Positions 1 to 64,000 of a stretch of 64,000 nucleotides of DNA are shown here, piece after piece. The position numbers and the translations under genes were made by a program. The notes beneath the pieces are model-generated. The model saw nothing but the letters and a program-made list of their open reading frames with translations. It was not told the DNA's origin and did not search any database. Each line of letters begins with the position of its first letter. Within the stretch, counting starts at the first letter, position 1. This stretch comes from Rhodoferax sp. OV413. GTDB taxonomy: Bacteria > Pseudomonadota > Gammaproteobacteria > Burkholderiales > Burkholderiaceae_C. The stretch lies in the NCBI RefSeq assembly GCF_900104385.1, contig NZ_FNJA01000006.1, positions 248,001 to 312,000 on the forward strand, in the 5' to 3' direction.

Positions 1-387
1 TACTTTGCCGATGTACTGTCGCTGGCCGCCTGGGCCGACTTTCTGGTGGTGGCCACGCCCGGCGGGCCGGCAACGCGCCATCTGGTCGGTGCCGAGGTGT
101 TGACGGCCCTGGGCCCGCAGGGCTATGTGGTGAACGTGTCGCGCGGCAGCGTGATGGATACCGCGGCGCTGGCCGACGCCTTGCGCAGCGGCCGCCTGGC
201 CGGTGCCGGCCTGGATGTGTACGAGAGCGAGCCCCAGCCGCCGGCCGAGCTGCTGGGCCTGCGCAATGTGGTGCTGACACCGCATGTGGGCGGTTGGTCG
301 CCACAGGCGATTGAGGCATCGGTGCAGCGCTTCGTCGACAACAGCACACGGCATTTTGCGGGCCAACCCGTAGTTTCCCCTATCTAG
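1..387 (+). CDS. D-isomer-specific 2-hydroxyacid dehydrogenase, C-terminal part (5' end outside window)
   Basis: The frame is open from the first base, so the gene begins upstream; about 128 C-terminal residues are seen, against roughly 310-330 for the family. The visible part covers the end of the NAD-binding domain and the return to the catalytic domain. The NVSRG segment, the DVYESEP segment and the TPHVGG segment sit where the family places its catalytic Arg, Glu and His. The enzyme should interconvert a 2-oxo acid and a D-2-hydroxy acid with NAD(P)H in the cytosol. The substrate (glyoxylate, hydroxypyruvate, phosphoglycerate or other) cannot be told from this fragment. It ends 21 nt before a LysR regulator on the same strand. 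Confidence 0.88.
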   Translation, partial: YFADVLSLAAWADFLVVATPGGPATRHLVGAEVLTALGPQGYVVNVSRGSVMDTAALADALRSGRLAGAGLDVYESEPQPPAELLGLRNVVLTPHVGGWSPQAIEASVQRFVDNSTRHFAGQPVVSPI

Positions 388-408
388 CCCGCGTCCATAA
401 TCCGCCCC

Positions 409-1341
409 ATGGAAACCAAATGGCTTGAAGATTTCGTCAGCTTGGCTGAGACCCGCAGCTTCAGCCGCTCGGCCCAGCTGCGGCATGTGACCCAGCCCGC
501 GTTCTCGCGACGCATCCAGGCCCTGGAGGGCTGGGCCGGCACCGACCTGGTAGACCGCAGCTCGTATCCCACGCGGCTGACGCCGGCCGGTGAAACCCTG
601 TACGCCCAGTCGCTGGAGATGCTGCAGGCACTGCAAAGCACGCGCGCCATGCTGCGCGGCCACCATTCGGCGGGGCAGGACGTGATCGAGTTCGCGGTGC
701 CGCACACCTTGGCGTTCACCTTTTTTCCGGCCTGGGTTTCGCTGCTGCGCGAGAAGTTTGGCCCCATCAAAAGCCGGCTGATCGCGTTGAACGTGCACGA
801 CGCGGTGATGCGCCTGGTCGAGGGCAGCTGCGACCTGCTGATCGCCTACCACCACAGCGCCCAGCCGTTTCAGCTGGGCACCGACCGCTACGAGATGGTC
901 AGCCTCGGTCAGGAGGTGATCGCGCCCTACGTCAAGGCCGATGCCGACGGCGCGCCGCTGTTCCAGCTGCCGGGCAAGCCGGGGCAACTGCTGCCGTATC
1001 TGGGTTATGCGCCGGGGGCTTACCTGGGGCAAACCGTGGACATGATCCTCAAGCAATCGGCCACCGCCATCCACCTGGACCGCGTGTACGAGACCGACAT
1101 GGCCGAAGGCCTGAAGGCCATGGCGCTCGAAGGCCATGGCATTGCCTTTCTGCCTTACAGCGCCGTCAAGAAAGAGCTGCGTGCGCGCAAGCTGGTCAGT
1201 GCCGCGCCACCCGGTTTGACCGGGCTGGAGATGACCATGGACGTGCGCGCCTACCGCGAAAAGCCCACCGGCCCGTCAGCGGCCAAGGGAACAGCCCAGG
1301 CTTTGTGGACGTACTTGGCAGCACAGAAAACGGGCAAATAG
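409..1341 (+). CDS. LysR family transcriptional regulator, HypT/YjiE-like
   Basis: A 310-residue protein with an N-terminal winged helix-turn-helix (about residues 1-62, including the TQPAFSRRIQALE recognition region) and a two-lobed effector domain after it. The opening METKWLEDF and the late GHGIAFLP segment resemble E. coli HypT (YjiE/QseD), a LysR member that responds to hypochlorous acid; that subfamily placement comes from remembered similarity. The start is the first ATG, just after the dehydrogenase stop. It lies upstream of and co-directional with aspA across a 156-nt gap holding a palindrome, so control of aspA is possible but not shown. Confidence 0.85.
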   Translation: METKWLEDFVSLAETRSFSRSAQLRHVTQPAFSRRIQALEGWAGTDLVDRSSYPTRLTPAGETLYAQSLEMLQALQSTRAMLRGHHSAGQDVIEFAVPHTLAFTFFPAWVSLLREKFGPIKSRLIALNVHDAVMRLVEGSCDLLIAYHHSAQPFQLGTDRYEMVSLGQEVIAPYVKADADGAPLFQLPGKPGQLLPYLGYAPGAYLGQTVDMILKQSATAIHLDRVYETDMAEGLKAMALEGHGIAFLPYSAVKKELRARKLVSAAPPGLTGLEMTMDVRAYREKPTGPSAAKGTAQALWTYLAAQKTGK

Positions 1342-1391
1342 AGGCCGTTTTGGTGCGGTAGGCGATACGGCTTGGTGCATGCGTTTGGCCC

Positions 1392-1409
1392 GTGTCAAAT
1401 CTATGACAC
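1392..1409. promoter_or_regulatory. Palindrome upstream of aspA (candidate operator)
   Basis: A perfect inverted repeat GTGTCA-N6-TGACAC lies 89 nt before the aspA start, followed at once by the self-complementary TATGCATA (1411-1418). The 156-nt gap 1342-1497 contains no gene. Arm and spacer size suit a dimeric regulator, for example the LysR protein encoded just upstream. Binding is inferred from symmetry alone. Confidence 0.4.
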
Positions 1410-1497
1410 TTATGCATAACGCACCCTGTAAACAGCATTGGTGTTTGGGGAAACGGACATTTACAGTTCGCCACCTCCTCAACTGCCATGGGTTTTT

Positions 1498-2916
1498 ATG
1501 TCTACCAATTTCCGCGTCGAGCACGACTTTTTGGGTGAAAAACAGATCCCGGCAGATGCGTACTGGGGTGTGCATTCGGCGCGTGCGGTAGAGAACTTCC
1601 CGATCTCCGGCACCCGCATCTCGGCGATGCCGGATCTGATCACCGCCTTGGCCTTTGTAAAGCAGGCCGCCGCCCGCACCAACATGGAATTGGGTGTGCT
1701 GGACGCCAAGCTGGCCGATGCCATCGTGCTGGCCTGCAAGGACCTGGTGGCTGGCGCATTGAACGCCGAGTTCGTGGTGGACGTGATCCAGGGCGGCGCA
1801 GGCACGTCGACGAACATGAATGCCAACGAGGTGATTGCCAACCTGGCGCTGGAAAAGCTGGGCTTGGAAAAAGGCCGCTACGACGTGCTGCACCCCAACG
1901 ACCACGTGAACGCCTCGCAGAGCACCAACGACGTCTATCCCACGGCAGTGCGCATCGCGCTGTGGCTGGGCATCGAGCGCCTGCTGGCGTCGATGGCTTT
2001 TCTGCGCACCGGCTTCGAAGCCAAGGCGCTGGAGTTCAAAGACATCCTCAAAATCGGGCGCACCCAGCTGCAGGACGCTGTGCCGATGACCCTGGGCCAG
2101 GAGTTCCTGACCTACGCCATCATGATCGGCGAAGACGAGGCCCGGCTGCGCGAGGCCCGCGCGCTGATCCAGGAAATCAACCTCGGTGCCACCGCCATCG
2201 GCACCGGCATCAACGCCCCCGGCGGCTATTCGGACCGGGCCTGCCAGCTGCTGGCCGAGATCAGCGGCGTGCCGGTCGAAAAAGCCAGCAACCTGATCGA
2301 AGCCACGCAGGACACCGGCGCATTCGTCCAGCTGTCTGGCGTGCTCAAGCGCGTGGCCTGCAAGCTCAGCAAGATCTGCAACGACCTGCGCCTGCTCTCC
2401 AGCGGCCCACAGGCCGGCTTTGGCGACATCCGCCTGCCGGCGCGCCAGGCCGGCTCGAGCATCATGCCGGGCAAGGTGAACCCGGTGATTCCCGAGGTGA
2501 TGAACCAGGTGGCATTCGAAGTCATAGGCAATGACATGACGGTGACCATGGCCTCCGAGGCCGGCCAACTGCAGCTGAATGCGTTTGAACCCATCATGGG
2601 CTGGAGCCTGTTCAAGAGCATCGAGCATCTGAGCCAGGCCTGCCGCACCTTGCAGACCAATTGCGTGGCCGGTATCGAGCCGAACCGCGAGTTGCTGGCC
2701 AAGCGCGTACGCGAATCGGTGACGCTGGTCACCGCGCTGAACCCTTTGATCGGTTACGAAAAATCTGCGCTGATCGCCAAGACGGCAATGAAGACGGGCG
2801 CGCCGATTGGCGAGGTGGCCGAGTCGCTGGGCATCATGTCCCGCAGTGAACTCGAGGCCTTGCTGGTGCCGGAAAAACTGACCCAGCCCATCGCCTTGGT
2901 GCGTGGCGGTCTATAA
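1498..2916 (+). CDS. aspA: Aspartate ammonia-lyase
   Basis: A 472-residue member of the fumarase/aspartase superfamily, close to the 478 residues of E. coli AspA. It splits L-aspartate to fumarate and ammonia in the cytosol as a homotetramer. The superfamily signature GSSIMPGKVNP is at about residues 319-329 and carries the catalytic serine loop; GGAGTSTNMNANE and NASQSTNDVYP form the other two active-site regions. The start at 1498 (MSTNFRVEHD) matches the N terminus of aspartases; an in-frame start at 1438 would add an unlike leader. A GltP-type symporter follows, so the pair probably takes up and degrades aspartate. Aspartase versus fumarase C rests on remembered sequence similarity. Confidence 0.92.
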   Translation: MSTNFRVEHDFLGEKQIPADAYWGVHSARAVENFPISGTRISAMPDLITALAFVKQAAARTNMELGVLDAKLADAIVLACKDLVAGALNAEFVVDVIQGGAGTSTNMNANEVIANLALEKLGLEKGRYDVLHPNDHVNASQSTNDVYPTAVRIALWLGIERLLASMAFLRTGFEAKALEFKDILKIGRTQLQDAVPMTLGQEFLTYAIMIGEDEARLREARALIQEINLGATAIGTGINAPGGYSDRACQLLAEISGVPVEKASNLIEATQDTGAFVQLSGVLKRVACKLSKICNDLRLLSSGPQAGFGDIRLPARQAGSSIMPGKVNPVIPEVMNQVAFEVIGNDMTVTMASEAGQLQLNAFEPIMGWSLFKSIEHLSQACRTLQTNCVAGIEPNRELLAKRVRESVTLVTALNPLIGYEKSALIAKTAMKTGAPIGEVAESLGIMSRSELEALLVPEKLTQPIALVRGGL

Positions 2917-3025
2917 AAATAATTGGATATCTGGCGAAGAACACACACATCCACCTTCCAGATCTCGCTGGTGTGCATGTGTCTTGTTCTCGACTTTTGG
3001 ATTTGAATGGGTTGAGAGGACGACA

Positions 3026-4321
3026 ATGAAAAAGAAATTTCCCGCAGCAGTCACCATCCTGCTGGCCATGGTGCTGGGCATTCTTCTGGGCTACATGGTG
3101 TTTACCAGCTTTCCGGACAAGAAATCGGCTGCCGAGATCGCAGGCTACATCTCCATCGTGTCGGACATTTTTTTGCGGCTGATCAAGATGCTGATCGCGC
3201 CACTGGTGTTCTCCACGCTGGTGATGGGCATCGCGCACATGGGTGACGCGTCTTCGGTCGGGCGGGTCTTCGGCAAGGCGCTGGGCTGGTTCTTCACTGC
3301 TTCGCTGATCTCGCTGGTGCTGGGTTTGATTATGGCGAACCTGCTGGAACCGGGCAAGAACCTGGGCCTGCCGCTGCCCGACATCGGTGCGTCTGCCGGC
3401 TTGGCAACCTCCAAATTCACGCTGAAAGATTTCGTCAATCACCTGGTGCCGAAGTCGTTCGCCGAAGCCATGGCGAACAACGAGATCCTGCAGATCGTGG
3501 TGTTCTCGATGTTCTTTGGCGTCGCCATGGCGGCCTTGGGCGACAAGGCCAAGGTGCTGTTGGCGGCCATCGAGGAACTGTCGCACGTCATGCTGAAGAT
3601 CACCGGCTACGTGATGAAACTGGCTCCGCTGGCCGTCCTGGCTGCGATGGCTGCTACAGTTTCTGTGAACGGACTGGAGATTTTGCTGAAGTTCGCGGTA
3701 TTCATGGGCGACTTTTATCTGGGCCTGTTCCTGCTGTGGGGCGTGCTGATTTTTGCCGGCTTCCTGTTCCTGGGTCCCCGGGTGTTCAAGCTGTTGGTGC
3801 TGATCAAGGAGGCCTTTCTGCTGTCGTTTGCGACGGCCAGCTCGGAGGCCGCGTACCCGAAGATTTTGGACGCGCTGGACCGGTTTGGCGTAAAGCGCAA
3901 GATCTCCAGCTTCGTGATGCCCATGGGCTACTCGTTCAATCTGGACGGCTCGATGATGTACTGCACCTTCGCCACGCTGTTCATCGCCCAGGCCTACGGC
4001 ATCCATCTGCCGCTGTCGACACAGATCACCATGCTGCTGATCCTGATGATGACCTCCAAGGGCATGGCGGGTGTGCCACGCGCCTCGCTGGTGGTGATTG
4101 CCGCCACCCTGAACCAGTTCAATATTCCCGAGGCCGGCTTGCTGCTGATCCTGGGCGTGGACACCTTTCTGGACATGGGCCGCTCTGCCACCAACGCGGT
4201 GGGCAACTCCATCGCCACGGCCGTGGTTGCCAAATGGGAAGGCGAGCTGCTTCCTGAAGCCGATGCCGAGCAGAATGCCCGCGTGATGGATGCGGCTCGG
4301 CCGAGTCCGGCGCAGGCTTGA
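3026..4321 (+). CDS. Dicarboxylate/amino acid:cation symporter (GltP/DctA type)
   Basis: A 431-residue DAACS/SLC1-type carrier of the inner membrane with the expected set of hydrophobic segments and two re-entrant loops. Key motifs are SFATASSEAAYP (about residue 268), GYSFNLDGSMMY (about 302) and GMAGVPRAS (about 350), which build the substrate and cation sites. The ATG at 3026 follows a GAGAGGA ribosome binding site, and MKKKFP gives a normal positive N terminus. Coming directly after aspA it most likely imports aspartate or glutamate; C4-dicarboxylates are the alternative. The 109-nt gap before it can fold an imperfect hairpin (about 2938-2955 with 2970-2989). Confidence 0.9.
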   Translation: MKKKFPAAVTILLAMVLGILLGYMVFTSFPDKKSAAEIAGYISIVSDIFLRLIKMLIAPLVFSTLVMGIAHMGDASSVGRVFGKALGWFFTASLISLVLGLIMANLLEPGKNLGLPLPDIGASAGLATSKFTLKDFVNHLVPKSFAEAMANNEILQIVVFSMFFGVAMAALGDKAKVLLAAIEELSHVMLKITGYVMKLAPLAVLAAMAATVSVNGLEILLKFAVFMGDFYLGLFLLWGVLIFAGFLFLGPRVFKLLVLIKEAFLLSFATASSEAAYPKILDALDRFGVKRKISSFVMPMGYSFNLDGSMMYCTFATLFIAQAYGIHLPLSTQITMLLILMMTSKGMAGVPRASLVVIAATLNQFNIPEAGLLLILGVDTFLDMGRSATNAVGNSIATAVVAKWEGELLPEADAEQNARVMDAARPSPAQA

Positions 4322-4332
4322 GGCTGCACGCC

Positions 4333-5226
4333 ATGCAATCCGTATGGACCAAGCCGCTGGCAGCCGGGCTGCTGGCATGTCTGCTGGCCGGCCTGGCCCA
4401 GGCGCAGGTGCTGACCGGCACCCTGAAGAAGGCGCTGGACGCCGGTACCGTCACCTTGGGCTACCGAGAGTCGTCGATTCCGTTCTCTTATTTGTCGGCA
4501 CGCGGCGAGCCCATAGGGTATGCGGTGGACATCTGCCGGGCGCTGGTCGATGCGATGGGCGAGGAGATGGGGCGCGAGCTGCTGATCAAATGGCAGCCGG
4601 TGACGTCCGAGTCGCGCATCCACGCCGTCGTGTCCGGCCAGGTGGATATGGAGTGCGGCTCCACCACCAGCAATCTGGAGCGGCAAAAGCTGGTGGCGTT
4701 CTCGCCCACCACTTTTGTCTCCGGCACCAAACTGATGGTGAGGAAGGGTTCGGTGGTCCGGTCGTTCCGCGATCTGGTGGGCAAGCGTGTGGTGGTCACC
4801 GCGGGTACCACCAACGAGAAGGCCATGCGCGAGCTGTCCGAGAAGTTCAAACTGAATCTCGATCTGCTGGTGTCGCGCGACCATGCCGAGTCGTTTGCGC
4901 TGCTGGCGGCCGACAAGGCCGATGCATTTGCCACCGACGATGTCTTGCTCTATGGCTTGCTGGCGCAAAACAAGGGCCAGGCCGACTATGCGGTGGTGGG
5001 TGACTTTTTGTCCTACGACCCCTACGCCATCATGTACCGCAAGGGCGATGCGCAGTTGGCTGCGTTGGTTAACAAGACATTTGGCAGCCTGGCGGAAGAG
5101 GGTGATCTGGAGCGGCTGTATAAACGCTGGTTTTTGCGCCGACTGCCTTCGGGCGTCAGCATCAATCTACCGATGAGTCCGCAGTTGGCGACGATTATTC
5201 AAACCATGGGGGTAAAGCCAGAGTAA
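4333..5226 (+). CDS. Amino acid ABC transporter substrate-binding protein (GltI paralogue)
   Basis: A 297-residue periplasmic binding protein (SBP_bac_3 fold) with a signal peptide ending near LAQAQ. The sequence includes the QPVTSESRI and ECGSTTSNLERQ segments typical of glutamate/aspartate-binding GltI proteins. It is a clear paralogue of the next gene (QPVTSQNRI, ECGSTTNSAVRQ) but more diverged. The ATG at 4333 is chosen; an in-frame TTG at 4318 would overlap the symporter stop. It lacks a permease of its own, so it may share the GltJKL complex downstream with a different ligand preference. Confidence 0.87.
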   Translation: MQSVWTKPLAAGLLACLLAGLAQAQVLTGTLKKALDAGTVTLGYRESSIPFSYLSARGEPIGYAVDICRALVDAMGEEMGRELLIKWQPVTSESRIHAVVSGQVDMECGSTTSNLERQKLVAFSPTTFVSGTKLMVRKGSVVRSFRDLVGKRVVVTAGTTNEKAMRELSEKFKLNLDLLVSRDHAESFALLAADKADAFATDDVLLYGLLAQNKGQADYAVVGDFLSYDPYAIMYRKGDAQLAALVNKTFGSLAEEGDLERLYKRWFLRRLPSGVSINLPMSPQLATIIQTMGVKPE

Positions 5227-5413
5227 GCCATGGTGGTTGTCGGGCAAGGGCCCGGCACTTTGGAGGGCAGGCATAAAGTCTGCATAGTGGGTGTGATTCG
5301 GAATTTTTCGATCTTGTTGAACGCACCAATATCGGGCACAAGGGTTATCCCGCGCGCCGGAGTCTTTAAAATTTGCGTTGTGTAGTTCTTATCTTTTACC
5401 TTGGAGCTTTTTC

Positions 5414-6313
5414 ATGAAGAAACATTTGTTGGCTTTTGCTGTTGCTGCTTTGGCCGCTGGGGGCGCGATGGCACAAGCCACCGATACGATTGCCAAGGTC
5501 AAGGCTGCCGGCTTCATCACCATGGGCGTGCGTGATTCTTCGGGCGCTTTGTCCTTCACCCTGGGTGATGGCAAGTACACCGGTTTCCATTACGACGTGT
5601 GCCAGAACATCATCGCTAACCTGGACAAAGCCGTCGGCAAAAAGCTGGAAATCAAATACCAGCCCGTGACCTCGCAGAACCGCATTCCTTTGGTGCAGAA
5701 CGGTACCGTCGATATTGAATGCGGCTCCACCACCAACAGCGCCGTGCGCCAAAAAGACGTGGCTTTTGCCTACACCGTCTACGTGGAAGAAGTGCGCATT
5801 GCCGTCAAGGCCAACTCCGGCATCAATTCGATTGCCCAGCTGAACGGCAAGAACGTGGCAACTACCACGGGTACCACCTCGGTGCAGCTGCTGCGCAAGA
5901 ACGAGCGTGCCACCGGCGTCGACTTCAAGGAAGTCTTTGGCAAGGACCACGCAGACAGCTTCCTGCTGCTGGAATCCGGCCGTGCCGATGCGTTTGTGAT
6001 GGATGGGCAAATTCTGGCTGGCAATATCGCGACCGCCAAGAACCCTGCCGACTTCAAAATCGTGGGCGAAGTGCTGAGCGTGGAACCCATCGCCATCATG
6101 TTCCGCAAGGACGACCCCGCTTTCAAGAAGCTGGCCGACGACACGATCACCGCCATGGTGAAGAGCGGCGAAATGGCCAAGCTGTACGACAAGTGGTTCA
6201 TGCAGCCGATTCCTCCCAAGAACACCAAGGTCGGCCTGCCTGCTAGCGAAGCCACCAAGGCAGCCTGGGCAAATCTGAACGACAAGCCCGTGGAAGAATA
6301 TTTGAAGAAGTAA
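5414..6313 (+). CDS. gltI: Glutamate/aspartate ABC transporter substrate-binding protein
   Basis: A 299-residue periplasmic binding protein with a clear signal peptide (MKKHLLAFAVAALAAGGAMA). It delivers glutamate/aspartate to the GltJK permease. The ECGSTTNS and DHADSFLLLESGRADAF segments are characteristic of the family. The ATG at 5414 precedes the signal peptide; a longer in-frame start at 5378 would add an unlikely leader. The 187-nt gap before it holds no ORF and probably the operon promoter. Codon use is biased to frequent codons, as expected for an abundant protein, and a terminator-like hairpin separates it from gltJ. Confidence 0.92.
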   Translation: MKKHLLAFAVAALAAGGAMAQATDTIAKVKAAGFITMGVRDSSGALSFTLGDGKYTGFHYDVCQNIIANLDKAVGKKLEIKYQPVTSQNRIPLVQNGTVDIECGSTTNSAVRQKDVAFAYTVYVEEVRIAVKANSGINSIAQLNGKNVATTTGTTSVQLLRKNERATGVDFKEVFGKDHADSFLLLESGRADAFVMDGQILAGNIATAKNPADFKIVGEVLSVEPIAIMFRKDDPAFKKLADDTITAMVKSGEMAKLYDKWFMQPIPPKNTKVGLPASEATKAAWANLNDKPVEEYLKK

Positions 6314-6336
6314 GCACTGCAGATAGGATGCTCGCA

Positions 6337-6369
6337 ACCCCGTCCCCCTTTTGCAGGGACGGGGTTTTT
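6337..6369 (+). terminator. Terminator/attenuator hairpin between gltI and gltJ
   Basis: CCCCGTCCC (6338-6346) pairs perfectly with GGGACGGGG (6356-6364) across a 9-nt loop, followed by TTTTTGTTT. Such partial terminators between a binding-protein gene and its permease genes commonly keep the binding protein in excess. Confidence 0.8.
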
Positions 6370-6439
6370 GTTTCAAGCTAGAAACATCGGCGCAGCATCG
6401 TTGTAGACGGTGGGTGGCACATTTCTGGAGGAGGGCTAT

Positions 6440-7156
6440 ATGGATTGGCAAGTATTTTTGAATGACGACGGCAGTGGGCGCACCTATCTGCAGTGGATGA
6501 TGGAGGCGTGGCGCTGGACGCTGGCTGTGGCCGGTAGCTCCTGGGTCGTCGCCATGGTGGTGGGCGCTCTGATGGGGACCTTGCGGACCCTGCCTAACAG
6601 CCCCTGGCTGGTGCGCTTTGCCAATGCCTGGGTAGAGTTGTTTCGCAACATACCGCTGCTGGTACAGATTTTTCTCTGGTACTTCGTGCTGCCCAAGATT
6701 TTTCCGGCGATGCAACAGATTCCCGGCTTTGCGCTGGTGGTGATGGCCCTGGGCTTCTTCACCTCCGCCCGTATCGCCGAACAGGTGCGCGCCGGTATCC
6801 AGGCCTTACCCAAAGGCCAGCGCTACGCAGGTATGGCGATGGGTTTCACCACTCCGCAAACCTACCGTTATGTGATTTTGCCGATGGCCTTCCGCATCAT
6901 CTTCCCACCGCTGACCAGCGAGTCGATGAATCTGCTGAAGAACTCGTCGGTGGCATTTGCTGTGTCTATCTCCGAGCTGACCATGTTCGCCATGCAAGCC
7001 CAGGAAGAAACCTCGCGCGGCGTCGAGGTCTATCTGGCAGTCACCCTCCTGTACGCGGTCTCGGCCTTTTCCGTGAATCGCGTGATGGCCTTTGTTGAGA
7101 AAAAAATGCAGATCCCCGGCTTCATTGTCGCGGGTGGCGTAGGCGGGGGGCATTGA
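6440..7156 (+). CDS. gltJ: Glutamate/aspartate ABC transporter permease GltJ
   Basis: A 238-residue inner-membrane permease of the HisM/GltJ family. It has several hydrophobic segments and the EAA loop that contacts the ATPase (EQVRAGIQALPKGQ, then AMGF). The ATG at 6440 is preceded by a strong GGAGGAGG site; a GTG further up would give a non-family leader. The stop lies one base before gltK. It forms the membrane channel together with GltK. Confidence 0.9.
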   Translation: MDWQVFLNDDGSGRTYLQWMMEAWRWTLAVAGSSWVVAMVVGALMGTLRTLPNSPWLVRFANAWVELFRNIPLLVQIFLWYFVLPKIFPAMQQIPGFALVVMALGFFTSARIAEQVRAGIQALPKGQRYAGMAMGFTTPQTYRYVILPMAFRIIFPPLTSESMNLLKNSSVAFAVSISELTMFAMQAQEETSRGVEVYLAVTLLYAVSAFSVNRVMAFVEKKMQIPGFIVAGGVGGGH

Positions 7157-7157
7157 T

Positions 7158-7826
7158 ATGGGTGGACTAGACCTTTCCTTCTTCAACTGGGAAATCATCC
7201 GCAAGTTCGTGCAGACGGGTTTCCTCTTCAGCCTGGAGCTGACCCTGATCGCGACCGTCGGTGGGATTCTGTTCGGCACCGTGCTGGCGCTGATGCGCCT
7301 GTCCGGCAAGAAGATACTGATGTACCCCGCGACCTTCTACGTCAACGGCATGCGTTCGATTCCGCTGGTGATGGTGATTCTGTGGTTCTTCTTGCTGATG
7401 CCTACCCTCATCGGCCGGCCCATTGGTGCCGAGCTGTCGGCCACTATTACCTTCATCGCATTCGAGGCCGCGTACTTCAGCGAGATCATGCGCGCCGGTA
7501 TCCAGTCGATCCCGCGTGGCCAGGTGCATGCGGGCCAGGCCGTTGGCATGACCTATGCGCAGAACATGAAGCTGGTGATCTTGCCGCAGGCTTTCCGCAA
7601 CATGCTGCCGGTGCTGCTGACGCAGACCATCATCTTGTTCCAGGACACCTCGCTGGTTTATGCCATCGGTGCCTACGACTTGCTCAAAGGCTTTACCACC
7701 GCCGGCAAGATCTATGGCCGTCCGGAAGAAGCCTACCTGCTGGCCGCCGTGGTGTACTTCATCATGTGCTTTGGCCTGTCCTACATCGTCAAGAAGCTGC
7801 AACTCAAAATCGCCATCATCCGTTGA
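7158..7826 (+). CDS. gltK: Glutamate/aspartate ABC transporter permease GltK
   Basis: A 222-residue permease homologous to GltJ, with the EAA loop EIMRAGIQSIPRGQ and a following AVGM. It starts one base after the gltJ stop, so translation is probably coupled. Its partners are GltJ in the membrane and GltL on the cytosolic face. The C terminus, rich in Lys/Ile (KKLQLKIAIIR), is the usual cytosolic tail. Confidence 0.9.
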   Translation: MGGLDLSFFNWEIIRKFVQTGFLFSLELTLIATVGGILFGTVLALMRLSGKKILMYPATFYVNGMRSIPLVMVILWFFLLMPTLIGRPIGAELSATITFIAFEAAYFSEIMRAGIQSIPRGQVHAGQAVGMTYAQNMKLVILPQAFRNMLPVLLTQTIILFQDTSLVYAIGAYDLLKGFTTAGKIYGRPEEAYLLAAVVYFIMCFGLSYIVKKLQLKIAIIR

Positions 7827-7847
7827 TGCAGACCCGTGGAGTAAAAC

Positions 7848-8585
7848 ATGATTGAAATTAAGAACGTTTCCAAATGGTATGGCCCTGTACAGGTGCTGAA
7901 TAACTGCAACGTCAGCATCAAAAAGGGCGACGTGGTGGTGGTGTGCGGTCCGTCGGGTTCGGGCAAATCGACCCTGATCAAGACTGTCAACGCACTCGAG
8001 CCGTTCCAGAAGGGCGAGATCTTCGTCGACGGTATCGCCCTGCACGACCCCAAGACCGACCTGCCCAAGCTGCGCAGCCGCGTCGGCATGGTGTTCCAGC
8101 ATTTCGAGCTGTTCCCGCATCTGTCGGTGACCGAGAACCTGACCCTGGCCCAGATCAAGGTGTTGGGCCGTACGCCCGACGACGCCAAGGTGCGTGGCCT
8201 GAAGATGCTGGACCGCGTGGGCCTGATGGCGCACAAGGACAAGTTCCCCGGCCAGCTGTCCGGTGGCCAGCAGCAGCGCGTGGCGATTGCCCGTGCGCTG
8301 AGCATGGACCCGATGGTCATGCTGTTCGACGAACCCACCTCGGCGCTTGACCCCGAAATGGTCGGCGAAGTGCTGGACGTGATGGTGACCCTGGCCAAGG
8401 AAGGCATGACCATGATGTGCGTGACCCACGAAATGGGTTTTGCACGCAAGGTGGCCAGCCGCGTGATCTTTATCGACGTGGGCGGCAAGATCCTGGAAGA
8501 CTGCTCGAAAGACGAGTTCTTCAGCCACCCGGAAAACCGCCAGCCGCGCACCAAGGACTTCCTGAACAAGATCCTGGCGCACTGA
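7848..8585 (+). CDS. gltL: Glutamate/aspartate ABC transporter ATP-binding protein GltL
   Basis: A 245-residue ATPase with a complete set of motifs: Walker [10 protein letters not shown] (about residues 36-44), the Q-loop at [10 protein letters not shown], signature LSGGQQQR, Walker [13 protein letters not shown] and the H-loop in CVTHEMGFA. It powers GltJK-mediated uptake. It follows gltK by 21 nt and is closed by a strong terminator, so gltIJKL is one transcription unit. Confidence 0.93.
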
Positions 8586-8599
8586 TACTGCCCACCTCT

Positions 8600-8631
8600 A
8601 AAAAATCCTCCTTCACCGGAGGATTTTTTTT
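8600..8631 (+). terminator. Rho-independent terminator after gltL
   Basis: TCCTCC (8606-8611) pairs with GGAGGA (8618-8623) across a 6-nt loop. The stem is extended by A/T pairs and followed by an eight-base T run (8624-8631). It ends the glt operon 31 nt before pyrC begins. Confidence 0.88.
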
Positions 8632-8662
8632 GCCCAAAATCTGGAATGCGACAATTCTGCCT

Positions 8663-9706
8663 ATGACTTCAGCCACTCCCTACTCCCTTACCATCACCCG
8701 GCCCGACGACTGGCACCTGCATGTGCGCGACGGCGATGCCCTGCACACCGTGGTGCCGCACACTGCCGCCCAGTTCGGCCGGGCCATCATCATGCCGAAC
8801 CTGCGCCCACCGGTAACCAGTACCGCCCAGGCGTTGGCGTACAAGCAGCGCATCCTAGCCGCCGTTCCTGCCGGAGTGGATTTCGAGCCACTGATGACGC
8901 TGTATCTGACCGACAGCCTGCCCGCCGACGAGATCGCCCGCGCCAAAGACGCGGGCGTGGTCGCCGCCAAGCTGTATCCCGCCGGCGCCACCACCAACAG
9001 CGACGCCGGCGTGACCGACTTGCGCAAGATCTACAAGACCTTGGAAGCCATGCAGCGTGCCGGCATGCTGCTGCTGGTGCACGGCGAAGTCACCAGTTCC
9101 GATATCGACCTGTTCGACCGCGAAGCCGTGTTCATCGACCGCCAACTGATCCCGCTGCGCCGCGATTTTCCCGAGCTGAAGATCGTCTTCGAGCACATCA
9201 CCACCCGGGAAGCGGCCCAGTACGTGGCCGCGGCCGACAGCTATACCGCGGCCACCATCACAGCCCACCACCTGCTGTACAACCGCAATGCCATCTTCAC
9301 TGGCGGCATCCGCCCGCACTATTACTGCCTGCCGGTGCTGAAGCGCGAAACCCACCGGGTCGCGCTGGTCGAGGCCGCGACCTGCGGCAGCACCAAGTTC
9401 TTCCTGGGCACCGACAGTGCACCGCACCCCGCGCATCTGAAGGAGCACGCCTCCGGCTGCGCCGGCTGCTACACCGCCCACGCGGCCATCGAGATGTACG
9501 CCGAGGCCTTCGACAACGCCGACGCCTTGGACAAGCTGGAAGCCTTTGCCAGCTTCAATGGTCCGGACTTCTACAGCCTGCCGCGCAACCAGGGCACCAT
9601 CACTCTGCACCGTGAAAGCTGGACCCCGCCCGACAGCTTTGCCTTCGGCGATGCGCAGCTCAAGCCGTTGCGGGCTGGCGAAGCCCTGCCTTGGCGCCTG
9701 GTCTAA
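8663..9706 (+). CDS. pyrC: Dihydroorotase
   Basis: A 347-residue class II dihydroorotase, the same size as E. coli PyrC. It cyclises carbamoyl aspartate to dihydroorotate in pyrimidine synthesis. Visible zinc ligands are the HLHVRDG motif (about residues 17-23), the lysine in [10 protein letters not shown] that becomes carboxylated, HGE and EHIT. The ATG at 8663 follows the glt terminator directly; a longer frame upstream runs back into gltL and is rejected. It is convergent with the FAD oxidase gene, only 24 nt apart. Confidence 0.93.
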
Positions 9707-9730
9707 GCAAGGTGCCCAGGACCCGGCTGG

Positions 9731-11137
9731 TCAGATGACCTTGCCGGGGTTGAGGATGTTTTTCGGGTCCAGCGCGGCCTTCAGCGTGCGCATCAGCGCA
9801 ATCTGTTCGGCCGAGCGCGCATGGGCCAGCCAGCGGCGCTTCATGGTGCCTATGCCGTGCTCGGCCGATACCGTGCCGCCGTACTCGCGCACCAGGCCGT
9901 AGATGATTTCGTCCGCCGCGTCCTTGGGTTGGGCGGTCACGCCGCTCTGGTAGGCCACGATGTGCACATTGCCGTCGCCGATGTGGCCGTAGAACACCGC
10001 CTCGCAGCCCGGTAATTGGGCGCTGAGCGCGGCCTTGCAGCGCACCGCGTATTCGTCCATGTTGACCACCGGCAAACCGATGTCGTAGGCCAGGTGCCCG
10101 GGCCAGAGCTGGTGGAATTCGGCGCAGGCGTCGCGTACGCCCCAGAAGGCTTTTTCGTCGGCCAGCGACTGCGATACCACCGCGTTCGGCACGGTGCCGG
10201 ATTCCAGCAGCTGGGCCAGCCAGGCCTCGAAATTGGGGCCGTCGCGTGCCGGGTCGGTGCCCAGGGCTTCGACCAGCACATAGGCGCCATAGCTGCGGCC
10301 GTCTGCCGCAAACGGGTTGCGTACGCCGCGTACCTTCTGCGTCGCCATGTCCCAGTAGTCGGGCCACATTACTTCGAAGGCCGACAGCATCGGGCCCAGG
10401 CCGTTGCGCGCTGCCGTCAGCAGCTTCAGCACCGTGCCGTAGTCATCGGCCGCGCACAGCGCCACCATGGTGGAGGCCGGCTTGGGGAACAAGCGCAGCA
10501 CGGTGCGCGTGATGATGCCCAGCGTGCCTTCGCTGCCGATGAACACATGCTTGAGGTCAAAGCCCGCGTTGTTCTTGATCATCTTGTTCAGGCTGCTGAC
10601 CACCGTGCCGTCGGCCAGCACGGCTTCGATGCCCAGCACCATGTCGCGGGCCATGCCGTAGCGGATCACCCGGTTGCCACCCGCATTGGTCGACAGGTTG
10701 CCGCCGATCGCACACGAGCCGCGTGCACCCAGGTCCAGCGGGCAGAAGAAGCCGGCCGCCGCCGCGGCCTGTTGCACCACCTCCAGCGGCGTACCGGCCA
10801 GCACCGTCATGGTGGCCGAGGCCGGATCGATTTCTTCAATGCCGACCAGGCGCTCCAGTGACAGCGCAATCTCGTCGCTCTGCGCCCGCGCGCCGCCACA
10901 CAGGCCGGTCAGCCCGCCCTGCGGCACTACAGCGATGCCGTGCGCGTGGCAGATGCGCAGGGCCGTTGCCACACCTTCCACATCGGCGGGGCGCACCATG
11001 GCCAGCGGCTGGGTTGGCGCCAGGCCGCTGTAGTCGTTCCGGTTGCGGGCCGGTACTTCGTCGGCAATGAATACGGCAGCGCCCAGCTGTTGACGCAGGG
11101 CCTGCAGAGCTTGTTCGGCGGCGGTAGAGGCTGTCAT
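9731..11137 (-). CDS. FAD-binding oxidase, GlcD / D-lactate / D-2-hydroxyglutarate dehydrogenase type
   Basis: A 468-residue flavoprotein with an N-terminal FAD_binding_4 (PCMH-type) domain, carrying PQGGLTGLCGGA and GGNLSTNAGGNRVIRYG, and a C-terminal FAD-oxidase domain with YGHIGDGNVHI and AEHGIGTMKR. Members oxidise D-2-hydroxy acids (glycolate, D-lactate, D-2-hydroxyglutarate) and pass electrons to quinone or ETF. The start at 11137 (MTASTAAEQ) avoids a 29-residue leader of unlike composition. It is transcribed away from the binding-protein gene at 11267. No GlcE/GlcF partners are next to it, so the glycolate oxidase complex is less likely than a single-subunit enzyme. Confidence 0.88.
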   Translation of the reverse strand: MTASTAAEQALQALRQQLGAAVFIADEVPARNRNDYSGLAPTQPLAMVRPADVEGVATALRICHAHGIAVVPQGGLTGLCGGARAQSDEIALSLERLVGIEEIDPASATMTVLAGTPLEVVQQAAAAAGFFCPLDLGARGSCAIGGNLSTNAGGNRVIRYGMARDMVLGIEAVLADGTVVSSLNKMIKNNAGFDLKHVFIGSEGTLGIITRTVLRLFPKPASTMVALCAADDYGTVLKLLTAARNGLGPMLSAFEVMWPDYWDMATQKVRGVRNPFAADGRSYGAYVLVEALGTDPARDGPNFEAWLAQLLESGTVPNAVVSQSLADEKAFWGVRDACAEFHQLWPGHLAYDIGLPVVNMDEYAVRCKAALSAQLPGCEAVFYGHIGDGNVHIVAYQSGVTAQPKDAADEIIYGLVREYGGTVSAEHGIGTMKRRWLAHARSAEQIALMRTLKAALDPKNILNPGKVI

Positions 11138-11165
11138 GGCGGTGGAATAAAATTGATGTATGTAA

Positions 11166-11182
11166 GGTACTGGGTACTGTAC
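11166..11182. promoter_or_regulatory. Tandem GGTACTG repeat in divergent promoter region
   Basis: Two abutting GGTACTG heptamers (11166-11179) run into GTACTGTAC, which is symmetric around its centre. It lies in the 129-nt gap between the divergent FAD oxidase and binding-protein genes, close to the oxidase start. A shared regulator site is possible; the assignment is inference. Confidence 0.25.
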
Positions 11183-11266
11183 ACTAATAATTGTGAATGA
11201 AAAATAGCCCGGAACACTGGGCAACCGCAGCCCGATCCTCGATCCTTACGACCTATGGAGACAAAA

Positions 11267-12421
11267 ATGAAATTCCAGCGCAGAACCCTCATCGCCGCCG
11301 CGACGGCTACCGTCCTTTGCAGTACCGCAACGGTGTGGGCCCAGGGCGACCCTGTGAAGATCTTCAACGTGGTCGAGCTGTCGGGTGCAGGCGCCACTGC
11401 CGGCACCATGTTCAAGTCGGGCATCGAGCTGGCCGTCAAGGACATCAATGCCGCCGGCGGCATCCTGGGCCGCAAGATCGAGGTCACCAATATGGACACC
11501 CAGACCAACCCCGGTGTCGCCAAGGGCCTGGTGGTGCGGGCCATAGACGACGGTGCCTTTGCCATCTTCGGCCCGGTGTTCACCGGCTCCATCCTGATCA
11601 GCCAGACCGAGACCCGCCGCGCCGAGGTGCCCAATTTCACCGCCGCCGCCGGCGCCCTGGTGACGCAGCAGGGCAGCCCCTACATCTTCCGCACCGGCCT
11701 GACGCAGGTCAATTCCATGCCCAAGGCCGCACGGTACATCGCACAGAACCTGAAGGTCAAGAAGATCGCCGTGATGTACGTGAACAACGACTTCGGCAAG
11801 CCGGGCCGCGACGCCATCGTCAGCGCCTTGAAGACCTACGGCGTTGAGGTGGTGGCCGATGTGTCCACCGAGGTCGGCCAGGTAGATTTCTCGGCCCCGG
11901 TGGTGAAGGTCAAGCAGGCGAATGCCGAGGCGGTGTTCGTCTACCTGAACGAAGAAGAGTCGGCGCGCGCGTTACGCGAGCTGCGCAAGCAGGTCTGGGA
12001 CAAGCCCATCGTCGGCGACGTGACCCTGTTGGGCCAGAAGGTGATCGACCTGGCCGGCGAGGCTGCCAACGGCGTGGTCGGCCATACCGAGATGTCGGCC
12101 GATGCGCCGATTGCCGGGATCAAGATGGTGCGCGACAAGTTCGTCAAGGCCTATAACTTCGTGCCCGACCACAACGGCATCAAGGGCTACCAGGGCGTCT
12201 ACATGCTCAAGGCCGCGATCCAGAAGGTTGGCAAGTTCGACCGCGTGGCCGTGGCCAAGCAGCTGCACGGCATGACCATCAAGGTGGCCGACGAGCCCGG
12301 CGTGCTGATGGACGTGACCTTTGACGACAAGGGCGACATCGACCGCGACAGCTTCCTCATCGAGATCAAGGGCGGCAAGCCCATGGTGAAGGAAATCCTG
12401 CCACCGCTGGGCAAGGGCTGA
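11267..12421 (+). CDS. Branched-chain-type ABC transporter substrate-binding protein
   Basis: A 384-residue Peripla_BP_6 (LivJ-like) periplasmic protein with signal peptide MKFQRRTLIAAATATVL and a predicted cut near VWAQG. The pattern IELAVKDINAAGGILGRKIE is typical of this class of aliphatic or aromatic amide/acid binding proteins. The ATG at 11267 has GGAG seven bases upstream; the ATG at 11255 lies inside that ribosome binding site region. No permease or ATPase gene follows, so it is an orphan that must use a transporter encoded elsewhere. The ligand is unknown. Confidence 0.87.
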   Translation: MKFQRRTLIAAATATVLCSTATVWAQGDPVKIFNVVELSGAGATAGTMFKSGIELAVKDINAAGGILGRKIEVTNMDTQTNPGVAKGLVVRAIDDGAFAIFGPVFTGSILISQTETRRAEVPNFTAAAGALVTQQGSPYIFRTGLTQVNSMPKAARYIAQNLKVKKIAVMYVNNDFGKPGRDAIVSALKTYGVEVVADVSTEVGQVDFSAPVVKVKQANAEAVFVYLNEEESARALRELRKQVWDKPIVGDVTLLGQKVIDLAGEAANGVVGHTEMSADAPIAGIKMVRDKFVKAYNFVPDHNGIKGYQGVYMLKAAIQKVGKFDRVAVAKQLHGMTIKVADEPGVLMDVTFDDKGDIDRDSFLIEIKGGKPMVKEILPPLGKG

Positions 12422-12430
12422 GTTAAGAGC

Positions 12431-12457
12431 TAAATCGGCCGTTGGCGCTTATACTGA
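12431..12457. repeat. Dispersed palindromic repeat, copy A (partial)
   Basis: It begins AAATCGGCCGTTGGCGC, identical over 17 bases to copy E at 25085, then diverges. It lies between the convergent binding-protein and HIT genes and runs into the HIT stop codon. Confidence 0.5.
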
Positions 12458-12883
12458 CTGCAGCAACTGCTGCAGTTTTTGTAGCGTAGCCTGGAATTGC
12501 GCCGCCGGCAGCGCCAGCGGCGCGTCCTGCGTCAGCACAAAAGCCTGGCCCCAGTGTGGCCCGCTGCGGGTCTTGGGCACCAGGTGCATGTGGATGTGCT
12601 CGTTCAGGTCGCCGTAGATCGCGTAGTTCACCTTGTCGCAATCGCCTAATTCGGTGATGGCAGCGGCCACCTGCGCCACCTCCTGCATGAAACCGCTCAG
12701 CACCTCGGGCGCCAATTCGAACAGTTCCCGCGCATGCTGCTTTAGCAGCACGATGCAGCGGCCGCGGTGCGTCTGGTCGCGCAGCAGGAACACGCGCGAA
12801 TGCTCTAGGTCGCGTATGTGGACCATCAGACTGTCGAGTTCCGCCAGCGTGGCGGTGCAGTAGCGGCAAGCGGGTGTGGTCAT
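12449..12883 (-). CDS. HIT family protein
   Basis: A 144-residue histidine-triad protein. The signature HIHMHLVPK (about residues 95-103) contains the three histidines of the His-x-His-x-His motif that cleave nucleoside phosphates (nucleotidyl hydrolase/transferase activity). Its ATG lies one base after the stop of the preceding isocitrate-lyase-type gene, so the two are probably translated from one message. The natural substrate is unknown. The N-terminal CRYC pair could bind a metal, as in some HIT proteins. Confidence 0.87.
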   Translation of the reverse strand: MTTPACRYCTATLAELDSLMVHIRDLEHSRVFLLRDQTHRGRCIVLLKQHARELFELAPEVLSGFMQEVAQVAAAITELGDCDKVNYAIYGDLNEHIHMHLVPKTRSGPHWGQAFVLTQDAPLALPAAQFQATLQKLQQLLQSV

Positions 12884-12884
12884 T

Positions 12885-13748
12885 TCAGGCTCCGAATCTG
12901 TCGTCGAGGTCTTTGTGGAAATCCAGGTCTACCAGGGTGCTGAATTCCGCGTAACTGACCATGTTGCCTGCACTGCCGCGCGGCGTGCCGCTACGCTGCA
13001 GCTCCGCCAGCGCATCCGATACCGCCTTGACGGCGGTAAACAGCGCCGTCACCGCATAGAACACCACCGAGAACCCCATGTCTTGCAGGTCCTGGGCGGT
13101 CAGCGCCGTGGTTTCGTTGCCGTCGACGATGGAGACAATCTTCGGCCCCGGCACCGCCTTGGCCACGGCCTCCACCTCGGCGATCTTCTTGATGCCGTCG
13201 ACAAACACCAGGTCCACCCCGGCCGCCTGGTACAGGTGGGCGCGGCGTATGGCTTCTGCTATGCCCATGGCGGGCAGGGCGTCGGTGCGGCCTATCACCA
13301 GCAACGGGTCGCTGCCCCGGGCTTCCATCGCGCACTTGAGGCGCAGCACGTTTTCCTGGGCATCCATCAGGCGGATGCCGGCCATCTGGCCGCAGCGCTT
13401 GGGGGCCACCTGGTCTTCCAGGTGGATGGCGGCGACTCCGGCCTGGATGTATTCCCGCACCGTGCGCTGGATGTTCGACGGGCCGCCGTAGCCGGTGTCG
13501 GCGTCGGCAATGATGGGAATGTCCACCACCCGCGCCATGTCGCGCGCGTGGGTGGTCATCTCGGTCTGGCTCAGCAGGCCGATGTCCGGTGTACCCAGGC
13601 GGCTGGCGGTGGCGCCAAAGCCGGTCATGTAGACGGCCGGAAAGCCGGCCTTTTGCACCAGCCGGGCGGTGATGGCGTCGGGCGCGCCGGGCGCCATCAC
13701 GATCTTGCCGGTCTGTAGCAGTTGCTGGAGTCGGTGGGCTGGTGCCAT
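12885..13748 (-). CDS. Isocitrate lyase / PEP mutase superfamily enzyme
   Basis: A 287-residue alpha/beta-barrel protein. IADADTGYGG (about residues 81-90) carries the metal-binding aspartates and IHLEDQ the further acidic ligand. The lyase loop reads PKRCGQM where isocitrate and methylisocitrate lyases have K[KR]CGH, so the histidine is replaced by glutamine. Candidate activities are 2-methylisocitrate or dimethylmalate lyase, oxaloacetate decarboxylase or a phosphonate mutase; the sequence does not decide between them. The start at 13748 (MAPAHRL) removes an upstream run in poor frame. It is the middle gene of a GntR / lyase / HIT unit. Confidence 0.85.
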   Translation of the reverse strand: MAPAHRLQQLLQTGKIVMAPGAPDAITARLVQKAGFPAVYMTGFGATASRLGTPDIGLLSQTEMTTHARDMARVVDIPIIADADTGYGGPSNIQRTVREYIQAGVAAIHLEDQVAPKRCGQMAGIRLMDAQENVLRLKCAMEARGSDPLLVIGRTDALPAMGIAEAIRRAHLYQAAGVDLVFVDGIKKIAEVEAVAKAVPGPKIVSIVDGNETTALTAQDLQDMGFSVVFYAVTALFTAVKAVSDALAELQRSGTPRGSAGNMVSYAEFSTLVDLDFHKDLDDRFGA

Positions 13749-13771
13749 GGCGGGCTTTCTGGAGGGTGGAT

Positions 13772-14479
13772 TTAGGCGGTGGCGCGCAGCTTGGTCGCTG
13801 GCGGCGGGGCGCTGCGTGTGGCCTGGGCCAGCCGGAACGCCTCGACGGTACGGCCTACATGGGCGTTGACCAGCACCTCCAGCTGGGCGAAGTTGCCGCT
13901 GTCTACGCACTGGATGATCTGCGCGTGCTCGTCCATCGACACGCTGCGCGCATCCGAGAACTGCCGCGACATATGGGTGCGCAGCGCGGCGATCTTGCCC
14001 GACACCAGCGCGTACGAATTCACCACATAGGCGTTGCCACAGTGGGCAAACAGCGCTTCGTGAAAGGCCGAGTCGCAGCGGCCATAGGCCACGTCGTCAT
14101 CGGCTGCGATGGCCGCCTGCATCTGCTGGAAGATGGCCTGCAGCCCGGCCACCGTGGCCTCGCGCTGCAGCGCCCGCGACAGCATGGCGCCGTGCAGCTC
14201 CAGCATGGCGCGGAAGTCGCAGATGGCCTGCACATCTTTCTCATCCGGCTGGAACACGAAGCTGCCGCGCTTGGAGCGGATGTCGACCAGGCCGGTGGTC
14301 TGCAGCAGGGTCAGCGCGTCGCGCACCGGCGTGCGGCTGACGCCGAAGGACTCGGCCAGGGTTTCCTCGGAGATCATCTGGCCGAGCGCGAATTCCCCGT
14401 CAATAATCGCCTGCCGCACGCGCTGGGCGACGATTTCGGTCAGCGACTTGGGCATCTCGATATCAAATTTCTGGGCCAT
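13772..14479 (-). CDS. GntR family transcriptional regulator (FadR/FCD subfamily)
   Basis: A 235-residue regulator with an N-terminal winged helix (VAQRVRQAIIDGEFALGQ to SRTPVRDALTLLQTTGLV) and an all-helical FCD effector domain (DFRAMLELHGAML onward) that usually binds a small carboxylate and a metal. The start at 14479 (MAQKFDIEMP) is preferred; a frame 21 codons longer has no family-like residues. It is the first gene of the unit with the lyase-like and HIT genes, which it may autoregulate. Confidence 0.87.
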   Translation of the reverse strand: MAQKFDIEMPKSLTEIVAQRVRQAIIDGEFALGQMISEETLAESFGVSRTPVRDALTLLQTTGLVDIRSKRGSFVFQPDEKDVQAICDFRAMLELHGAMLSRALQREATVAGLQAIFQQMQAAIAADDDVAYGRCDSAFHEALFAHCGNAYVVNSYALVSGKIAALRTHMSRQFSDARSVSMDEHAQIIQCVDSGNFAQLEVLVNAHVGRTVEAFRLAQATRSAPPPATKLRATA

Positions 14480-14571
14480 GGGGGTCAGATTCCTCAATGT
14501 GGCATGTGGGCAAGGGGGGGCTGGGGAGCCGCAAGCCTGCATTGTAGTTTTTATAAGGCGTAAGGTTCCGT

Positions 14572-15324
14572 ATGCAAGGTACAGCAGAGGCGTGGAGCGT
14601 AGATTGGTCGCAGCCCTGGCTGCAGCCCTTGCGCGCGCTGGGCGAGCCCGCCACGCTGCGCCTGCAGCAAGGCCAGTCCGTCGCCGCCACCCTGCATGCC
14701 GCCGGCAGTGCCCCGGTGCGCTTTGTGCCGCAAGCTGACCTGCCGCCCGGCGAGCCCTACGAGCGCTTCATCCACCAGACCCGCTGCGTGCCCACCCGCG
14801 ACAACCTGCACGACTTCTTCAACGGCCTGTGCTGGCTGCAGTTTCCGCAGACCAAGAGCCGGCTGAACCAGCTGCAGGCCGCTGAGATCGCCGCCGCCGG
14901 CGTGCAGCCCTTGCGCGGCCCGGTGCGCGACGCGCTGACGGTGTTCGACGAAAACGCCGCCTTCCTGATCGCCCCGTCGCCGCTGTGGGACGCGCTGCGG
15001 GCGCGCGACTGGCAGCGGCTGTTCGTCACGCTGCGACCGCTGTGGGCGCAAGCCCAGCTGGTGCTGTTCGGCCATGCACTGCTGGAGAAGCTGGTTTGTC
15101 CAAGAAAAGCGATCGTAGCGCACGTATACTGTGCGCCAACAGCTATATATTCCGTAGCAAGCCTGGATGCGGAAGTGGCAGCCCAGCTCAGCGCGGCCGG
15201 CCTGGCCGGCAAGCCTTTTGCGCCCTTGCCGGTGCTGGGTGTGCCGGGCTGGTGGGCCGAGAATACCGAGCCGTCGTTTTACGCTGACGCCGAAGTTTTT
15301 CGGCCGCCGCGGCAAATCGCTTGA
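14572..15324 (+). CDS. DUF3025 domain-containing protein
   Basis: A 250-residue cytosolic protein of unknown function recognised by RFVPQADLP, YERFIHQTRCVPTRDN and LHDFFNGLCWLQFPQTK near the N terminus and by PFAPLPVLGVPGWW near the C terminus. It overlaps nothing and is divergent from the GntR gene. Residues about 180-193 are encoded by DNA matching the dispersed palindromic repeat (copy B); that segment and the following TAIYSVASLD are locally AT-richer than the rest of the gene. Either the repeat inserted in frame or the match is partly fortuitous. Confidence 0.85.
   Translation: MQGTAEAWSVDWSQPWLQPLRALGEPATLRLQQGQSVAATLHAAGSAPVRFVPQADLPPGEPYERFIHQTRCVPTRDNLHDFFNGLCWLQFPQTKSRLNQLQAAEIAAAGVQPLRGPVRDALTVFDENAAFLIAPSPLWDALRARDWQRLFVTLRPLWAQAQLVLFGHALLEKLVCPRKAIVAHVYCAPTAIYSVASLDAEVAAQLSAAGLAGKPFAPLPVLGVPGWWAENTEPSFYADAEVFRPPRQIA
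15109..15150. repeat. Dispersed palindromic repeat, copy B, inside the DUF3025 gene
   Basis: GCGCACGTATACTGTGCGCC followed by AACAGCTAT matches the right two thirds of the family consensus at 23 of 29 positions by eye. It keeps the reading frame of the host gene open. Confidence 0.55.
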
Positions 15325-15375
15325 ACTGTGGCCCGCCATCCGCATCTATCCTCCAGTTATTCCCACGGAGAACCT

Positions 15376-16251
15376 ATGAAACGCATTCTTTTATTCATCC
15401 TGACCAACGTCCTGGTGGTCGCGGTGCTGGGCGTCGTCGCCAGCCTGCTGGGGGTGAACCGCTACCTCACGCCGAACGGGCTGAACCTGGGCTCGCTGCT
15501 CGGCTTCGCCCTCATCATGGGCTTTGGCGGCGCCATCATTTCGCTGCTGATCAGCAAGCCCATGGCCAAGTGGACCTCGGGTGTGCGCATCATCGAGCAG
15601 CCGCAGAACGCCGACGAAGCCTGGATCGTCGACACCGTGCGCCGCCTGGCCGACAAGGCCCAGATCGGCATGCCCGAAGTCGGTATTTTTGAAGGCGATC
15701 CCAACGCCTTTGCCACTGGCGCCTTCAAGAACTCGGCCCTGGTCGCCGTCTCCACCGGCCTGCTGCAAAGCATGACCCATGAAGAGATCGAAGCCGTGCT
15801 GGGCCACGAAATCGCCCACGTGGCGAATGGCGACATGGTCACCATGACCCTGATCCAGGGCGTGATGAACACCTTTGTGGTGTTCCTGAGCCGTGTCATC
15901 GGCTATGCGGTGGACAGCTTCTTGCGCAAGGGCGACGACCGCAGCTCCGGCCCCGGCATCGGCTACTACGTCAGCACCATCGTGCTGGACATCGTGCTGG
16001 GCTTTGCCGCCGCGATGGTGGTCGCCTGGTTCTCGCGCCACCGCGAATACCGGGCCGACGCCGGTGCGGCCCAACTGATGGGCCGCAAGCAGCCGATGAT
16101 CAACGCCCTGGCCCGCCTGGGCGGGGTGCACACCGGCGAGCTGCCGAAGAGCGTGGCCGCCTTCGGCATTGCCGGCGGCATTGGCCAGCTGTTCTCGACC
16201 CATCCCCCGATCGAACAACGTATCGCCGCGCTGCAAAATGCCCAGTCCTGA
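15376..16251 (+). CDS. htpX: Zinc metalloprotease HtpX
   Basis: A 291-residue inner-membrane M48 protease that degrades damaged membrane proteins alongside FtsH. The zinc motif HEIAH (about residues 144-148, in [13 protein letters not shown]) and the third ligand in [16 protein letters not shown] are present. There are two N-terminal and two central membrane segments. The ATG at 15376 follows GGAG at good spacing; the length matches E. coli HtpX (293). It overlaps the elaA start by 14 bases. Confidence 0.94.
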
Positions 16252-16699
16252 GTTGCGCTTCCAGTGGGCGCGGCTGGATGATTTGAGCGCCAGGGACCTG
16301 CATGCCGCGCTGCAGCTGCGTTCGGCGGTTTTCGTGGTCGAGCAGAACTGCGTCTACCACGACGTGGACGACTACGATCTGCAATGCTGGCATCTGCTGG
16401 CCTGGTCGGGTAAGCAACTGGCTGCCTACCTGCGCGTCACCGACCCCGGCAGCAAGTACCCCGAGCCCTCGCTGGGCCGGGTGCTCAGTGCGCCGGCCTT
16501 TCGTGGCCAAGGCCTGGGCCTGCAGCTGCTGACCGAAGCTCTGCAGCGCTGTGCCACCACCTGGCCCGGCCAGGCGAACCGCATCAGCGCCCAGCACTAC
16601 CTGTTGAAGTTCTACCAGGGCTTCGGCTTTGTGCCGTTGGGTGAGGTCTACCTGGAAGACGATATGCCCCATATAGAGATGCTGCGCCCTGCGGCTTGA
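16238..16699 (+). CDS. elaA: GNAT family N-acetyltransferase, ElaA-like
   Basis: A 153-residue protein, the same length as E. coli ElaA. The stretch [18 protein letters not shown] is the ElaA hallmark and [10 protein letters not shown] is the acetyl-CoA pyrophosphate loop. It starts 14 bases inside the htpX 3' end, so translation is coupled. The acceptor is unknown. A bidirectional terminator follows. Confidence 0.88.
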
Positions 16700-16720
16700 T
16701 GCTGCAGCAAAGCGACAGAC

Positions 16721-16754
16721 AAAAAAATACCCCGCCGATGCGGGGTATTTTTTG
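16721..16754. terminator. Bidirectional terminator between elaA and the PEP-CTERM gene
   Basis: TACCCCGC (16728-16735) pairs with GCGGGGTA (16740-16747) across a CGAT loop. It is flanked by seven A on the left and a six-base T run on the right, so it can stop transcription from both convergent genes. Confidence 0.88.
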
Positions 16755-16772
16755 GGGTTGGAAACGGCTGGA

Positions 16773-17276
16773 TCAGGTCGCCTTCTTCTTGCGTGCTGCC
16801 GCCAAGCCGGCCAGCGCCACGCCGAACAAGGCCAGCGAGCCGGGTTCAGGCACGTTGTTGGTGTCGGAGGCCAGGCTGCTGACGCGGAACACGTAGTTGG
16901 TGTACTGGGCGCCTATTGCGTTGTCGTCGGTATAGGCCGAGATGGCGCTGTTGGCGCCGCCGGGCGCGTTATAGCCAGGCGCACCGAGATCCAACTTAAA
17001 GTCTTCATTGAAAGTGGTCCCACCACCAATACCCCAAATCGTGTACCAGGCCAGGTGGTTGATGTTCAAAATGTTCGACGAAATGGTGGAGATGTCGTAG
17101 TCGCTGGCAACGCCGCCAAACAGCAGTGCGGCGGCTTCGGTGGCCGAGTACACGGTGGGATTGGTGGTCCAGTTAGGGCCTGCATCTACCCGGTAGCTGC
17201 CAACGTAAACGGGCGTGGCTTGGGACAGGGTGGCGGTGGCCAACAGGGCGAGAGTAGCGAATGCTTTTTTGAACAT
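16773..17276 (-). CDS. PEP-CTERM sorting domain-containing exported protein
   Basis: A 167-residue protein with an N-terminal signal peptide (MFKKAFATLALLATATLSQA). Its C-terminal tail carries VPEPGSLALFGVALAGLAAA and then RKKK: the Pro-Glu-Pro motif, membrane helix and basic end recognised by the exosortase system. The middle part is Gly/Asn/Thr-rich with no recognised domain, as usual for this class, which is linked to exopolysaccharide or biofilm surfaces. No exosortase gene is in the window. Its upstream region is AT-rich with inverted repeats. Confidence 0.9.
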   Translation of the reverse strand: MFKKAFATLALLATATLSQATPVYVGSYRVDAGPNWTTNPTVYSATEAAALLFGGVASDYDISTISSNILNINHLAWYTIWGIGGGTTFNEDFKLDLGAPGYNAPGGANSAISAYTDDNAIGAQYTNYVFRVSSLASDTNNVPEPGSLALFGVALAGLAAARKKKAT

Positions 17277-17290
17277 GGTAAAACGGTTTT

Positions 17291-17368
17291 GTAACTAAAA
17301 ATAACTTCTTGTTACTTAAAGCACATGTTGGGCCAAATGCAATATAACTTTATTTATCAATAAGTTAT
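17291..17368. promoter_or_regulatory. AT-rich inverted repeats upstream of the PEP-CTERM gene
   Basis: GTAAC (17291-17295) faces GTTAC (17311-17315), and further out ATAACTT (17344-17350) faces AAGTTAT (17362-17368) with perfect arms. The tract is much AT-richer than its surroundings and lies within 95 nt of the gene start, which fits a promoter with operator sites. The regulator is unknown. Confidence 0.35.
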
Positions 17369-17451
17369 TTGTATTTTCAGAGTTTTGGCGAAGAGTTTTG
17401 TAAGCAAAATCGACGTGCGATTTGTCACACTTTGCCGTTCACCCTTAGGGC

Positions 17452-18858
17452 CTACTCCGTCAGCAACCGCACCCGCACACTCTTGCCCTTGATCTTGCCG
17501 GCGTTCAGTTTGCGCTCGGCTTCATGGGCGATGCGGCGGTCTACTGCCACGTAGGTCGAGTATTCGTTCACATTGATCTTGCCGATCTGCTCGCGGGTGT
17601 AGCCGGCGTCGCCGGTCAGCGCGCCCAGCACGTCGCCGGCGCGGATCTTTTCCTTGCGGCCGCCGGTGATCTGCAGCGTCATCATCGGTGGGCGCAGCGG
17701 CTCCTTGCTGGTCGGGGTCAGCTCGTCCAGCTTGTGCCATTCGGACTCGCGGCCCTGCAGCACCTCGATCTTGCCGACGAAGCCCATTTCGTTCATCGAC
17801 GCCAGGTTTAGCGCCAGGCCTTCCGCACCCGCACGGCCGGTGCGGCCGATGCGGTGGATGTGGACTTCCGAGTCCGGCGTCACGTCGACGTTGATCACGG
17901 CGGCCAGGTCGGCGATGTCCAGCCCGCGCGCCGCCACGTCGGTGGCTACCAGCACGCTGCAGCTGCGGTTCGCAAACTGCACCAGCACCTGGTCGCGCTC
18001 GCGCTGCTCCAGCTCGCCGTACAGCGCCAGCGCGCTGAAGCCTTGGGCTTGCAGTTCCTCTACCAGCGCGCGGCACTGCACTTTGGTGTTGCAGAAGGCC
18101 AGCGTGCTCTCGGGGCGGAAGTGGTTCAGCAACTTGCCCACGGTGGCCAGGCGCTCGGATTTTTCCACCTGGTACCAGCGCTGCGAAATTTTGGTGGCCG
18201 CGTGCTGGGCCTGCACGATGATGGTCTTGGGCGTGCGCATGAACTGCTGGCTCAGCTTTTCGATGCCTTCAGGGTAGGTGGCAGAGAACAGCAGGGTCTG
18301 GCGCTCTTTCGGGCACTGCTTGATGACGGTCGCCATGTCCTCGAAGAAGCCCATGTCCAGCATGCGGTCGGCCTCGTCCAGCACCAGGGTGTTGAGTGCC
18401 GACAGGTCCAGGTTGCCGCGCTCCAGATGGTCCATGATGCGGCCGGGCGTGCCGACCACGATGTGGGCGCCATGCTCCAGGCTGGCATTCTGGCCGCGCA
18501 GCGCCACGCCGCCGCATAGGGTCACGACCTTGATGTTTTCTTCGGCGCGGGCCAGGCGGCGGATCTCGGTGCTCACCTGGTCAGCCAGTTCGCGCGTCGG
18601 GCACAGCACCATGGCCTGGATGGCGAAGCGGCGCGGGTTCAGGTTGGCCAGCAGGGCCAGGGCGAAGGCGGCGGTCTTACCGCTGCCGGTCATGGCCTGG
18701 GCGATCAGATCCTGGCCCAGCAAGGCCAGCGGCAGGCTGGCCGCCTGGATCGCCGTCATCTGTAAATAACCCAGCTGCGTGAGGTTGGCCAGCATGGCGG
18801 GGGCCAGCGGCAGGCTGCTGAAATCGGTGGCAGCTGGGGTTTTGTTCGGTGTAGTCAT
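17452..18858 (-). CDS. dbpA: ATP-dependent RNA helicase DbpA
   Basis: A 468-residue DEAD-box helicase acting in 50S ribosome assembly on 23S rRNA. Motifs in order: AMTGSGKTAAF (I), PTRELADQ (Ia), DEADRMLDMGF (II), SATYPEG (III), TDVAARGLD (V) and HRIGRTGRAG (VI). The C-terminal 75 residues form the RNA-recognition fold of DbpA, with GDVLGALTGDAGYTREQIGKI. The start at 18858 (MTTPNKTP) fits E. coli DbpA; an upstream in-frame start adds a low-complexity leader. It is transcribed toward the PEP-CTERM promoter region. Confidence 0.92.
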   Translation of the reverse strand: MTTPNKTPAATDFSSLPLAPAMLANLTQLGYLQMTAIQAASLPLALLGQDLIAQAMTGSGKTAAFALALLANLNPRRFAIQAMVLCPTRELADQVSTEIRRLARAEENIKVVTLCGGVALRGQNASLEHGAHIVVGTPGRIMDHLERGNLDLSALNTLVLDEADRMLDMGFFEDMATVIKQCPKERQTLLFSATYPEGIEKLSQQFMRTPKTIIVQAQHAATKISQRWYQVEKSERLATVGKLLNHFRPESTLAFCNTKVQCRALVEELQAQGFSALALYGELEQRERDQVLVQFANRSCSVLVATDVAARGLDIADLAAVINVDVTPDSEVHIHRIGRTGRAGAEGLALNLASMNEMGFVGKIEVLQGRESEWHKLDELTPTSKEPLRPPMMTLQITGGRKEKIRAGDVLGALTGDAGYTREQIGKINVNEYSTYVAVDRRIAHEAERKLNAGKIKGKSVRVRLLTE

Positions 18859-19044
18859 GCCCCGATTATCGGTGGCGGGCCCTGGCAGGCCTTTTGCATG
18901 CCTGTGGGTGGCCATGTGTAAGCGCCGGGTAAAAGCCGGTCGTTGGCTACCAGTTGGGCCGCATTAGGCTGCTAATTAATGCCTTGGACGTGAAAAATAT
19001 CATCCACAATGTGGGTTACCTCCCCGCAATCGCCCGCAATCCCC

Positions 19045-19446
19045 ATGGAACTGCAATACCAACTCAAAGGCGGCAGCTACTACCTGTACGACATGGACAC
19101 GCCTCCGAGCGCGGTCACGGGCGAGCGTCGGTTCCGTTTGAAGACTGACACGGTGGCGATAGCTTTTGACGTCAGCACTGGCGAACTGCACCAGCACGGC
19201 AACCCGGTGCGCATCCAGTCCTGGGCCATGGGCGCGCGGCGCCGGCTGCGGGCTGCCGGTGCGCAGGACTACGCAAACGACATCGTCGTCGTCTCCGGCC
19301 CGCTGCCGGTCGACGAGCTGAACAAATGCCTGGGCATAGAAGGCTATTGCTGCCGGATGTTCAAGCGCCTGGCCAGCCTGCCGCACGGCAAGTTCAACAC
19401 CAAGCCCTACACCTACAAACCAACCGGCCGCCCCCAGGCAGCCTAG
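19045..19446 (+). CDS. Hypothetical protein
   Basis: A 133-residue protein with no family I recognise. It has no signal peptide or membrane segment and is mixed alpha/beta in character, opening MELQYQLKGGSYYLYDMDTP. There is a cysteine pair (GYCCRMF) and a basic C-terminal tail. An in-frame ATG at 19009 exists, but 19045 is followed by a more typical N terminus. Codon use and GC match the neighbours, supporting a real gene. It stands alone between dbpA (divergent) and pldA (convergent). Confidence 0.65.
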   Translation: MELQYQLKGGSYYLYDMDTPPSAVTGERRFRLKTDTVAIAFDVSTGELHQHGNPVRIQSWAMGARRRLRAAGAQDYANDIVVVSGPLPVDELNKCLGIEGYCCRMFKRLASLPHGKFNTKPYTYKPTGRPQAA

Positions 19447-19467
19447 CCGGTCCGCCTGCAACGGGCG

Positions 19468-20658
19468 TTAGAAATCCACCAGGCTCAAGCCCACGCTCAA
19501 CACGGTGCGCCGGTGGTTGTAGTCGATCAGGCTGTCGCCGTAGCCGCTGAACAGCTGGGTGTGCAGGCGCAGGCCGCTCTTGCGGCCGTCGCCGTCCAGC
19601 GATTTCAGCCATTCCAGCCGTACCGAACCACGGTTGTTGCTGCGCAGCGAATGGCGCACCGTGGTGACCAGGGTGTTGTCCTTGTTGACGTTCCAGGCGG
19701 CCAGCAGCTCGCCGCGGCCGATGAAGTCGCTGATGTCGGGGTTGTCGTCGTTGCCGTTGCTCTCGGGCAGGCGTTTCCAGACGCGCGCCTGCAGCTGCCA
19801 GCGGTCGCCTAGCTCCAGCCCGGCCATGCCGTAGACGCGGTTCCAGCTGCGCGACAGCGGCAGGCTTTGGCCGTTCGACTGGTGCACCAGGCCGGCGCCG
19901 CTGTAGCGCAGCTTCCAGCCGCCGGGCAGGGCCACGGTGCTGGGGTAGACGTAGACCAGCTCGGGCTCGTGGTCGGTGCTGCGGAACGGCCGCGACAGCG
20001 AGGGCGTGAACAGCTGCCAATACGACTGCTGGGTGTAGCCAAACCACAGCGAATCGCTGAGGCCGCTGGCGCGGTCGGTCAGCATGCCCTGGGCGATCTT
20101 GGTCCGCACCGACACCTGGATGCGGTTTTCCACCCGCTTGTAGGCGGTGGCCGAGGTGGCTGTGTGGCCGGCGCTGGGCGAGCTGGGTTGTTCGTTGACG
20201 TTGTCGGCGGTCACCACCGACAGGCTGATCGGGCGGTAGCCGCGGATGTTGAAGGTGCCGCAGTCGCTGCCGGTTTCCAACTCCCAGAAGCGCGAGAACT
20301 CGGAATAGCGCGTGTCCTTGCAGCCCTGGTCGGCGGCAATCGCCAGCGCCACGGCCACCGGCTGGGGCGGAATCTCGGGCAGGGCGGCGCTGGCGGTGGC
20401 CAGTACCGGCACGGCCGGCGGCGGGGGCGCGCTCTGCTGCTGGGCCAGCTCGTCGAAGCAGGCGAGTCGGGCTTCGCGGTCGTTCACCAGCCGCGCGCAG
20501 GACAGCCAGGGCACGGCGCCGGCCGCGCTGCCGGTGGCCGCCGGCGTGGCGGGCGCCACGATGGTGCTGGAGGTGATGGGCGCCGACTGCGCCTGCGCGC
20601 CGCCGCCCATGGCCGCCAGCAGCAGGCCCAGCGTGAAACTGCCGGCTGCCGGCTTCAT
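19468..20658 (-). CDS. pldA: Outer membrane phospholipase A (OMPLA)
   Basis: A 396-residue exported protein. The OMPLA active-site stretch HQSNGQSLPLSRSWNRVY gives the His and Ser of the catalytic dyad and the supporting Asn. The C-terminal two thirds form the 12-stranded barrel ending in a final aromatic (VDF). The first 110 residues, after the signal peptide, hold a Ser/Pro/Ala-rich spacer plus a CARLVNDREARLACFDELA segment common in beta-proteobacterial homologues. The enzyme hydrolyses outer-leaflet phospholipids when membrane asymmetry is lost. The ATG overlaps the stop of the preceding small gene (ATGA). Confidence 0.92.
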   Translation of the reverse strand: MKPAAGSFTLGLLLAAMGGGAQAQSAPITSSTIVAPATPAATGSAAGAVPWLSCARLVNDREARLACFDELAQQQSAPPPPAVPVLATASAALPEIPPQPVAVALAIAADQGCKDTRYSEFSRFWELETGSDCGTFNIRGYRPISLSVVTADNVNEQPSSPSAGHTATSATAYKRVENRIQVSVRTKIAQGMLTDRASGLSDSLWFGYTQQSYWQLFTPSLSRPFRSTDHEPELVYVYPSTVALPGGWKLRYSGAGLVHQSNGQSLPLSRSWNRVYGMAGLELGDRWQLQARVWKRLPESNGNDDNPDISDFIGRGELLAAWNVNKDNTLVTTVRHSLRSNNRGSVRLEWLKSLDGDGRKSGLRLHTQLFSGYGDSLIDYNHRRTVLSVGLSLVDF

Positions 20659-21137
20659 TGCCAGCCGCCCTGTCTGCGCAGCACAAAGGGGTGCGTCTGG
20701 TCGTTGAGTGCGTTGGTCCATATTCCCTTGATTTCCTTGCCGCAGGATGCGGCTACCAGCTGGCCGGACCAGGTGGCGCTGATGCGCACCCCGTCGTCCG
20801 ATTCTTCCAAATTGAACTCGCCGTCCTGCACATCGCCGGCCAGCAGCGCCGGTTTAGCGGCCGCTCCCTTGGGCGTTTTGGGCGCCTTGGGGTCAACGGG
20901 CAGGGCACGGTTGATGCTGCCCACGAGGCTGTCGTCCTGGTCAGGGTCTTTCAGAAACTGCACGCTGGCCGGGCCGGGCTCGCCGTCGATCTGGGCCAGC
21001 CACTGGCCGTACAAATGCGCGTTGCTCAGTGTGTTGACGGCCGGGCAGCTGGCGGGTGGATTTACAAGATTTTGGCCTGTGGCGCAGGTAGATATTGCGC
21101 AGGCAGCTATAAAAAAAGTAGCGATCCAGGTCTTCAT
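20655..21137 (-). CDS. Hypothetical exported protein with repeat-derived signal peptide
   Basis: A 160-residue protein lying between rep and pldA, overlapping each by 4 bases. The N terminus MKTWIATFFIAACAISTCAT is a signal peptide encoded almost entirely by a copy of the dispersed palindromic repeat (copy C). The mature part has two or three cysteines that could form disulfides (SCPAV, SCGKEIKG) and a Pro/Lys-rich loop (PKAPKTPKGAAAKP). It ends with a possible beta-sandwich (GVRISATWSGQLVAASC). No family is recognised. Coupling to pldA suggests an envelope role; this is inference. Confidence 0.72.
   Translation of the reverse strand: MKTWIATFFIAACAISTCATGQNLVNPPASCPAVNTLSNAHLYGQWLAQIDGEPGPASVQFLKDPDQDDSLVGSINRALPVDPKAPKTPKGAAAKPALLAGDVQDGEFNLEESDDGVRISATWSGQLVAASCGKEIKGIWTNALNDQTHPFVLRRQGGWQ
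21073..21123. repeat. Dispersed palindromic repeat, copy C, inside the 160-aa exported protein gene
   Basis: Read on the coding (minus) strand it runs TTTTTATAGCTGCCTGCGCA then ATATCTACCTGCGCCACAGG, with two direct CTGCGC blocks. It spans codons about 5-21 of the host gene. Confidence 0.82.
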
Positions 21138-23230
21138 GGTTGTTGGGCGGCCAGGGCGGCGGCCGCGTTGTCTTGCGACTTCTTGGCGAATTCGGCGCGC
21201 AGCGCACGCAGCTTCTCGCGCGGGTCTTCTTTCACAGTGGCCTGGTCCAGCCCCATTTCCTTGATGAAGCGGCTGGGCTGGGCGGAGACCATCTCGCGGC
21301 CCTTTTTCTTCTTCTTGGTCCAGCTCACGGCCAGGCTGCGCTGGGCGCGGGTGATGCCCACGTACATCAGGCGGCGCTCTTCCTGCAGCCGCTGGGTGAT
21401 GTCGTCGCTGACTACCTGCTGGCGGCCCTCGTCGTCGTCCAGCTTGAAGGGCAGCATGCCTTCGGTCACGCCGGCCAGGATCACATGCGGCCACTCCAGC
21501 CCCTTGGACGCGTGCAGGGTGGACAGGGTGACCACGTCCGCATCCTTCTCGCGCTGGTTGATGGTGGACAGCAGGGCGATGGTCTGCGCCACTTCGAGCA
21601 GGCTCTTGGTTTCGCGCACCGTCGTTGTGCCCGAATCCTCGTCGGTCTGGCCGCCGGCACGCGCCGCCATCCAGTCGCAGAACTCCAGCACATTGGTCCA
21701 GCGCGCGGCGGCGACTTTCTCGCTGTCCTCGCCGTCGTACAAATGCTTTTCGTAGTCGATGTCCTTCAGCCACTGCAGCATGAAGGCCAGCGAGTCTTCG
21801 GCGCCCACGGTGCGGCGCGCCTGGTATTCCAGGTCGGTCACATAGCGGCCAAACTCGTGCAGGCCGTCCATGGCCTTGGCCGGCAGCAGCGCGCCCAGCG
21901 AGGAGGTGAACAGCGACTCGAACAGGCTCAGCTTGTACTGGGTGGCGAACTCGCCCAGCTTGCCCAGCGTCTGGTGGCCGATGCCGCGCTTGGGCGTGGT
22001 GATGCAGCGCAAGAACGCCGGGTCGTCGTCGTGGTTGATCCACAGGCGGAACCAGGCGCACAAGTCCTTGATCTCGGCCCGGTCGAAGAAGCCGGTGCCG
22101 CCCGACACCTTGTACGGAATCGCCGCCTTGCGCAGCGCTTTTTCAAACGGCTTGGCCTGGTGATTCGCGCGGTACAGGATGGCGAAGTGGCGGAACTCCT
22201 GGTACTGCGGCCCCTGGGTCACGGCGGCGCCGGCGCGCAGGCTCTGGATGCGGGCCACGGCGCGCTCGGCCTCGTGCTCTTCGTTGTCGGCGTCCACCAC
22301 CCGTACCGGCTCGCCTTCGCCCAGTTCGCTGAACAGGGTCTTGGGGTACAGCTTGGGGTTGGGGCCGATCACGTTGTTGGCGGCGCGCAGGATGGCGCTG
22401 GTGGAGCGGTAGTTTTGCTCCAGCGTGATCACCTTCAGCTGCGGAAAGTCCACCGGCAGCTTCTTCAGGTTGTCCAGGGTGGCGCCGCGCCAGCCGTAGA
22501 TAGACTGGTCGTCATCGCCCACGGCGGTAAAGCGGGCCGCATCGCCCACCAGGTACTTGAGCACGTCGTACTGGGTGGCGTTGGTGTCCTGGTATTCGTC
22601 GACTAGCACATGGCCCAGCACGCTCTGCCACTTGGTGCGCACTTCCTCGTGGTCGCGCAGCAGGCGCAGCGGCAGGCTGATCAGGTCGTCAAAGTCCACG
22701 CTCTGGTAGGCCGTCAGCCGCTCTTCGTACAGCGCCATTACGCGGGCGGTGATGGCCTCGTTGTCGTCCGCCGCCTGGGCCGCGGCCTGCTCGGCGTTCA
22801 GCCCCATGTTCTTCCACTTGCTGATGGTCCACTGCCAGGTGCGGGCGGTGGCCACGTCGGTGCTGCCGCCGGCGTCTTTCAGGATGCTGGTCACGTCGTC
22901 GGCGTCCAGAATGCTGAACTGCGGCTTCAGGCCGACGCGGTGGCCGTCTTCGCGCACCATGCGCACGCCCAAAGCGTGGAAGGTGCAGATCACCACGTCT
23001 TTGGCGTCGCGGCCGATCAGCGCCTTGGCCCGCTCGCGCATTTCCATCGCCGCCTTGTTGGTAAAGGTGATGGCGGCAATCCGCTTCGGCGCCAGGCCCG
23101 ACTGGATCAGCCGGCCGATCTTGTGCGTGATCACCCGCGTCTTGCCCGAACCCGCGCCCGCCAGCACCAGGCAAGGCCCGTGCAGGTAGTTCACAGCCTC
23201 TTGCTGGGCGGGGTTCATTCCGGCGGACAT
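21134..23230 (-). CDS. rep: ATP-dependent DNA helicase Rep (UvrD/Rep family)
   Basis: A 698-residue SF1A helicase (E. coli Rep is 673). Motifs: Q-motif and Walker A LAGAGSGKT (near residues 24-32), ITFTNKAAMEMRER (Ia), DEYQDTN (II), GDDDQSIYGWRGA (III), YRSTSAIL (IV), STLHASKGLEWPHV (V) and RRLMYVGITRAQ (VI). It moves 3'-5' and clears proteins ahead of replication forks. The ATG at 23230 (MSAGMNPAQQ) aligns with Rep N termini; an in-frame TTG at 23254 adds eight residues. Its stop overlaps the next ATG by 4 bases. Confidence 0.93.
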   Translation of the reverse strand: MSAGMNPAQQEAVNYLHGPCLVLAGAGSGKTRVITHKIGRLIQSGLAPKRIAAITFTNKAAMEMRERAKALIGRDAKDVVICTFHALGVRMVREDGHRVGLKPQFSILDADDVTSILKDAGGSTDVATARTWQWTISKWKNMGLNAEQAAAQAADDNEAITARVMALYEERLTAYQSVDFDDLISLPLRLLRDHEEVRTKWQSVLGHVLVDEYQDTNATQYDVLKYLVGDAARFTAVGDDDQSIYGWRGATLDNLKKLPVDFPQLKVITLEQNYRSTSAILRAANNVIGPNPKLYPKTLFSELGEGEPVRVVDADNEEHEAERAVARIQSLRAGAAVTQGPQYQEFRHFAILYRANHQAKPFEKALRKAAIPYKVSGGTGFFDRAEIKDLCAWFRLWINHDDDPAFLRCITTPKRGIGHQTLGKLGEFATQYKLSLFESLFTSSLGALLPAKAMDGLHEFGRYVTDLEYQARRTVGAEDSLAFMLQWLKDIDYEKHLYDGEDSEKVAAARWTNVLEFCDWMAARAGGQTDEDSGTTTVRETKSLLEVAQTIALLSTINQREKDADVVTLSTLHASKGLEWPHVILAGVTEGMLPFKLDDDEGRQQVVSDDITQRLQEERRLMYVGITRAQRSLAVSWTKKKKKGREMVSAQPSRFIKEMGLDQATVKEDPREKLRALRAEFAKKSQDNAAAALAAQQP

Positions 23231-23311
23231 GGTGTGGGGGGATGCTTTAGACAAAATTTCGGATCATACAGAGCCACCATGCCCGGCTGGTAAACCGGGG
23301 CTATTTCTTAT

Positions 23312-23370
23312 GGTGAAATTGGTAGTTTGCGCAGGTAATATCAGCGCAGGCAGCTATTAATTAAATAGCG
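23312..23370. repeat. Dispersed palindromic repeat, copy D
   Basis: TTGCGCAGGTAATATCAGCG precedes CAGGCAGCTATTAATTAAATAGCG. The two GCGCAGG blocks are in direct orientation, as in copies C and E. It ends exactly at the stop codon of the 163-aa gene (23371) and is the only thing in the gap upstream of rep. Confidence 0.8.
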
Positions 23371-23862
23371 TTATCGCGGTTTGGCGAAGCCAGCGTCGAT
23401 CCAGGCCAGGGCGCTGCTGCGGTTCAGCTTGAAGCTGGGGGCCACCCGTACCTCGGCCAGCGTGTCGCCGCCCGCGTCTTCGGCGCTCAGGGTGGCGCTG
23501 GGGTTGTCTTCGTCGGGCACGATGTCCAGCCGCACGGTGATGCTGCCGGCTGCGGCGGCCACGGTGATGCTTTGGTGCAGGCTGGCGTGCAGCTGCTGCT
23601 CGTGCCGGCGCACGAACTCGTTGGCCGTCTTCACCAGGGTGCTGAAGGCGTTGCCGTCCAGCGGCTTGGGGTTCTTCTTGTCGCGGCCCATGGTCCAGGG
23701 GCCTACCAGCGCGGGCTCGGGCTCGCCGTCTTTCAGCATGGCCACGGCCCAGCCGTCGTCGTCTTCGTTCTTGATGACCTGGGCGGTCCAGCCGTCGCCG
23801 GTCCACAGCCGGGGTTCCTGGATTTTCTCGGGGGCTTCGTCGTGCGGGGTGTCGTTAGGCAT
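23371..23862 (-). CDS. Hypothetical protein
   Basis: A 163-residue soluble protein without signal peptide or membrane segment. The N-terminal half holds PRLWTGDGWTAQVIKNEDDD and GWAVAMLKDGEPEP, the middle the helix-like FSTLVKTANEFVRRHEQQLH, and the C-terminal half a beta-rich SITVRLDIVPDEDNPSAT. No family is recognised. It starts 8 bases after the MFS gene stop, so it is co-transcribed with it. Codon use matches neighbours. The stop codon abuts repeat copy D. Confidence 0.72.
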   Translation of the reverse strand: MPNDTPHDEAPEKIQEPRLWTGDGWTAQVIKNEDDDGWAVAMLKDGEPEPALVGPWTMGRDKKNPKPLDGNAFSTLVKTANEFVRRHEQQLHASLHQSITVAAAAGSITVRLDIVPDEDNPSATLSAEDAGGDTLAEVRVAPSFKLNRSSALAWIDAGFAKPR

Positions 23863-23870
23863 GGGAAATT

Positions 23871-25067
23871 TTAAACGCCGCCCCTGCGCGCGCCCGGTTG
23901 CCAGGCCAGCCCCAGCAGCGCCAGCACGCAAAAACCCGCCCCGGCATAAAACGTAGCGGCCGCGCCCCAGCCGTCCCACAGCAGGCCTGCCAGCACACTG
24001 GCCAGCAGCATCGCCAGGCCGCTGACCAGGTTGAACAGGCCAAACGCCGTGCCGCGCAGCGCGGGCGGCGCGGTGGCCGCCACCATGGTGGCCAGCAGGC
24101 CCTGGGTGATGCCCATGTGCACGCCCCACAGCGCCACCCCGGCCAGCACCACGCCCCAGTGGCTGCTGTAGGCCAGCACCAGGTCGGCGGCCACCAGCAC
24201 CAGCAGGCCGATGGCCAGCAGCGGCTTGTGCCCCATGCGGTCCGACAGCTGGCCGAACGGATAGGCCGACGCGGCGTACACCAGGTTCATTGCCACCATC
24301 ACCAGCGGCACCAGGGCCAGCGGCATGCCGCCCTGCTGGGCCCGCAGCACCAAGAAAGCCTCGCTGAAGCGCGCCAGCGTGAACACCGCGCCCAGGCCCA
24401 CCACCCACCAGTAGGCGGGGCTGAGCTGGCGCAGGTTCTCGCGGCGGATCGGGTTGCTGCGCTTGGCGCCGGGCTGGGGCGCCGGCTCCTGCAGGCCAAA
24501 GAACAGCAGTGCCACGGCCAGCAGGCCGGGCACTACCGCCACCCAGAACACCGCCCGGAAGTCATTCGCCCACAACAGCATCAGCCCCACGGCCAGCAGC
24601 GGGCCGATGAAGGCGCCCACCGTGTCCAACGACTGGCGCAGGCCAAACGCCGCGCCGCGCAGATGCGCCGGTGCGATGTCGGCCACCAGCGCATCGCGCG
24701 GCGCGCCGCGGATGCCTTTGCCCACGCGGTCCAGCAGCCGGGCGGTCAGCACCAGGCCCATGCCGGGGGCGATGGCAAACAGCGGCTTGGTCAGCGCGCC
24801 CAGGCCGTAGCCCAGCAGCGCCAGGCCTTTGCGCCGGCCCAGGTAGTCGCTCAGCGTGCCCGAGAACACCTTGACGATCAGCGCCGTGGACTCGGCCAGC
24901 CCTTCGATGATGCCCACCGTCAAGGCACTGGTGCCCAGCACCGTCACCATGAACAGCGGCAGCAGGCTGTGCACCATCTCCGACGAGATGTCCATCAGCA
25001 GGCTCACAAAGCCCAGCACCCAGATGCCGCGCGGCAGCTGGCCCAGGGGGCTGGGTGGCTGGTTCAT
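23871..25067 (-). CDS. Major facilitator superfamily transporter
   Basis: A 398-residue inner-membrane carrier with about 12 hydrophobic segments. The MFS loop motif appears as GTLSDYLGRRKGLALLGYG after helix 2, and again as GQLSDRMGHKPLLAIG after helix 8. MDISSEMVHSLLPLF in helix 1 and DRVGKGIRGAPRDALVAD are typical of a drug/metabolite efflux-like MFS subgroup in proteobacteria. The substrate cannot be predicted. The 163-aa gene follows at 8 nt. Confidence 0.88.
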   Translation of the reverse strand: MNQPPSPLGQLPRGIWVLGFVSLLMDISSEMVHSLLPLFMVTVLGTSALTVGIIEGLAESTALIVKVFSGTLSDYLGRRKGLALLGYGLGALTKPLFAIAPGMGLVLTARLLDRVGKGIRGAPRDALVADIAPAHLRGAAFGLRQSLDTVGAFIGPLLAVGLMLLWANDFRAVFWVAVVPGLLAVALLFFGLQEPAPQPGAKRSNPIRRENLRQLSPAYWWVVGLGAVFTLARFSEAFLVLRAQQGGMPLALVPLVMVAMNLVYAASAYPFGQLSDRMGHKPLLAIGLLVLVAADLVLAYSSHWGVVLAGVALWGVHMGITQGLLATMVAATAPPALRGTAFGLFNLVSGLAMLLASVLAGLLWDGWGAAATFYAGAGFCVLALLGLAWQPGARRGGV

Positions 25068-25083
25068 GCGGTGGACTTAGAAC

Positions 25084-25139
25084 CAAATCGGCCGTTGGCG
25101 CAGGTACTACCAGCGCAGGTAGCTACGTTTTGCATAGCA
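25084..25139. repeat. Dispersed palindromic repeat, copy E
   Basis: AAATCGGCCGTTGGCGCAGG continues TACTACCAGCGCAGGTAGCT, with two direct GCGCAGGTA blocks. It lies between the FUSC stop (25141) and the MFS start and shares its first 17 bases with copy A. Confidence 0.78.
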
Positions 25140-25140
25140 T

Positions 25141-27402
25141 TCAGGCTTTGGCACCCGCGGGCGGCTGGCGCAGCTGGGCCAGGGCCGATGCCTGCTGCAG
25201 CTCGCGCGCCATGGATGTGGCCAGGGTTAGCCGGCGCAGCAGCCAGGGAGTCAGGTCGTCGGCCAGTAGCGGGTCGGGTTTGGGCAGAAACGGTTGGCCG
25301 ACGATGGTGGGGGCATCGGCGGGCGCCGGTGTGTCCTTGGGCGCGGCCGTGGCCGCCAGCTCCTGGGCGATTTGCCGCGCCGCCTCTTGCAGCGCCGGCG
25401 TGGCCACCGCCATGTCCAGCTGGGCGCGGCGTAGCAGCAGCAGCGACTTCACCGCGGTTAGCTGGGCCAGCAGCTGGTAGCTGCGCGCCTGCACCGCCTC
25501 CAGCGGCGCCAGCGCCGGCCGCACCTCGCTGGGCTCGGCCAGGCTGCGCTGGGTGGCCAGGGTCAGGGCCGACAGGCTGTCGTAGGCCTCGCGGCGCGCC
25601 AGCCGCCAGGGCAAATCCGATGTCTGCGCGGGCTCGCCCAGCGCCAGCGCCAGCTTGGCGTGCTGCAGCTGGGCCTGTTGGCTGCGCCGCACCAGGCCCG
25701 GCAGCTGGCTGCGTTCCCAGGCCGGCAGCACATAGCTGAACAGCCAGGCCAGGGCCGCGCCCAGCAAGGTGTCGGCCAGCCGCTCGCCCACCGCAAAGGT
25801 GGGGGCCGCGCCCACCAGCAGGATGTGCGCTTGCAGCAGCCCGGCCAGGGTGGCGAAGATGGTGGTGTACAGGTAGCGGCGCAGCGCAAACGCATGGGCC
25901 AGCCCCATGCCCAGCGCAATCACCAGGAACAGCGTGCGCGCCCCGGGGTGGGTGGCCAGCAGCGCCATCACCAGCAGGCAGCCCAGCACCGTGCCGGCCA
26001 CCCGCGCGTCGCGCCGCTGCAGGGTCTGCGCCAGATTGCCGCGCATCACCACCACGATGGTGGTCAATATCCAGTACTTGTGCGCCGCCCACGGCAGGTG
26101 CAGCGACACGATGTAGCCCACGCCCACCGCCAGCGTGGCGCGCAGCGCGTAGCGCAGGGTGGGGGCGCGCCAGGTCAGCTGGCCCAGCAGCGGCGCAATC
26201 GCCCAGCGTGTGGGGCTGACGAACAGCTGCCACTGGGTGCGCACCGCCGCCAGCTCGGGCGCCGCATCGCCGCGCGCCAGGGCGGCCAGGTGCATGGCCT
26301 CGTCGTTGATGTGACCTATGCGGTCGGCCATGTTGTGCAGCAGCGCCATCGCGTCCGGCGTGCCGGTGGTCAGCGGGCCGGGCACCAGCATGGCCGGGTC
26401 GGGCCGCGGCGGCAGCACACCGGCCAGCGCGGTGCGCAGGTCGGCAATCGGCGCAATCGCCTGCATGCTGCGGCCCAGCAGCATCGACAGGCTGAGCGCC
26501 TCCAGCTGCTGGGCGGTGGTGTTCAGCACCTGCTGCAGCGCCGGCAGGGTGGCCGTGCTGCCCTCATGCTTGAGCAAGGTGTCCAGATCCAGGTCGCAGG
26601 CCAGCTGGTGGTCGCGCGCCTCCAGCAGGCCCAGCAGCATGGCCGCCAGCCGGGTGCGGGCTGGCGTGGTGGGCGATTCGAGCACCACGTCGCGGGTGTT
26701 CTGCAGGTGGTCGGCCAGCGTGGCCTGTTGCTCCAGCATGCGGGCCAACAGAGATTGCGGATCGGCGTTGGGCGCAAAGCGCTGCGCCTGGGTGCGCAGA
26801 ATCTGCGCAAAGCTGTGCAGGCACTCGGCCAGCAGCTGGGTACGGAAGCGGGTGTTCAGCCAGTGGGTGGTCAGCACGCCCCACACCAGGTACAGCGCCG
26901 CCCCCAGCGCAAACCAGCCCCCGTGTTCCAGGATCTGCTCCAGCGCACCCACCGGCGGCGCGGCCATGGAAAACAGCATCGAGAACAGCAGCGAAAACGT
27001 CAACGGCCCGCCGCGCTTGCCCCAGGCCATCAGCATCACCGCCAAGAAGGTGCCGGCCACCAGCACCACGCCCAGCAGCAACACGTCTTCGCGCACTAGC
27101 TGTACCAGCATGAACAGCGGCGTGCCCAGCAGCGGCGCCGGCAGCATCTGCATGATCTTGCGGCGCCGCGGCGCCGGCACGTCCGGCAGGCTGGTAACCA
27201 TCACCCCCACCGCCGCACTCGACGCCCCGGCCAGCCCGGCCGATTCAAAGATCAGCAACATGATCACCACCAGCCCCAAGGTCACGCTCAGACCGTTGGT
27301 CACGTAGTGGCTGAGGGCGATGCGCAAGAAGCGGTCGCCGCGGGCGAATAGGCGGTCGGCGAGGGTGGGCTTGGCGGGGGCTCGGGGGCGTGCTGGGGGC
27401 AT
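25141..27402 (-). CDS. FUSC family inner membrane protein (YccS/aromatic acid exporter-like)
   Basis: A 753-residue protein with two blocks of membrane helices (about residues 30-175 and 415-535), each followed by a long soluble helical region: the duplicated layout of FUSC/YccS/AaeB proteins. The second block holds HKYWILTTIVVVMRGNLAQT and QRRDARVAGTVLGC, the family's most conserved part. Members export aromatic acids or act in envelope stress; the substrate here is unknown. The ATG at 27402 is taken as start; an in-frame TTG at 27444 would add 14 residues, and neither has a clear ribosome binding site. Confidence 0.85.
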   Translation of the reverse strand: MPPARPRAPAKPTLADRLFARGDRFLRIALSHYVTNGLSVTLGLVVIMLLIFESAGLAGASSAAVGVMVTSLPDVPAPRRRKIMQMLPAPLLGTPLFMLVQLVREDVLLLGVVLVAGTFLAVMLMAWGKRGGPLTFSLLFSMLFSMAAPPVGALEQILEHGGWFALGAALYLVWGVLTTHWLNTRFRTQLLAECLHSFAQILRTQAQRFAPNADPQSLLARMLEQQATLADHLQNTRDVVLESPTTPARTRLAAMLLGLLEARDHQLACDLDLDTLLKHEGSTATLPALQQVLNTTAQQLEALSLSMLLGRSMQAIAPIADLRTALAGVLPPRPDPAMLVPGPLTTGTPDAMALLHNMADRIGHINDEAMHLAALARGDAAPELAAVRTQWQLFVSPTRWAIAPLLGQLTWRAPTLRYALRATLAVGVGYIVSLHLPWAAHKYWILTTIVVVMRGNLAQTLQRRDARVAGTVLGCLLVMALLATHPGARTLFLVIALGMGLAHAFALRRYLYTTIFATLAGLLQAHILLVGAAPTFAVGERLADTLLGAALAWLFSYVLPAWERSQLPGLVRRSQQAQLQHAKLALALGEPAQTSDLPWRLARREAYDSLSALTLATQRSLAEPSEVRPALAPLEAVQARSYQLLAQLTAVKSLLLLRRAQLDMAVATPALQEAARQIAQELAATAAPKDTPAPADAPTIVGQPFLPKPDPLLADDLTPWLLRRLTLATSMARELQQASALAQLRQPPAGAKA

Positions 27403-27679
27403 GCGGGGCAATTTAGCAGAGTTGGTTTTAGTCTTAGCCGTCAAGTTCTACGGCTGGCGTGCTTCATACATATGGGGGACTAACGCGGTCGGTGCGAGTC
27501 ATTTTTGCTGCTTTGCCATGCATCATGCGGCGGACGTTGCAATTAGAAACACTTGGGGCTAATGGCGTGATAGCTGCATTGATTCCGGCGCTGAGTTCCT
27601 GTGCGTCGCGGATGCCCTTTGAGAGCGGTGGTTAGTCGGAAGTTCGACTATTAAATTTAACAAGAAGGCGGACGTACTT
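27403..27679. other. Left flank of the AT-rich island, no gene seen
   Basis: GC content drops sharply from about 27420 rightward. No ORF with sensible codon use is visible. An AAGAAGGCGG ribosome binding site for the next gene sits at its right end. The promoter of the two-gene island should be here; no convincing -35/-10 pair or direct repeat could be fixed by eye. Confidence 0.4.
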
Positions 27680-28096
27680 ATGGTAGTTTTAGGTGTAATT
27701 TTAAAGAGCAATATTGCGCGACTCGTTGCTCTGTCTGGAACTAGAAATCAACACCTTGCGGTTCGGAGCAAGGTAAATAAACTCGAAATTCCTAAAAATC
27801 CGACGCGTGATGATGTCGAGTCTTTTGTGCAGGCTTTTAAGTCGTTCTGCGCCGTTAACGTCATTGACTGCATCGTAGTAAATCGTCGCGCGAGTGCCGG
27901 TCAAGGGGCCGGTAGTGCATCAACATTTTTAACCGAAGGTGTATTGCTTGCGGCCTCGCCGTGTACCGTTGAGTTTGTCCATCCCGCAACAATTAAAGCC
28001 ACGGATAGAAAACAAGGTGGACTTAAGACCTGTCGGCCGGAAACTGTTGATCTTGGACTTGCCTACGACTTAGCCTTCGAACGTCTTCCTGCATAA
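27680..28096 (+). CDS. DUF3010-like protein
   Basis: A 138-residue protein matching the DUF3010 pattern: an N-terminal strand GVILKSNIARLVALSG, a central IVVNRRASAGQGAGSASTFL resembling the family's RxRPTKGKFAGGAV box, and a terminal YDLAFERL helix. The usual glutamate in the first strand (GIELKG in relatives as I remember them) is Ile here. Function of the family is unknown. GC is near 48%, far below the roughly 65% of neighbours. The stop lies two bases before the kinase gene, so the pair is one operon. Confidence 0.72.
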   Translation: MVVLGVILKSNIARLVALSGTRNQHLAVRSKVNKLEIPKNPTRDDVESFVQAFKSFCAVNVIDCIVVNRRASAGQGAGSASTFLTEGVLLAASPCTVEFVHPATIKATDRKQGGLKTCRPETVDLGLAYDLAFERLPA

Positions 28097-28098
28097 CT

Positions 28099-29211
28099 AT
28101 GGCGATTGATATTTCTGCGCTGCCCGCAGAGGCACATGAAGCGTTGAAAAGATTTCCGGAGTTTGAACCACACCAGTTCAATGACTCAGGTGCGAATGGG
28201 TACGTATTGTTGGGAAGGCATAACGTACTGCAACGGGACGTTGCACTGAAGATTTATTTCCATGCCCCGAATGAGATGGAGCAAGAGCCTGCCCTCATTG
28301 CCGCAATTAATCATGAAAACGTTATGAAGGTCCTCGACGCGAGGAACTTAATGCATGGCTGCTCATTTTTTATGACACCGTATGCAAATTATGGAGACCT
28401 GAGTTCATATATCCAAGAGCGTCCAATTCCCATTCGATTAGCGCTCCGACTCCTGCGACAACTGCTCTCCGGCCTTACGGCACTTCATTCAGAGCCTCTA
28501 CGGCTTGTTCACAGAGACATTAAGCCGCAAAACCTTTTGATCCACGATGACACCTTATTAATTGCAGATTTCGGCTCGGTGCGTCGAATGGCCGCAGGTG
28601 CTAATGTCGTACCGGCATCAAAACATAGTGTCCTCTATAGGCCGCCAGAAGCATTTGGTGACCAAGGACGTTTTAACTTTTCATCAGACTGCTATCAAGC
28701 AGGTCTTATTGGGTACTTACTATTTGGCGGACAGTTGAGTGAGCTCCTTACAGAGCACCTCAAAACTGCACAGATTAAGAAGCTTGAGGGGCTACGGTAC
28801 GACAATGTTTCTTATGCTGATGAGTGCCTGTTCGTGGATGATTGCTTACGTGACCGGATTCAAAGAGGTATGTTGTTAGATTGGACGAAGATCCCTGCAT
28901 ACGTGCCGCGCAAGCTTGTCAGGTCTTTGCGGCGAGCAACCTCGATTGACGGAAGATACCGAGACGTCAGCGAGTTCTTGGCGGAGTTAGCCGCTGTGGG
29001 ACCGTTGCCGGACTGGATAGTAGAAGGACCGCAGGCATGGACGCTTAGAGACTGGAAGAAGCAAGACTATTGCCTAGTTGCAGAGAATGGGAACGTGATC
29101 GTTAAGAAGAGTCGCTCGGGGGCAGCAAAGTTCTCCACCGACCATGCGTTATCCGGAGGCAGTTGGAGTGATGTCTTTAAACGTGTGGCAGAAAAGCTTG
29201 GTTTGCCATAA
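28099..29211 (+). CDS. Hanks-type Ser/Thr protein kinase with C-terminal extension
   Basis: A 370-residue cytosolic kinase. Catalytic elements are intact: VALKIY with Lys51, acidic helix C (EQEPALI), HRDIKPQNLL (His138-Asp140, Lys142, Asn145), ADFGS (Asp157-Gly159), RPPE (181-184, replacing APE) and SSDCYQAG (Asp197). The glycine loop is weak (SGANGYV). No membrane helix or PASTA repeats follow; instead a ~70-residue tail begins near PDWIVEGPQAWTLRDWKKQD. It is coupled to the DUF3010-like gene in an AT-rich island with unlike codon use, which suggests transfer. The target is unknown. A signalling or defence role is inference. Confidence 0.88.
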   Translation: MAIDISALPAEAHEALKRFPEFEPHQFNDSGANGYVLLGRHNVLQRDVALKIYFHAPNEMEQEPALIAAINHENVMKVLDARNLMHGCSFFMTPYANYGDLSSYIQERPIPIRLALRLLRQLLSGLTALHSEPLRLVHRDIKPQNLLIHDDTLLIADFGSVRRMAAGANVVPASKHSVLYRPPEAFGDQGRFNFSSDCYQAGLIGYLLFGGQLSELLTEHLKTAQIKKLEGLRYDNVSYADECLFVDDCLRDRIQRGMLLDWTKIPAYVPRKLVRSLRRATSIDGRYRDVSEFLAELAAVGPLPDWIVEGPQAWTLRDWKKQDYCLVAENGNVIVKKSRSGAAKFSTDHALSGGSWSDVFKRVAEKLGLP

Positions 29212-29363
29212 GTTAAATATCACGACATTGGTTTATTTAGTGTGGCAACGTGCATAGGTGATTGACGAGGTGCCGTCCGGCGGGCCGGCCACGCACAGCA
29301 ACGGGAACACAACCACGGACCCCAAGCGGGACCATGCGCTTTACGCCCAAGGCATGACGCTAC

Positions 29364-29402
29364 TTATTCAATAGCTGCTTGCGCATATTCCACAGGAGCT
29401 AC
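29364..29402. repeat. Dispersed palindromic repeat, copy F (half copy)
   Basis: TTCAATAGCTGCTTGCGCAT is followed by a degenerate right half (ATTCCACAGGAGCTAC). It lies in the gap 29212-29459 right of the kinase gene, at the return to high GC. Confidence 0.6.
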
Positions 29403-29459
29403 ACGCCAATTGGGCTCACAAAACTAGCGCTTACATGCCCCTCGCGCTGACGGCAAATA

Positions 29460-30026
29460 TCAAGGGCTTTCTCCACGCCCCAACTTTGCCAGCAGCTCTG
29501 CCATGCGCTTCTGCCGGGTTTCCGGCCGCTTGGCGCTGTGCAGCCGGTGGTAAATGGTGAACTGGCTCTGGCGTTTGAGCGTGGCGTAGAAAGCGTGGGC
29601 AGCGGGGTCTTGTTGCAGCGCCGCCAAAAAATCTTCGGGCATCACCATGGTGGCGCTGCCGGCGTAGGCTGTGGCCCAGCGCCCATCGCTGCGCGCGGCC
29701 TCTACATGCGCCAGACCAGCGGCTTGCATGCGCCCTTGCTCTATCAGCCGCTCGGCATGCTGCACGTTTTTCTGCGACCAGTTGGAGCGCGCGCGGCGTG
29801 GCGTCAGGCGTTGCAGAAACGAGGTGTCGTCCAGGGCGTTGCGCAGCCCGTCGATCCAGCCCCATGTGATGGCGGCCACCACGCAATCGTCCCAGGTGAC
29901 GGAGGGCTGGCCGGTGGCCTTTTTGAAGATGCGCACCCACAGCTCAGTCTCGCTGGCGTGGTTCACCTGCAGCCAGGCGTGGAGCTGCTCGGGCGTTTTA
30001 AAGCTGTGGTGTGCTGGTTTGCTCAT
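29460..30026 (-). CDS. YdeI/OmpD-associated family protein
   Basis: A 188-residue soluble protein. ELWVRIFKKATGQPSVTWDD, ALDDTSFLQRLTPRRARSNWS and the C-terminal RQKRMAELLAKLGRGE are the hallmarks of the YdeI/bacteriocin-protection family. Homologues are linked to survival under antimicrobial or salt stress, but the biochemistry is unknown. The ATG is followed upstream by repeat copy G. It lies right of the kinase island and is transcribed toward it. Confidence 0.87.
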   Translation of the reverse strand: MSKPAHHSFKTPEQLHAWLQVNHASETELWVRIFKKATGQPSVTWDDCVVAAITWGWIDGLRNALDDTSFLQRLTPRRARSNWSQKNVQHAERLIEQGRMQAAGLAHVEAARSDGRWATAYAGSATMVMPEDFLAALQQDPAAHAFYATLKRQSQFTIYHRLHSAKRPETRQKRMAELLAKLGRGESP

Positions 30027-30027
30027 G

Positions 30028-30078
30028 ATTTGATAGCTGCTAGCGCAGATTTCACCTGCGCTAGCAGCCTATTTGGCA
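30028..30078. repeat. Dispersed palindromic repeat, copy G (most symmetric)
   Basis: GCTGCTAGCGCAG (30036-30048) and CTGCGCTAGCAGC (30056-30068) are perfect 13-base inverted arms around a 7-base loop, with GATA and CTAT on the outsides. It fills the gap between the ydeI-like start and the ypfH-like stop. Confidence 0.9.
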
Positions 30079-30084
30079 TACAGG

Positions 30085-30807
30085 CTACGGTGTGGGCGGC
30101 GGGCTAGCTGCCTGCTGCTGCGCAGCTGCTTTTTGCACTTCTTCCCATTGGTGTTTGGGAATATGGCCTGTCAGGCGTTCGAGCACCAAGTCCATGACTT
30201 CGTCGGTCACATCATGTGCCAGGAAGGGGATGACGTCTGCCGTAAGGTCGCCGCCCAGTCCCACCAGGCGCTCTGCGGCGGACACGCAGTGGCCGTAGTG
30301 GATGACGGGGTCCGCCTTGCCGTGGATGAAATGCAGCGTGGTCTTCTCGGGTGCGCTGCTGGGCAGCTGCGCATAGCGGCTGGACAGCACGATGATGCGT
30401 GCGGCCAGCGCGGGTTCGACCTGCGCGGCTTCCAGCGCCATGGTGGCGCCCTGTGCAAAGCCAAAGATGGCCGTGGCATCCGACCCTACGCCACTCTGGG
30501 TTTGCCAGTAGCGCAGGTTGTGCACAAAGGCGGGCACGGCCTGTGCCACGCGTGTGGCGCGCTGGTCGTCATCGATGTCTTGCGTCGGGAACCACTGGCC
30601 GCGCACCTCTGCGTCGGCAGGCTGGGGGGTAGCCCCGTCGTAGCGGTACGGCGCCTGCACGCTGACGATGAAAGCATGGGGGAAATGCGCGGCCAGGCGC
30701 CGCCCCAGGGGCTCCATGTGCCGTGCACTGCCGCCCTCGCCGTGGTGTAGCACCATGAGTTGCTGGGCCTGCAGGGCGGGTTGCTGGATGACGATGGAGT
30801 CTGACAC
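30085..30807 (-). CDS. YpfH-like esterase homologue lacking the catalytic serine
   Basis: A 240-residue alpha/beta hydrolase of the carboxylesterase/phospholipase type, similar along its length to E. coli YpfH (RYWQTQSGVGSDATAIFGF; FIHGKADPVIHYGH; HIPKHQWEEV). The nucleophile elbow reads GFAQG where the family has GFSQG, so residue 118 is Ala (codon GCA at 30454-30456) instead of Ser. The acid (DPVI) and His (LAHDV) positions remain. The gene is otherwise intact, so the protein may be inactive or have a binding role. A Gln/Ala/Pro-rich tail closes it. Confidence 0.85.
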   Translation of the reverse strand: MSDSIVIQQPALQAQQLMVLHHGEGGSARHMEPLGRRLAAHFPHAFIVSVQAPYRYDGATPQPADAEVRGQWFPTQDIDDDQRATRVAQAVPAFVHNLRYWQTQSGVGSDATAIFGFAQGATMALEAAQVEPALAARIIVLSSRYAQLPSSAPEKTTLHFIHGKADPVIHYGHCVSAAERLVGLGGDLTADVIPFLAHDVTDEVMDLVLERLTGHIPKHQWEEVQKAAAQQQAASPPPTP

Positions 30808-30914
30808 GAAGAGTCCTTATGGAAGATGCCTGCATTTTCTGCGGCAATGGCCTTGAGGTAGGCAATGGAGTCCTTTTCCAGCGCTATTTCAGAGCCATGG
30901 CCGTATGCGTCAGC

Positions 30915-31601
30915 TCACCCCAAGTGCTTCCCAAAGAACCGCAGCGCACGGTCCCAGGCCTGTTGCGCCCACACCGGGTCGTACTGCGTGGCCGCAATGC
31001 GGCCGGGGCCGACGGCTTCTTCATTGGCGAAGGCGTGGTGGGCTAGGTAGCGGTGGAACTCAAAGTCCACGCCGGCTGCGCCTAGCTTTTCTTCCAGCGC
31101 GGCCACGGTGTCGATCTTGAAGAACTGGTCCTGCGTGGCCCAGTGGCCTTGAAGCGGAATCTTGATTTTGCTGGCGTCGATGTATTCCAGCGGCGGGCAG
31201 CCGTACCAGACGACGGCGGCGTCCAGCTCGGGGGACTGGGCGGCCAGCAGGGTGAGGGCGCCGCCCATGCAGAAGCCGGTCAGGCCCACCTTGGATGCGC
31301 GGGGTTTGAGGAACTGCAGCGCACCGCGGATGTCTTGGCCAGCGGCGTCGCCGAAGTCCAGGCCGGTCATCAGGTGGTGGGCTTCTTCCTCTTCTACCGT
31401 GGCTTTGCCGCGGTACAGGTCGGGCACCAGCGCCTGAAAGCCGGCAGCGGCCAGGCGGTCGGCCACGCCCTTGATCTGGTCGTTCAGCCCCCACCATTCC
31501 TGGATGACCACAATGGCCGGGGCATTGCTTGCGGCCGGCTCGGCCAGATAGCCCTGCACGGTTTTGCCATCGGGCCGTGCGAAATTCACCATGGTTCCCA
31601 T
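30915..31601 (-). CDS. Dienelactone hydrolase family protein
   Basis: A 228-residue alpha/beta hydrolase. VIQEWWGLNDQI gives the conserved Glu, GFCMGGALTL the cysteine nucleophile, and RYLAHHAFANE the histidine: the Cys-Asp-His arrangement of dienelactone hydrolases. The start at 31601 has AAGGAGC six bases upstream. With no other chlorocatechol gene nearby, the true substrate is probably another lactone or ester. Confidence 0.88.
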   Translation of the reverse strand: MGTMVNFARPDGKTVQGYLAEPAASNAPAIVVIQEWWGLNDQIKGVADRLAAAGFQALVPDLYRGKATVEEEEAHHLMTGLDFGDAAGQDIRGALQFLKPRASKVGLTGFCMGGALTLLAAQSPELDAAVVWYGCPPLEYIDASKIKIPLQGHWATQDQFFKIDTVAALEEKLGAAGVDFEFHRYLAHHAFANEEAVGPGRIAATQYDPVWAQQAWDRALRFFGKHLG

Positions 31602-31799
31602 CGTTGCTCCTTGTTGGTTGAGAGGGTCAGGGCGGTATTGTGGTCAGAACGCGTGGCAAAGGGCGTTGTGGGGGATTTGGTGTGGGCGCGCAAGGTGCGC
31701 ACTGCGAGGCTGGGGTGGCCCCTGTTTGCATGCCCGGGGCATGCGTCTTCCACTAACATCCTTATTCCCTAATCGGCCCAATGCAGAAAGGATTTCACC

Positions 31800-31898
31800 A
31801 TGGTGTTTCACAAGGCAGGTGCCTCGCTTCTGCACGAAGTGGAAGGCCATCAGCGGCTGTTCATCCATGCCGCGACTGCCGCGGAGGTGCTGCCATGA
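31800..31898 (+). CDS. Small ORF coupled to the YhcG-like nuclease gene
   Basis: A 32-codon ORF beginning MVFHKAGASLLHEVEGHQRL. A strong ribosome binding site (AGAAAGGA) lies 7-15 bases before its ATG, and its stop overlaps the nuclease ATG as ATGA. No family is recognised. It may be a leader peptide that couples translation, a small partner protein, or the end of a decayed gene; the ribosome binding site and overlap argue that it is translated. Confidence 0.45.
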   Translation: MVFHKAGASLLHEVEGHQRLFIHAATAAEVLP

Positions 31899-32956
31899 GT
31901 GAGGTGCTTCCTGCAGCTGCGGACGGCTTGCACGCGGAACTGCGTGCGCTCATTGCCAGCAGCCGACAGCGCCTGGCCGGTGCAGTCAATGCCGAACTGA
32001 CGCGCTTGTATTGGGCAGTGGGGCAGCGGCTGCGGACCGAGGTGTTGGGCGGCGCGGACCGTGCCAAGTACGGTGACCAGTTGATCAACCGTGTGGGGGA
32101 TCAGTTGGCACAGGAGTTTGGCCGTGGATTTGAAGCCAAAAACCTGCGCCGCATGGTGCAGTTTGCCCAGACTTTTCCTCAGCCCGAGATTGTCGCGACG
32201 CTGTCGCGACAATTGAGCTGGAGCCATTTTGTGAACCTGCTGCCGCTCAAAACCGAGCCCGCCCGCCAGTTTTACGCCAGCCAAGCTGCCACTAACACCT
32301 GGAGCGTGCGAGAGCTGCGCCACCAGATCGAACGCAAAGCCTACGAGCGCGCGGAGCTTGCCGCATTGCAAGTCCCTCCATCCACTCCGACTGAGCCTGC
32401 TTTTGCCTCGCAGACCAACCCCGCCCTCGTCTTCAAAGACCCGTATTTCCTAGACTTCCTGGGCCTGCGCCAGGGCCACGACGAGGCCGATTTGGAAGAC
32501 GCCATCTTGCGCCAGCTAGAGGCCTTTATTCTGGAGCTGGGCCGGGGCTTTGCGTTTGTGGAACGGCAAAAGCGCATGGTGATCGATGGCGAAGACTTTT
32601 ACCTGGACCTGCTGTTCTACCACCGCCGCCTGCGCCGGCTGGTGGCGATTGAGCTGAAGCTGGGCCGCTTTAAAGCCGCCCATAAAGGCCAGATGGAGCT
32701 GTATTTGAAATGGCTGGACAAGCATGAACGCGAGCCAGGCGAAGAGGCGCCCATCGGCCTCATCCTGTGCGCCGAATCCAGCCGCGAGCAAGTGGAGCTG
32801 CTGCAAATGCACAAAGACGGCATCACCGTGGCCGAATACTGGACCGAACTACCACCCAAGGCCGAGCTGGAGCAGCACCTGCACCAGGCTCTGCTGGAAG
32901 CGCGCGAGCGGCTGGCGCGGCGCGGGGTGTTGATGGAGGGGGGCGAGGATGCGTGA
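31895..32956 (+). CDS. YhcG/DUF1016 family PD-(D/E)xK nuclease
   Basis: A 353-residue protein. The N-terminal DUF1016 helical domain has LYWAVGQRLRTEVL, GFEAKNLRRMVQFAQTFP and SWSHFVNLLPLK. The C-terminal nuclease domain has PYFLDFLGL, DGEDFYLDLLFYHRRL (catalytic Asp) and VAIELKLGRF (ExK). Members are found in many genomes next to restriction or defence genes and have been linked to DNA repair or recombination; the exact role is unsettled. Here it stands alone apart from the small coupled ORF. The longer in-frame start at 31781 is rejected for lack of family residues. Confidence 0.88.
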   Translation: MSEVLPAAADGLHAELRALIASSRQRLAGAVNAELTRLYWAVGQRLRTEVLGGADRAKYGDQLINRVGDQLAQEFGRGFEAKNLRRMVQFAQTFPQPEIVATLSRQLSWSHFVNLLPLKTEPARQFYASQAATNTWSVRELRHQIERKAYERAELAALQVPPSTPTEPAFASQTNPALVFKDPYFLDFLGLRQGHDEADLEDAILRQLEAFILELGRGFAFVERQKRMVIDGEDFYLDLLFYHRRLRRLVAIELKLGRFKAAHKGQMELYLKWLDKHEREPGEEAPIGLILCAESSREQVELLQMHKDGITVAEYWTELPPKAELEQHLHQALLEARERLARRGVLMEGGEDA

Positions 32957-33014
32957 GTTGCCCATGGTGCCGGCTGAGGCAGCGGTACACCGGCCTGCGG
33001 CGTGATTTGCTAGT

Positions 33015-33064
33015 GTTTTGATAGCTTCTTGCGCAGACAATACCTGCGCAGAGGGCGGATTTTG
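33015..33064. repeat. Dispersed palindromic repeat, copy H
   Basis: TTTTGATAGCTTCTTGCGCA, then GACAATACCTGCGCAGAGGG: left arm close to consensus, right arm partly decayed. It lies in the 267-nt gap after the YhcG-like gene, which otherwise holds no gene. Confidence 0.8.
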
Positions 33065-33223
33065 TTGTGCGCACCATGCATGCGTTCAGTCGTGTCCGGC
33101 TGCGTTAACCGCCGCACCGGCCATCTACGGAGCCAACACGCGGTGCCCCCCGCCCCAGCCCGCGCCGAGCGCCACCGCCGCAGCCCCGACAATGCAGGCC
33201 CTGCCGCGCCGCCCACAACGTCC

Positions 33224-35347
33224 ATGCCACTCTCCTTACCCCGCTCCCTCGCCGCCTTGTGCACCTGGGCCGCCTTGTCCACCGCCCTGGCGGCCAAGCC
33301 CGCCGACCCGTACCCCCGGCTATCCGACAACACAGCGGCCTCGCAGAACCTGGAGGTGCGCAAGGTGCTGCATGGCGATGTGGAGGGTGTGTTTGCCATA
33401 CCGCGCACCCGCCAGGTGGTGGCCGTGGCGGGCGGGTATTTGTGGAAGTTCAGCGCGCAGGGAGAGCTGCAGGATTCGATGCGCGAGCCGTCCAACCTGT
33501 TCACCTCGGGCGTGGCGTTCACGCCGCTGTTTTACATCGACTGGGTGTTCACCGGCGAGCGGCAGCGCAAGGCCTATGGCCCGCCGTTGAATGGCAATGC
33601 GCTGAGTCCCACCGAGCTGTGGGCCACGCTGGACAAGGCCGAGGTGGTGGAGTTTGACAACACCGACACCACGGCCTGGGCCTATATCTGGAAGGCAGGC
33701 AAGGCGCAGGTCATGGATATCACCCGCCACCGCGACCAGGTCGACAACTACTGCAACCAGCGCACACACTCGGCCGAAGCGCTGCGCTGGAAAGCCACTT
33801 GCCTGAAGGACTACCGCACCCGGCCGCAGGCCTGGAAAGAGGTAGAGCCCGAGCAGTTTGCCGGCTACAGCGACAGCCCGCCGCCGCGCGCGACGGTGGT
33901 GGGCTTTGACCGCCGCAAGTACCACCTGGAAGAGGGCCTGGGCGGCCAGCTGTTTGGCGCCACCATTGGCCTGGCGCTGAAGGCCTGGGGCGTGCCGGGC
34001 GGGCTGCCCGAGCGATACTGGTTTGGCGACGCGCACACGCAGCTGCACGTGGGCAACGAGGTGGTCCAGTTCAAGACCTTTGTGGCCAAGGCGCGCGGTG
34101 ACTACCGCTTTTCCGACATGCGCTGGTGGGACCCGGCGCCCAGCATGCCGGGCGCCAGCCCCTGGTTCACCCAGCACATGCGGACCTATATGGAGCGCTC
34201 CGGCGAAGCGGCGCTGCTGCCGTATTACGAAAAAGACATTGGCCTGTATGTGGTGCGCCCCAAGGGCACGGGCCAGCCCGCCGCCACGCAGGGCCTGCTG
34301 CCCGATTGGCGGCCGGTGTTTGAGGGGCCAGAGACGCGCAACATCGCGGTCACCGGCATGGTGGAGTTTGCGGCGCTGCCACCGGCCCATTACTGGTTGC
34401 GCGACCCGGGCAAGAGCAAGCGCTTCGAGGGCATGGGCCCGAAGGTGGAGGTGCGCCCGCTGTGGCCCAAGCTGCGCCAGCTGCCCACGGCGCTGCAGCT
34501 GCAGTGGACTACCTCGTACGACCTGGACATCACCATGCTGCGCGTGACGCTGGATGCAGACGAAACCAGCAGCGCCTTCAACCAGCTGCGCAGCAACAAG
34601 GCACAGACCACGCCGCTGGAGCTGGTGGTGCAGGTCCCCGATCTGAAAGGCACGCTGGACGGCATGCAGGTGCAGCTGCGCAGTGGCAGCACGCTGCTGC
34701 CGCTGACCAAGGCGCGCTTCAGCTATGTGATGAAGCCGCCGGCCGAGAAGGTATCGGACCACGCATTGCGCGGCGTGCTGCAGACCGCCACCGCTGCGGC
34801 CAAGCTGCCGGGCGCGGCGGGCTTGCCTGCCTTCTTGAAGCAAGCGCAGACCTTCGCCCAGGACAAGGAGCACGCCGAGGCGCTGGCGCCCAACGTGACA
34901 GCGGCCTATGCGGAGCTGATCAACGCCTACAACGGGCAAAAGGACTTCAAGGCGGCGGGCCTGCTGGTGCGGCACTACCTGGCCGAGGTACACCCGCATA
35001 TCGGCCACTACAGCAAAGACCCCGGCCAGCCCTACAACATCACCGTCATCGCCAGCCAGACGCTGGCCATTTACGCCCAGCTGGCGCCGCAAGACAAAGA
35101 TCTGGTACCCGCGGTGATGGCCACGCTGATAGGCCCCAAGTTTGACCCGGCCAAGCAGACCAACGGCACGCTGATGTACAACCTGGCCTGCTACTACGCG
35201 GTCAGCGGCGACAAAGCCCGCATGCTGGAAGCCATCGCCGTGGCCCGCCGCCTGGGCAAGCCCGTGGCCCAGTTCGAGCAAGACAGCGACTTCAGCGGTT
35301 ACTGGAAAGACGCCGATTTCTTGCAGGCGCTGGCCTCACGGCCTTAG
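33224..35347 (+). CDS. Large exported protein of unknown function, TPR-like C terminus
   Basis: A 707-residue protein with a signal peptide (MPLSLPRSLAALCTWAALST, cut near ALAAKP). The N-terminal part has strand-rich segments (EGVFAIPRTRQVVAVAGGYL) suggesting a propeller or sandwich. A central region is rich in Trp/Tyr (DMRWWDPAPSM). The last 160 residues are helical, with an end motif LMYNLACYYAVSGDKARML and a DADFLQAL close, like the final unit of TPR proteins. Earlier in-frame starts give an arginine-rich leader and are rejected. No family name can be given. The DTW-domain gene follows on the same strand. Confidence 0.75.
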   Translation: MPLSLPRSLAALCTWAALSTALAAKPADPYPRLSDNTAASQNLEVRKVLHGDVEGVFAIPRTRQVVAVAGGYLWKFSAQGELQDSMREPSNLFTSGVAFTPLFYIDWVFTGERQRKAYGPPLNGNALSPTELWATLDKAEVVEFDNTDTTAWAYIWKAGKAQVMDITRHRDQVDNYCNQRTHSAEALRWKATCLKDYRTRPQAWKEVEPEQFAGYSDSPPPRATVVGFDRRKYHLEEGLGGQLFGATIGLALKAWGVPGGLPERYWFGDAHTQLHVGNEVVQFKTFVAKARGDYRFSDMRWWDPAPSMPGASPWFTQHMRTYMERSGEAALLPYYEKDIGLYVVRPKGTGQPAATQGLLPDWRPVFEGPETRNIAVTGMVEFAALPPAHYWLRDPGKSKRFEGMGPKVEVRPLWPKLRQLPTALQLQWTTSYDLDITMLRVTLDADETSSAFNQLRSNKAQTTPLELVVQVPDLKGTLDGMQVQLRSGSTLLPLTKARFSYVMKPPAEKVSDHALRGVLQTATAAAKLPGAAGLPAFLKQAQTFAQDKEHAEALAPNVTAAYAELINAYNGQKDFKAAGLLVRHYLAEVHPHIGHYSKDPGQPYNITVIASQTLAIYAQLAPQDKDLVPAVMATLIGPKFDPAKQTNGTLMYNLACYYAVSGDKARMLEAIAVARRLGKPVAQFEQDSDFSGYWKDADFLQALASRP

Positions 35348-35375
35348 GCGTAGCACGCCCAGAGACAATACCCCC

Positions 35376-36128
35376 ATGTTCCACACCCCACCCCACGCAG
35401 TCTCGCGCCTGCGCAGCACCCGCTTAGCGCGTAGCGCCAAGCCCTTTCTGGCCCGCGGCGGCTCGAAGGTAGAGCGCTGCACGGGTTGCCGCCTGGCACC
35501 CAGCCATTGCATGTGCGCGCTGCGCCCGGTGCTGCCCAGTCATCCGAACCAGGCCGGGGTCTGCCTGCTGATGGCCGACATCGAGCCGCTGAAACCCAGC
35601 AACACCGGCTGGCTGATTGCCGACGTGGTGGCCGATACCTCGGCCTTTGGCTGGGCCCGCACCGAGGTCGACCCGACCCTGCTGGCCCTGCTGGCCGACC
35701 CGCAGTGGCAGCCGTATCTGGTGTTCCCCGGTGAGTTTGTGGCCCCCGAGCGGGTGGTGACGGACCTGTTGCCACCCGTGGCCCACGCCGAGGCCAAGCG
35801 CCCGCTGTTCGTGCTGCTGGACGCCACCTGGCCCGAGGCCCGCAAGATGTTCCGCAAAAGCCCGTACCTCGACAAGCTGCCGGTGCTCAGCCTGCAGGCC
35901 GACCGCATCTCGCGCTACAAGCTGCGCAGGTCGCGGCGCGACGACCACTTCTGCACCTCCGAGGTGGCCGCCCTCTGCCTGGAGCTGGCCGGCGAGCCGC
36001 ATGCCGCGCAGACGCTGGAGGCCTATCTGGACGTCTTTACCCACCGCTACCTGCAGGCCAAGCAGCAGCAGCCTGCCGACGTGGACAACGCGGCGCACCA
36101 GCGCTTGCAGGGTTTGCGGCAGGGCTGA
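35376..36128 (+). CDS. DTW domain-containing protein (tRNA-uridine aminocarboxypropyltransferase, TapT/YfiP-like)
   Basis: A 250-residue protein. ERCTGCRLAPSHCMC gives the zinc-binding cysteines and LDATWPEARKM the DTW-type motif (DAT-W variant), followed by SRYKLRRS. Relatives transfer a 3-amino-3-carboxypropyl group from SAM to uridine 47 of tRNA (acp3U). The C-terminal HRYLQAKQQQ helix is family-like. Only 28 nt separate it from the preceding exported protein gene. Confidence 0.86.
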   Translation: MFHTPPHAVSRLRSTRLARSAKPFLARGGSKVERCTGCRLAPSHCMCALRPVLPSHPNQAGVCLLMADIEPLKPSNTGWLIADVVADTSAFGWARTEVDPTLLALLADPQWQPYLVFPGEFVAPERVVTDLLPPVAHAEAKRPLFVLLDATWPEARKMFRKSPYLDKLPVLSLQADRISRYKLRRSRRDDHFCTSEVAALCLELAGEPHAAQTLEAYLDVFTHRYLQAKQQQPADVDNAAHQRLQGLRQG

Positions 36129-36137
36129 TCCACTATT

Positions 36138-36188
36138 GTTTTGATAGCCTCCGCTGCAGGATCTATCTGCGCCAGAGCCTGATTTCAT
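36138..36188. repeat. Dispersed palindromic repeat, copy I
   Basis: TTTTGATAGCCTCCGCTGCA, then GGATCTATCTGCGCCAGAGC. The right arm is well kept, the left arm rearranged. It begins 10 bases after the DTW gene stop. Confidence 0.75.
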
Positions 36189-36275
36189 GTAAACCCGGTG
36201 CCCGAATAGCCCTGCGCCCCGTTATCCCCGCACGCCTGCCTACACTGCACAGCTTCACCACCTTGGAGCCCCCCC

Positions 36276-36893
36276 ATGCTTTTGACAACCCGCCGCACTG
36301 CGGCCCTAGCCTTGTGTCTGGCTGCCAACCTGTGTCTGGCCCAGGCGGTGGCGCCGCCGGCGGTCAGCGTGCGGGTGCGCGGTACGGTGCAGAGCGTGGC
36401 GCCGGGCTTGCTGACGGTGAAGGACCGCAGCGGCGAGGTGGTGCAGCTGGTGCTGCCCGATGCGCTGCCGGTGTCCGAGATCTACCCGATGGCTATGTCC
36501 GACATCCAACCGGGCAGCTTTATCGGCACGGCGGCCATGCCGCAGCCGGACGGCAGCGAGCGTGCGATTGCGGTGATGGTGTTCCCCGAATCGGCGCGCG
36601 GCGCGGGCGAGGGGCACCGACCCTTCGACATGCTGCCGCAAAGCACCATGACCAATGCCACGGTGGCCGACGTGGTGGCCACACCCAAGGGCCGGACCAT
36701 GCAGCTCAAATACAAGGATGGCGCGCGTGACATCGTGGTGCCACTGGACGCGCCAGTGGTCAGCTTCAAGCCCGGCGACCGTAGCCTGCTGGTGCCGGGC
36801 GCCAGCGTGTCGCTGACGGCGCAGATGGTGGGCGACAAGCCGACCATTTCGCGCATCAGCGCTGGCCGCAACGGTTTTGCCCTGCCGTATTGA
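36276..36893 (+). CDS. Exported DUF5666-like protein
   Basis: A 205-residue protein with a signal peptide (MLLTTRRTAALALCLAANLC, cut near LAQAV). The mature part looks like two OB-type beta barrels: VRVRGTVQSVAPGLLTVKDR, then MTNATVADVVATPKGRTMQL and KPGDRSLLVPGASVSLTAQ. This pattern recurs in many proteobacterial periplasmic proteins of unknown role. The ATG sits after a CACCTTGGAG site. It is a single-gene unit flanked by repeat copies I and J. Confidence 0.78.
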   Translation: MLLTTRRTAALALCLAANLCLAQAVAPPAVSVRVRGTVQSVAPGLLTVKDRSGEVVQLVLPDALPVSEIYPMAMSDIQPGSFIGTAAMPQPDGSERAIAVMVFPESARGAGEGHRPFDMLPQSTMTNATVADVVATPKGRTMQLKYKDGARDIVVPLDAPVVSFKPGDRSLLVPGASVSLTAQMVGDKPTISRISAGRNGFALPY

Positions 36894-36921
36894 AGCATCC
36901 AGCGGATGCACAGATTACTCC

Positions 36922-36973
36922 TGATTGCATAGCTGCTGGCGCACATCCGGATTGCGCGAATGGGCATTTTTGT
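36922..36973. repeat. Dispersed palindromic repeat, copy J
   Basis: GATTGCATAGCTGCTGGCGC, then ACATCCGGATTGCGCGAATGGGC: the left arm matches consensus, the right arm is degraded. It lies between the DUF5666-like and glutathione transferase genes. Confidence 0.75.
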
Positions 36974-37061
36974 GTGTAAAACGCAGCTGCGCCAGGCTGC
37001 CGCCAAAATGCCCGATGCGGCGGATACGCCGTAGCTTTTGACTCCCACAGGACAACCGCAC

Positions 37062-37766
37062 ATGACCGATATTTCCGTCTTTCCCATCACCCAGAAATGG
37101 CCCGCCCAGCACCCGGAGCGTTTGCAGCTGTATTCGCTGCCTACGCCCAACGGCGTCAAGGTGTCGATCCTGCTGGAGGAGATGGGCATGGCCTACGAGC
37201 CGCACCTGGTGAGCTTCGAAAAGAACGACCAGACCTCGCCGGCCTTCTTGTCGCTGAACCCGAACAACAAGATCCCGGCCATCCTGGACCCGCACGGCCC
37301 GGGCGGCAAGCCGCTGGCGCTGTTTGAGTCGGGCGCCATCCTGGTCTACCTGGCCGAGAAGACCGGCAAGTTCATCCCGCACGACGCGGCGCAGCGCTAC
37401 GAATGCCTGCAGTGGCTGATGTTCCAGATGGGCGGCATCGGGCCAATGTTTGGCCAGCTGGGCTTCTTCCACAAGTTTGCCGGCAAGGACTTTGACGACA
37501 AGCGCCCGCGCGACCGCTACGTGGCCGAAAGCAAGCGCCTGCTGGCGGTGCTGGACCAGCACCTGCAAGGCCGCGACTGGATGATGGGCGAGGACTACAC
37601 GATTGCCGACATCGCCATCTTCCCCTGGGTGCGCAACCTGGTGGGCTTCTACGGCGCGGGCGAGCTGGTGGGTTTTGCCGAGTTCGTCAACGTACAGCGC
37701 GTGCTGGCGGCGTTCGTGGAGCGGCCGGCCGTGGTCCGCGGGCTGGGGATTCCGGCGCGCGGTTAA
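37062..37766 (+). CDS. Glutathione S-transferase family protein (YghU/YfcG-like)
   Basis: A 234-residue protein with an N-terminal thioredoxin-fold domain (LQLYSLPTPNGVKVSILLEE, NPNNKIPAI, LFESGAILVYLAEKTGKF) and a C-terminal helical domain (DYTIADIAIFPWV). The TPNGVKV and NPNNKIPAI motifs are those of the Nu-class YghU/YfcG enzymes, which reduce disulfides or peroxides. The ATG at 37062 is used; the in-frame TTG at 37038 is unlikely. Confidence 0.9.
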   Translation: MTDISVFPITQKWPAQHPERLQLYSLPTPNGVKVSILLEEMGMAYEPHLVSFEKNDQTSPAFLSLNPNNKIPAILDPHGPGGKPLALFESGAILVYLAEKTGKFIPHDAAQRYECLQWLMFQMGGIGPMFGQLGFFHKFAGKDFDDKRPRDRYVAESKRLLAVLDQHLQGRDWMMGEDYTIADIAIFPWVRNLVGFYGAGELVGFAEFVNVQRVLAAFVERPAVVRGLGIPARG

Positions 37767-37793
37767 GCCCGGGGCCGCCGCCCCAGGTTTCCG

Positions 37794-39815
37794 CTAGGCG
37801 GCCTGGCCGATGTGCTGGGCCAGAAAGGCCTCCATCAGCTTGAAAAACTCCAGCCGGTGGCTGTAGCGGCTGAGGTGGTGGTCGCTGCCTTCTTGCTCTA
37901 CGTAACGGTGGGGCTTGCCGGCGCGGGATAGTGCGGCGGCCATGCCCTGGCTGTGGCTGACCGGCACCACGCGGTCGACACTGCCGTGCACCAGCAGCAC
38001 CGGCGCCTGGATGCGGTCGGCCTGCAGCGCGGGCGAGGTGGCGCGCAGGCGTTCGCGGTCGCCCCACACGCTGCCGATCTGCGCCTCGACGGCGGCGGCG
38101 CCACCGATGTAGTCACTCTCTTCAAACACCAGATCCAGCAGGTTGCAGACGCCCGCAAAGCTGATGGCGCAGCGGTACAGCGTGGGGGTTTTGACGGCGC
38201 CCATCAAGGCCGCATAGCCGCCGTAGCTGGCACCGACGATGGCCAGGCGCTGCGGGTCGGCCAGCTGCTGGGCCACGGCCCATTGCACGGCATCGGTCAG
38301 GTCGTCCTGCATCTCCAGGCCCCAGCGCTGCATGCCCGCGAGCTTGTGTTTCAGCCCGCCGCCATCCGAGCCGCGGAAGTTGACCTGCAGCACGCAGTAG
38401 CCGCGGTTGGTGAGGAATTCGGTCCAGCTGTCGAAGTCGACATCGTCGCGGCTGTGCGGCCCGCCATGGGGCAGCAACACCAGCGGCAAGGGCTTGCCCG
38501 GTACCGCGCCGCGTGGCTGGCTGATGAAGGCATTCAGCGGCAGGCCGTCGCGGGCGACGATGCGCACGGTCTGTTTGCCGGTCAATTGGGTGGTCGGCAG
38601 GCGGGGGTAGGTTTCGCCGAGCAGGGCCAGCTCGCCACGCGCACGGTGGCCCACAAAGTACTGGCCGGGGCGGCCATTGCCGCTGGAGTGCAGCAGATAG
38701 CTTTGTTCGTCGTTGCTGAAAGACAGCAGGCGGTTGAAGCGCCCGGGCAGCTGCTGGTCGATCATCAAGGCCAGGGCTTTCAGCTCGGGGTCCCACAGCG
38801 CGTCGCGGGCGTCGTCGCTGCCCGATTCGGTGGTCATGCGCAGGCCGACAATCTCGCCGCTGCGTGGCGAGTGCATCAGGCCGGCGTCCATGTCGGTATC
38901 AGCCTTGGCCAGCCGCAGGGTGCGCGGCAGGGCCGGGTTGGCCAGGTCGACGCTGAACACCGCCAGATGGCCCTGGTGCCAGGCCTGGATCCAGAGTTCT
39001 TGCGGGTCCTTGCCGAAGCCCAGCGGCCAGGCGGTGGCTTGGCTGTCGCGCTCGAAGCTCCACAGCGTGCGCCAGTTGGCGCCCGGGTCGGCGCGTTCGA
39101 TGATCTCGAAGCGCCCGCCGTTGCGCGCCACACCTATGCGTACCTGGTGCTTGCGGTCCAGCATCCACGCATACACGCCGCGCTTGGCGCCATGCACGCC
39201 GCTGCGCAGCCCGGTGGTGAGGTCCAGCTTGTAGATGGCGGGCCAGCCTTCGTTGCCTTCACCCAGGGCCAGCAGTACGTTCTTGCCGTCTTCGGGCAGC
39301 CAGTCGACCACGTTGTCCTGCACCTGCAAGCTGGGGATGGACGCCTCTCTGCTGCCGCCGCGGTCGACCTTCAGGTTGATGTGCAGCAACTCGCTGCCGT
39401 CGCGTTTGACCGAGATCAAGCGCGTTTCCTGCGTGCCTATGCCGTTGCCGCGCACAGCCGCATAGCGCACGCTGGCCACCAGGCGGTCGTCGCTGGTCCA
39501 TTTCACCCAGTTGAAGAAAAAGCGCTGGTTGTCGCTTTTCAACAGCGACACCATCTGGCTGCCCGAAGCCACGGCGCGCGTGATTAGCACGGTGTCGTTT
39601 TCTATGTTCACCAAACCGGCCAGGTACTTGCCGTCCGGCGACAAAGCCAGGCCGGACAGCATGGGCAGCTGCGCAAAGGCCTCGGTGGGCAGGCGCGCGG
39701 CGGGGGTGTTGTTGGACGCTGGGGTGTCGGCCCACAGGGAGGTTGCGGAGGGCAGGGCGCACAGGCCGGCGAGCAGGCGGTGCGCGTCGCGGCGCGAAAC
39801 TTTCACAGAAGCCAT
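37794..39815 (-). CDS. S9 family peptidase (prolyl oligopeptidase-type), exported
   Basis: A 673-residue protein: signal region, a seven-bladed propeller-like part and a C-terminal hydrolase domain. The catalytic serine is in GASYGGYAAL (about residue 525), Asp in HGSVDRVVP (about 613) and His in GSDHHLSRY (about 643). The start at 39815 gives MASVKVSRRDAHRLLAGLCA, a twin-arginine-like signal. Members cleave dipeptides or acyl-peptides in the periplasm. It is convergent with the glutathione transferase gene, 27 nt apart. Confidence 0.9.
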   Translation of the reverse strand: MASVKVSRRDAHRLLAGLCALPSATSLWADTPASNNTPAARLPTEAFAQLPMLSGLALSPDGKYLAGLVNIENDTVLITRAVASGSQMVSLLKSDNQRFFFNWVKWTSDDRLVASVRYAAVRGNGIGTQETRLISVKRDGSELLHINLKVDRGGSREASIPSLQVQDNVVDWLPEDGKNVLLALGEGNEGWPAIYKLDLTTGLRSGVHGAKRGVYAWMLDRKHQVRIGVARNGGRFEIIERADPGANWRTLWSFERDSQATAWPLGFGKDPQELWIQAWHQGHLAVFSVDLANPALPRTLRLAKADTDMDAGLMHSPRSGEIVGLRMTTESGSDDARDALWDPELKALALMIDQQLPGRFNRLLSFSNDEQSYLLHSSGNGRPGQYFVGHRARGELALLGETYPRLPTTQLTGKQTVRIVARDGLPLNAFISQPRGAVPGKPLPLVLLPHGGPHSRDDVDFDSWTEFLTNRGYCVLQVNFRGSDGGGLKHKLAGMQRWGLEMQDDLTDAVQWAVAQQLADPQRLAIVGASYGGYAALMGAVKTPTLYRCAISFAGVCNLLDLVFEESDYIGGAAAVEAQIGSVWGDRERLRATSPALQADRIQAPVLLVHGSVDRVVPVSHSQGMAAALSRAGKPHRYVEQEGSDHHLSRYSHRLEFFKLMEAFLAQHIGQAA

Positions 39816-40226
39816 CGGTTTCTTACGGTGCCAGGCCGCATGCCGACACCGTCTGCGGCGTCTACGCGACCCAAGGGTCTGGTTGCATGGCTGGGAGATG
39901 GCTAGCAAGGAGCGCCAGTATATTTCGGCATGACCTTCCGTTTGCCCACCGGCGTGGGGCTTTATCCGCTATTTAATGGATAGCTGCGGGCGCAGGTACT
40001 ATCTGCGCCAGCAGCTGTTTCTCCTTGCATCTGGTACATCAGACTGACCCGCATGGCTTGCAACTTGCGTAGGAGTTGTCCGGCACGCTAGCGCTTCATT
40101 TCCGACAGCGCTACGGGCCACCGGCCGCTACTCTGAGGTAGCGCATCCCGGCACAGTGGGTGGTATTGCGTTCGACGCTGTCGAGGCTGCAATCCATCTT
40201 CCCTCTGACTTCTGACCGGGCTCCCC
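39816..40226. other. 411-nt gap without a gene
   Basis: The stretch between the divergent S9 peptidase and transglutaminase-like genes holds repeat copy K (39968-40022) and presumably both promoters. No ORF with sensible codon use, terminator or RNA gene is seen. GC is a little lower near the repeat. Confidence 0.5.
39968..40022. repeat. Dispersed palindromic repeat, copy K (near consensus)
   Basis: GATAGCTGCGGGCGCAG (39979 onward) and CTGCGCCAGCAGCT are nearly perfect inverted arms around GTACTAT, preceded by CTATTTAATG. This is the clearest consensus-type copy together with G. Confidence 0.88.
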
Positions 40227-41060
40227 ATGTTCATCAAAATCGGCTTCGATATCGAGCTGGCTATCACTTCGCCGATGGCGTTCGTCTACCTGCTGCACGT
40301 ACACCCCTCGCGCAGCGGCGACCTGTGGGCACCCGAGCACATCCAGGTGGAGCCGGGCTTGGTGCCCGAGGAGTATTACGACGCCTTTGGCAACCTGTGT
40401 GGCCGGGTGAATGCGCCGGCCGGCGTGAACCAGGTGCGCTTTCAGAGCCAGGCCGTGGTGCGCGACCACGGCCTGCCGGACGAGGTGAACTGGAACGCCT
40501 GGCAGCACGACCCGACCGAGCTGCCCACCGCCACTTTGCAGTTCCTGCTGCCCAGCCGCTACTGCGAGGTGGACAGCGAGCTGCTGCAGTTCGCCTGGAA
40601 CCAGTTTGGCCAGACCAACAAGGGCTGGGCGCGGGTGCAGGCGATTTGCGACTTCGTGCACAACCACATCCGCTTCGACTACATGGCGGCCCGGGCCACG
40701 CGCACGGCGGTGGAAGGCTTCCGCGAAGGCACGGGCGTGTGCCGCGACTACACGCACCTGGCCGTTACCCTGTGCCGCTGCATGAATATTCCCGCGCGCT
40801 ACTGCACCGGCTACCTGGGCGACATCGGCATACCGCCGGTGCCGTACCCGATGGACTTCAGCGCCTGGTTCGAGGTCTACCTGGGCGACCGCTGGTACAC
40901 CTTTGACGCGCGCCACAACACGCCGCGCATCGGCCGCGTGGTCATGGCCCGTGGCCGGGATGCGGGCGATGTGCCTATCACCATGGCGTTCGGGCAGAAC
41001 ACGCTGGCCAAGTTCGAGGTCACGACCTACGAGGTCGACGCGCAAGGCAACGCGGTCTAA
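40227..41060 (+). CDS. Transglutaminase-like domain protein
   Basis: A 277-residue cytosolic protein with an N-terminal beta-sandwich (LLHVHPSRSGDLW...) and a transglutaminase-like cysteine peptidase core. The core cysteine is in GTGVCRDYTHLAVTLCR and the core aspartate in WYTFDARHN. The segment that usually carries the catalytic histidine reads MDFSAWFEVYL, with Ser where HAW is expected; I recall this as typical of a bacterial subfamily, so it is not evidence of decay. Function is unknown. It is a single-gene unit. Confidence 0.84.
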   Translation: MFIKIGFDIELAITSPMAFVYLLHVHPSRSGDLWAPEHIQVEPGLVPEEYYDAFGNLCGRVNAPAGVNQVRFQSQAVVRDHGLPDEVNWNAWQHDPTELPTATLQFLLPSRYCEVDSELLQFAWNQFGQTNKGWARVQAICDFVHNHIRFDYMAARATRTAVEGFREGTGVCRDYTHLAVTLCRCMNIPARYCTGYLGDIGIPPVPYPMDFSAWFEVYLGDRWYTFDARHNTPRIGRVVMARGRDAGDVPITMAFGQNTLAKFEVTTYEVDAQGNAV

Positions 41061-41193
41061 ACCGCCGGGCTTGCGTTGCGCAACCTGGTCCGGGCATTTA
41101 ATGGTCTTGTTGGTAATAAAACGTCCCATGCGGTAATCGTCTTCGAACAAAATAGGCAGCCGCACTATTTGTTCAATCCACGAAATCACGCTT

Positions 41194-41691
41194 ATGACGC
41201 TTGCCTGCCAGCAGCTCCGTACCGAGGATGCATTCGAGCAGTTCTCCTGCATTCTTCAAGAATCTGGCGCCAGGGATGCCTTGGCCTATGTTCTTGGTTT
41301 GTCAGACTACCGGTTCATCGGTATTTTTTGCTTCGCAGCCGGCAAGGCCAATGCGGCCATCCATTTCGACCGCGCCAACCCCTCCGAGCTGACGACCCAG
41401 GAAGTGCCCGACACCGCCACCTATTGCTGTTATGTGCGCGACAGCAAAGGCGTTTTCACCACCGCCAATGCGCTCATGGACGCGCGGCTGGACGGGCATG
41501 CGGCGCGCAACGCGGTATTGGCGTACTGCGGCGTACCGGTGCTGACACCCGAGGGCTTGCTGCTGGGCACGCTATGCCATTACGACGTGGTGCCGCGCGA
41601 CCCCGAGCAACTGGACCTGGAGCTGCTGGTGCAGGTCGCCAGTGCGCTGCAGCAAGGCGACCACATTCCGCCGTACCCGGTGCAGCACTGA
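41194..41691 (+). CDS. GAF domain-containing protein
   Basis: A 165-residue stand-alone GAF domain. The core reads IGIFCFAAGKANAAIHFDR, SKGVFTTANALMD and a cofactor-pocket segment GVPVLTPEGLLLGTLCHYD. No output domain is attached. Such proteins sense small molecules or redox state; the two cysteines in TYCCYVR might take part. It lies 133 nt after the transglutaminase-like gene. Confidence 0.8.
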   Translation: MTLACQQLRTEDAFEQFSCILQESGARDALAYVLGLSDYRFIGIFCFAAGKANAAIHFDRANPSELTTQEVPDTATYCCYVRDSKGVFTTANALMDARLDGHAARNAVLAYCGVPVLTPEGLLLGTLCHYDVVPRDPEQLDLELLVQVASALQQGDHIPPYPVQH

Positions 41692-41704
41692 GTTTTATTG
41701 CAAT

Positions 41705-41760
41705 CATATTGATAGCTATCAGGGCTGGTACCTCCTGCGCTAAAGCCCATTTTTATGCTT
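41705..41760. repeat. Dispersed palindromic repeat, copy L (diverged)
   Basis: ATTGATAGCTATCAGGGCTG, then GTACCTCCTGCGCTAAAGCC. The flanks and the right CTGCGC block fit, the left arm is changed. It lies between the GAF and DUF1439 genes. Confidence 0.6.
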
Positions 41761-41833
41761 ATAAATACCTGTAGCTAAAGCCTGCGCCGGAACTCTGGCC
41801 CGCCCGGCGGACCCAACAGCGGCAAGGAGACTT

Positions 41834-42400
41834 ATGCAACGCAGATATTTGTTGGTAACCAGCGCCCGGCTGGCGTTGCTGGGAGCGGGCGTGGTGGCGA
41901 TGGACAGGGTGTTGGCCCAGCCCAGCTACACCGTGTCGGCCCAGGTGTTGCAACAAACCGTGGCCCAGCGCTTTCCGCTGCGCTACCCGGTCGAAGGCCT
42001 GCTGAACCTGGACCTGCAGGCACCGCGCCTGAGCCTGCTGCCCGTACAGAACCGGTTGGCCGCGGCCATGCAGGTCGAGGCCGCAGGCCCGGCGCTGCGG
42101 CGCAGCTATACCGGCAGCTTCGACGTGGACTTTGCGCTGCGCTACGAGGCCAGCGACCGCAGCATCCGCGCCTACCAGCTGCAGTTCAAGAACCTGCAGT
42201 TCCCCGGGCTGCAGCCCGCCGCGGCCGAGCTGCTGAACGCCTACGGCCCGGCCCTGGCCGCGCAGTCTTTGCAAGAGGTGGTGCTGCACACTCTGCGCCC
42301 GCAGGATTTGACCTTGGCCGACACCATGGGCTTGCAGCCGGGCAGCATCACGGTCACCGACAAGGGGCTGGTGGTCGGCTTTGTGAACAAGCCGGGCTGA
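41834..42400 (+). CDS. DUF1439 domain-containing exported protein
   Basis: A 188-residue protein with an N-terminal signal (MQRRYLLVTSARLALLGAGV, cut near VLAQP). The mature part has the DUF1439 pattern: an amphipathic strand pair (QTVAQRFPLRYPVEGLLNLD), then TGSFDVDFALRYEASDRSI and a C-terminal helix. E. coli YceB is a lipoprotein relative; this one has no lipobox. The fold suggests lipid or hydrophobic ligand binding in the periplasm (inference). Confidence 0.82.
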   Translation: MQRRYLLVTSARLALLGAGVVAMDRVLAQPSYTVSAQVLQQTVAQRFPLRYPVEGLLNLDLQAPRLSLLPVQNRLAAAMQVEAAGPALRRSYTGSFDVDFALRYEASDRSIRAYQLQFKNLQFPGLQPAAAELLNAYGPALAAQSLQEVVLHTLRPQDLTLADTMGLQPGSITVTDKGLVVGFVNKPG

Positions 42401-42403
42401 TCT

Positions 42404-43072
42404 TCAAACCAAGGCCGGCGCAGCCAGGCGCTGCGCCAGCGCAGAGGGGCGCTGGCTTAAAAACCGGCGCAGCAGCGCGGGGTAGTCGCTGCCCACGGCG
42501 TTAGCCACCGACGGCCGCGCTGCCAAAGCCAGGCGCCAGGCGTTGATCTTGGGCGTGGCGGCAAAAAAGTCAAAGTCACCCAGGCTGTCGAACACATCGA
42601 AGTAGCGGAATACCGGACCGAAGACCGCATCCACCATCGAAAACTGCTGGCCCGCAAAGTAGGGGTCGCTCTGTAATGCGGCCTCCAAGCGTGCCCACTG
42701 GGCGCGCAGCTCGGCGGCTTTGCGGTCCAGTGCGGCCTCGTCGGGCGCGTTGTAGAAGCCTGCAATCGTGTTCAGCATGGCGGAGCCAAACTCCATCCAG
42801 GCGCGGTGCTGTGCGCGCTCCACGGCGTCGTCGGGGTGCAGGCGTGGCGCGGCGGTGTCGTCCAGGTACTCGCAGATCACAGCCGATTCAAAAATCGGCT
42901 GGCCGTCCACCTGCAGCACCGGCGTTTTGCCCAGGGGCGAGAGCTGCAGGAACCAGTCGGGCTTGTGCGCCAGGTCGATGTGGATGCGTTCAAAAGGCTG
43001 GCTCTTTTCTGCCAGCACGATGGCGGCGCGCTGTACATAGGGGCAGAGTGGGTGGCTGATGAGGGTGAGCAT
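42404..43072 (-). CDS. Glutathione S-transferase family protein
   Basis: A 222-residue protein. The N-terminal thioredoxin-fold domain opens LTLISHPLCPYVQRAAIVLA with a Cys-Pro-Tyr active site, followed by LGKTPVL (cis-Pro) and FESAVICEYLD. The C-terminal domain holds FSMVDAVFGPVFRYFD. It belongs to the omega/zeta-like stringent-starvation type of transferases. It is divergent from a LysR regulator 77 nt away that probably controls it. Confidence 0.9.
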   Translation of the reverse strand: MLTLISHPLCPYVQRAAIVLAEKSQPFERIHIDLAHKPDWFLQLSPLGKTPVLQVDGQPIFESAVICEYLDDTAAPRLHPDDAVERAQHRAWMEFGSAMLNTIAGFYNAPDEAALDRKAAELRAQWARLEAALQSDPYFAGQQFSMVDAVFGPVFRYFDVFDSLGDFDFFAATPKINAWRLALAARPSVANAVGSDYPALLRRFLSQRPSALAQRLAAPALV

Positions 43073-43110
43073 GGTAGGGGCCTATGCAGTGGGGATGCAG
43101 GAAATGTAGG

Positions 43111-43126
43111 ATTGCGCCAGCACAAT
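43111..43126. promoter_or_regulatory. LysR-box-like inverted repeat between GST and LysR genes
   Basis: ATTG-N8-CAAT (ATTGCGCCAGCACAAT) has 12 of 16 positions symmetric and contains the T-N11-A core of LysR operators. It lies midway in the 77-nt divergent gap. Confidence 0.4.
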
Positions 43127-43149
43127 GAAAATAGGCAGTGCTACAAACC

Positions 43150-44016
43150 ATGAATGCAATAGCGCAATACAAACTAAGCGCGGCCGATGTGGAAACGGTG
43201 TTGGCCCTGGTGCGCACCGGCACCCTGGCGGCCGCCGGTGAACGGCTGGCGGTGGATGCGTCCACCGTGTTCCGCAGCATCCAGCGCATTGAGAAAGGCC
43301 TGGGCCAGCGCCTGTTCGCGCGCTCGCGCAGCGGCTATCTGCCGTCCGAGCTGGCGCAGGAGCTGGCCAGCCGCGGCGAGCAGATGGAAGCCCAGCTGGA
43401 GGCGGCGCGCTCGGCCGCGCAGGCCCGGCCCGAGCAGGTCGCGGGCGCGGTGCGCATCACCACGACCGATACCGTCCTGCATGCGCTGGTGGCGCCGGCA
43501 TTGCAGCAGCTGCGAACGCTCCATCCGCTGCTGAGCTACGAGCTGCATGCGGGCAACGAGCTGGCCAGCCTGACCCGGCGCGATGCCGACATTGCGGTGC
43601 GCGCCACCCAGCGCCCACCGCCGCATCTGGTGGGCAAGCACATAGGCCCGATCCGTGTGGCGCTGTTTGCGGGCTTGAAAAGCGACGATACCGCCGCCCA
43701 GGCCAGCTGGATCGCGCCCGACGATGCCCTGCCCGAACACCCGTCGGTGCTCTGGCGCAAAAAGCATTTCCCCAAGGTCGCGCCCGCCTACCGGGTCAAC
43801 AGCATCCTGACTGTGGCCGAGCTGGTGGCCCAGGGCCTGGGCATTGGCGTGCTGCCGCTGTTCCTGGCGCAGCGCCGCAGTGACCTGCGCCAGCTGGGCG
43901 ATGTGCTGGACGAAGCCCAGACTGAACTCTGGTTGTTGACGCACACCGAATCGCGCCATTTGCGCCGTGTGCATGCCGTGTACAGCCATCTGGCGCAGAG
44001 TCTGGTGTTGCAGTAA
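43150..44016 (+). CDS. LysR family transcriptional regulator
   Basis: A 288-residue regulator. The N-terminal winged helix spans LSAADVETVLALVRTGTLAA to STVFRSIQRIEKGLGQRLF; the effector domain begins near AGAVRITTTDTVLHAL. The ATG at 43150 is chosen over an in-frame GTG at 43138. Divergent placement from the glutathione transferase gene is the classical LysR layout, so that gene is the likely target. Confidence 0.9.
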   Translation: MNAIAQYKLSAADVETVLALVRTGTLAAAGERLAVDASTVFRSIQRIEKGLGQRLFARSRSGYLPSELAQELASRGEQMEAQLEAARSAAQARPEQVAGAVRITTTDTVLHALVAPALQQLRTLHPLLSYELHAGNELASLTRRDADIAVRATQRPPPHLVGKHIGPIRVALFAGLKSDDTAAQASWIAPDDALPEHPSVLWRKKHFPKVAPAYRVNSILTVAELVAQGLGIGVLPLFLAQRRSDLRQLGDVLDEAQTELWLLTHTESRHLRRVHAVYSHLAQSLVLQ

Positions 44017-44128
44017 TGCTGGCAGGCCATCTTGCCGTAGGCCGCGTGTAAGGATTAGAACGCTGCACCGACGAATGGCCATGTGCGGAACCTGCTGCTC
44101 CGCATCCCACTCAGACCCAGGATCCATC

Positions 44129-44872
44129 ATGACACGCTCGACTGTTGCCCCCACCGCTTCTCGTTTTGCCATCTCCAAGGCCAGCCTGCTGCTCATGGCC
44201 GGCGTGGTGGTGCTGGCCGCGCTGTACTGGAGCCCCAGCGCCGTGGCCGAGAAGCCGGTGGCCATCCCACCGCCGTCGGCCCAGGCCCTGGCCGGCCTGG
44301 CACCGGCCAAGCCGACGGAGGAAACCGTGGTGTTTGCCGGCGGCTGCTTCTGGGGAATCCAGGCGGTGTTCCAGCACACCACGGGCGTGCTGCAGGCCGT
44401 GTCGGGCTATGCGGGCGGCACGCCGGCCGACGCCAACTACCAGCGCGTCAGCGGCGGTGGCACCGGCCATGCCGAGGCGGTGCAGGTACGCTTCGACCCG
44501 CGGCAGATCAGCTATGCGCAGTTGCTGCAGATCTATTTCTCGGTGGCCCACGACCCGACCCAGCTGAACCGCCAGTACCCGGATGTGGGCCCGCAGTACC
44601 GCTCGGCGGTGTTCTACGCGGATGCCAGCCAGAAGGCGCTGGCCGAGCGCTACATTGCCGAGCTGGATGCGGCCAAAGTCTTCCCCAGCAAGATCGTCAC
44701 CCAGCTGAGCCCGCTCAGCGGCTTCTACCCGGCCGAGAAGTACCACCAGAACTACGCCACCCTGCACCCCGACGCGCTGTACATCGCCCGTTACGACCTG
44801 CCGAAGATTGCCAACCTCAAGACCCTGCTGCCCGGCGTCTACCGCGAGCAGCCGGTGCTGGTGGCGAACTGA
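44129..44872 (+). CDS. msrA: Peptide-methionine (S)-S-oxide reductase, membrane-anchored/exported
   Basis: A 247-residue MsrA with an N-terminal hydrophobic segment (FAISKASLLLMAGVVVLAAL) that should export or anchor it to the periplasmic side. The catalytic motif GGCFWGIQAVF (about residue 71) and GYAGG, HAEAVQV and EKYHQNY complete the core. It repairs methionine-S-sulfoxide. A longer frame upstream overlaps the LysR gene and is rejected. Its last 56 bases overlap the 3' end of the convergent LysR gene. Confidence 0.9.
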   Translation: MTRSTVAPTASRFAISKASLLLMAGVVVLAALYWSPSAVAEKPVAIPPPSAQALAGLAPAKPTEETVVFAGGCFWGIQAVFQHTTGVLQAVSGYAGGTPADANYQRVSGGGTGHAEAVQVRFDPRQISYAQLLQIYFSVAHDPTQLNRQYPDVGPQYRSAVFYADASQKALAERYIAELDAAKVFPSKIVTQLSPLSGFYPAEKYHQNYATLHPDALYIARYDLPKIANLKTLLPGVYREQPVLVAN

Positions 44873-45806
44873 CGCCCGCCGCCAGTTCGTGCGGCTGCAG
44901 CACGAACTGCGTGTTGCCCACCAGCCGTTCCACCGCCAGGTCGATAAACGCACGCACCCGCGCCGGTTGGGCGCTGCGGCTGCCGTAGTACACGTACAGC
45001 CCCAGGTGGTCGGACACGTGGGCGGTGAGCAGGGGCACCAGCTGCCCGGCGCGCACCAGGGGCGCCGCCGTTGTGCCGACCAATTGGCCAATCGCCTGGC
45101 CGGCCACTACGGCGCGGGCTTCCAGCTCCACATCGTTGCTGAGCAGCGAGGCTGCGATGTTGCGGGCCACGATCTCCTCGCCCACCTTGAATTCCCAGGG
45201 CATGGGTTTGCCGGTGCTCGCATGCCTAAAGCCGCTGCAGCGGTGCTGGGCCAGTGCGTCGATGCTGGCCGGCGCACCATGCTGCGCGATGTAGGCCGGG
45301 GCGGCGCAGACCACCAGCTGCAAGGGCATGAGCCGGCGCGAGATGCTGCCCTCGGGTGGCGAACCAGCGCGGAAGCCCACATCGACCCGGTCCTCCACCC
45401 AGTTGCTGAGGCGGTCGTCCATCTGCACATCGGGCTCGATCTGCGGATGGCGGCGGCAGAACTCCTCCAGCACCGGCCACAGCACTTCCAGCATGATGGA
45501 GCGCGGCGCCACGATGCGCAGCGGCCCGGCAATCTCTTCGCGGCCCCGGCGCGCGCCGTGCAGTGCGCGCTGCAGGGTGGACAGGCCGGGCTGGGCGGCC
45601 TGCAGAAACTGCGCGCCCTCTTCGGTCAGGCTCAGGCTGCGGGTGGTGCGGTGGAACAGGCGCACGCCCAGGTGCTGCTCCAGCTGCACCAGCGCCTGGC
45701 TGGCGGCCTGCGGGCTGATGCCTTGTGCCGCGGCGGCCTGGCGCAGGCTGCCGAGTTCGGCGGCTTTGACGAAGGTGGCAACTGCGCGCAGTTCGTTGAT
45801 GGCCAT
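44817..45806 (-). CDS. LysR family transcriptional regulator
   Basis: A 329-residue regulator, about 30 residues longer than usual. The N-terminal helix-turn-helix covers FVKAAELGSLRQAAAAQGIS and LVQLEQHLGVRLFHRTTR. The effector domain begins near GPLRIVAPRSIML. The extra C-terminal tail (SSPPAPAARGRRRAAGS) is encoded over the convergent msrA 3' end, suggesting that an original stop was lost. It is divergent from the SDR gene 114 nt away, its probable target. Confidence 0.88.
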   Translation of the reverse strand: MAINELRAVATFVKAAELGSLRQAAAAQGISPQAASQALVQLEQHLGVRLFHRTTRSLSLTEEGAQFLQAAQPGLSTLQRALHGARRGREEIAGPLRIVAPRSIMLEVLWPVLEEFCRRHPQIEPDVQMDDRLSNWVEDRVDVGFRAGSPPEGSISRRLMPLQLVVCAAPAYIAQHGAPASIDALAQHRCSGFRHASTGKPMPWEFKVGEEIVARNIAASLLSNDVELEARAVVAGQAIGQLVGTTAAPLVRAGQLVPLLTAHVSDHLGLYVYYGSRSAQPARVRAFIDLAVERLVGNTQFVLQPHELAAGVSSPPAPAARGRRRAAGS

Positions 45807-45920
45807 GGGTTTCTACATTGTCATGAATTTCTTGATTATGAAGCCAGTGATTGCCGGCTATTCAGTTGGGTATGCAAAAACTACATTGCCCTACCGCAAC
45901 ATTGATTCAAGGACTTCAGC

Positions 45921-46793
45921 ATGACAAGCAACACTACTTTCCCCCGCATCTGGATGGTCACCGGCGCATCGCGCGGCATAGGCGCGCGCATCACAGAAGC
46001 TGCGCTGGCCCAGGGCGACGCCGTGGTCGCCACCGCCCGCGACGCGGTTGCGCTGCAGCAGCGCTTTGGCCACAGCGAGGGCTTGCTGGCCCTGCCGCTG
46101 GACGTGACCGACGAAGCCCAGGCCGCGCGCGCCGTGGCTGCTGCGCTGGACCGCTTTGGCCGTATCGACGTGCTGGTCAACAACGCTGGCTACGGCCTGC
46201 TGGGCGCGGTGGAGGAAGCCAGCGCCGACGAGGTCCGCCGCCTGTACGAGACCAATGTGTTCGGCCTGCTGAACGTGACCCGCGCCGTGCTGCCCGCGAT
46301 GCGGGCGCGCCGCCAGGGCCACGTCATCAATATCTCGTCGCTGGGTGGCTACCAGTCGGCGGCGGGCTTTGGCCTGTACTGTTCGACCAAGTTCGCGGTG
46401 GAAGGCCTGACCGAAGCCCTGCACGCCGAACTGGCGCCGCTGGGCATCCACGCCACGGTGGTCGAGCCCGGCTACTTCCGCACCGACTTTCTCGATGCCG
46501 CCTCCCTGGCGGTATCGCCCCGGGTGCTGGACGACTACGCGGCCAGCGCCGGCAAGGTGCGCGTGGCCGCCACGCGCATCAACCACCAGCAGCCCGGCGA
46601 CCCGCTGCGGCTGGCCCAGGCGCTGCTGGCCCTGGTGGCATCGCCGACTCCGCCGCTGCGCCTGCCGCTGGGCACCGACACGCTGCAGACGATTGCCGAC
46701 AAGCATGCGTTTGTGGAGCGCGAAACCGCGCAGTGGCGCACATTGGCAGCGTCGACAGATTTCCCCAAACAGGTCGCAGCGGCGGTTGTCTGA
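45921..46793 (+). CDS. SDR family oxidoreductase
   Basis: A 290-residue classical short-chain dehydrogenase. The cofactor motif is TGASRGIG (about residues 14-21), the strand-4 motif NNAGYG, and the catalytic Ser and Tyr-x3-Lys are in INISSLGGYQ and YCSTK. The C-terminal half is typical of the longer NADP-dependent group. The substrate is unknown. It is probably controlled by the divergent LysR gene. Confidence 0.9.
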   Translation: MTSNTTFPRIWMVTGASRGIGARITEAALAQGDAVVATARDAVALQQRFGHSEGLLALPLDVTDEAQAARAVAAALDRFGRIDVLVNNAGYGLLGAVEEASADEVRRLYETNVFGLLNVTRAVLPAMRARRQGHVINISSLGGYQSAAGFGLYCSTKFAVEGLTEALHAELAPLGIHATVVEPGYFRTDFLDAASLAVSPRVLDDYAASAGKVRVAATRINHQQPGDPLRLAQALLALVASPTPPLRLPLGTDTLQTIADKHAFVERETAQWRTLAASTDFPKQVAAAVV

Positions 46794-46832
46794 TTTGCTA
46801 TAAAAATAACAGCTACTTGCGCTTGTTTTTGT
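46794..46832. repeat. Dispersed palindromic repeat, copy M (half copy)
   Basis: TTTGCTATAAAAATAACAGC then TACTTGCGCTTG: one arm of the repeat. It fills the 19-nt gap between the SDR and GFA stops, and its GCGC block encodes the last codons and stop of the GFA gene. Confidence 0.5.
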
Positions 46833-47337
46833 TTGGAGTTTTTGAGGGCGCCGTACCCGATGTCAGCCCCCGCTGCGCATGCCATTCGGCCAGCGAAAAG
46901 TCGGGGTAGCCGCCAAAGCGTGGGTCGCCCTTGTGGCCTTCGACCCGCACCCATGCGGCCTTGGAGTTCAGCAGGCAGTGCACGTTCTCCGGCGGCGTCG
47001 GCAGCGGGGTGTCGATGGCGCCGGCATGCGGATGCACCAGGTCGGGCCAACTCGGGTCCCACAGCCACAGCGCCGTGCCGCAGCGGCTGCAGAAGTGGCG
47101 CTGGCCGCTGCTGTGGCGCAGCTCGTCGCCCTCTTGGATCGTGGCTTGGTAGATTCTCAGATAGCGCTTGCCGGTGACGCGCAGCGTGCGGTGGTCGGCG
47201 CCCAGGTTGATGGCGTAGCCGCCGGTGCCGGCTGTCTTGCGGCAGATGCTGCAGTAGCAGCGCATGAAGGGCACGGGCTCGTGCGCATCGACCGAGAACT
47301 TCACGCTGCCGCAGTGGCAGGAGCCTTCCAGATGCAT
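46813..47337 (-). CDS. GFA family protein (CENP-V/glutathione-dependent formaldehyde-activating fold)
   Basis: A 174-residue zinc protein. Zinc-binding cysteines are seen in GSCHCGSVKF, MRCYCSICRKTAG and HFCSRCGTALW. The family name comes from glutathione-dependent formaldehyde activation, but most members have unproven activity. The C-terminal tail (PSKTPNKNKRK) is basic, and its end is encoded by a repeat half copy. Confidence 0.88.
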   Translation of the reverse strand: MHLEGSCHCGSVKFSVDAHEPVPFMRCYCSICRKTAGTGGYAINLGADHRTLRVTGKRYLRIYQATIQEGDELRHSSGQRHFCSRCGTALWLWDPSWPDLVHPHAGAIDTPLPTPPENVHCLLNSKAAWVRVEGHKGDPRFGGYPDFSLAEWHAQRGLTSGTAPSKTPNKNKRK

Positions 47338-47373
47338 GTCGTTTCTCCTAAGGCTTGGGTTCGCGGGCCGGGC

Positions 47374-48243
47374 CTAAGCCGTCTGGACCTGCGCCTGGGC
47401 CACGGCCTGGTCGACCCAGTCGAGCACTGCGCCGTGCAGGCTGCTGTCGCTGGCCACCAGGTCTTCCAGCACGGTCAGGTGGTCGGCGCCGTCCACCATC
47501 AGCTGGGTGCTGGGGTGGCCGGCGTCCTGCCAGGCCGCGTGCATGCGCTGGGTCTGCACCAGGAAGGCTCGGGTCTCGGCGCCGCCCACGGCAAACAGTG
47601 CGGGCGCCGCCACCGCGCCAACCCGGCCTACCGGAGAATGGCGCCGCGCGCTTTCGGCGTCCAGGCCGAGCGCCCGGTTCAGGGTGGTGTCGACCAGCGG
47701 CGCCAGGTCGTACACGCCGCTGATGGCCAGCACGCCGTGGATGCGCGGGCTGGGCTGGGTGTCGTCATCGGCCAGCTTGTCGGTCAGCGCCAGTTCCACC
47801 GCGATATGGCCGCCCGCCGAATGGCCGCTGGCCAACAGCGGCAGATCGCCCTGGCCGCGCGCCAGCACGTGGCGGTGCACGGCCACCACCCCGCGCCGGG
47901 TTGCATCCACCAGCTCGCCCAGCGATACCTGCGGGCACAGCGGGTAGTTGACCAGGGCCACATGCAGGCCGCGCCGGGTGAAGGCCGGGGCGATGAAGCG
48001 GAAGGTCGATTTGTCGCGCGACTGCCAATAGCCGGCGTGGAAGAACAGCAGCGTGGCCCGCGGCCGGCCGCGCGCCGGGAAGAAGTCAAAGCACTCGCGG
48101 TGGCCGTCGCCGTAGCGGATGTCCAGCATGCCGGTGCTGGCCACGTCGGCGCTGAGGATGTCGAAATGCGGCAGCAGGGCCGCAAAGCTGAGGCGCGACT
48201 GTCCCGTCAGGTACTGGAACTGCGCGTCAGTAGGCTGTTGCAT
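47374..48243 (-). CDS. Alpha/beta hydrolase, kynurenine formamidase-like
   Basis: A 289-residue hydrolase. LLFFHAGYWQSRDKSTFRF is the oxyanion H-x-G-x-W region seen in arylformamidases, GHSAGGHIAVEL the nucleophile elbow, and GADHLTVLEDL the histidine region. No tryptophan catabolic gene is adjacent, so formamidase activity on kynurenine is only one possibility. The start at 48243 (MQQPTDAQF) is chosen; a longer frame would run through repeat copy N. It lies 36 nt from the GFA gene on the same strand. Confidence 0.83.
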   Translation of the reverse strand: MQQPTDAQFQYLTGQSRLSFAALLPHFDILSADVASTGMLDIRYGDGHRECFDFFPARGRPRATLLFFHAGYWQSRDKSTFRFIAPAFTRRGLHVALVNYPLCPQVSLGELVDATRRGVVAVHRHVLARGQGDLPLLASGHSAGGHIAVELALTDKLADDDTQPSPRIHGVLAISGVYDLAPLVDTTLNRALGLDAESARRHSPVGRVGAVAAPALFAVGGAETRAFLVQTQRMHAAWQDAGHPSTQLMVDGADHLTVLEDLVASDSSLHGAVLDWVDQAVAQAQVQTA

Positions 48244-48268
48244 AGTGTCTCCAAAAGCTAGTTTGCTC

Positions 48269-48322
48269 TTTAAAAGATAGCTGGTGGCGCAGGTTCCATA
48301 TGCGCCATGGCCTGATTTCGTC
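48269..48322. repeat. Dispersed palindromic repeat, copy N
   Basis: AAAAGATAGCTGGTGGCGCA, then GGTTCCATATGCGCCATGGC: both GCGC blocks are kept. It lies in the gap upstream of the formamidase-like gene. Confidence 0.82.
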
Positions 48323-48408
48323 TGCCTATGGGTGGCCCATGGCATGCCAGGCTTTGTACTCTGGTTTGCTTGTGCCGCTGTCTCTGCCTTGGCACAAGCC
48401 TTTCAGCG

Positions 48409-49773
48409 TCAGGGCTTTAATTCGCCCAGCAGGGTGGGGATCAGCTCAGCCACCGTGGGGTGGATGTGCATGGCCTGCTGCAGCACCGGGTACGGCGCCT
48501 TGGCGGCCATCATGTCGAGAATGCTGTGGATGGCTTCGTCACCACCCACGCCCAGGATGGTGGCGCCCAGGATGGCCTGGGTCTGCGCGTCCACCACGAT
48601 TTGCATGAAGCCGTCGGTCTCGGCTTTCTCTACCGCCCGGCCCACGCGGGCCATGGGCCGCATGCCGACCCGCACGTCATGGCCGGTCTTGCGGGCCTGC
48701 GCCGGGCTCAGGCCGACCCGGCCCAGCGGTGGGTCAATATACAGCGCATAGGTGTCGATGCGGTCGCTGAGTTTGCGGCTGGCGCCGTCCAGCAGGTTGG
48801 CCGCGACGATCTCGAAGTCGTTGTACGCCGTGTGGGTGAAGGCGCCGCGGCCATTGCAGTCGCCCAGCGCGTAGATGCCGGGCACGTTGGTTTGCAGCTG
48901 CTGGTTCACCACGATGTAACCGCGCGCATCCAGCGCCACGCCGGCCTGGTCCAGTGCCAGATCGTCGGTGTTCGGCCGGCGGCCCACGGCTACCAATACG
49001 TGAGAGCCAACGACCTCGGCATCGGCCGTGGTGCCGACCGCAATGTCGGCGCCGCGCCGGGCAAAGCGGATGCTGTCGGCGTTCAGATGGACGGCAATGC
49101 CCTCGCGCTCCAGGATGGCCTGTACCGCGCTGGACACCTCGGTGTCTTCGCGCGAGATGAGGCGCGGGCCGCGCTCGACTACCGTCACTTCGCTGCCGAA
49201 GCGCCGGTACATCTGGGCGAATTCCAGGCCGATATAGCTGCCGCCGACGATCACCAGATGCCGTGGCAGCTCGGCCAGCGCCATCATCGAGGTGTTGGTC
49301 AGATAAGGCACGTCGTCGATGCCCGGCAGGTCGGGGATGGACGCGCGTCCGCCTACGTTCAGGAAGATGCGTTCGGCGCTCAGCAGCGCATCGCCCACGC
49401 GCAAACTGCGCGCCGATTCGAAGCGCGCATGGCCTTCGAACACGGTGCAGCCGGCCATGCCTTTGAGCCAGGACTCGACGCCCTGGCGCGCATTCAGAGT
49501 CACCTTGTCCTTGCGGGCTTTGACCATCTGCATGTCCATGGCCAGGCTGCCGGCGATCTGCACACCGAACTCGGCCGCGCGGCGCACCACATGGGCGGCA
49601 CGGGCGCTGGCGATCAAGGTCTTGGTCGGCATGCAGCCGGTGTTGACGCAGGTGCCTCCGAACAGCTGGCGCTCCACCAGCGCCACACGTTGGCCGGCGG
49701 CCGTCAGGCGCCCGGCCAGCGAGGGCCCAGCCTGGCCGGCGCCGACGATGATGGCGTCGAAACGCTGGCTCAT
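48409..49773 (-). CDS. FAD-dependent pyridine nucleotide-disulfide oxidoreductase (mercuric reductase-like)
   Basis: A 454-residue flavoprotein. The N-terminal FAD motif is VGAGQAGPSLAGRL, the redox-active disulfide is in FGGTCVNTGCMPTKT (about residues 39-53), the NAD motif is IVGGSYIGLEFAQM, and the second FAD motif is IYALGDCNGRG. The dimer domain holds HIHPTVAELIPTL. It lacks the N-terminal metal domain and the C-terminal Cys-Cys of true mercuric reductases, so detoxification of mercury is unlikely; the partner is unknown. It starts inside the stop of the DUF4126 gene. Confidence 0.88.
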   Translation of the reverse strand: MSQRFDAIIVGAGQAGPSLAGRLTAAGQRVALVERQLFGGTCVNTGCMPTKTLIASARAAHVVRRAAEFGVQIAGSLAMDMQMVKARKDKVTLNARQGVESWLKGMAGCTVFEGHARFESARSLRVGDALLSAERIFLNVGGRASIPDLPGIDDVPYLTNTSMMALAELPRHLVIVGGSYIGLEFAQMYRRFGSEVTVVERGPRLISREDTEVSSAVQAILEREGIAVHLNADSIRFARRGADIAVGTTADAEVVGSHVLVAVGRRPNTDDLALDQAGVALDARGYIVVNQQLQTNVPGIYALGDCNGRGAFTHTAYNDFEIVAANLLDGASRKLSDRIDTYALYIDPPLGRVGLSPAQARKTGHDVRVGMRPMARVGRAVEKAETDGFMQIVVDAQTQAILGATILGVGGDEAIHSILDMMAAKAPYPVLQQAMHIHPTVAELIPTLLGELKP

Positions 49774-50249
49774 AGCGTGAGCGGTGTAGACACGATGACG
49801 ATGGCGCCGACGACTGCCACCAGGTCTTCCAGCAGTGCGGCAGGCAGGTCTTTGCCGAAGGACTTGGCCAGCTTGCTGCGGGCCAGCGCGCCGCCCAGTG
49901 TGCCGATCACCGCCCCGGCCACGCCGGCCACCAGGCCGGGCAGCAAGGCGCCGACCGAAGCGCCTATGGTGGCGCCGCAGAGGCCACCGCTGGCCAGGCG
50001 CGCGCCAAACTGCATGGGTACCTTGCGGCTCGGGGTTTGTGGCAGCTGGTCGGTGACCATCTCGATGGCGGCCAGCAGGGTGAAGATATAGGGGGTGTAG
50101 GCATGGCCCATGAAGGCCAGCGGTGTGCCTGTGACGGGCAACCAGCCCAGCTGTGCGGCCCAGCTGACGGCGGCCGGCGCCGTCATGGCGCGCAGGCCTG
50201 CGATCACGCCGATCAGCAATGCCAAAACATAGACTGCATAGACTGGCAT
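49770..50249 (-). CDS. DUF4126 domain-containing membrane protein
   Basis: A 159-residue inner-membrane protein with hydrophobic segments at both ends and a Gly/Ala-rich central helix pair (GATIGASVGALLPGLVAGVA). RAMTAPAAVSWAAQLGW near the N terminus is a family hallmark. Function is unknown. Its stop overlaps the oxidoreductase start by 4 bases, so the two are co-translated. The start at 50249 gives a membrane-like N terminus; the longer frame is rejected. Confidence 0.82.
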   Translation of the reverse strand: MPVYAVYVLALLIGVIAGLRAMTAPAAVSWAAQLGWLPVTGTPLAFMGHAYTPYIFTLLAAIEMVTDQLPQTPSRKVPMQFGARLASGGLCGATIGASVGALLPGLVAGVAGAVIGTLGGALARSKLAKSFGKDLPAALLEDLVAVVGAIVIVSTPLTL

Positions 50250-50374
50250 AGGGGGGCTCTCCTGGTTGCCGGGGCAGTGTATCGTCGAGTTTGGGTTAGC
50301 GCTAGCCCAGGCGCGGCCACCGGTTGAATCCCGGCCCGCCGACCCCATTTGTCCGTTTTGAAGGAAAGCCCGCC

Positions 50375-51397
50375 ATGCCAGCCAGCCAGCCTGTTCTGCA
50401 CGTCAAACCCTTAGGTTTCCCCTGGGAAACCATGGACCCGTTCCTGTTCTGCGCCTACCACGACGACGCCTATCCGAAGGCCAATGGGGATCTCGGTCCG
50501 GCCGCCTCGCTGGCCGGGCGCGCCATCGGCCAGGACTTCAGCCGCAAGGACGGCTGGAGCATGTACCACGGCGAGACCGTGCCCGGCTTTCCGCCGCACC
50601 CGCACCGCGGCTTCGAGACCGTGACCGTGGTGCGCAAGGGCCTGGTTGACCACGCCGACTCGCTGGGCGCCAGCGCGCGCTACGGCGCTGGCGATGTGCA
50701 GTGGCTGACCACCGGCCGCGGCATCGTGCATGCCGAGATGTTCCCGCTGCTGGACCAAGCCCAGCCGAACCCGCTGGAGCTGTTCCAGATCTGGCTGAAC
50801 CTGCCGGCGCGCAACAAGATGGTGGAGCCGCACTTCACCATGTTCTGGCAGCAGGACGTGCCGCGCTACAGCCATACCGATGCGGGGGGCCGAAGTACCC
50901 GGGTGCTGGTCACCGCCGGCCAGCTGGGCGATGTGCAGCCGCTGGCGCCACCGCCCGATTCCTTTGCTGCCCAGGCCGATGCCGACGTGGCCATCTGGAC
51001 CATCAGCATGGAGCCCGGTGCGCGCTGGACCCTGCCGGCCGCCGCGGGCGCGCAGACGCGGCGCCAGCTGTACTTCTTCAAAGGCGGGGCGGTGCAGATC
51101 GCCGGCCAGGCGCTGGACAGCCATGCCGTCATAGCCCTGGACGCCGGGGCGGACGTGGAGTTGGTCAACGGCCCGGAGCTCAGCGAATTCCTGCTGCTGC
51201 AGGGCCGGCCGCTGGGCGAGCCGGTGGCGCAGTACGGCCCCTTCGTGATGAACACCCGGGCCGAGATCGAGCAGGCCATGGCCGACTACCGGCGCACCCA
51301 GTTCGGTGGCTGGCCCTGGGGCGACGCGGCGCCGGTGCACGGCACCGACCCCGCGCGCTTCACCCAGATGCTGGGCGGCGAGAAGGTCTTGGCCTGA
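50375..51397 (+). CDS. Pirin family protein
   Basis: A 340-residue bicupin. The N-terminal cupin carries PPHPHRGFETVT and GRGIVHAEMF, which supply the three histidines and the glutamate of the metal site. The C-terminal cupin is degenerate. Bacterial pirins include quercetin dioxygenases and regulators of metabolism. The ATG follows AAGGAAAG at good spacing. It is divergent from the DUF4126 unit. Confidence 0.88.
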   Translation: MPASQPVLHVKPLGFPWETMDPFLFCAYHDDAYPKANGDLGPAASLAGRAIGQDFSRKDGWSMYHGETVPGFPPHPHRGFETVTVVRKGLVDHADSLGASARYGAGDVQWLTTGRGIVHAEMFPLLDQAQPNPLELFQIWLNLPARNKMVEPHFTMFWQQDVPRYSHTDAGGRSTRVLVTAGQLGDVQPLAPPPDSFAAQADADVAIWTISMEPGARWTLPAAAGAQTRRQLYFFKGGAVQIAGQALDSHAVIALDAGADVELVNGPELSEFLLLQGRPLGEPVAQYGPFVMNTRAEIEQAMADYRRTQFGGWPWGDAAPVHGTDPARFTQMLGGEKVLA

Positions 51398-51406
51398 GCC
51401 TGCAAT

Positions 51407-51459
51407 ACTTTTGATAGCTACTGGCGCAGGTGGTATCTGCGCTGGCGGTCGATTTCGCG
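51407..51459. repeat. Dispersed palindromic repeat, copy O
   Basis: CTTTTGATAGCTACTGGCGC, then AGGTGGTATCTGCGCTGGCG: good inverted GCGC blocks. It begins 10 bases after the pirin gene stop. Confidence 0.82.
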
Positions 51460-51535
51460 TAAAAATCTGGACGATGGGCGGCGTGCGCGAAAATAAGCCA
51501 CGCAACCTCTTACCGAGCTACTTACCGAGTCCTCC

Positions 51536-52012
51536 ATGAAAATCGAAAAAAACACCGCCGTTACCCTGCGCTACAAAGTCGCAGACGCCAAGGGCAAGCT
51601 GATCGAAGCGCCGAAAGACCCGATGGTCTACCTGCACGGCGGCTACAACAACACCCTGCCCAAGATCGAAGAAGCCCTGGAAGGCCGCGTGGCCGGCTAC
51701 CAGGTCACCTTGAACCTGCAGCCTGAAGACGCCTTCGGCCTGCGCGACGAAACGCTGGTGCGCAGCATCCCCAAGAGCGAATTCCCGCCCGGCGTAAAGG
51801 TCGGCGGCCAGCTCAAGGGCCGCAGCGACGACGGCCGCGAGCACATCTACAACGTGGTCAAGATAAAGGGCCCCGAGGTATTGCTGGACGGCAACCACGC
51901 CCTGGCTGGCCAGGCCCTGCAGTTCACCGTGACGGTGATCAGCGTGCGCGCCGCGTCGGATGAAGAGGTGGCGCACCAGCACGTGCACGGTGAGCACGGC
52001 CACCACCATTAA
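51536..52012 (+). CDS. slyD: FKBP-type peptidyl-prolyl isomerase SlyD
   Basis: A 158-residue cytosolic proline isomerase and chaperone. The FKBP core reads VTLRYKVADAKGKLIE, GYNNTLPKIEEALEG and PEDAFGLRDE, with the insert-in-flap chaperone domain between. It ends in a short histidine-rich metal tail (HQHVHGEHGHHH), as in SlyD proteins that hand nickel to hydrogenase. It precedes argB by 53 nt on the same strand. Confidence 0.93.
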   Translation: MKIEKNTAVTLRYKVADAKGKLIEAPKDPMVYLHGGYNNTLPKIEEALEGRVAGYQVTLNLQPEDAFGLRDETLVRSIPKSEFPPGVKVGGQLKGRSDDGREHIYNVVKIKGPEVLLDGNHALAGQALQFTVTVISVRAASDEEVAHQHVHGEHGHHH

Positions 52013-52065
52013 GCTGTTCCGTCATCCAGCCCTGATTTAATCCGCTCTTTTTGGGAAACCGCACC

Positions 52066-52959
52066 ATGACCACCCCTTCCGCCGTGATGGCTCCGCGTGA
52101 CAAGGCCGACATCCTGGCCCAGGCCCTGCCGTATATCCGCAAGTACCACGGCAAGACCATGGTCATCAAATACGGCGGTAACGCCATGACCGAGCCGGCG
52201 CTGCAAAAAGCCTTTGCCGAAGACGTGGTGCTGCTCAAGCTGGTCGGCATCAACCCGGTGGTGGTGCACGGCGGTGGCCCGCAGATCGAAGCCGCGCTGG
52301 GCCGCCTGGGCAAGAAGGGCCAGTTCATCCAGGGCATGCGCGTCACCGACGAGGAAACCATGGAAGTGGTCGAATGGGTGCTGGCCGGCCAGGTGCAGCA
52401 GGACATCGTGGGCCTGATCAACCAGGCCGGCGGCAAGGCCGTAGGCCTGACCGGGCGTGACGGCGCGATGATCCGTGCCAAGAAGCTGCGCATGGCCGAC
52501 AACACCGACCCCAGCATCGAGCACGACATCGGCCAGGTTGGCGAGATCGAGAGCATCGACGCCAGCGTGGTCAAGTCGCTGCAAGACGATGCCTTCATCC
52601 CCGTGGTCAGCCCCATCGGCTTTGGCGAGAACAACGAGAGCTACAACATCAACGCCGACGTGGTGGCCGGCAAGCTGGCGATCCAGCTGCAGGCCGAGAA
52701 GCTGCTGATGCTGAGCAACATCCCCGGCGTGCTGAACAAGGCCGGCGAACTGCTGACCGACCTGACCGCGGCAGACATCGACGGCCTGTTTGCCGACGGC
52801 ACCTTGTCGGGCGGCATGCTGCCCAAGATCGCCGGCGCGCTGGACGCGGCCAAGAGCGGCGTCAAGGCGGTGCACATCATCGACGGCCGGGTGCCGCATG
52901 CGCTGCTGCTGGAGATCCTGAGCGACCAGGCTTTCGGCACCATGATCCGTTCGAGCTAG
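52066..52959 (+). CDS. argB: Acetylglutamate kinase
   Basis: A 297-residue amino acid kinase catalysing the second step of arginine synthesis. VIKYGGNAM (Lys of the phosphate site), VVHGGGPQI (substrate loop) and [12 protein letters not shown] are hallmarks, and the C-terminal [19 protein letters not shown] closes the nucleotide site. The ATG at 52066 is chosen over one at 52051. The TetR/SlmA gene starts 6 bases after its stop, an adjacency I recall as common in this order. Confidence 0.95.
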
Positions 52960-52965
52960 GCCGCA

Positions 52966-53589
52966 ATGGAGCACGACGCCGAGCTGCTGGACACCGCTGC
53001 ACCGCGCAAGCGGCCCAAGCCCGGCGAGCGCCGGGTGCAGATACTGCAAACCCTGGCCGCCATGCTGCAGCAGCCGGGCGCCGAGCGCATCACCACCGCC
53101 GCGCTGGCGGCCAGGCTGGAAGTCAGCGAAGCCGCGCTGTACCGACATTTCGCCAGCAAGGCGCAGATGTTCGAAGGCCTGATCGAGTTCATCGAACAGT
53201 CGGTGTTCTCGCTGGTGAACCAGATCATGGCGAACGACGACGGCAATGGCCTGCGCCAGGCCAGCCGCATCGTCTCGGTGCTGCTGCAGTTCGGCGAGAA
53301 GAACCCCGGCATGACCCGGGTGATGGTCGGCGACGCGTTGGTGTTTGAAAACGAACGCCTGCAGCAGCGCATGAACCTGTTTTTCGACAAGATCGAGGCC
53401 ACGCTGCGCCAATGCCTGCGCGCCGCCAGCGCCGGTTCTGAAACCCCCACGGTGGACGCCCAGGTGCGGGCATCGGTGCTGACCTCTTTTGTCGCCGGTC
53501 GGCTACAGCGCTTTGCGCGCTCGGGTTTTACCCGGCTGCCGACCGAGCACCTGGAAGCCAGCCTGCGGAGCTTGCTGGCAGCGGCCTAG
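52966..53589 (+). CDS. slmA: Nucleoid occlusion factor SlmA (TetR fold)
   Basis: A 207-residue TetR-type DNA-binding protein. The helix-turn-helix is ITTAALAARLEVSEAALYRH (about residues 44-63), preceded by RRVQILQTLAAML. SlmA binds chromosome sites and blocks FtsZ ring assembly over the nucleoid. The length and the ALYRHFASKAQMFEGLIEF segment match SlmA rather than metabolic TetR repressors. It is coupled to argB. Confidence 0.87.
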   Translation: MEHDAELLDTAAPRKRPKPGERRVQILQTLAAMLQQPGAERITTAALAARLEVSEAALYRHFASKAQMFEGLIEFIEQSVFSLVNQIMANDDGNGLRQASRIVSVLLQFGEKNPGMTRVMVGDALVFENERLQQRMNLFFDKIEATLRQCLRAASAGSETPTVDAQVRASVLTSFVAGRLQRFARSGFTRLPTEHLEASLRSLLAAA

Positions 53590-53616
53590 CAGCCCGCTGT
53601 CTGCCGCTACGTGCCG

Positions 53617-54405
53617 CTACTGCATGTACTTGGCGTAGATGGCATCGAAGGATTTGTCTGCCTTCATGGACGCCAGCGCCTTGTTGAACTCGGCAATAGT
53701 TTGTGCGTAGTCGCGCTTTTTGTTGAACGCCAGATAGCTGGGAATGGACTCCACCGCGGGAGTTAGCTCCTTGATCTTGCCCATGGAGCCGGCCTGTTTG
53801 GCGGCGTCCAGAAACACATAGCGGTAGCTGGGTGAAATATCAATGCGCTTGGCCGCAAGCATGGCCACCAGGCTGTCAACGCTGCTGGTATGGGTGACTT
53901 TCGCCCAGGTGCCATTCTTGATTAAGGTATCGATTCCCGGGCCGTAACTGGTGTCCCGGATCACGCCAACCCGGTGGTTCGCCAGGGCCGCCAGATTGCC
54001 GTTGAATCGGATGCGGGAATCGGCGTGCACAAAAAATACCTCGACCTGGGTAATCACCGGGATGTCGGTGTAGGCCAGAAACGCTTCTCGTTCGGGTAGC
54101 TTGAACACCGAAAATATCCCGTCGACATTGCCATCGCGCACTTCCGCCAGGCAGCGTGCCCAGGGCATCAACTGGATTTTGACGGACTGGCCAGACCGTC
54201 GGAAAGCCTCGGTCACCAGGTCCACAAGAATGCCCACCGGTTTGCCGTCCTTCATATAGGCGGTGGGGCGGCTGTCGGCAGCAACCAAAACCAGGTCTTT
54301 GGCATAAACCGCTTGTGACAGCAGGCCGGTGGCGAGCAGGGCCCACAGCCAAGTTAGCCAAGTTCTCCATAAACGAGAAAACAGAACCCTCTTGCTTTTT
54401 GCCAT
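53617..54405 (-). CDS. Orphan periplasmic solute-binding protein (SBP_bac_3)
   Basis: A 262-residue exported protein; the basic N terminus (MAKSKRVLFSRLWRTW) leads a long signal peptide cut near VYAKD. The mature part has the two-lobe pattern (RPTAYMKDGKPVGILVDLVT; FKLPEREAFLAYTDIP; VGVIRDTSYGPGID). No permease or ATPase is adjacent. It is divergent from a GGDEF-EAL protein with a periplasmic domain, 289 nt away; a sensory rather than transport role is possible. The gap 54406-54694 contains no gene. Confidence 0.85.
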   Translation of the reverse strand: MAKSKRVLFSRLWRTWLTWLWALLATGLLSQAVYAKDLVLVAADSRPTAYMKDGKPVGILVDLVTEAFRRSGQSVKIQLMPWARCLAEVRDGNVDGIFSVFKLPEREAFLAYTDIPVITQVEVFFVHADSRIRFNGNLAALANHRVGVIRDTSYGPGIDTLIKNGTWAKVTHTSSVDSLVAMLAAKRIDISPSYRYVFLDAAKQAGSMGKIKELTPAVESIPSYLAFNKKRDYAQTIAEFNKALASMKADKSFDAIYAKYMQ

Positions 54406-54694
54406 AGTGCGTTTTTCGCTGGTCTGCGGTGTGGATGTCGCCACGGCGGCGAATACTGAAACCTGGATATTTATACCCTGGCTTTGTGGCTGGAACGGGG
54501 TTTAAATGCAGGACTGCGCGCTTGCTGGCCGAGTGGCTCATCGACCAGGAATGGCACACGCATCGCACACGCGTATATCCGCATGTTTTCCAGCTTGCCC
54601 AGGTTTTAAGATCGTGGACACGTTCTGAGGGGACCCAACGCGGGCGGGAACGACAAAACCATCTTGGATGCCACCCCCAGCCGCTGGAGAGCTG

Positions 54695-57121
54695 ATGAAA
54701 CTTGCCGACGCTCTTAAAGTGAATTTTTTCAGCAAGGCACTGGTTCGCAATAACGGCATCGCGCGCAAGATCATGCTGGCCGTGGTCTTGTTCAGCTCCG
54801 CGGTGACCGCTGTCATCACCGCGGTGGAGCTCTACCTGGACTACCGCGGCGACATACGCGGGATCCACGAGCGGGTGGAGTCGATCCGCAAGGTGTATCT
54901 GCCCACCTTGGTGGAGAGCGTGTGGGTGCTGGAGCCCACCCAGATCCAGAACCACCTCAACGGCCTGATGAACCTGGGCGATATCGAGTACGTGGGCATT
55001 GTTTCCGACGGCAAGACCCAGTGGTCGGCCGGCGCGCGGTCCTCCAAGCGCCAGATCGAAACCGTCTTCCCCTTGAACCGCGCCAGTTCTGGCGAGAGCG
55101 TGTTGATCGGCGAGCTGCAGGTGGTCGCCAGCGTGGACAACGTGGTGTCGCGGCTGTGGTCTAAATTCATGGTCATGCTGGTGAGCAATGCCATCAAGAC
55201 CTTTTTGGTCACCGCCTTCGTTTTGCTGATCTTCCAGGCTTTGGTGGGCCAGCACCTGGAGCATATTGCCGGCTACCTGCGGCAGTTTTCAAAGAATGTA
55301 TCCAGCGAGCAGGCCTTGCAGCTCAACCGCAGTGAGGATGGCCGCTGGCGCCCCGATGCGCTGGACCACGTGGCGAACGCCGTTAACCAGATGCGCGACG
55401 AGATCATGCGCTCCGGTGCCAAGCTCAAAGCCAGCAACCAGCGGCTGGAGTCGATGGTCAAGAACTCGCCGCTGGCCATTTATACCAGCGACCTCAACTA
55501 TATTGTGAGCAGCTGGAACCCGGCTGCACAGAGGATGTTTGGCTGGACTGCCGAAGAAGCCATTGGACAGAAGGTGCTCTTCATACCGAAGGACAAGGTG
55601 CAGGAGTACGAACACATTGCTTCCAGATTGCGCAATGGGGAGTCGCTCAACCAGGTCGAGTTGGTACGGCAGCGCCGTGACGGCTCGGTCATCCATATCA
55701 GTCTGTCTACCGCGCCCTTATTGACCACCGACGGGCAACCTTATGACTACCTGTTTCTGGTGGCTGATATCACCGAGCGCAAGCTGGCCGAGCAGCAGAT
55801 CCAGTTCCAGGCTTTCCACGACGCGCTGACCGGCCTGCCCAACCGCCTGTTGCTGCAGGACCGCTTCGAGCAGGCCAAGGCCCATGCGAGCCGGGCCAAC
55901 CAGCGGCTGATGCTGCTGTTTCTGGATCTGGACAACTTCAAGAGCATCAACGACACGCTGGGCCACGACAGCGGTGACGCCTTCCTCCAGCAGATCGCCA
56001 CCCGCCTGGGTGCCTGCCTGCGCGAAACCGACACCATCAGCCGGCTGGGCGGCGATGAGTTCCTGATTCTCTTGCCCGACCTGGCCCAGGTGGACGATGC
56101 GGCGCCGCTGCTGGCCAAGCTGATGGAGCAGATGCAGCTACCCTTTGATGCCGCAGGCCATGAAATTTCGACTTCGGTGTCCATGGGCGTGACCATCTTC
56201 CCCGACGACGGCACGAGCTTCGAGAGCCTGCTCAAAAAGGCCGACATGGCCATGTACAAAGCCAAGAGCGACGGGCGAAATACCTACCGCTTCTTCGACG
56301 ACGCGATGGACGTGGAGGCGGTCGAACACCAGTTCATCCGCAATGGCCTGCGCCGCGCGCTGGAGCGCAATGAATTCGTGCTGCATTACCAGCCCCAGAT
56401 GGACCTGGCCAGCGGCGCCATCATTGGCGTCGAGGCGCTGATACGCTGGAACCACCCCCAGCTGGGCATGGTGTCGCCCGCACGCTTCATACCGGTGTCC
56501 GAAGAGTGCGGTTTGATCGTTCCCATTGGCGACTGGGTGCTGCGTGAGGCCTGTCGCCAGGCCGTGGCCTGGCAGCGCGCCGGGCTGCCCGAACTGTGCA
56601 TGGCGGTGAACCTGTCGGCCGTGCAGTTCAAGCGCGGTAGCGTGGAACAGTCGGTGGCCCAGGCGCTGGAAGAAACCCGCCTGGACCCCGCGCTGCTGGA
56701 GCTGGAGCTGACCGAATCCATTCTGATACAGAACGTGGAAGGGGTGCTGGACTGTGTCAAGCGCCTGAAGCTGCTGGGTGTGAAGCTGTCGATCGATGAT
56801 TTCGGCACCGGTTATTCCAGCCTGTCGTATCTGAAGCGCTTCGACATCGACAAGCTCAAGATCGACCAGTCTTTCGTGCGTGATCTGGGTACGGACCCCG
56901 ACGACGCCGCCATCGTGCGGGCCATCATCCAGATGGCCCGCAGCCTGAACCTGCGCACCATCGCCGAAGGCGTGGAGACCGCCGACATGCTGCACCAGCT
57001 GCGCGCCTTCGGTTGCGACGAGGCGCAGGGCTACTACTTTGCGCGGCCGATGTCGACGGACGACATAGCCAGCTACCTGCGCCGCCAGGCGAAGACGGCT
57101 GAAGTTTGGCCTGCGATTTGA
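54695..57121 (+). CDS. PAS-GGDEF-EAL cyclic-di-GMP turnover protein
   Basis: An 808-residue inner-membrane signalling protein. Two membrane helices (about residues 24-46 and 165-187) bracket a periplasmic domain. A PAS domain follows at about 245-365 (PLAIYTSDLNYIVSSWNPAA). The GGDEF domain has an intact RLGGDEF (about 450), and the EAL domain has VEALIRW (about 578), LTESIL, DDFGTGYSSL and AEGVET. Both active sites look complete, so it may make and break c-di-GMP. The ATG at 54695 has GGAGAG upstream; an earlier start is less likely. Confidence 0.93.
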   Translation: MKLADALKVNFFSKALVRNNGIARKIMLAVVLFSSAVTAVITAVELYLDYRGDIRGIHERVESIRKVYLPTLVESVWVLEPTQIQNHLNGLMNLGDIEYVGIVSDGKTQWSAGARSSKRQIETVFPLNRASSGESVLIGELQVVASVDNVVSRLWSKFMVMLVSNAIKTFLVTAFVLLIFQALVGQHLEHIAGYLRQFSKNVSSEQALQLNRSEDGRWRPDALDHVANAVNQMRDEIMRSGAKLKASNQRLESMVKNSPLAIYTSDLNYIVSSWNPAAQRMFGWTAEEAIGQKVLFIPKDKVQEYEHIASRLRNGESLNQVELVRQRRDGSVIHISLSTAPLLTTDGQPYDYLFLVADITERKLAEQQIQFQAFHDALTGLPNRLLLQDRFEQAKAHASRANQRLMLLFLDLDNFKSINDTLGHDSGDAFLQQIATRLGACLRETDTISRLGGDEFLILLPDLAQVDDAAPLLAKLMEQMQLPFDAAGHEISTSVSMGVTIFPDDGTSFESLLKKADMAMYKAKSDGRNTYRFFDDAMDVEAVEHQFIRNGLRRALERNEFVLHYQPQMDLASGAIIGVEALIRWNHPQLGMVSPARFIPVSEECGLIVPIGDWVLREACRQAVAWQRAGLPELCMAVNLSAVQFKRGSVEQSVAQALEETRLDPALLELELTESILIQNVEGVLDCVKRLKLLGVKLSIDDFGTGYSSLSYLKRFDIDKLKIDQSFVRDLGTDPDDAAIVRAIIQMARSLNLRTIAEGVETADMLHQLRAFGCDEAQGYYFARPMSTDDIASYLRRQAKTAEVWPAI

Positions 57122-57155
57122 GAGTCCGGGCCACCATCGACGTGGGACGGGTGTT

Positions 57156-57214
57156 TGCTATTTAAAAGATAGCTTGTAGCGCAGATACTGCTTGCGCCAG
57201 AGCCCCATTTTCTT
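57156..57214. repeat. Dispersed palindromic repeat, copy P
   Basis: TTAAAAGATAGCTTGTAGCG, then CAGATACTGCTTGCGCCAGA: both blocks recognisable. It lies in the 254-nt gap between the GGDEF-EAL and cyclopropane synthase genes. Confidence 0.8.
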
Positions 57215-57375
57215 AAATTTCGAATTTGTTTCCAGGCGTTTCAATGCCTGCGAAAAACGGTACTCTCGCGTGTAAATTTACAAAAACTATCGATTGAATT
57301 GCCTTAATTTTCTTACGGGGAATAGGCAGTCCGCGTACGCTTGGAACATCCTGGGCTGGGCTGAAAGGACGCAGC

Positions 57376-58617
57376 ATGAGCGATCGCAAGATGCAATGGA
57401 GCACGGCTGCCGGCATGCCGGCGAGTGGCATGCGCGAACGCCGGCCTCGGCGGGCTCCGTCTACCGAGGCCGTCCCAGCCCAGGCGGCGGTACCGGCCGT
57501 GGTGGCTGAGCTGCTGGCCGCGGCCGATGTGCGCATCAACGGCGACCGGCCCTGGGACATCCAGGTGCACAACCCGCGGCTGTTTGCCCGGGTGCTGCGC
57601 GACTGGTCGCTGGGCTTTGGCGAGTCCTATGTGGATGGCGACTGGGACTGTGAGCAGCTGGACGCGCTGTTTACCCGCCTGTTGCTCACCGATATCGAGT
57701 CGCGCGCGGTCGGCTGGGGCCGGGTTCGGCTGCTGGCCGAGAACCTGCGGCACCGCTTCTTCAACCTGCAGTCGCGGCAGCGCGCGTTCCAGGTCGGCGA
57801 GCAGCATTACGACGCCGGTAACGACTTGTTCGAGGCCATGCTCGACAGCCGGATGATGTACTCCTGCGGTTACTGGCAGAGCGCCCAGGATCTGGAGCAG
57901 GCGCAGTTCGACAAGCTCGACATGATCTGCCGCAAGCTGCAGCTGCGCCGCGGCGAGTCGCTGCTGGACATAGGCTGTGGCTGGGGCGGGCTGGCCCAGT
58001 TCGCGGCCCAGTACTACGGCGTGGCGGTCACCGGCGTCACGGTGTCCAAGGAGCAGCTGGCGTTGGCCCAGCAGCGCTGCCAGGGCCTGCCGGTGGCGCT
58101 GAAGCTGATGGACTACCGGGAGCTGCAAGGCCAGTTCGACAAGATCGTCTCGGTTGGCATGTTCGAGCATGTGGGTGCCAAGAACTACGCCACCTACTTC
58201 GCTACCGCCGAGCGCCTGCTGGCACCCGAGGGCCTGTTCCTGCTGCACACCATTGGCCTGAACGAAGCCTCGCGCAGCACCGACCGCTGGATCGACAAGT
58301 ACGTGTTCTCCAACGGCAAGCTGCCGTCGCCGGCGGAGATCTCCGTGGCCGTGGAGAGCCATTTCCTGATCGAGGACTGGCACAACTTCGGCTCCGACTA
58401 CGACCGCACGCTGATGGCCTGGTACCAGAAATTCCAGCAGGCCTGGCCGGCGCTGAGCCCGTACTACAGCCCGCGCTTCTACCGCATGTGGCAGTACTAC
58501 CTGCTGTGCTGCGCGGGCTTCTTCCGGGCCCGGCAAGGCCAACTGTGGCAGCTGGTGCTGACGCACCGGCACCGCGCCGAGGTGTACCGTTCGGTGCGGC
58601 CCGCCAGCCAGCCCTGA
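57376..58617 (+). CDS. cfa: Cyclopropane-fatty-acyl-phospholipid synthase
   Basis: A 413-residue SAM-dependent enzyme that turns unsaturated phospholipid acyl chains into cyclopropane rings on the inner membrane. The SAM motif LDIGCGWGGLAQFA (about residue 197), FEHVGAKNYATYF, and IDKYVFSNGKLPS near the active site are present. The N-terminal ~40 residues are basic and Pro-rich, longer than in E. coli. The ATG at 57376 follows AAAGGACG. Upstream, to about 57320, the sequence is AT-rich and likely holds the promoter. Confidence 0.92.
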   Translation: MSDRKMQWSTAAGMPASGMRERRPRRAPSTEAVPAQAAVPAVVAELLAAADVRINGDRPWDIQVHNPRLFARVLRDWSLGFGESYVDGDWDCEQLDALFTRLLLTDIESRAVGWGRVRLLAENLRHRFFNLQSRQRAFQVGEQHYDAGNDLFEAMLDSRMMYSCGYWQSAQDLEQAQFDKLDMICRKLQLRRGESLLDIGCGWGGLAQFAAQYYGVAVTGVTVSKEQLALAQQRCQGLPVALKLMDYRELQGQFDKIVSVGMFEHVGAKNYATYFATAERLLAPEGLFLLHTIGLNEASRSTDRWIDKYVFSNGKLPSPAEISVAVESHFLIEDWHNFGSDYDRTLMAWYQKFQQAWPALSPYYSPRFYRMWQYYLLCCAGFFRARQGQLWQLVLTHRHRAEVYRSVRPASQP

Positions 58618-60165
58618 CTACATCACCGCGCCAACCTGCCAGGGCACGAACTCGTTCTGGCCGTAGCCGTGGCGTTCGCTCTTGCTTTGCTCGCCGGAGG
58701 CGGTGGCCAGCACCAGCTCAAAAATGCGCTGGCCCATCTCCTGCACCGAGCTGCTGCCGTCGATGATCTCGCCGCAGTTGATATCCATGTCTTCTTCCTG
58801 CCGCTGCCAGAGCGCCGAATTGGTGGCCAGCTTGAGTGACGGCGAGGGTGCGCAGCCGTAGGCGCTGCCGCGGCCGGTGGTGAAGCAGATCACATTCGCC
58901 CCGCCGGCCACCTGGCCGGTGGCGCTTACCGGGTCGTAGCCCGGCGTGTCCATGAAGACGAAGCCGTGCGCCGTCACCGGCTCGGCGTATTCAAACACGC
59001 CTTCCAGGTTGGTGGTGCCGCCCTTGGCGACCGCGCCCAGGGACTTTTCCAGGATGGTGGTGAGTCCGCCGGCCTTGTTGCCGGGCGAGGGGTTGTTGTT
59101 CATTTCGCCGCCGTTGATCTCGGTGTAATGCTCCCACCATTTGATGCGGGCGATCAGCTTTTCGGCGATGGCCGGCTGCACCGCGCGGCGCGTCAGCAAA
59201 TGCTCGGCGCCGTAGACCTCAGGGGTTTCGCTGAGGATGGCCGTGCCACCATGGGCTACCAGCAGGTCGACCGCCGCGCCCAACGCCGGGTTGGCGCTGA
59301 TGCCCGAATAGCCGTCCGAGCCGCCGCACTGCAGGCCGATGGTGATGTGCGATACGCTGCAGGGTTCGCGCCGCACATTGTTGGCGCTGGCTAGCATGTC
59401 GGTGATCAGCGCAATGCCCTTCTCCACTGACTGGCGGGTGCCGCCGGCGTCCTGGATGTTGTAGCTGCGCAGGGTATCGCCCTCGCGCAGGCTGCTGCGG
59501 GCCAGCCAGGCGCTGGTCTGGTTGACCTCGCAGCCCAGACCGATCACCAGCACCGCGCCGAAGTTGGCATGGGTGGCGTAGCCGGCTAAGGTGCGTTCCA
59601 GCAGCTGCAGGCCCAGGCCTTCGCTGTCCATGCCGCAGCCGGTGCCGTGGGTCAGGGCGACCACGCCATCGATCTGCGGATAGTCGGCCAGCGCGGCCGG
59701 GTTGGTCTGGCGCGAGAAGTGGGCGGCGATGGCCCGGGCCACGGTGGCCGAGCAGTTCACGCTGCTCAGGATGCCGATGTAGTTGCGCGTGGCGACCCGG
59801 CCATCGGCGCGCTTGATGCCCATGAACGTGGCCTCCTGGCGCGGCGCCGCGGCTTTGACATCGGCGCCAAACGCGTAGTCGCGGCTGAAGTCGCCCTTGT
59901 CCGAACCCATGTTCAGGTTGTGGGTGTGCACATGCTCACCGGGGGTGATGGCGCGCGAGGCAAAGCCGATGATCTGGTTGTAGCGCCGCACCGGTTCGCC
60001 GGCGGCAATCGCCCGGGTGGCGATCTTGTGGCCGGGCGGCACCAGGCCTTTGATGGGAATGCCGTCGACGCTGGTGCCGCTGAGCAGCTGGGCGCGGGCG
60101 ATGAGCACATCGTCGGCAGGGTGGAGGCGGATGAAGGGAGGCGTGGCCATGGTGGGTTCTTTCAT
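58618..60165 (-). CDS. UxaA/GarD family sugar-acid dehydratase
   Basis: A 515-residue protein with an N-terminal SAF domain (RLHPADDVLIARAQLLSGTS...GHKIATRAI) and the large dehydratase part: HGTGCGMDSEG, GLGCEVNQTS, ECGG-like LQCGGSDGYSGISANP and TTGRGSAYGCAPSPSLKLAT. These are altronate/galactarate dehydratase hallmarks; the iron-binding cysteines are among them. The substrate is probably an aldonic or aldaric acid. It starts inside the stop of the GntR gene (4-base overlap; a second ATG at 60150 is possible). It forms a cluster with the SDR and FAH genes. Confidence 0.88.
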   Translation of the reverse strand: MKEPTMATPPFIRLHPADDVLIARAQLLSGTSVDGIPIKGLVPPGHKIATRAIAAGEPVRRYNQIIGFASRAITPGEHVHTHNLNMGSDKGDFSRDYAFGADVKAAAPRQEATFMGIKRADGRVATRNYIGILSSVNCSATVARAIAAHFSRQTNPAALADYPQIDGVVALTHGTGCGMDSEGLGLQLLERTLAGYATHANFGAVLVIGLGCEVNQTSAWLARSSLREGDTLRSYNIQDAGGTRQSVEKGIALITDMLASANNVRREPCSVSHITIGLQCGGSDGYSGISANPALGAAVDLLVAHGGTAILSETPEVYGAEHLLTRRAVQPAIAEKLIARIKWWEHYTEINGGEMNNNPSPGNKAGGLTTILEKSLGAVAKGGTTNLEGVFEYAEPVTAHGFVFMDTPGYDPVSATGQVAGGANVICFTTGRGSAYGCAPSPSLKLATNSALWQRQEEDMDINCGEIIDGSSSVQEMGQRIFELVLATASGEQSKSERHGYGQNEFVPWQVGAVM

Positions 60166-60899
60166 GCGGGGGTGGCGTGCTGCCAGCTGGCGCTGAGGCG
60201 GCTGTGGGATTTGTCCATATGGGCGTGCATGGCGGCGCGGGCGGCGGCCGGGTCCTGGGCGCGGATGGCGGCCAGGATGGTCTGGTGCTCCTTCAGCGCG
60301 GTGCGCCAGGAGCGCGGGGTTTCAAAGTAGCCACCGAGCCGGGTGAACAGCGGGCCGCGCCGGGCGTCCCAGAAGCTGTGCACGGTCTCTACCAGCACGG
60401 CATTGCCACTAGCCTGCACGATGGCCGAGTGGAAGGCGCGGTCGCCGTCCAGCGGCGCGCTGCCCTGGGCGGCTTCGGCCTGCATGGTCAGCAAGGCCTG
60501 CTCCATGGCATGGATGTGTTCGGGCTGGGCCAGGCTGGCGGCTAGCGCAGCGGTTTCGCCTTCGATCACCCGGCGCGCGCGGATCAGTTCCAGCGGACCC
60601 CACTCGGTGGGCGAAACCGCCGTTGCGGGTCCTGTAGATCCGACCGTTGTGCTCTGGCTGCGCGCGTTGCGCTCCAGCACATAGACGCCCGAGCCGGTGC
60701 GCACCTCGACCCAGCCTTCGACTTCCAGCGCAATCAGCGCCTCGCGCACCGACGGCCGGCTCACGCCCAGCTGCACCGCCAGCTCGCGCTCGGCCGGCAG
60801 GCGCGTGCCGACGGCGAATTCGCCCGACAGCATGCCGGCGCGCAGTTGCTCGGCAATCTGGCGGTACAGGCGTTGGGGTTCCAGGGGTTGCAGGGGCAT
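60162..60899 (-). CDS. GntR family transcriptional regulator (FadR/FCD subfamily)
   Basis: A 245-residue regulator with a winged helix (YRQIAEQLRAGMLSGEFAVG; LGVSRPSVREALIALEVEGW) and an FCD effector domain from ELIRARRVIEGETAAL onward. It is co-translated with the dehydratase and divergent from the SDR gene. An inverted repeat (60937-60957) between the two promoters is its probable site. By context it responds to a sugar acid. Confidence 0.89.
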   Translation of the reverse strand: MPLQPLEPQRLYRQIAEQLRAGMLSGEFAVGTRLPAERELAVQLGVSRPSVREALIALEVEGWVEVRTGSGVYVLERNARSQSTTVGSTGPATAVSPTEWGPLELIRARRVIEGETAALAASLAQPEHIHAMEQALLTMQAEAAQGSAPLDGDRAFHSAIVQASGNAVLVETVHSFWDARRGPLFTRLGGYFETPRSWRTALKEHQTILAAIRAQDPAAARAAMHAHMDKSHSRLSASWQHATPA

Positions 60900-60936
60900 G
60901 GGTGGGTAAAGACGGAGGATTAAGGGTTAGCCTTAG

Positions 60937-60957
60937 TTGGCCAAGTGGTAAGGCCAA
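60937..60957. promoter_or_regulatory. Inverted repeat TTGGCC-N9-GGCCAA, candidate GntR operator
   Basis: TTGGCC (60937-60942) and GGCCAA (60952-60957) are perfect inverted arms in the 122-nt gap between the divergent gntR-type and SDR genes, 38 nt from the regulator's start. Symmetry and position fit a FadR-type operator; binding is inference. Confidence 0.45.
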
Positions 60958-61021
60958 TTCATAATTCCACAGATTATCCGCGCCTACATCGGGCAAAACC
61001 CTGAAACCACTGGAGCAACAC

Positions 61022-61756
61022 ATGCGATTACACGGAAAAACGGCCTTGGTCACCGCTGCGGGCCAAGGCATAGGCCAGGCGGCCGCCTTGGCCATGGCGG
61101 CCGCCGGTGCCCAGGTGTGGGCTACCGATGTGAACCCGGCGTTGCTGGCGTCCTACGAGGGCGTGGCCAATATCACCGCGTTGCCGCTGGATGTGCTGGA
61201 CCAGTCGGCCATCCAGGCCATGGTCGAGCGCATGCCCAAGATCGATGTGCTGTTCAACTGCGCGGGCGTGGTGCACAACGGCACGGTGCTGGAGGCCAGC
61301 AACCGCGATCTGGAATTCGCCTTCATGCTGAACGTGCAAGCCCAGTTCTGGGCCATCCAGGCGGCGCTGCCCAAAATGCTGGCCCAAGGCGGCGGCAGCA
61401 TCATCAACATGGCCAGCGTCTGCAGCAGCATCAAGGGCCTGCCGAACCGCTGCGTCTACGGCACCACCAAGGCGGCGGTGATTGGTTTGACGAAAAGCGT
61501 GGCCGCCGACTACGTGGCCCAGGGCATACGCTGTAATGCGATCGCCCCCGGCACGGTGGATACGCCGTCGCTGCACGACCGCATCAACGCCAACGCCGAC
61601 CCGGTCGCCGCGCGCAAAGCCTTTGTAGCCCGCCAGCCTATGGGCCGGCTGGCGCAAGCCCATGAGATCGTACCCATTGTGGTATTTTTGGCCAGCGACG
61701 AGTCGATATTTGCGACCGGCCAGACGTACTCGGTCGATGGCGGTATGACGATTTAA
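61022..61756 (+). CDS. SDR family oxidoreductase, sugar-acid dehydrogenase type
   Basis: A 244-residue classical short-chain dehydrogenase. The cofactor motif is TAAGQGIG (about residues 11-18), then NCAGVVHNG, the catalytic Ser in NMASVCSS and YGTTK. NAIAPGTVDTPSLHDRI resembles 2-keto-3-deoxy-L-fuconate dehydrogenases and BDH2-type enzymes. With a dehydratase and an FAH hydrolase beside it, oxidation of a 2-keto-3-deoxy sugar acid is likely. The ATG follows GGAGCAACAC. Confidence 0.89.
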   Translation: MRLHGKTALVTAAGQGIGQAAALAMAAAGAQVWATDVNPALLASYEGVANITALPLDVLDQSAIQAMVERMPKIDVLFNCAGVVHNGTVLEASNRDLEFAFMLNVQAQFWAIQAALPKMLAQGGGSIINMASVCSSIKGLPNRCVYGTTKAAVIGLTKSVAADYVAQGIRCNAIAPGTVDTPSLHDRINANADPVAARKAFVARQPMGRLAQAHEIVPIVVFLASDESIFATGQTYSVDGGMTI

Positions 61757-61785
61757 TTCGCTCTTTTCACACCCAAAGGAAATCC

Positions 61786-62634
61786 ATGAAACTCGTTCGT
61801 TACGGCAAACCTGGCAAAGAAAAACCAGGTCTGATCGATGCCGAAGGCAAGCTGCGCGACCTGAGCAAAGAGCTCAAGGACATCGGCCCCGAGCAGCTCG
61901 GCGACGCCGCGCTGGCCAAGATCGCCAAGCTGAATCCAGCCAAGCTGCCGCTGGTCAAGGGTAAGCCGCGCATGGGCAGCCCGGTGGCGAACGTGGGCAA
62001 GTTCATCGCCATCGGCCTGAACTACGCCGACCACGCCGCCGAGTCGGGCCTGCCGATTCCGGCCGAGCCGGTGGTGTTCATGAAGGCGACTTCGTGCATC
62101 CAGGGTCCGAACGATCCGGTGATGCTGCCCAAGGGCTCGAAGAAGACCGACTGGGAAGTCGAGTTGGGCGTGGTCATCGGCACCCAGGCCCGCTATGTGT
62201 CGCAAAAGGACGCGCTGAACTTCGTCGCCGGCTACTGCACCATCAACGATGTGAGCGAACGCGAATACCAGATCGAGCGCGGCGGCACCTGGGACAAGGG
62301 CAAAGGCTGCGACACCTTCGGCCCGCTCGGCCCCTGGCTGGTGACGCGCGACGAAGTGCCGAACCCGCAAAAACTCAGCATGTGGCTGGACGTGAACGGC
62401 CAGCGCGTGCAGACCGGCAACACCAAGACCATGATCTTCAGCGTGGCCAAGATCGTCAGCTACGTCAGCCAGTTCATGACCCTGATGCCGGGTGACGTGA
62501 TCACCACCGGCACCCCGCCCGGCGTCGGCCTGGGCATGAAGCCACCGGTGTTCCTGAAGAAGGGAGACACCATGGCCCTGGGTATCGAAGGTCTGGGTGA
62601 ACAGCACCAGGTAGTAGTGCCCTTCAAGCTATAA
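61786..62634 (+). CDS. Fumarylacetoacetate hydrolase (FAH) family protein
   Basis: A 282-residue protein. The metal-binding carboxylates are in DWEVELGVVIG and NDVSEREYQ; GLNYADHAAESGLP and GDVITTGTPPGVG are typical of the group that includes 2,4-diketo-3-deoxy-L-fuconate hydrolase. That enzyme follows the SDR step in non-phosphorylative fucose breakdown, yielding pyruvate and lactate; assignment to that substrate is inference. It follows the SDR gene by 29 nt and is closed by a terminator. Confidence 0.89.
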   Translation: MKLVRYGKPGKEKPGLIDAEGKLRDLSKELKDIGPEQLGDAALAKIAKLNPAKLPLVKGKPRMGSPVANVGKFIAIGLNYADHAAESGLPIPAEPVVFMKATSCIQGPNDPVMLPKGSKKTDWEVELGVVIGTQARYVSQKDALNFVAGYCTINDVSEREYQIERGGTWDKGKGCDTFGPLGPWLVTRDEVPNPQKLSMWLDVNGQRVQTGNTKTMIFSVAKIVSYVSQFMTLMPGDVITTGTPPGVGLGMKPPVFLKKGDTMALGIEGLGEQHQVVVPFKL

Positions 62635-62642
62635 GCTGAGTG

Positions 62643-62675
62643 CATCCCCAGCCGTCAGGCTTGGGGATGTTTTTG
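62643..62675 (+). terminator. Rho-independent terminator after the FAH gene
   Basis: CATCCCCA (62643-62650) pairs with TGGGGATG (62662-62669). An inner GCC/GGC pairing tightens the loop, and TTTTT follows. Confidence 0.87.
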
Positions 62676-62695
62676 TTGGTTTATAGGTTTTGGGG

Positions 62696-62745
62696 TTGTA
62701 GCGCTTATGCAATAAGCGCTGGATGCTATTGAATATGTAGCATTT
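62696..62745. repeat. Dispersed palindromic repeat, copy Q (variant)
   Basis: TGTAGCGCTTATGCAATAAG, then CGCTGGATGCTATTGAAT: inverted AGCGCTTA arms replace the usual GCGCAG. It lies between the FAH terminator and the ABC permease stop. Confidence 0.55.
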
Positions 62746-62751
62746 GTCTTC

Positions 62752-63573
62752 TTACTGGCGCCGACCGCGCAGCCACTCCAGCGCCAGCAGCAGGCTGGTG
62801 GTGAAGATGATCAGCAGGGTGGCGACCGCCGCAATGGTCGGGCTGATGTTCTCGCGGATGCCGTTGAACATCTGGCGCGGCAGCGTGGACTGCGAAGGGC
62901 CGGCCAGGAACAGCGTCACCACCACTTCGTCGAAGGATGTCGCAAAGGCGAACAGCGCACCCGAGAAGACGCCAGGCGCGATGATGGGCAGCGTCACGCG
63001 CCAGAAGGTGGTCCAGGGCGAGGCGCCCAGCGACTGGCTGGCGCGCACCAGGTTCTGGTTGAAGCCCTGTAGCGTGGCCAGCACGGTGGTCAGCACAAAC
63101 GGGGCGCCGAGTGCGGCGTGCACCATGATCAAACCCGCATACGAATCGGTCAGGCCGACCTTGGCAAAGCTCAGGTAAGCGGCTACGCCGACCACCACAA
63201 TCGGTACCACCATGGGCGAGATCAGTACGCCCATCAGCAGGCCTTTGCCGGGGAAGTTTTCGCGCGCCAGCCCGACTGCCGCCAGGGTGCCGAGAATGGT
63301 CGCCAGCACCGTGGCTGCGGGTGCCACGATGAAACTGTTTTGTGCCGCCCGCTTCCATTCATCCGAGCCAAACAGGTTCTGGTACCACTGCATCGACCAG
63401 CCAGGAATCGGATACGACAAGAAGGAGCTGGACGAGAACGACAGCGGAATGATCACCACGATGGGCAGCAGCAAAAACACTAGCATGCCGACGCCGAAAG
63501 CGCGCAGCGCCCACCAGCCGAGCTTGTCGAGCCAGGTGGCGTAGGCAGGGAATACGGGGAGGAACTTGCTCAT
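62752..63573 (-). CDS. ABC transporter permease, spermidine/putrescine type (PotC-like)
   Basis: A 273-residue inner-membrane permease with six helices. The EAA loop LVRASQSLGASPWTTFWRVT contacts the ATPase. PLSFSSSSFLSYPIPGWSMQ after the first helix is characteristic of the PotC/YdcV group that moves polyamines or related cations. Its ATG lies one base after the upstream permease stop, so the two are coupled. The binding protein and ATPase genes should lie beyond the right end. Confidence 0.87.
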   Translation of the reverse strand: MSKFLPVFPAYATWLDKLGWWALRAFGVGMLVFLLLPIVVIIPLSFSSSSFLSYPIPGWSMQWYQNLFGSDEWKRAAQNSFIVAPAATVLATILGTLAAVGLARENFPGKGLLMGVLISPMVVPIVVVGVAAYLSFAKVGLTDSYAGLIMVHAALGAPFVLTTVLATLQGFNQNLVRASQSLGASPWTTFWRVTLPIIAPGVFSGALFAFATSFDEVVVTLFLAGPSQSTLPRQMFNGIRENISPTIAAVATLLIIFTTSLLLALEWLRGRRQ

Positions 63574-63574
63574 A

Positions 63575-64000
63575 TCAGGTCATGCTCAGTTCTGTTTTCA
63601 GGAGCCGGCGGTACAGCGCATAGAGCACCAGCGTGGTCGCCAGCAGCACGGTGGACAGCGCGGCGGCTACACCCCAGTTGACGTTCACGTTGATGTACTG
63701 GGCCACGTAGTAGGACAGCATCTGGTCGTCGGCGCCGCCCAGCAGCGCCGGGGTCACGTAGTAGCCGATAGCCAGGATAAATACCATCAGCGCACCGGCA
63801 CCTATGCCGGCATAGGTTTGCGGCACGTAGACGCGCCAGAACGCGGCCAGCGGCGTGCTGCCCAGCGACACGGCGGCGCGCTGGTAGGTCGAGGGCACGG
63901 ACTTCATCACGCTGTACAGCGGCAGGATCATGAAGGGCAGCAGCACATGCACCATGGCGATCACCACGCCGGTGCGGTTGAACAACAGGGCCAGTGGCTC
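63575..64000 (-). CDS. ABC transporter permease, spermidine/putrescine type (PotB-like), 5' part outside window
   Basis: The frame is open to the window edge; about 141 C-terminal residues are seen of the roughly 300 expected. [14 protein letters not shown] is a membrane helix, and the EAA loop follows as [20 protein letters not shown]. The final helices end in [16 protein letters not shown]. It is the partner of the PotC-like permease in the same operon. Confidence 0.86.

What the first reader, a model, noticed from the sequence alone, without database searches (positions are those of the whole stretch)
27680..29211. AT-rich two-gene module: DUF3010-like protein plus intact Hanks-type kinase
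Two genes two bases apart, at about 48% GC in a roughly 65% GC setting, encode a small DUF3010-like protein and a soluble Ser/Thr kinase with all catalytic residues but no sensor, PASTA or membrane part. Rare codons (TTA, ATA, AAA-rich runs) set them off from neighbours. A compact kinase-plus-small-protein cassette inserted between housekeeping genes, next to a YhcG-type nuclease gene 3 kb away, is the layout seen for phage-defence and stress modules. I know of no named system with this pairing. The DUF3010 fold and the defence role are inference.
Basis: partly seen in the sequence, partly recalled or inferred. Interest (0 to 1): 0.72.

Follow-up and report, generated by a model that had tools for sequence, protein, structure and literature searches.

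The report
Kinase plus RuvC-like protein defence pair
A small, foreign-looking pair of bacterial genes, a protein kinase and a partner shaped like a DNA-junction-cutting enzyme but lacking key cutting residues, travels together and sits where bacteria keep virus-defence genes, so it is probably an undescribed kinase-based defence against phages; the activity itself has not been tested.

Summary
Window 27680-28096 encodes a DUF3010 protein and 28099-29211 a complete Hanks-type Ser/Thr kinase, two bases apart, at 48.7% GC in a 64.1% GC window. The pairing is real but rare: in 8 of 8 distinct loci found, DUF3010 lies directly upstream of this kinase type (-8 to +9 nt). In 157 control loci around other kinases no DUF3010 rang. 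The slot looks like a defence hotspot: in one congener the same FUSC-OmdA interval holds a dCTPase defence gene; in another, NACHT, AbiE and Fic-type genes follow FUSC. Elsewhere the pair adjoins McrBC, IetAS, an MmeI-type R-M gene or YhcG, or lies in a P2-like prophage. The DUF3010 model folds like RuvC (TM 0.76). The window branch and, separately, Rhizobium lack the first-strand acid that all 26 gammaproteobacterial-type relatives compared keep, so cutting seems dispensable and a sensing or regulatory role likelier. Best reading: an undescribed kinase-effector defence module with a RuvC-fold partner (defence about 0.7; this division of labour about 0.42). Against: few loci; by one uniform PADLOC criterion neighbours score 3 of 14 versus 2 of 20 in controls; nothing was assayed.

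The parts
27680..28096 (+). DUF3010 protein, 138 aa, RuvC-like fold model, Ile at position 7 where gammaproteobacterial-type relatives have Asp/Glu
   Evidence: PF11215 E 9.7e-27; model pLDDT 89.3; Foldseek RuvC E 2.3e-6, TM 0.76; residues
28099..29211 (+). Soluble Hanks-type Ser/Thr kinase, 370 aa, complete catalytic residues
   Evidence: PF00069 E 1.6e-24; residues; model pLDDT 85.1
29011..29199 (+). Codons 305-367 of the kinase: small C-terminal domain of four strands and a helix, no Pfam match
   Evidence: model, Pfam
27613..29344 (.). Approximate accessory segment: similarity to congener G039 ends at 27612 and similarity to congener G243 resumes at 29345
25141..27444 (-). Left flank of the slot: FUSC-type membrane protein gene, kept in six of seven congeners
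   Evidence: PF12805, PF13515
29460..30026 (-). Right flank of the slot: OmdA/YdeI-type gene, also right flank of the slot in congener G243
   Evidence: PF13376 E 4.4e-20
31781..32956 (+). YhcG-type nuclease gene 2.6 kb downstream; a PADLOC defence candidate, not shown to belong to the pair
   Evidence: PF06250, PF17761; PADLOC PDC-S02 458 bits

Best explanation
A mobile two-gene defence (inter-element conflict) module in which the kinase is the effector and the DUF3010 protein its regulatory or sensing subunit. Proposed working: the RuvC-fold partner recognises an infection cue, perhaps branched or unusual nucleic acid or a phage protein, and releases or activates the kinase, which phosphorylates host or phage targets and stops growth or phage production. 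Shown by computation: strict pairing, mobility, defence-gene surroundings, complete kinase active site, RuvC-like fold model, loss of the first-strand acid in the window branch. Inferred: that the two proteins bind, that DUF3010 senses rather than cuts, the cue, the targets and the anti-phage outcome.
For: Pair adjacent and co-directional in 8 of 8 loci, -8 to +9 nt. DUF3010 profile in 3 of 160 loci around kinases, exactly the three module loci. Module kinases on one side of a 100/100 branch from 9 other kinases. Sporadic occurrence. Slot: same FUSC-OmdA interval holds a dCTPase defence gene in G243 (PADLOC E 2.9e-130); NACHT, AbiEi, AbiEii and Fic-type genes follow FUSC in G1052. Next recognised gene: McrC in G088, IetA/IetS in pHG1, MmeI-type in L142, YhcG in G1087; inside a P2-like prophage in L144. 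RuvC-like fold. Both acids at positions 7 and 12 absent in window, G088, L142 and Rhizobium copies although protein sequence is constrained, pN 0.18-0.26 against pS 0.75-0.83 among window, G088 and L142. In pHG1 DUF3010 has an in-frame TAA at codon 61 while the kinase is whole, which speaks against a strict antitoxin.
Against: No assay. Rhizobium locus has only metabolic-looking neighbours and L143 none recognised at the threshold used. By the uniform criterion PADLOC E <= 1e-20, 3 of 14 neighbours scanned beside the pair ring against 2 of 20 beside ten gammaproteobacterial DUF3010 genes (both a DinG-type helicase); this alone is no significant difference. PADLOC does not recognise the NACHT protein. 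The prophage position in L144 is not the published P2 hotspot between gpA and gpQ (passages of PMC9122126). L127, L143 and L144 copies keep the acids, so a nuclease role is open there. Module DUF3010 proteins are not one clade in their tree, three label changes.
Confidence: 0.42

Rival explanations
1. Toxin-antitoxin-like pair: DUF3010 is a RuvC-type nuclease toxin kept in check by phosphorylation, or the kinase is the toxin and DUF3010 its antitoxin; infection or loss of the element frees the toxin.
For: Tight two-gene arrangement, small gene first; plasmid, prophage and hotspot locations; three copies keep the acids. KKP is a precedent for a kinase acting as toxin (abstract of PMC11341870).
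Against: Acids lost twice in constrained proteins, so DUF3010 is not a nuclease toxin of the known RuvC chemistry there. pHG1 keeps the kinase whole with DUF3010 broken, which a strict antitoxin should not allow, unless the kinase is silent.
Confidence: 0.25
2. Regulator of prophage or plasmid maintenance: the kinase phosphorylates a nucleoid or repressor protein to control the element, with defence as a side effect at most.
For: Three of 8 loci are IMG/VR contigs, one is a conjugative plasmid; KKP controls Pf prophages by phosphorylating MvaU (abstract).
Against: The window and G088 copies stand in a chromosomal slot or beside McrBC and HsdR without phage structural genes seen nearby; no phosphatase or second kinase beside the window pair.
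Confidence: 0.15
3. Transferred signalling pair of a metabolic or stress role, without connection to phages.
For: Rhizobium locus among metabolic genes; DUF3010 is an ordinary kinase-free gene in the 14 gammaproteobacterial loci tested; only 8 loci; weak uniform neighbour control.
Against: Sporadic occurrence, slot shared with defence genes, named defence neighbours in four loci.
Confidence: 0.18

Closest known systems
DUF3010 (Pfam PF11215), RNase H-like superfamily cluster D.19
   Same: Profile match over the whole window protein; similarity to Holliday-junction resolvases is published (passages of PMC3985635) and seen in the model.
   Different: Paired with a kinase; Q75 instead of K/E; acids at 7 and 12 lost in the window branch.
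RuvC Holliday-junction resolvase
   Same: Fold, TM 0.76, E 2.3e-6.
   Different: 13-17% identity in the top matches; no acid at the first-strand position in the window protein.
KKP kinase-kinase-phosphatase module
   Same: Ser/Thr kinase in mobile elements as defensive output (abstract of PMC11341870).
   Different: One kinase, no phosphatase, a RuvC-fold partner instead.
PD-T4-6 and Stk2, single-kinase defence proteins
   Same: Kinase domain: PADLOC PD-T4-6 77.8 bits over profile 14-209 of 292, Stk2 30.1 bits.
   Different: Match limited to the kinase core; the DUF3010 partner and C-terminal domain are not covered. That these are single-gene systems is recalled.
MADS kinase MAD6 and BREX PglW
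   Same: Best PADLOC kinase match is mad6, 108.2 bits over 61-253 of 659.
   Different: NCBIfam MAD6 77.3 bits against a cut-off of 460, PglW 22.1 against 990.
HipAD / DS-6
   Same: Two-gene kinase-plus-partner defence needing a predicted catalytic kinase residue (passages of PMC13092281).
   Different: HipA-related kinase, not Hanks-type; partner has DUF3037 and DUF1829.
PHROG 2361, phage serine-threonine kinases
   Same: 114.5 bits over residues 28-300 of the window kinase, the strongest library score for it.
   Different: No DUF3010 match in PHROGs.

Membership tests
DUF3010 (PF11215) | Profile match over the curated cut-off, whole length | tested here: met
   94.4 bits against 25, profile 1-134 of 137
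Active RuvC-type nuclease | RuvC-like RNase H fold | tested here: met
   Foldseek E 2.3e-6, TM 0.76
Active RuvC-type nuclease | Acidic residue at the end of the first strand (RuvC motif recalled) | tested here: not met
   Ile7 in the window, Met in G088, Phe in L142 and pHG1, Gln in Rhizobium; Asp/Glu in 26 of 26 gammaproteobacterial-type copies and in L127, L143, L144
Hanks-type protein kinase | Lys, HRD Asp, Asn and DFG Asp | tested here: met
   K51, D140, N145, D157
KKP | Two kinases and a phosphatase together | tested here: not met
   Neighbours are FUSC-type and OmdA-type genes
MADS MAD6 / BREX PglW | NCBIfam equivalog cut-off | tested here: not met
   77.3 against 460 and 22.1 against 990
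PD-T4-6 / Stk2 | Match beyond the generic kinase core | tested here: not met
   Best PD-T4-6 profile covers 14-209 of 292 in kinase residues 25-212; Stk2 204-264 of 500; PADLOC cut-offs are not shown
Anti-phage defence system | Location in defence hotspots or beside defence genes more than expected | tested here: inconclusive
   Slot and named neighbours for; uniform count 3 of 14 against 2 of 20 (111, 112)
Anti-phage defence system | Protection against phages | not testable with these tools
   needs a bench assay
Toxin-antitoxin pair | One product toxic alone, neutralised by the other | not testable with these tools
   the broken DUF3010 beside a whole kinase in pHG1 is indirect evidence against a strict antitoxin

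The most novel reading that the evidence does not exclude
The DUF3010 partner is a RuvC-derived sensor that has given up cutting in at least two branches. It binds branched or recombining DNA, or a phage protein that makes it, and switches on a Ser/Thr kinase that arrests the infected cell: a resolvase fold turned into the trigger of a phosphorylation-based immune pathway.
Probability: 0.25. Interest if true: 0.82.

Novelty: new variant of a known kind. Interest (0 to 1): 0.62.

Why it matters
Kinase-based defences are known, but what makes a bacterial Hanks-type kinase respond to infection is clear in few cases. A compact two-gene system with a fixed RuvC-fold partner would be a directly testable sensor-kinase pair, with natural variants that keep or lack the catalytic acids. 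It would also offer a first role for a branch of DUF3010, a family labelled as of unknown function.

Tried and rejected
Searches that led nowhere. The kinase scan of genome contigs was swamped by generic kinase motifs (best 80 of 564 relatives kept) and returned no module member; its 80 loci served as controls. Viral-contig scans with the window DUF3010, the kinase C-terminus and a three-row DUF3010 alignment found nothing; two late single-protein scans found only their own contigs. The scan with five kinases gave three members among the best 80 of 105, repeated with eight kinases with the same three. No match to the window DUF3010 or the kinase C-terminus in phage records. Kinase search in the class of G1168: 0 of 250 genomes at E 1e-30 (the tool warns that an empty answer without a positive control shows nothing). 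Class of G1087: 1 of 48, itself. No tRNA in 20000-37000, only two short direct repeat pairs and no inverted repeat at the segment, promoter-like sites at the shuffled mean.

Ideas dropped. DUF3010 as an ordinary active nuclease in this window: lost acids. dN/dS: synonymous sites saturated, so only pN and pS are given. KEOPS (Kae1-Bud32) as analogue: a KEOPS chain appears only at rank 30, E 2.2e-3.

Limits and rows. The bit-score gaps are partly by construction, because the profiles were built from the module kinases; the gaps that are not are L127 scored 230 bits with a profile of three others; tblastn with the window kinase: E 8e-117, 3e-42 and 7e-40, then 2e-13. The two late controls were capped lists. 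The R. grahamii BG7 locus (L136) shows the same two proteins as BG6 and was not counted apart; the second pHG1 record (L137) is the same plasmid. In one search a lone R. leguminosarum fragment also has Q75, and the lone Roseobacter protein has R75 and keeps the acid, so Q75 is not exclusive to the pair. In the DUF3010 tree the kinase-linked proteins need three label changes and fall, with Roseobacter and one gammaproteobacterial-type row, on one side of a 97/96 branch; the R. leguminosarum fragment, pHG1 and the duplicate of L127 were left out. The kinase tree has two long outgroup rows. Neighbours not scanned with PADLOC: the upstream one of G088 and of pHG1. What occupies the slot in G162 was not identified and the G039 contig ends near it.

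Literature. 'DUF3010' is in 2 papers of the held library: passages of PMC3985635 and one passage, a gene list, of PMC10441182. Other searches showed listings only and no description of this pairing; passages were seen of PMC9122126 and PMC13092281, and the abstract of PMC11341870. That the pair is not in print rests on those searches and on PADLOC 2023, NCBIfam, PHROGs and Pfam.

Full report
What is there. Window 27680-28096 encodes a 138-residue DUF3010 protein and 28099-29211 a 370-residue Hanks-type kinase, in tandem on the + strand, two bases apart. Pfam assigns PF11215 (E 9.7e-27) and PF00069 (E 1.6e-24). The kinase has the catalytic residues, invariant in 8 homologues, and a small C-terminal domain modelled as four strands and a helix without a Pfam match. 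GC of the pair is 48.7%, lower than in any of 1188 non-overlapping stretches of equal length (minimum 55.2%), and TTA/ATA codons are more frequent than in five nearby genes.

The pairing is conserved. I found 8 distinct loci: the window; G088 in the same family (71.5% and 65.1% identity); C. necator plasmid pHG1 (kinase 52%); G1087 in another class; Rhizobium sp. BG6, with R. grahamii BG7 as a copy; and IMG/VR contigs L142, L143 and L144. In all 8 the DUF3010 frame lies directly upstream of the kinase on the same strand, from 8 bases of overlap to a gap of 9. In 160 loci around kinases (80 from genome contigs, 80 from viral contigs, both capped lists) a DUF3010 profile rang in 3, exactly the module loci. 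A profile of three module kinases gave L127 230 bits; tblastn with the window kinase gave the three viral members E 8e-117 to 7e-40 and the next locus 2e-13. In 299 genomes of the phylum three module kinases score 536-598 bits and the next best 98, partly by construction. Against 9 other kinases the 8 form one side of a 100/100 branch. In 14 gammaproteobacterial-type DUF3010 loci with about 5 kb on each side this kinase was not found.

It is rare and moves. Counting the own genome, DUF3010 is in 1 of 8 genomes of the genus, 2 of 299 of the family and 2 of 399 of the order; both positives are kinase-linked. In the class sample 10 of the 11 positives among 369 are of the gammaproteobacterial type; in the phylum sample 22 of the 26 positives among 299 are, three are kinase-linked and one is a weak match under the cut-off.

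The insertion site looks like a hotspot. The FUSC-type gene on the left has a substantial match in six of seven congeners (about 80-89% protein identity); the seventh, an incomplete genome, shows only a match of about 43 bases. What follows differs. In G243 the same FUSC-OmdA interval holds a 39% GC gene that PADLOC calls dCTPase (E 2.9e-130), and OmdA resumes at 91% DNA identity. In G1052 a 37% GC NACHT-domain gene (Pfam E 5.9e-9, no PADLOC match) follows FUSC, then AbiEi, AbiEii and Fic-type genes. In G1054 about 430 bases separate FUSC from the next shared gene; YoeB-like frames lie there in G1051 and G1054, by my reading only. The window segment is about 27613-29344.

Surroundings elsewhere. 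G088: McrC (PF10117 E 2.9e-102) directly downstream, then an AAA protein in the McrB position, a YgjP-type gene and HsdR. pHG1: IetA/IetS 0.85 kb downstream, an annotated ISL3 transposase about 6 kb upstream, conjugative megaplasmid. L142: MmeI-type restriction-modification gene 0.4 kb downstream (1140 bits). G1087: YhcG about 0.5 kb away. L144: inside a P2-like prophage between the capsid scaffold and terminase genes, with a SIR2-like frame under its Pfam cut-off after the portal gene; this is not the published gpA-gpQ hotspot (passages). L143 and Rhizobium: no recognised defence gene among the two neighbours scanned of each. By the uniform criterion PADLOC E <= 1e-20, 3 of 14 scanned neighbours of the pair ring (IetA, MmeI type, YhcG; McrC rings only in Pfam) against 2 of 20 neighbours of ten gammaproteobacterial DUF3010 genes, both a DinG-type helicase (111, 112). 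That count alone is no significant difference; the argument rests on what the neighbours are and on the slot.

The partner. The DUF3010 model (pLDDT 89.3) matches RuvC best (E 2.3e-6, TM 0.76), in line with the published placement of DUF3010 near Holliday-junction resolvases (passages of PMC3985635). All 26 gammaproteobacterial-type sequences have Asp/Glu at positions 7 and 12. Of seven intact kinase-linked copies, L127, L143 and L144 keep both acids, while window, G088, L142 and Rhizobium have lost both; pHG1 has Phe at position 7. All seven have Q75 where the 26 have K or E. Rhizobium groups with acid-bearing copies in the kinase tree (98/99) and, less firmly (80/98), in the DUF3010 tree, so the loss probably happened twice. 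The acid-less window, G088 and L142 proteins are constrained: pN 0.18-0.26, pS 0.75-0.83. I infer that cutting is not essential and that the partner binds or regulates. In pHG1 the frame has a TAA at codon 61 beside a whole kinase; few amino-acid differences from L142 on either side (pN 0.10 and 0.09) suggest a recent break and argue against a strict antitoxin.

Most likely working. The kinase is the effector and the RuvC-fold protein controls it in response to infection. Rivals are a toxin-antitoxin arrangement, a prophage or plasmid regulator, and a transferred signalling pair without a phage role. No known system tested fits by membership: NCBIfam MAD6 and PglW scores are far under their cut-offs, PD-T4-6 and Stk2 match the kinase core only, KKP's phosphatase and second kinase are missing. 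PHROG 2361, phage Ser/Thr kinases, is the strongest library score for the kinase.

Verdict. The pair is a good candidate for an undescribed two-gene kinase defence system. Defence about 0.7, proposed division of labour about 0.42 (both lowered slightly on checking, because of the uniform neighbour count), interest 0.62.

Noticed in passing
L304:932-2686 and L305:1599-7086: Two congeners carry other defence-type genes beside the same FUSC gene: a dCTPase gene in G243; NACHT, AbiEi/AbiEii and Fic-type genes in G1052.
   Followed up: partly
L082:8001-8417: The pHG1 DUF3010 frame of C. necator H16 has an in-frame TAA at codon 61 and no gene is listed there in either pHG1 record's PLSDB table.
   Followed up: partly
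L134:7965-8432: A DUF3010 gene without a kinase among the 19 annotated features on Roseobacter litoralis plasmid pROLI81, near relaxase and VirD1 genes and, further off, TniB/TniQ genes; it groups with the Rhizobium partner in the tree.
   Followed up: no
L135:8001-8264: A short DUF3010-like stretch on R. leguminosarum pRlX5 with Q75 and no surviving full reading frame in my ORF list.
   Followed up: no
L144:10347-11246: A SIR2-like reading frame (20.8 bits, under the Pfam cut-off of 24.5; no PADLOC match) after the portal gene of the same P2-like prophage.
   Followed up: no
L127:2130-3857: A 575-aa reading frame without a Pfam match near the YhcG gene and the G1087 pair.
   Followed up: no
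L097:5415-7325 and L098:5505-7421: In two related genomes a DinG-type helicase gene (PADLOC typeIV_DinG) is the next gene to DUF3010; a DEAD/DEAH helicase is also listed next to a DUF3010 gene in PMC10441182.
   Followed up: no
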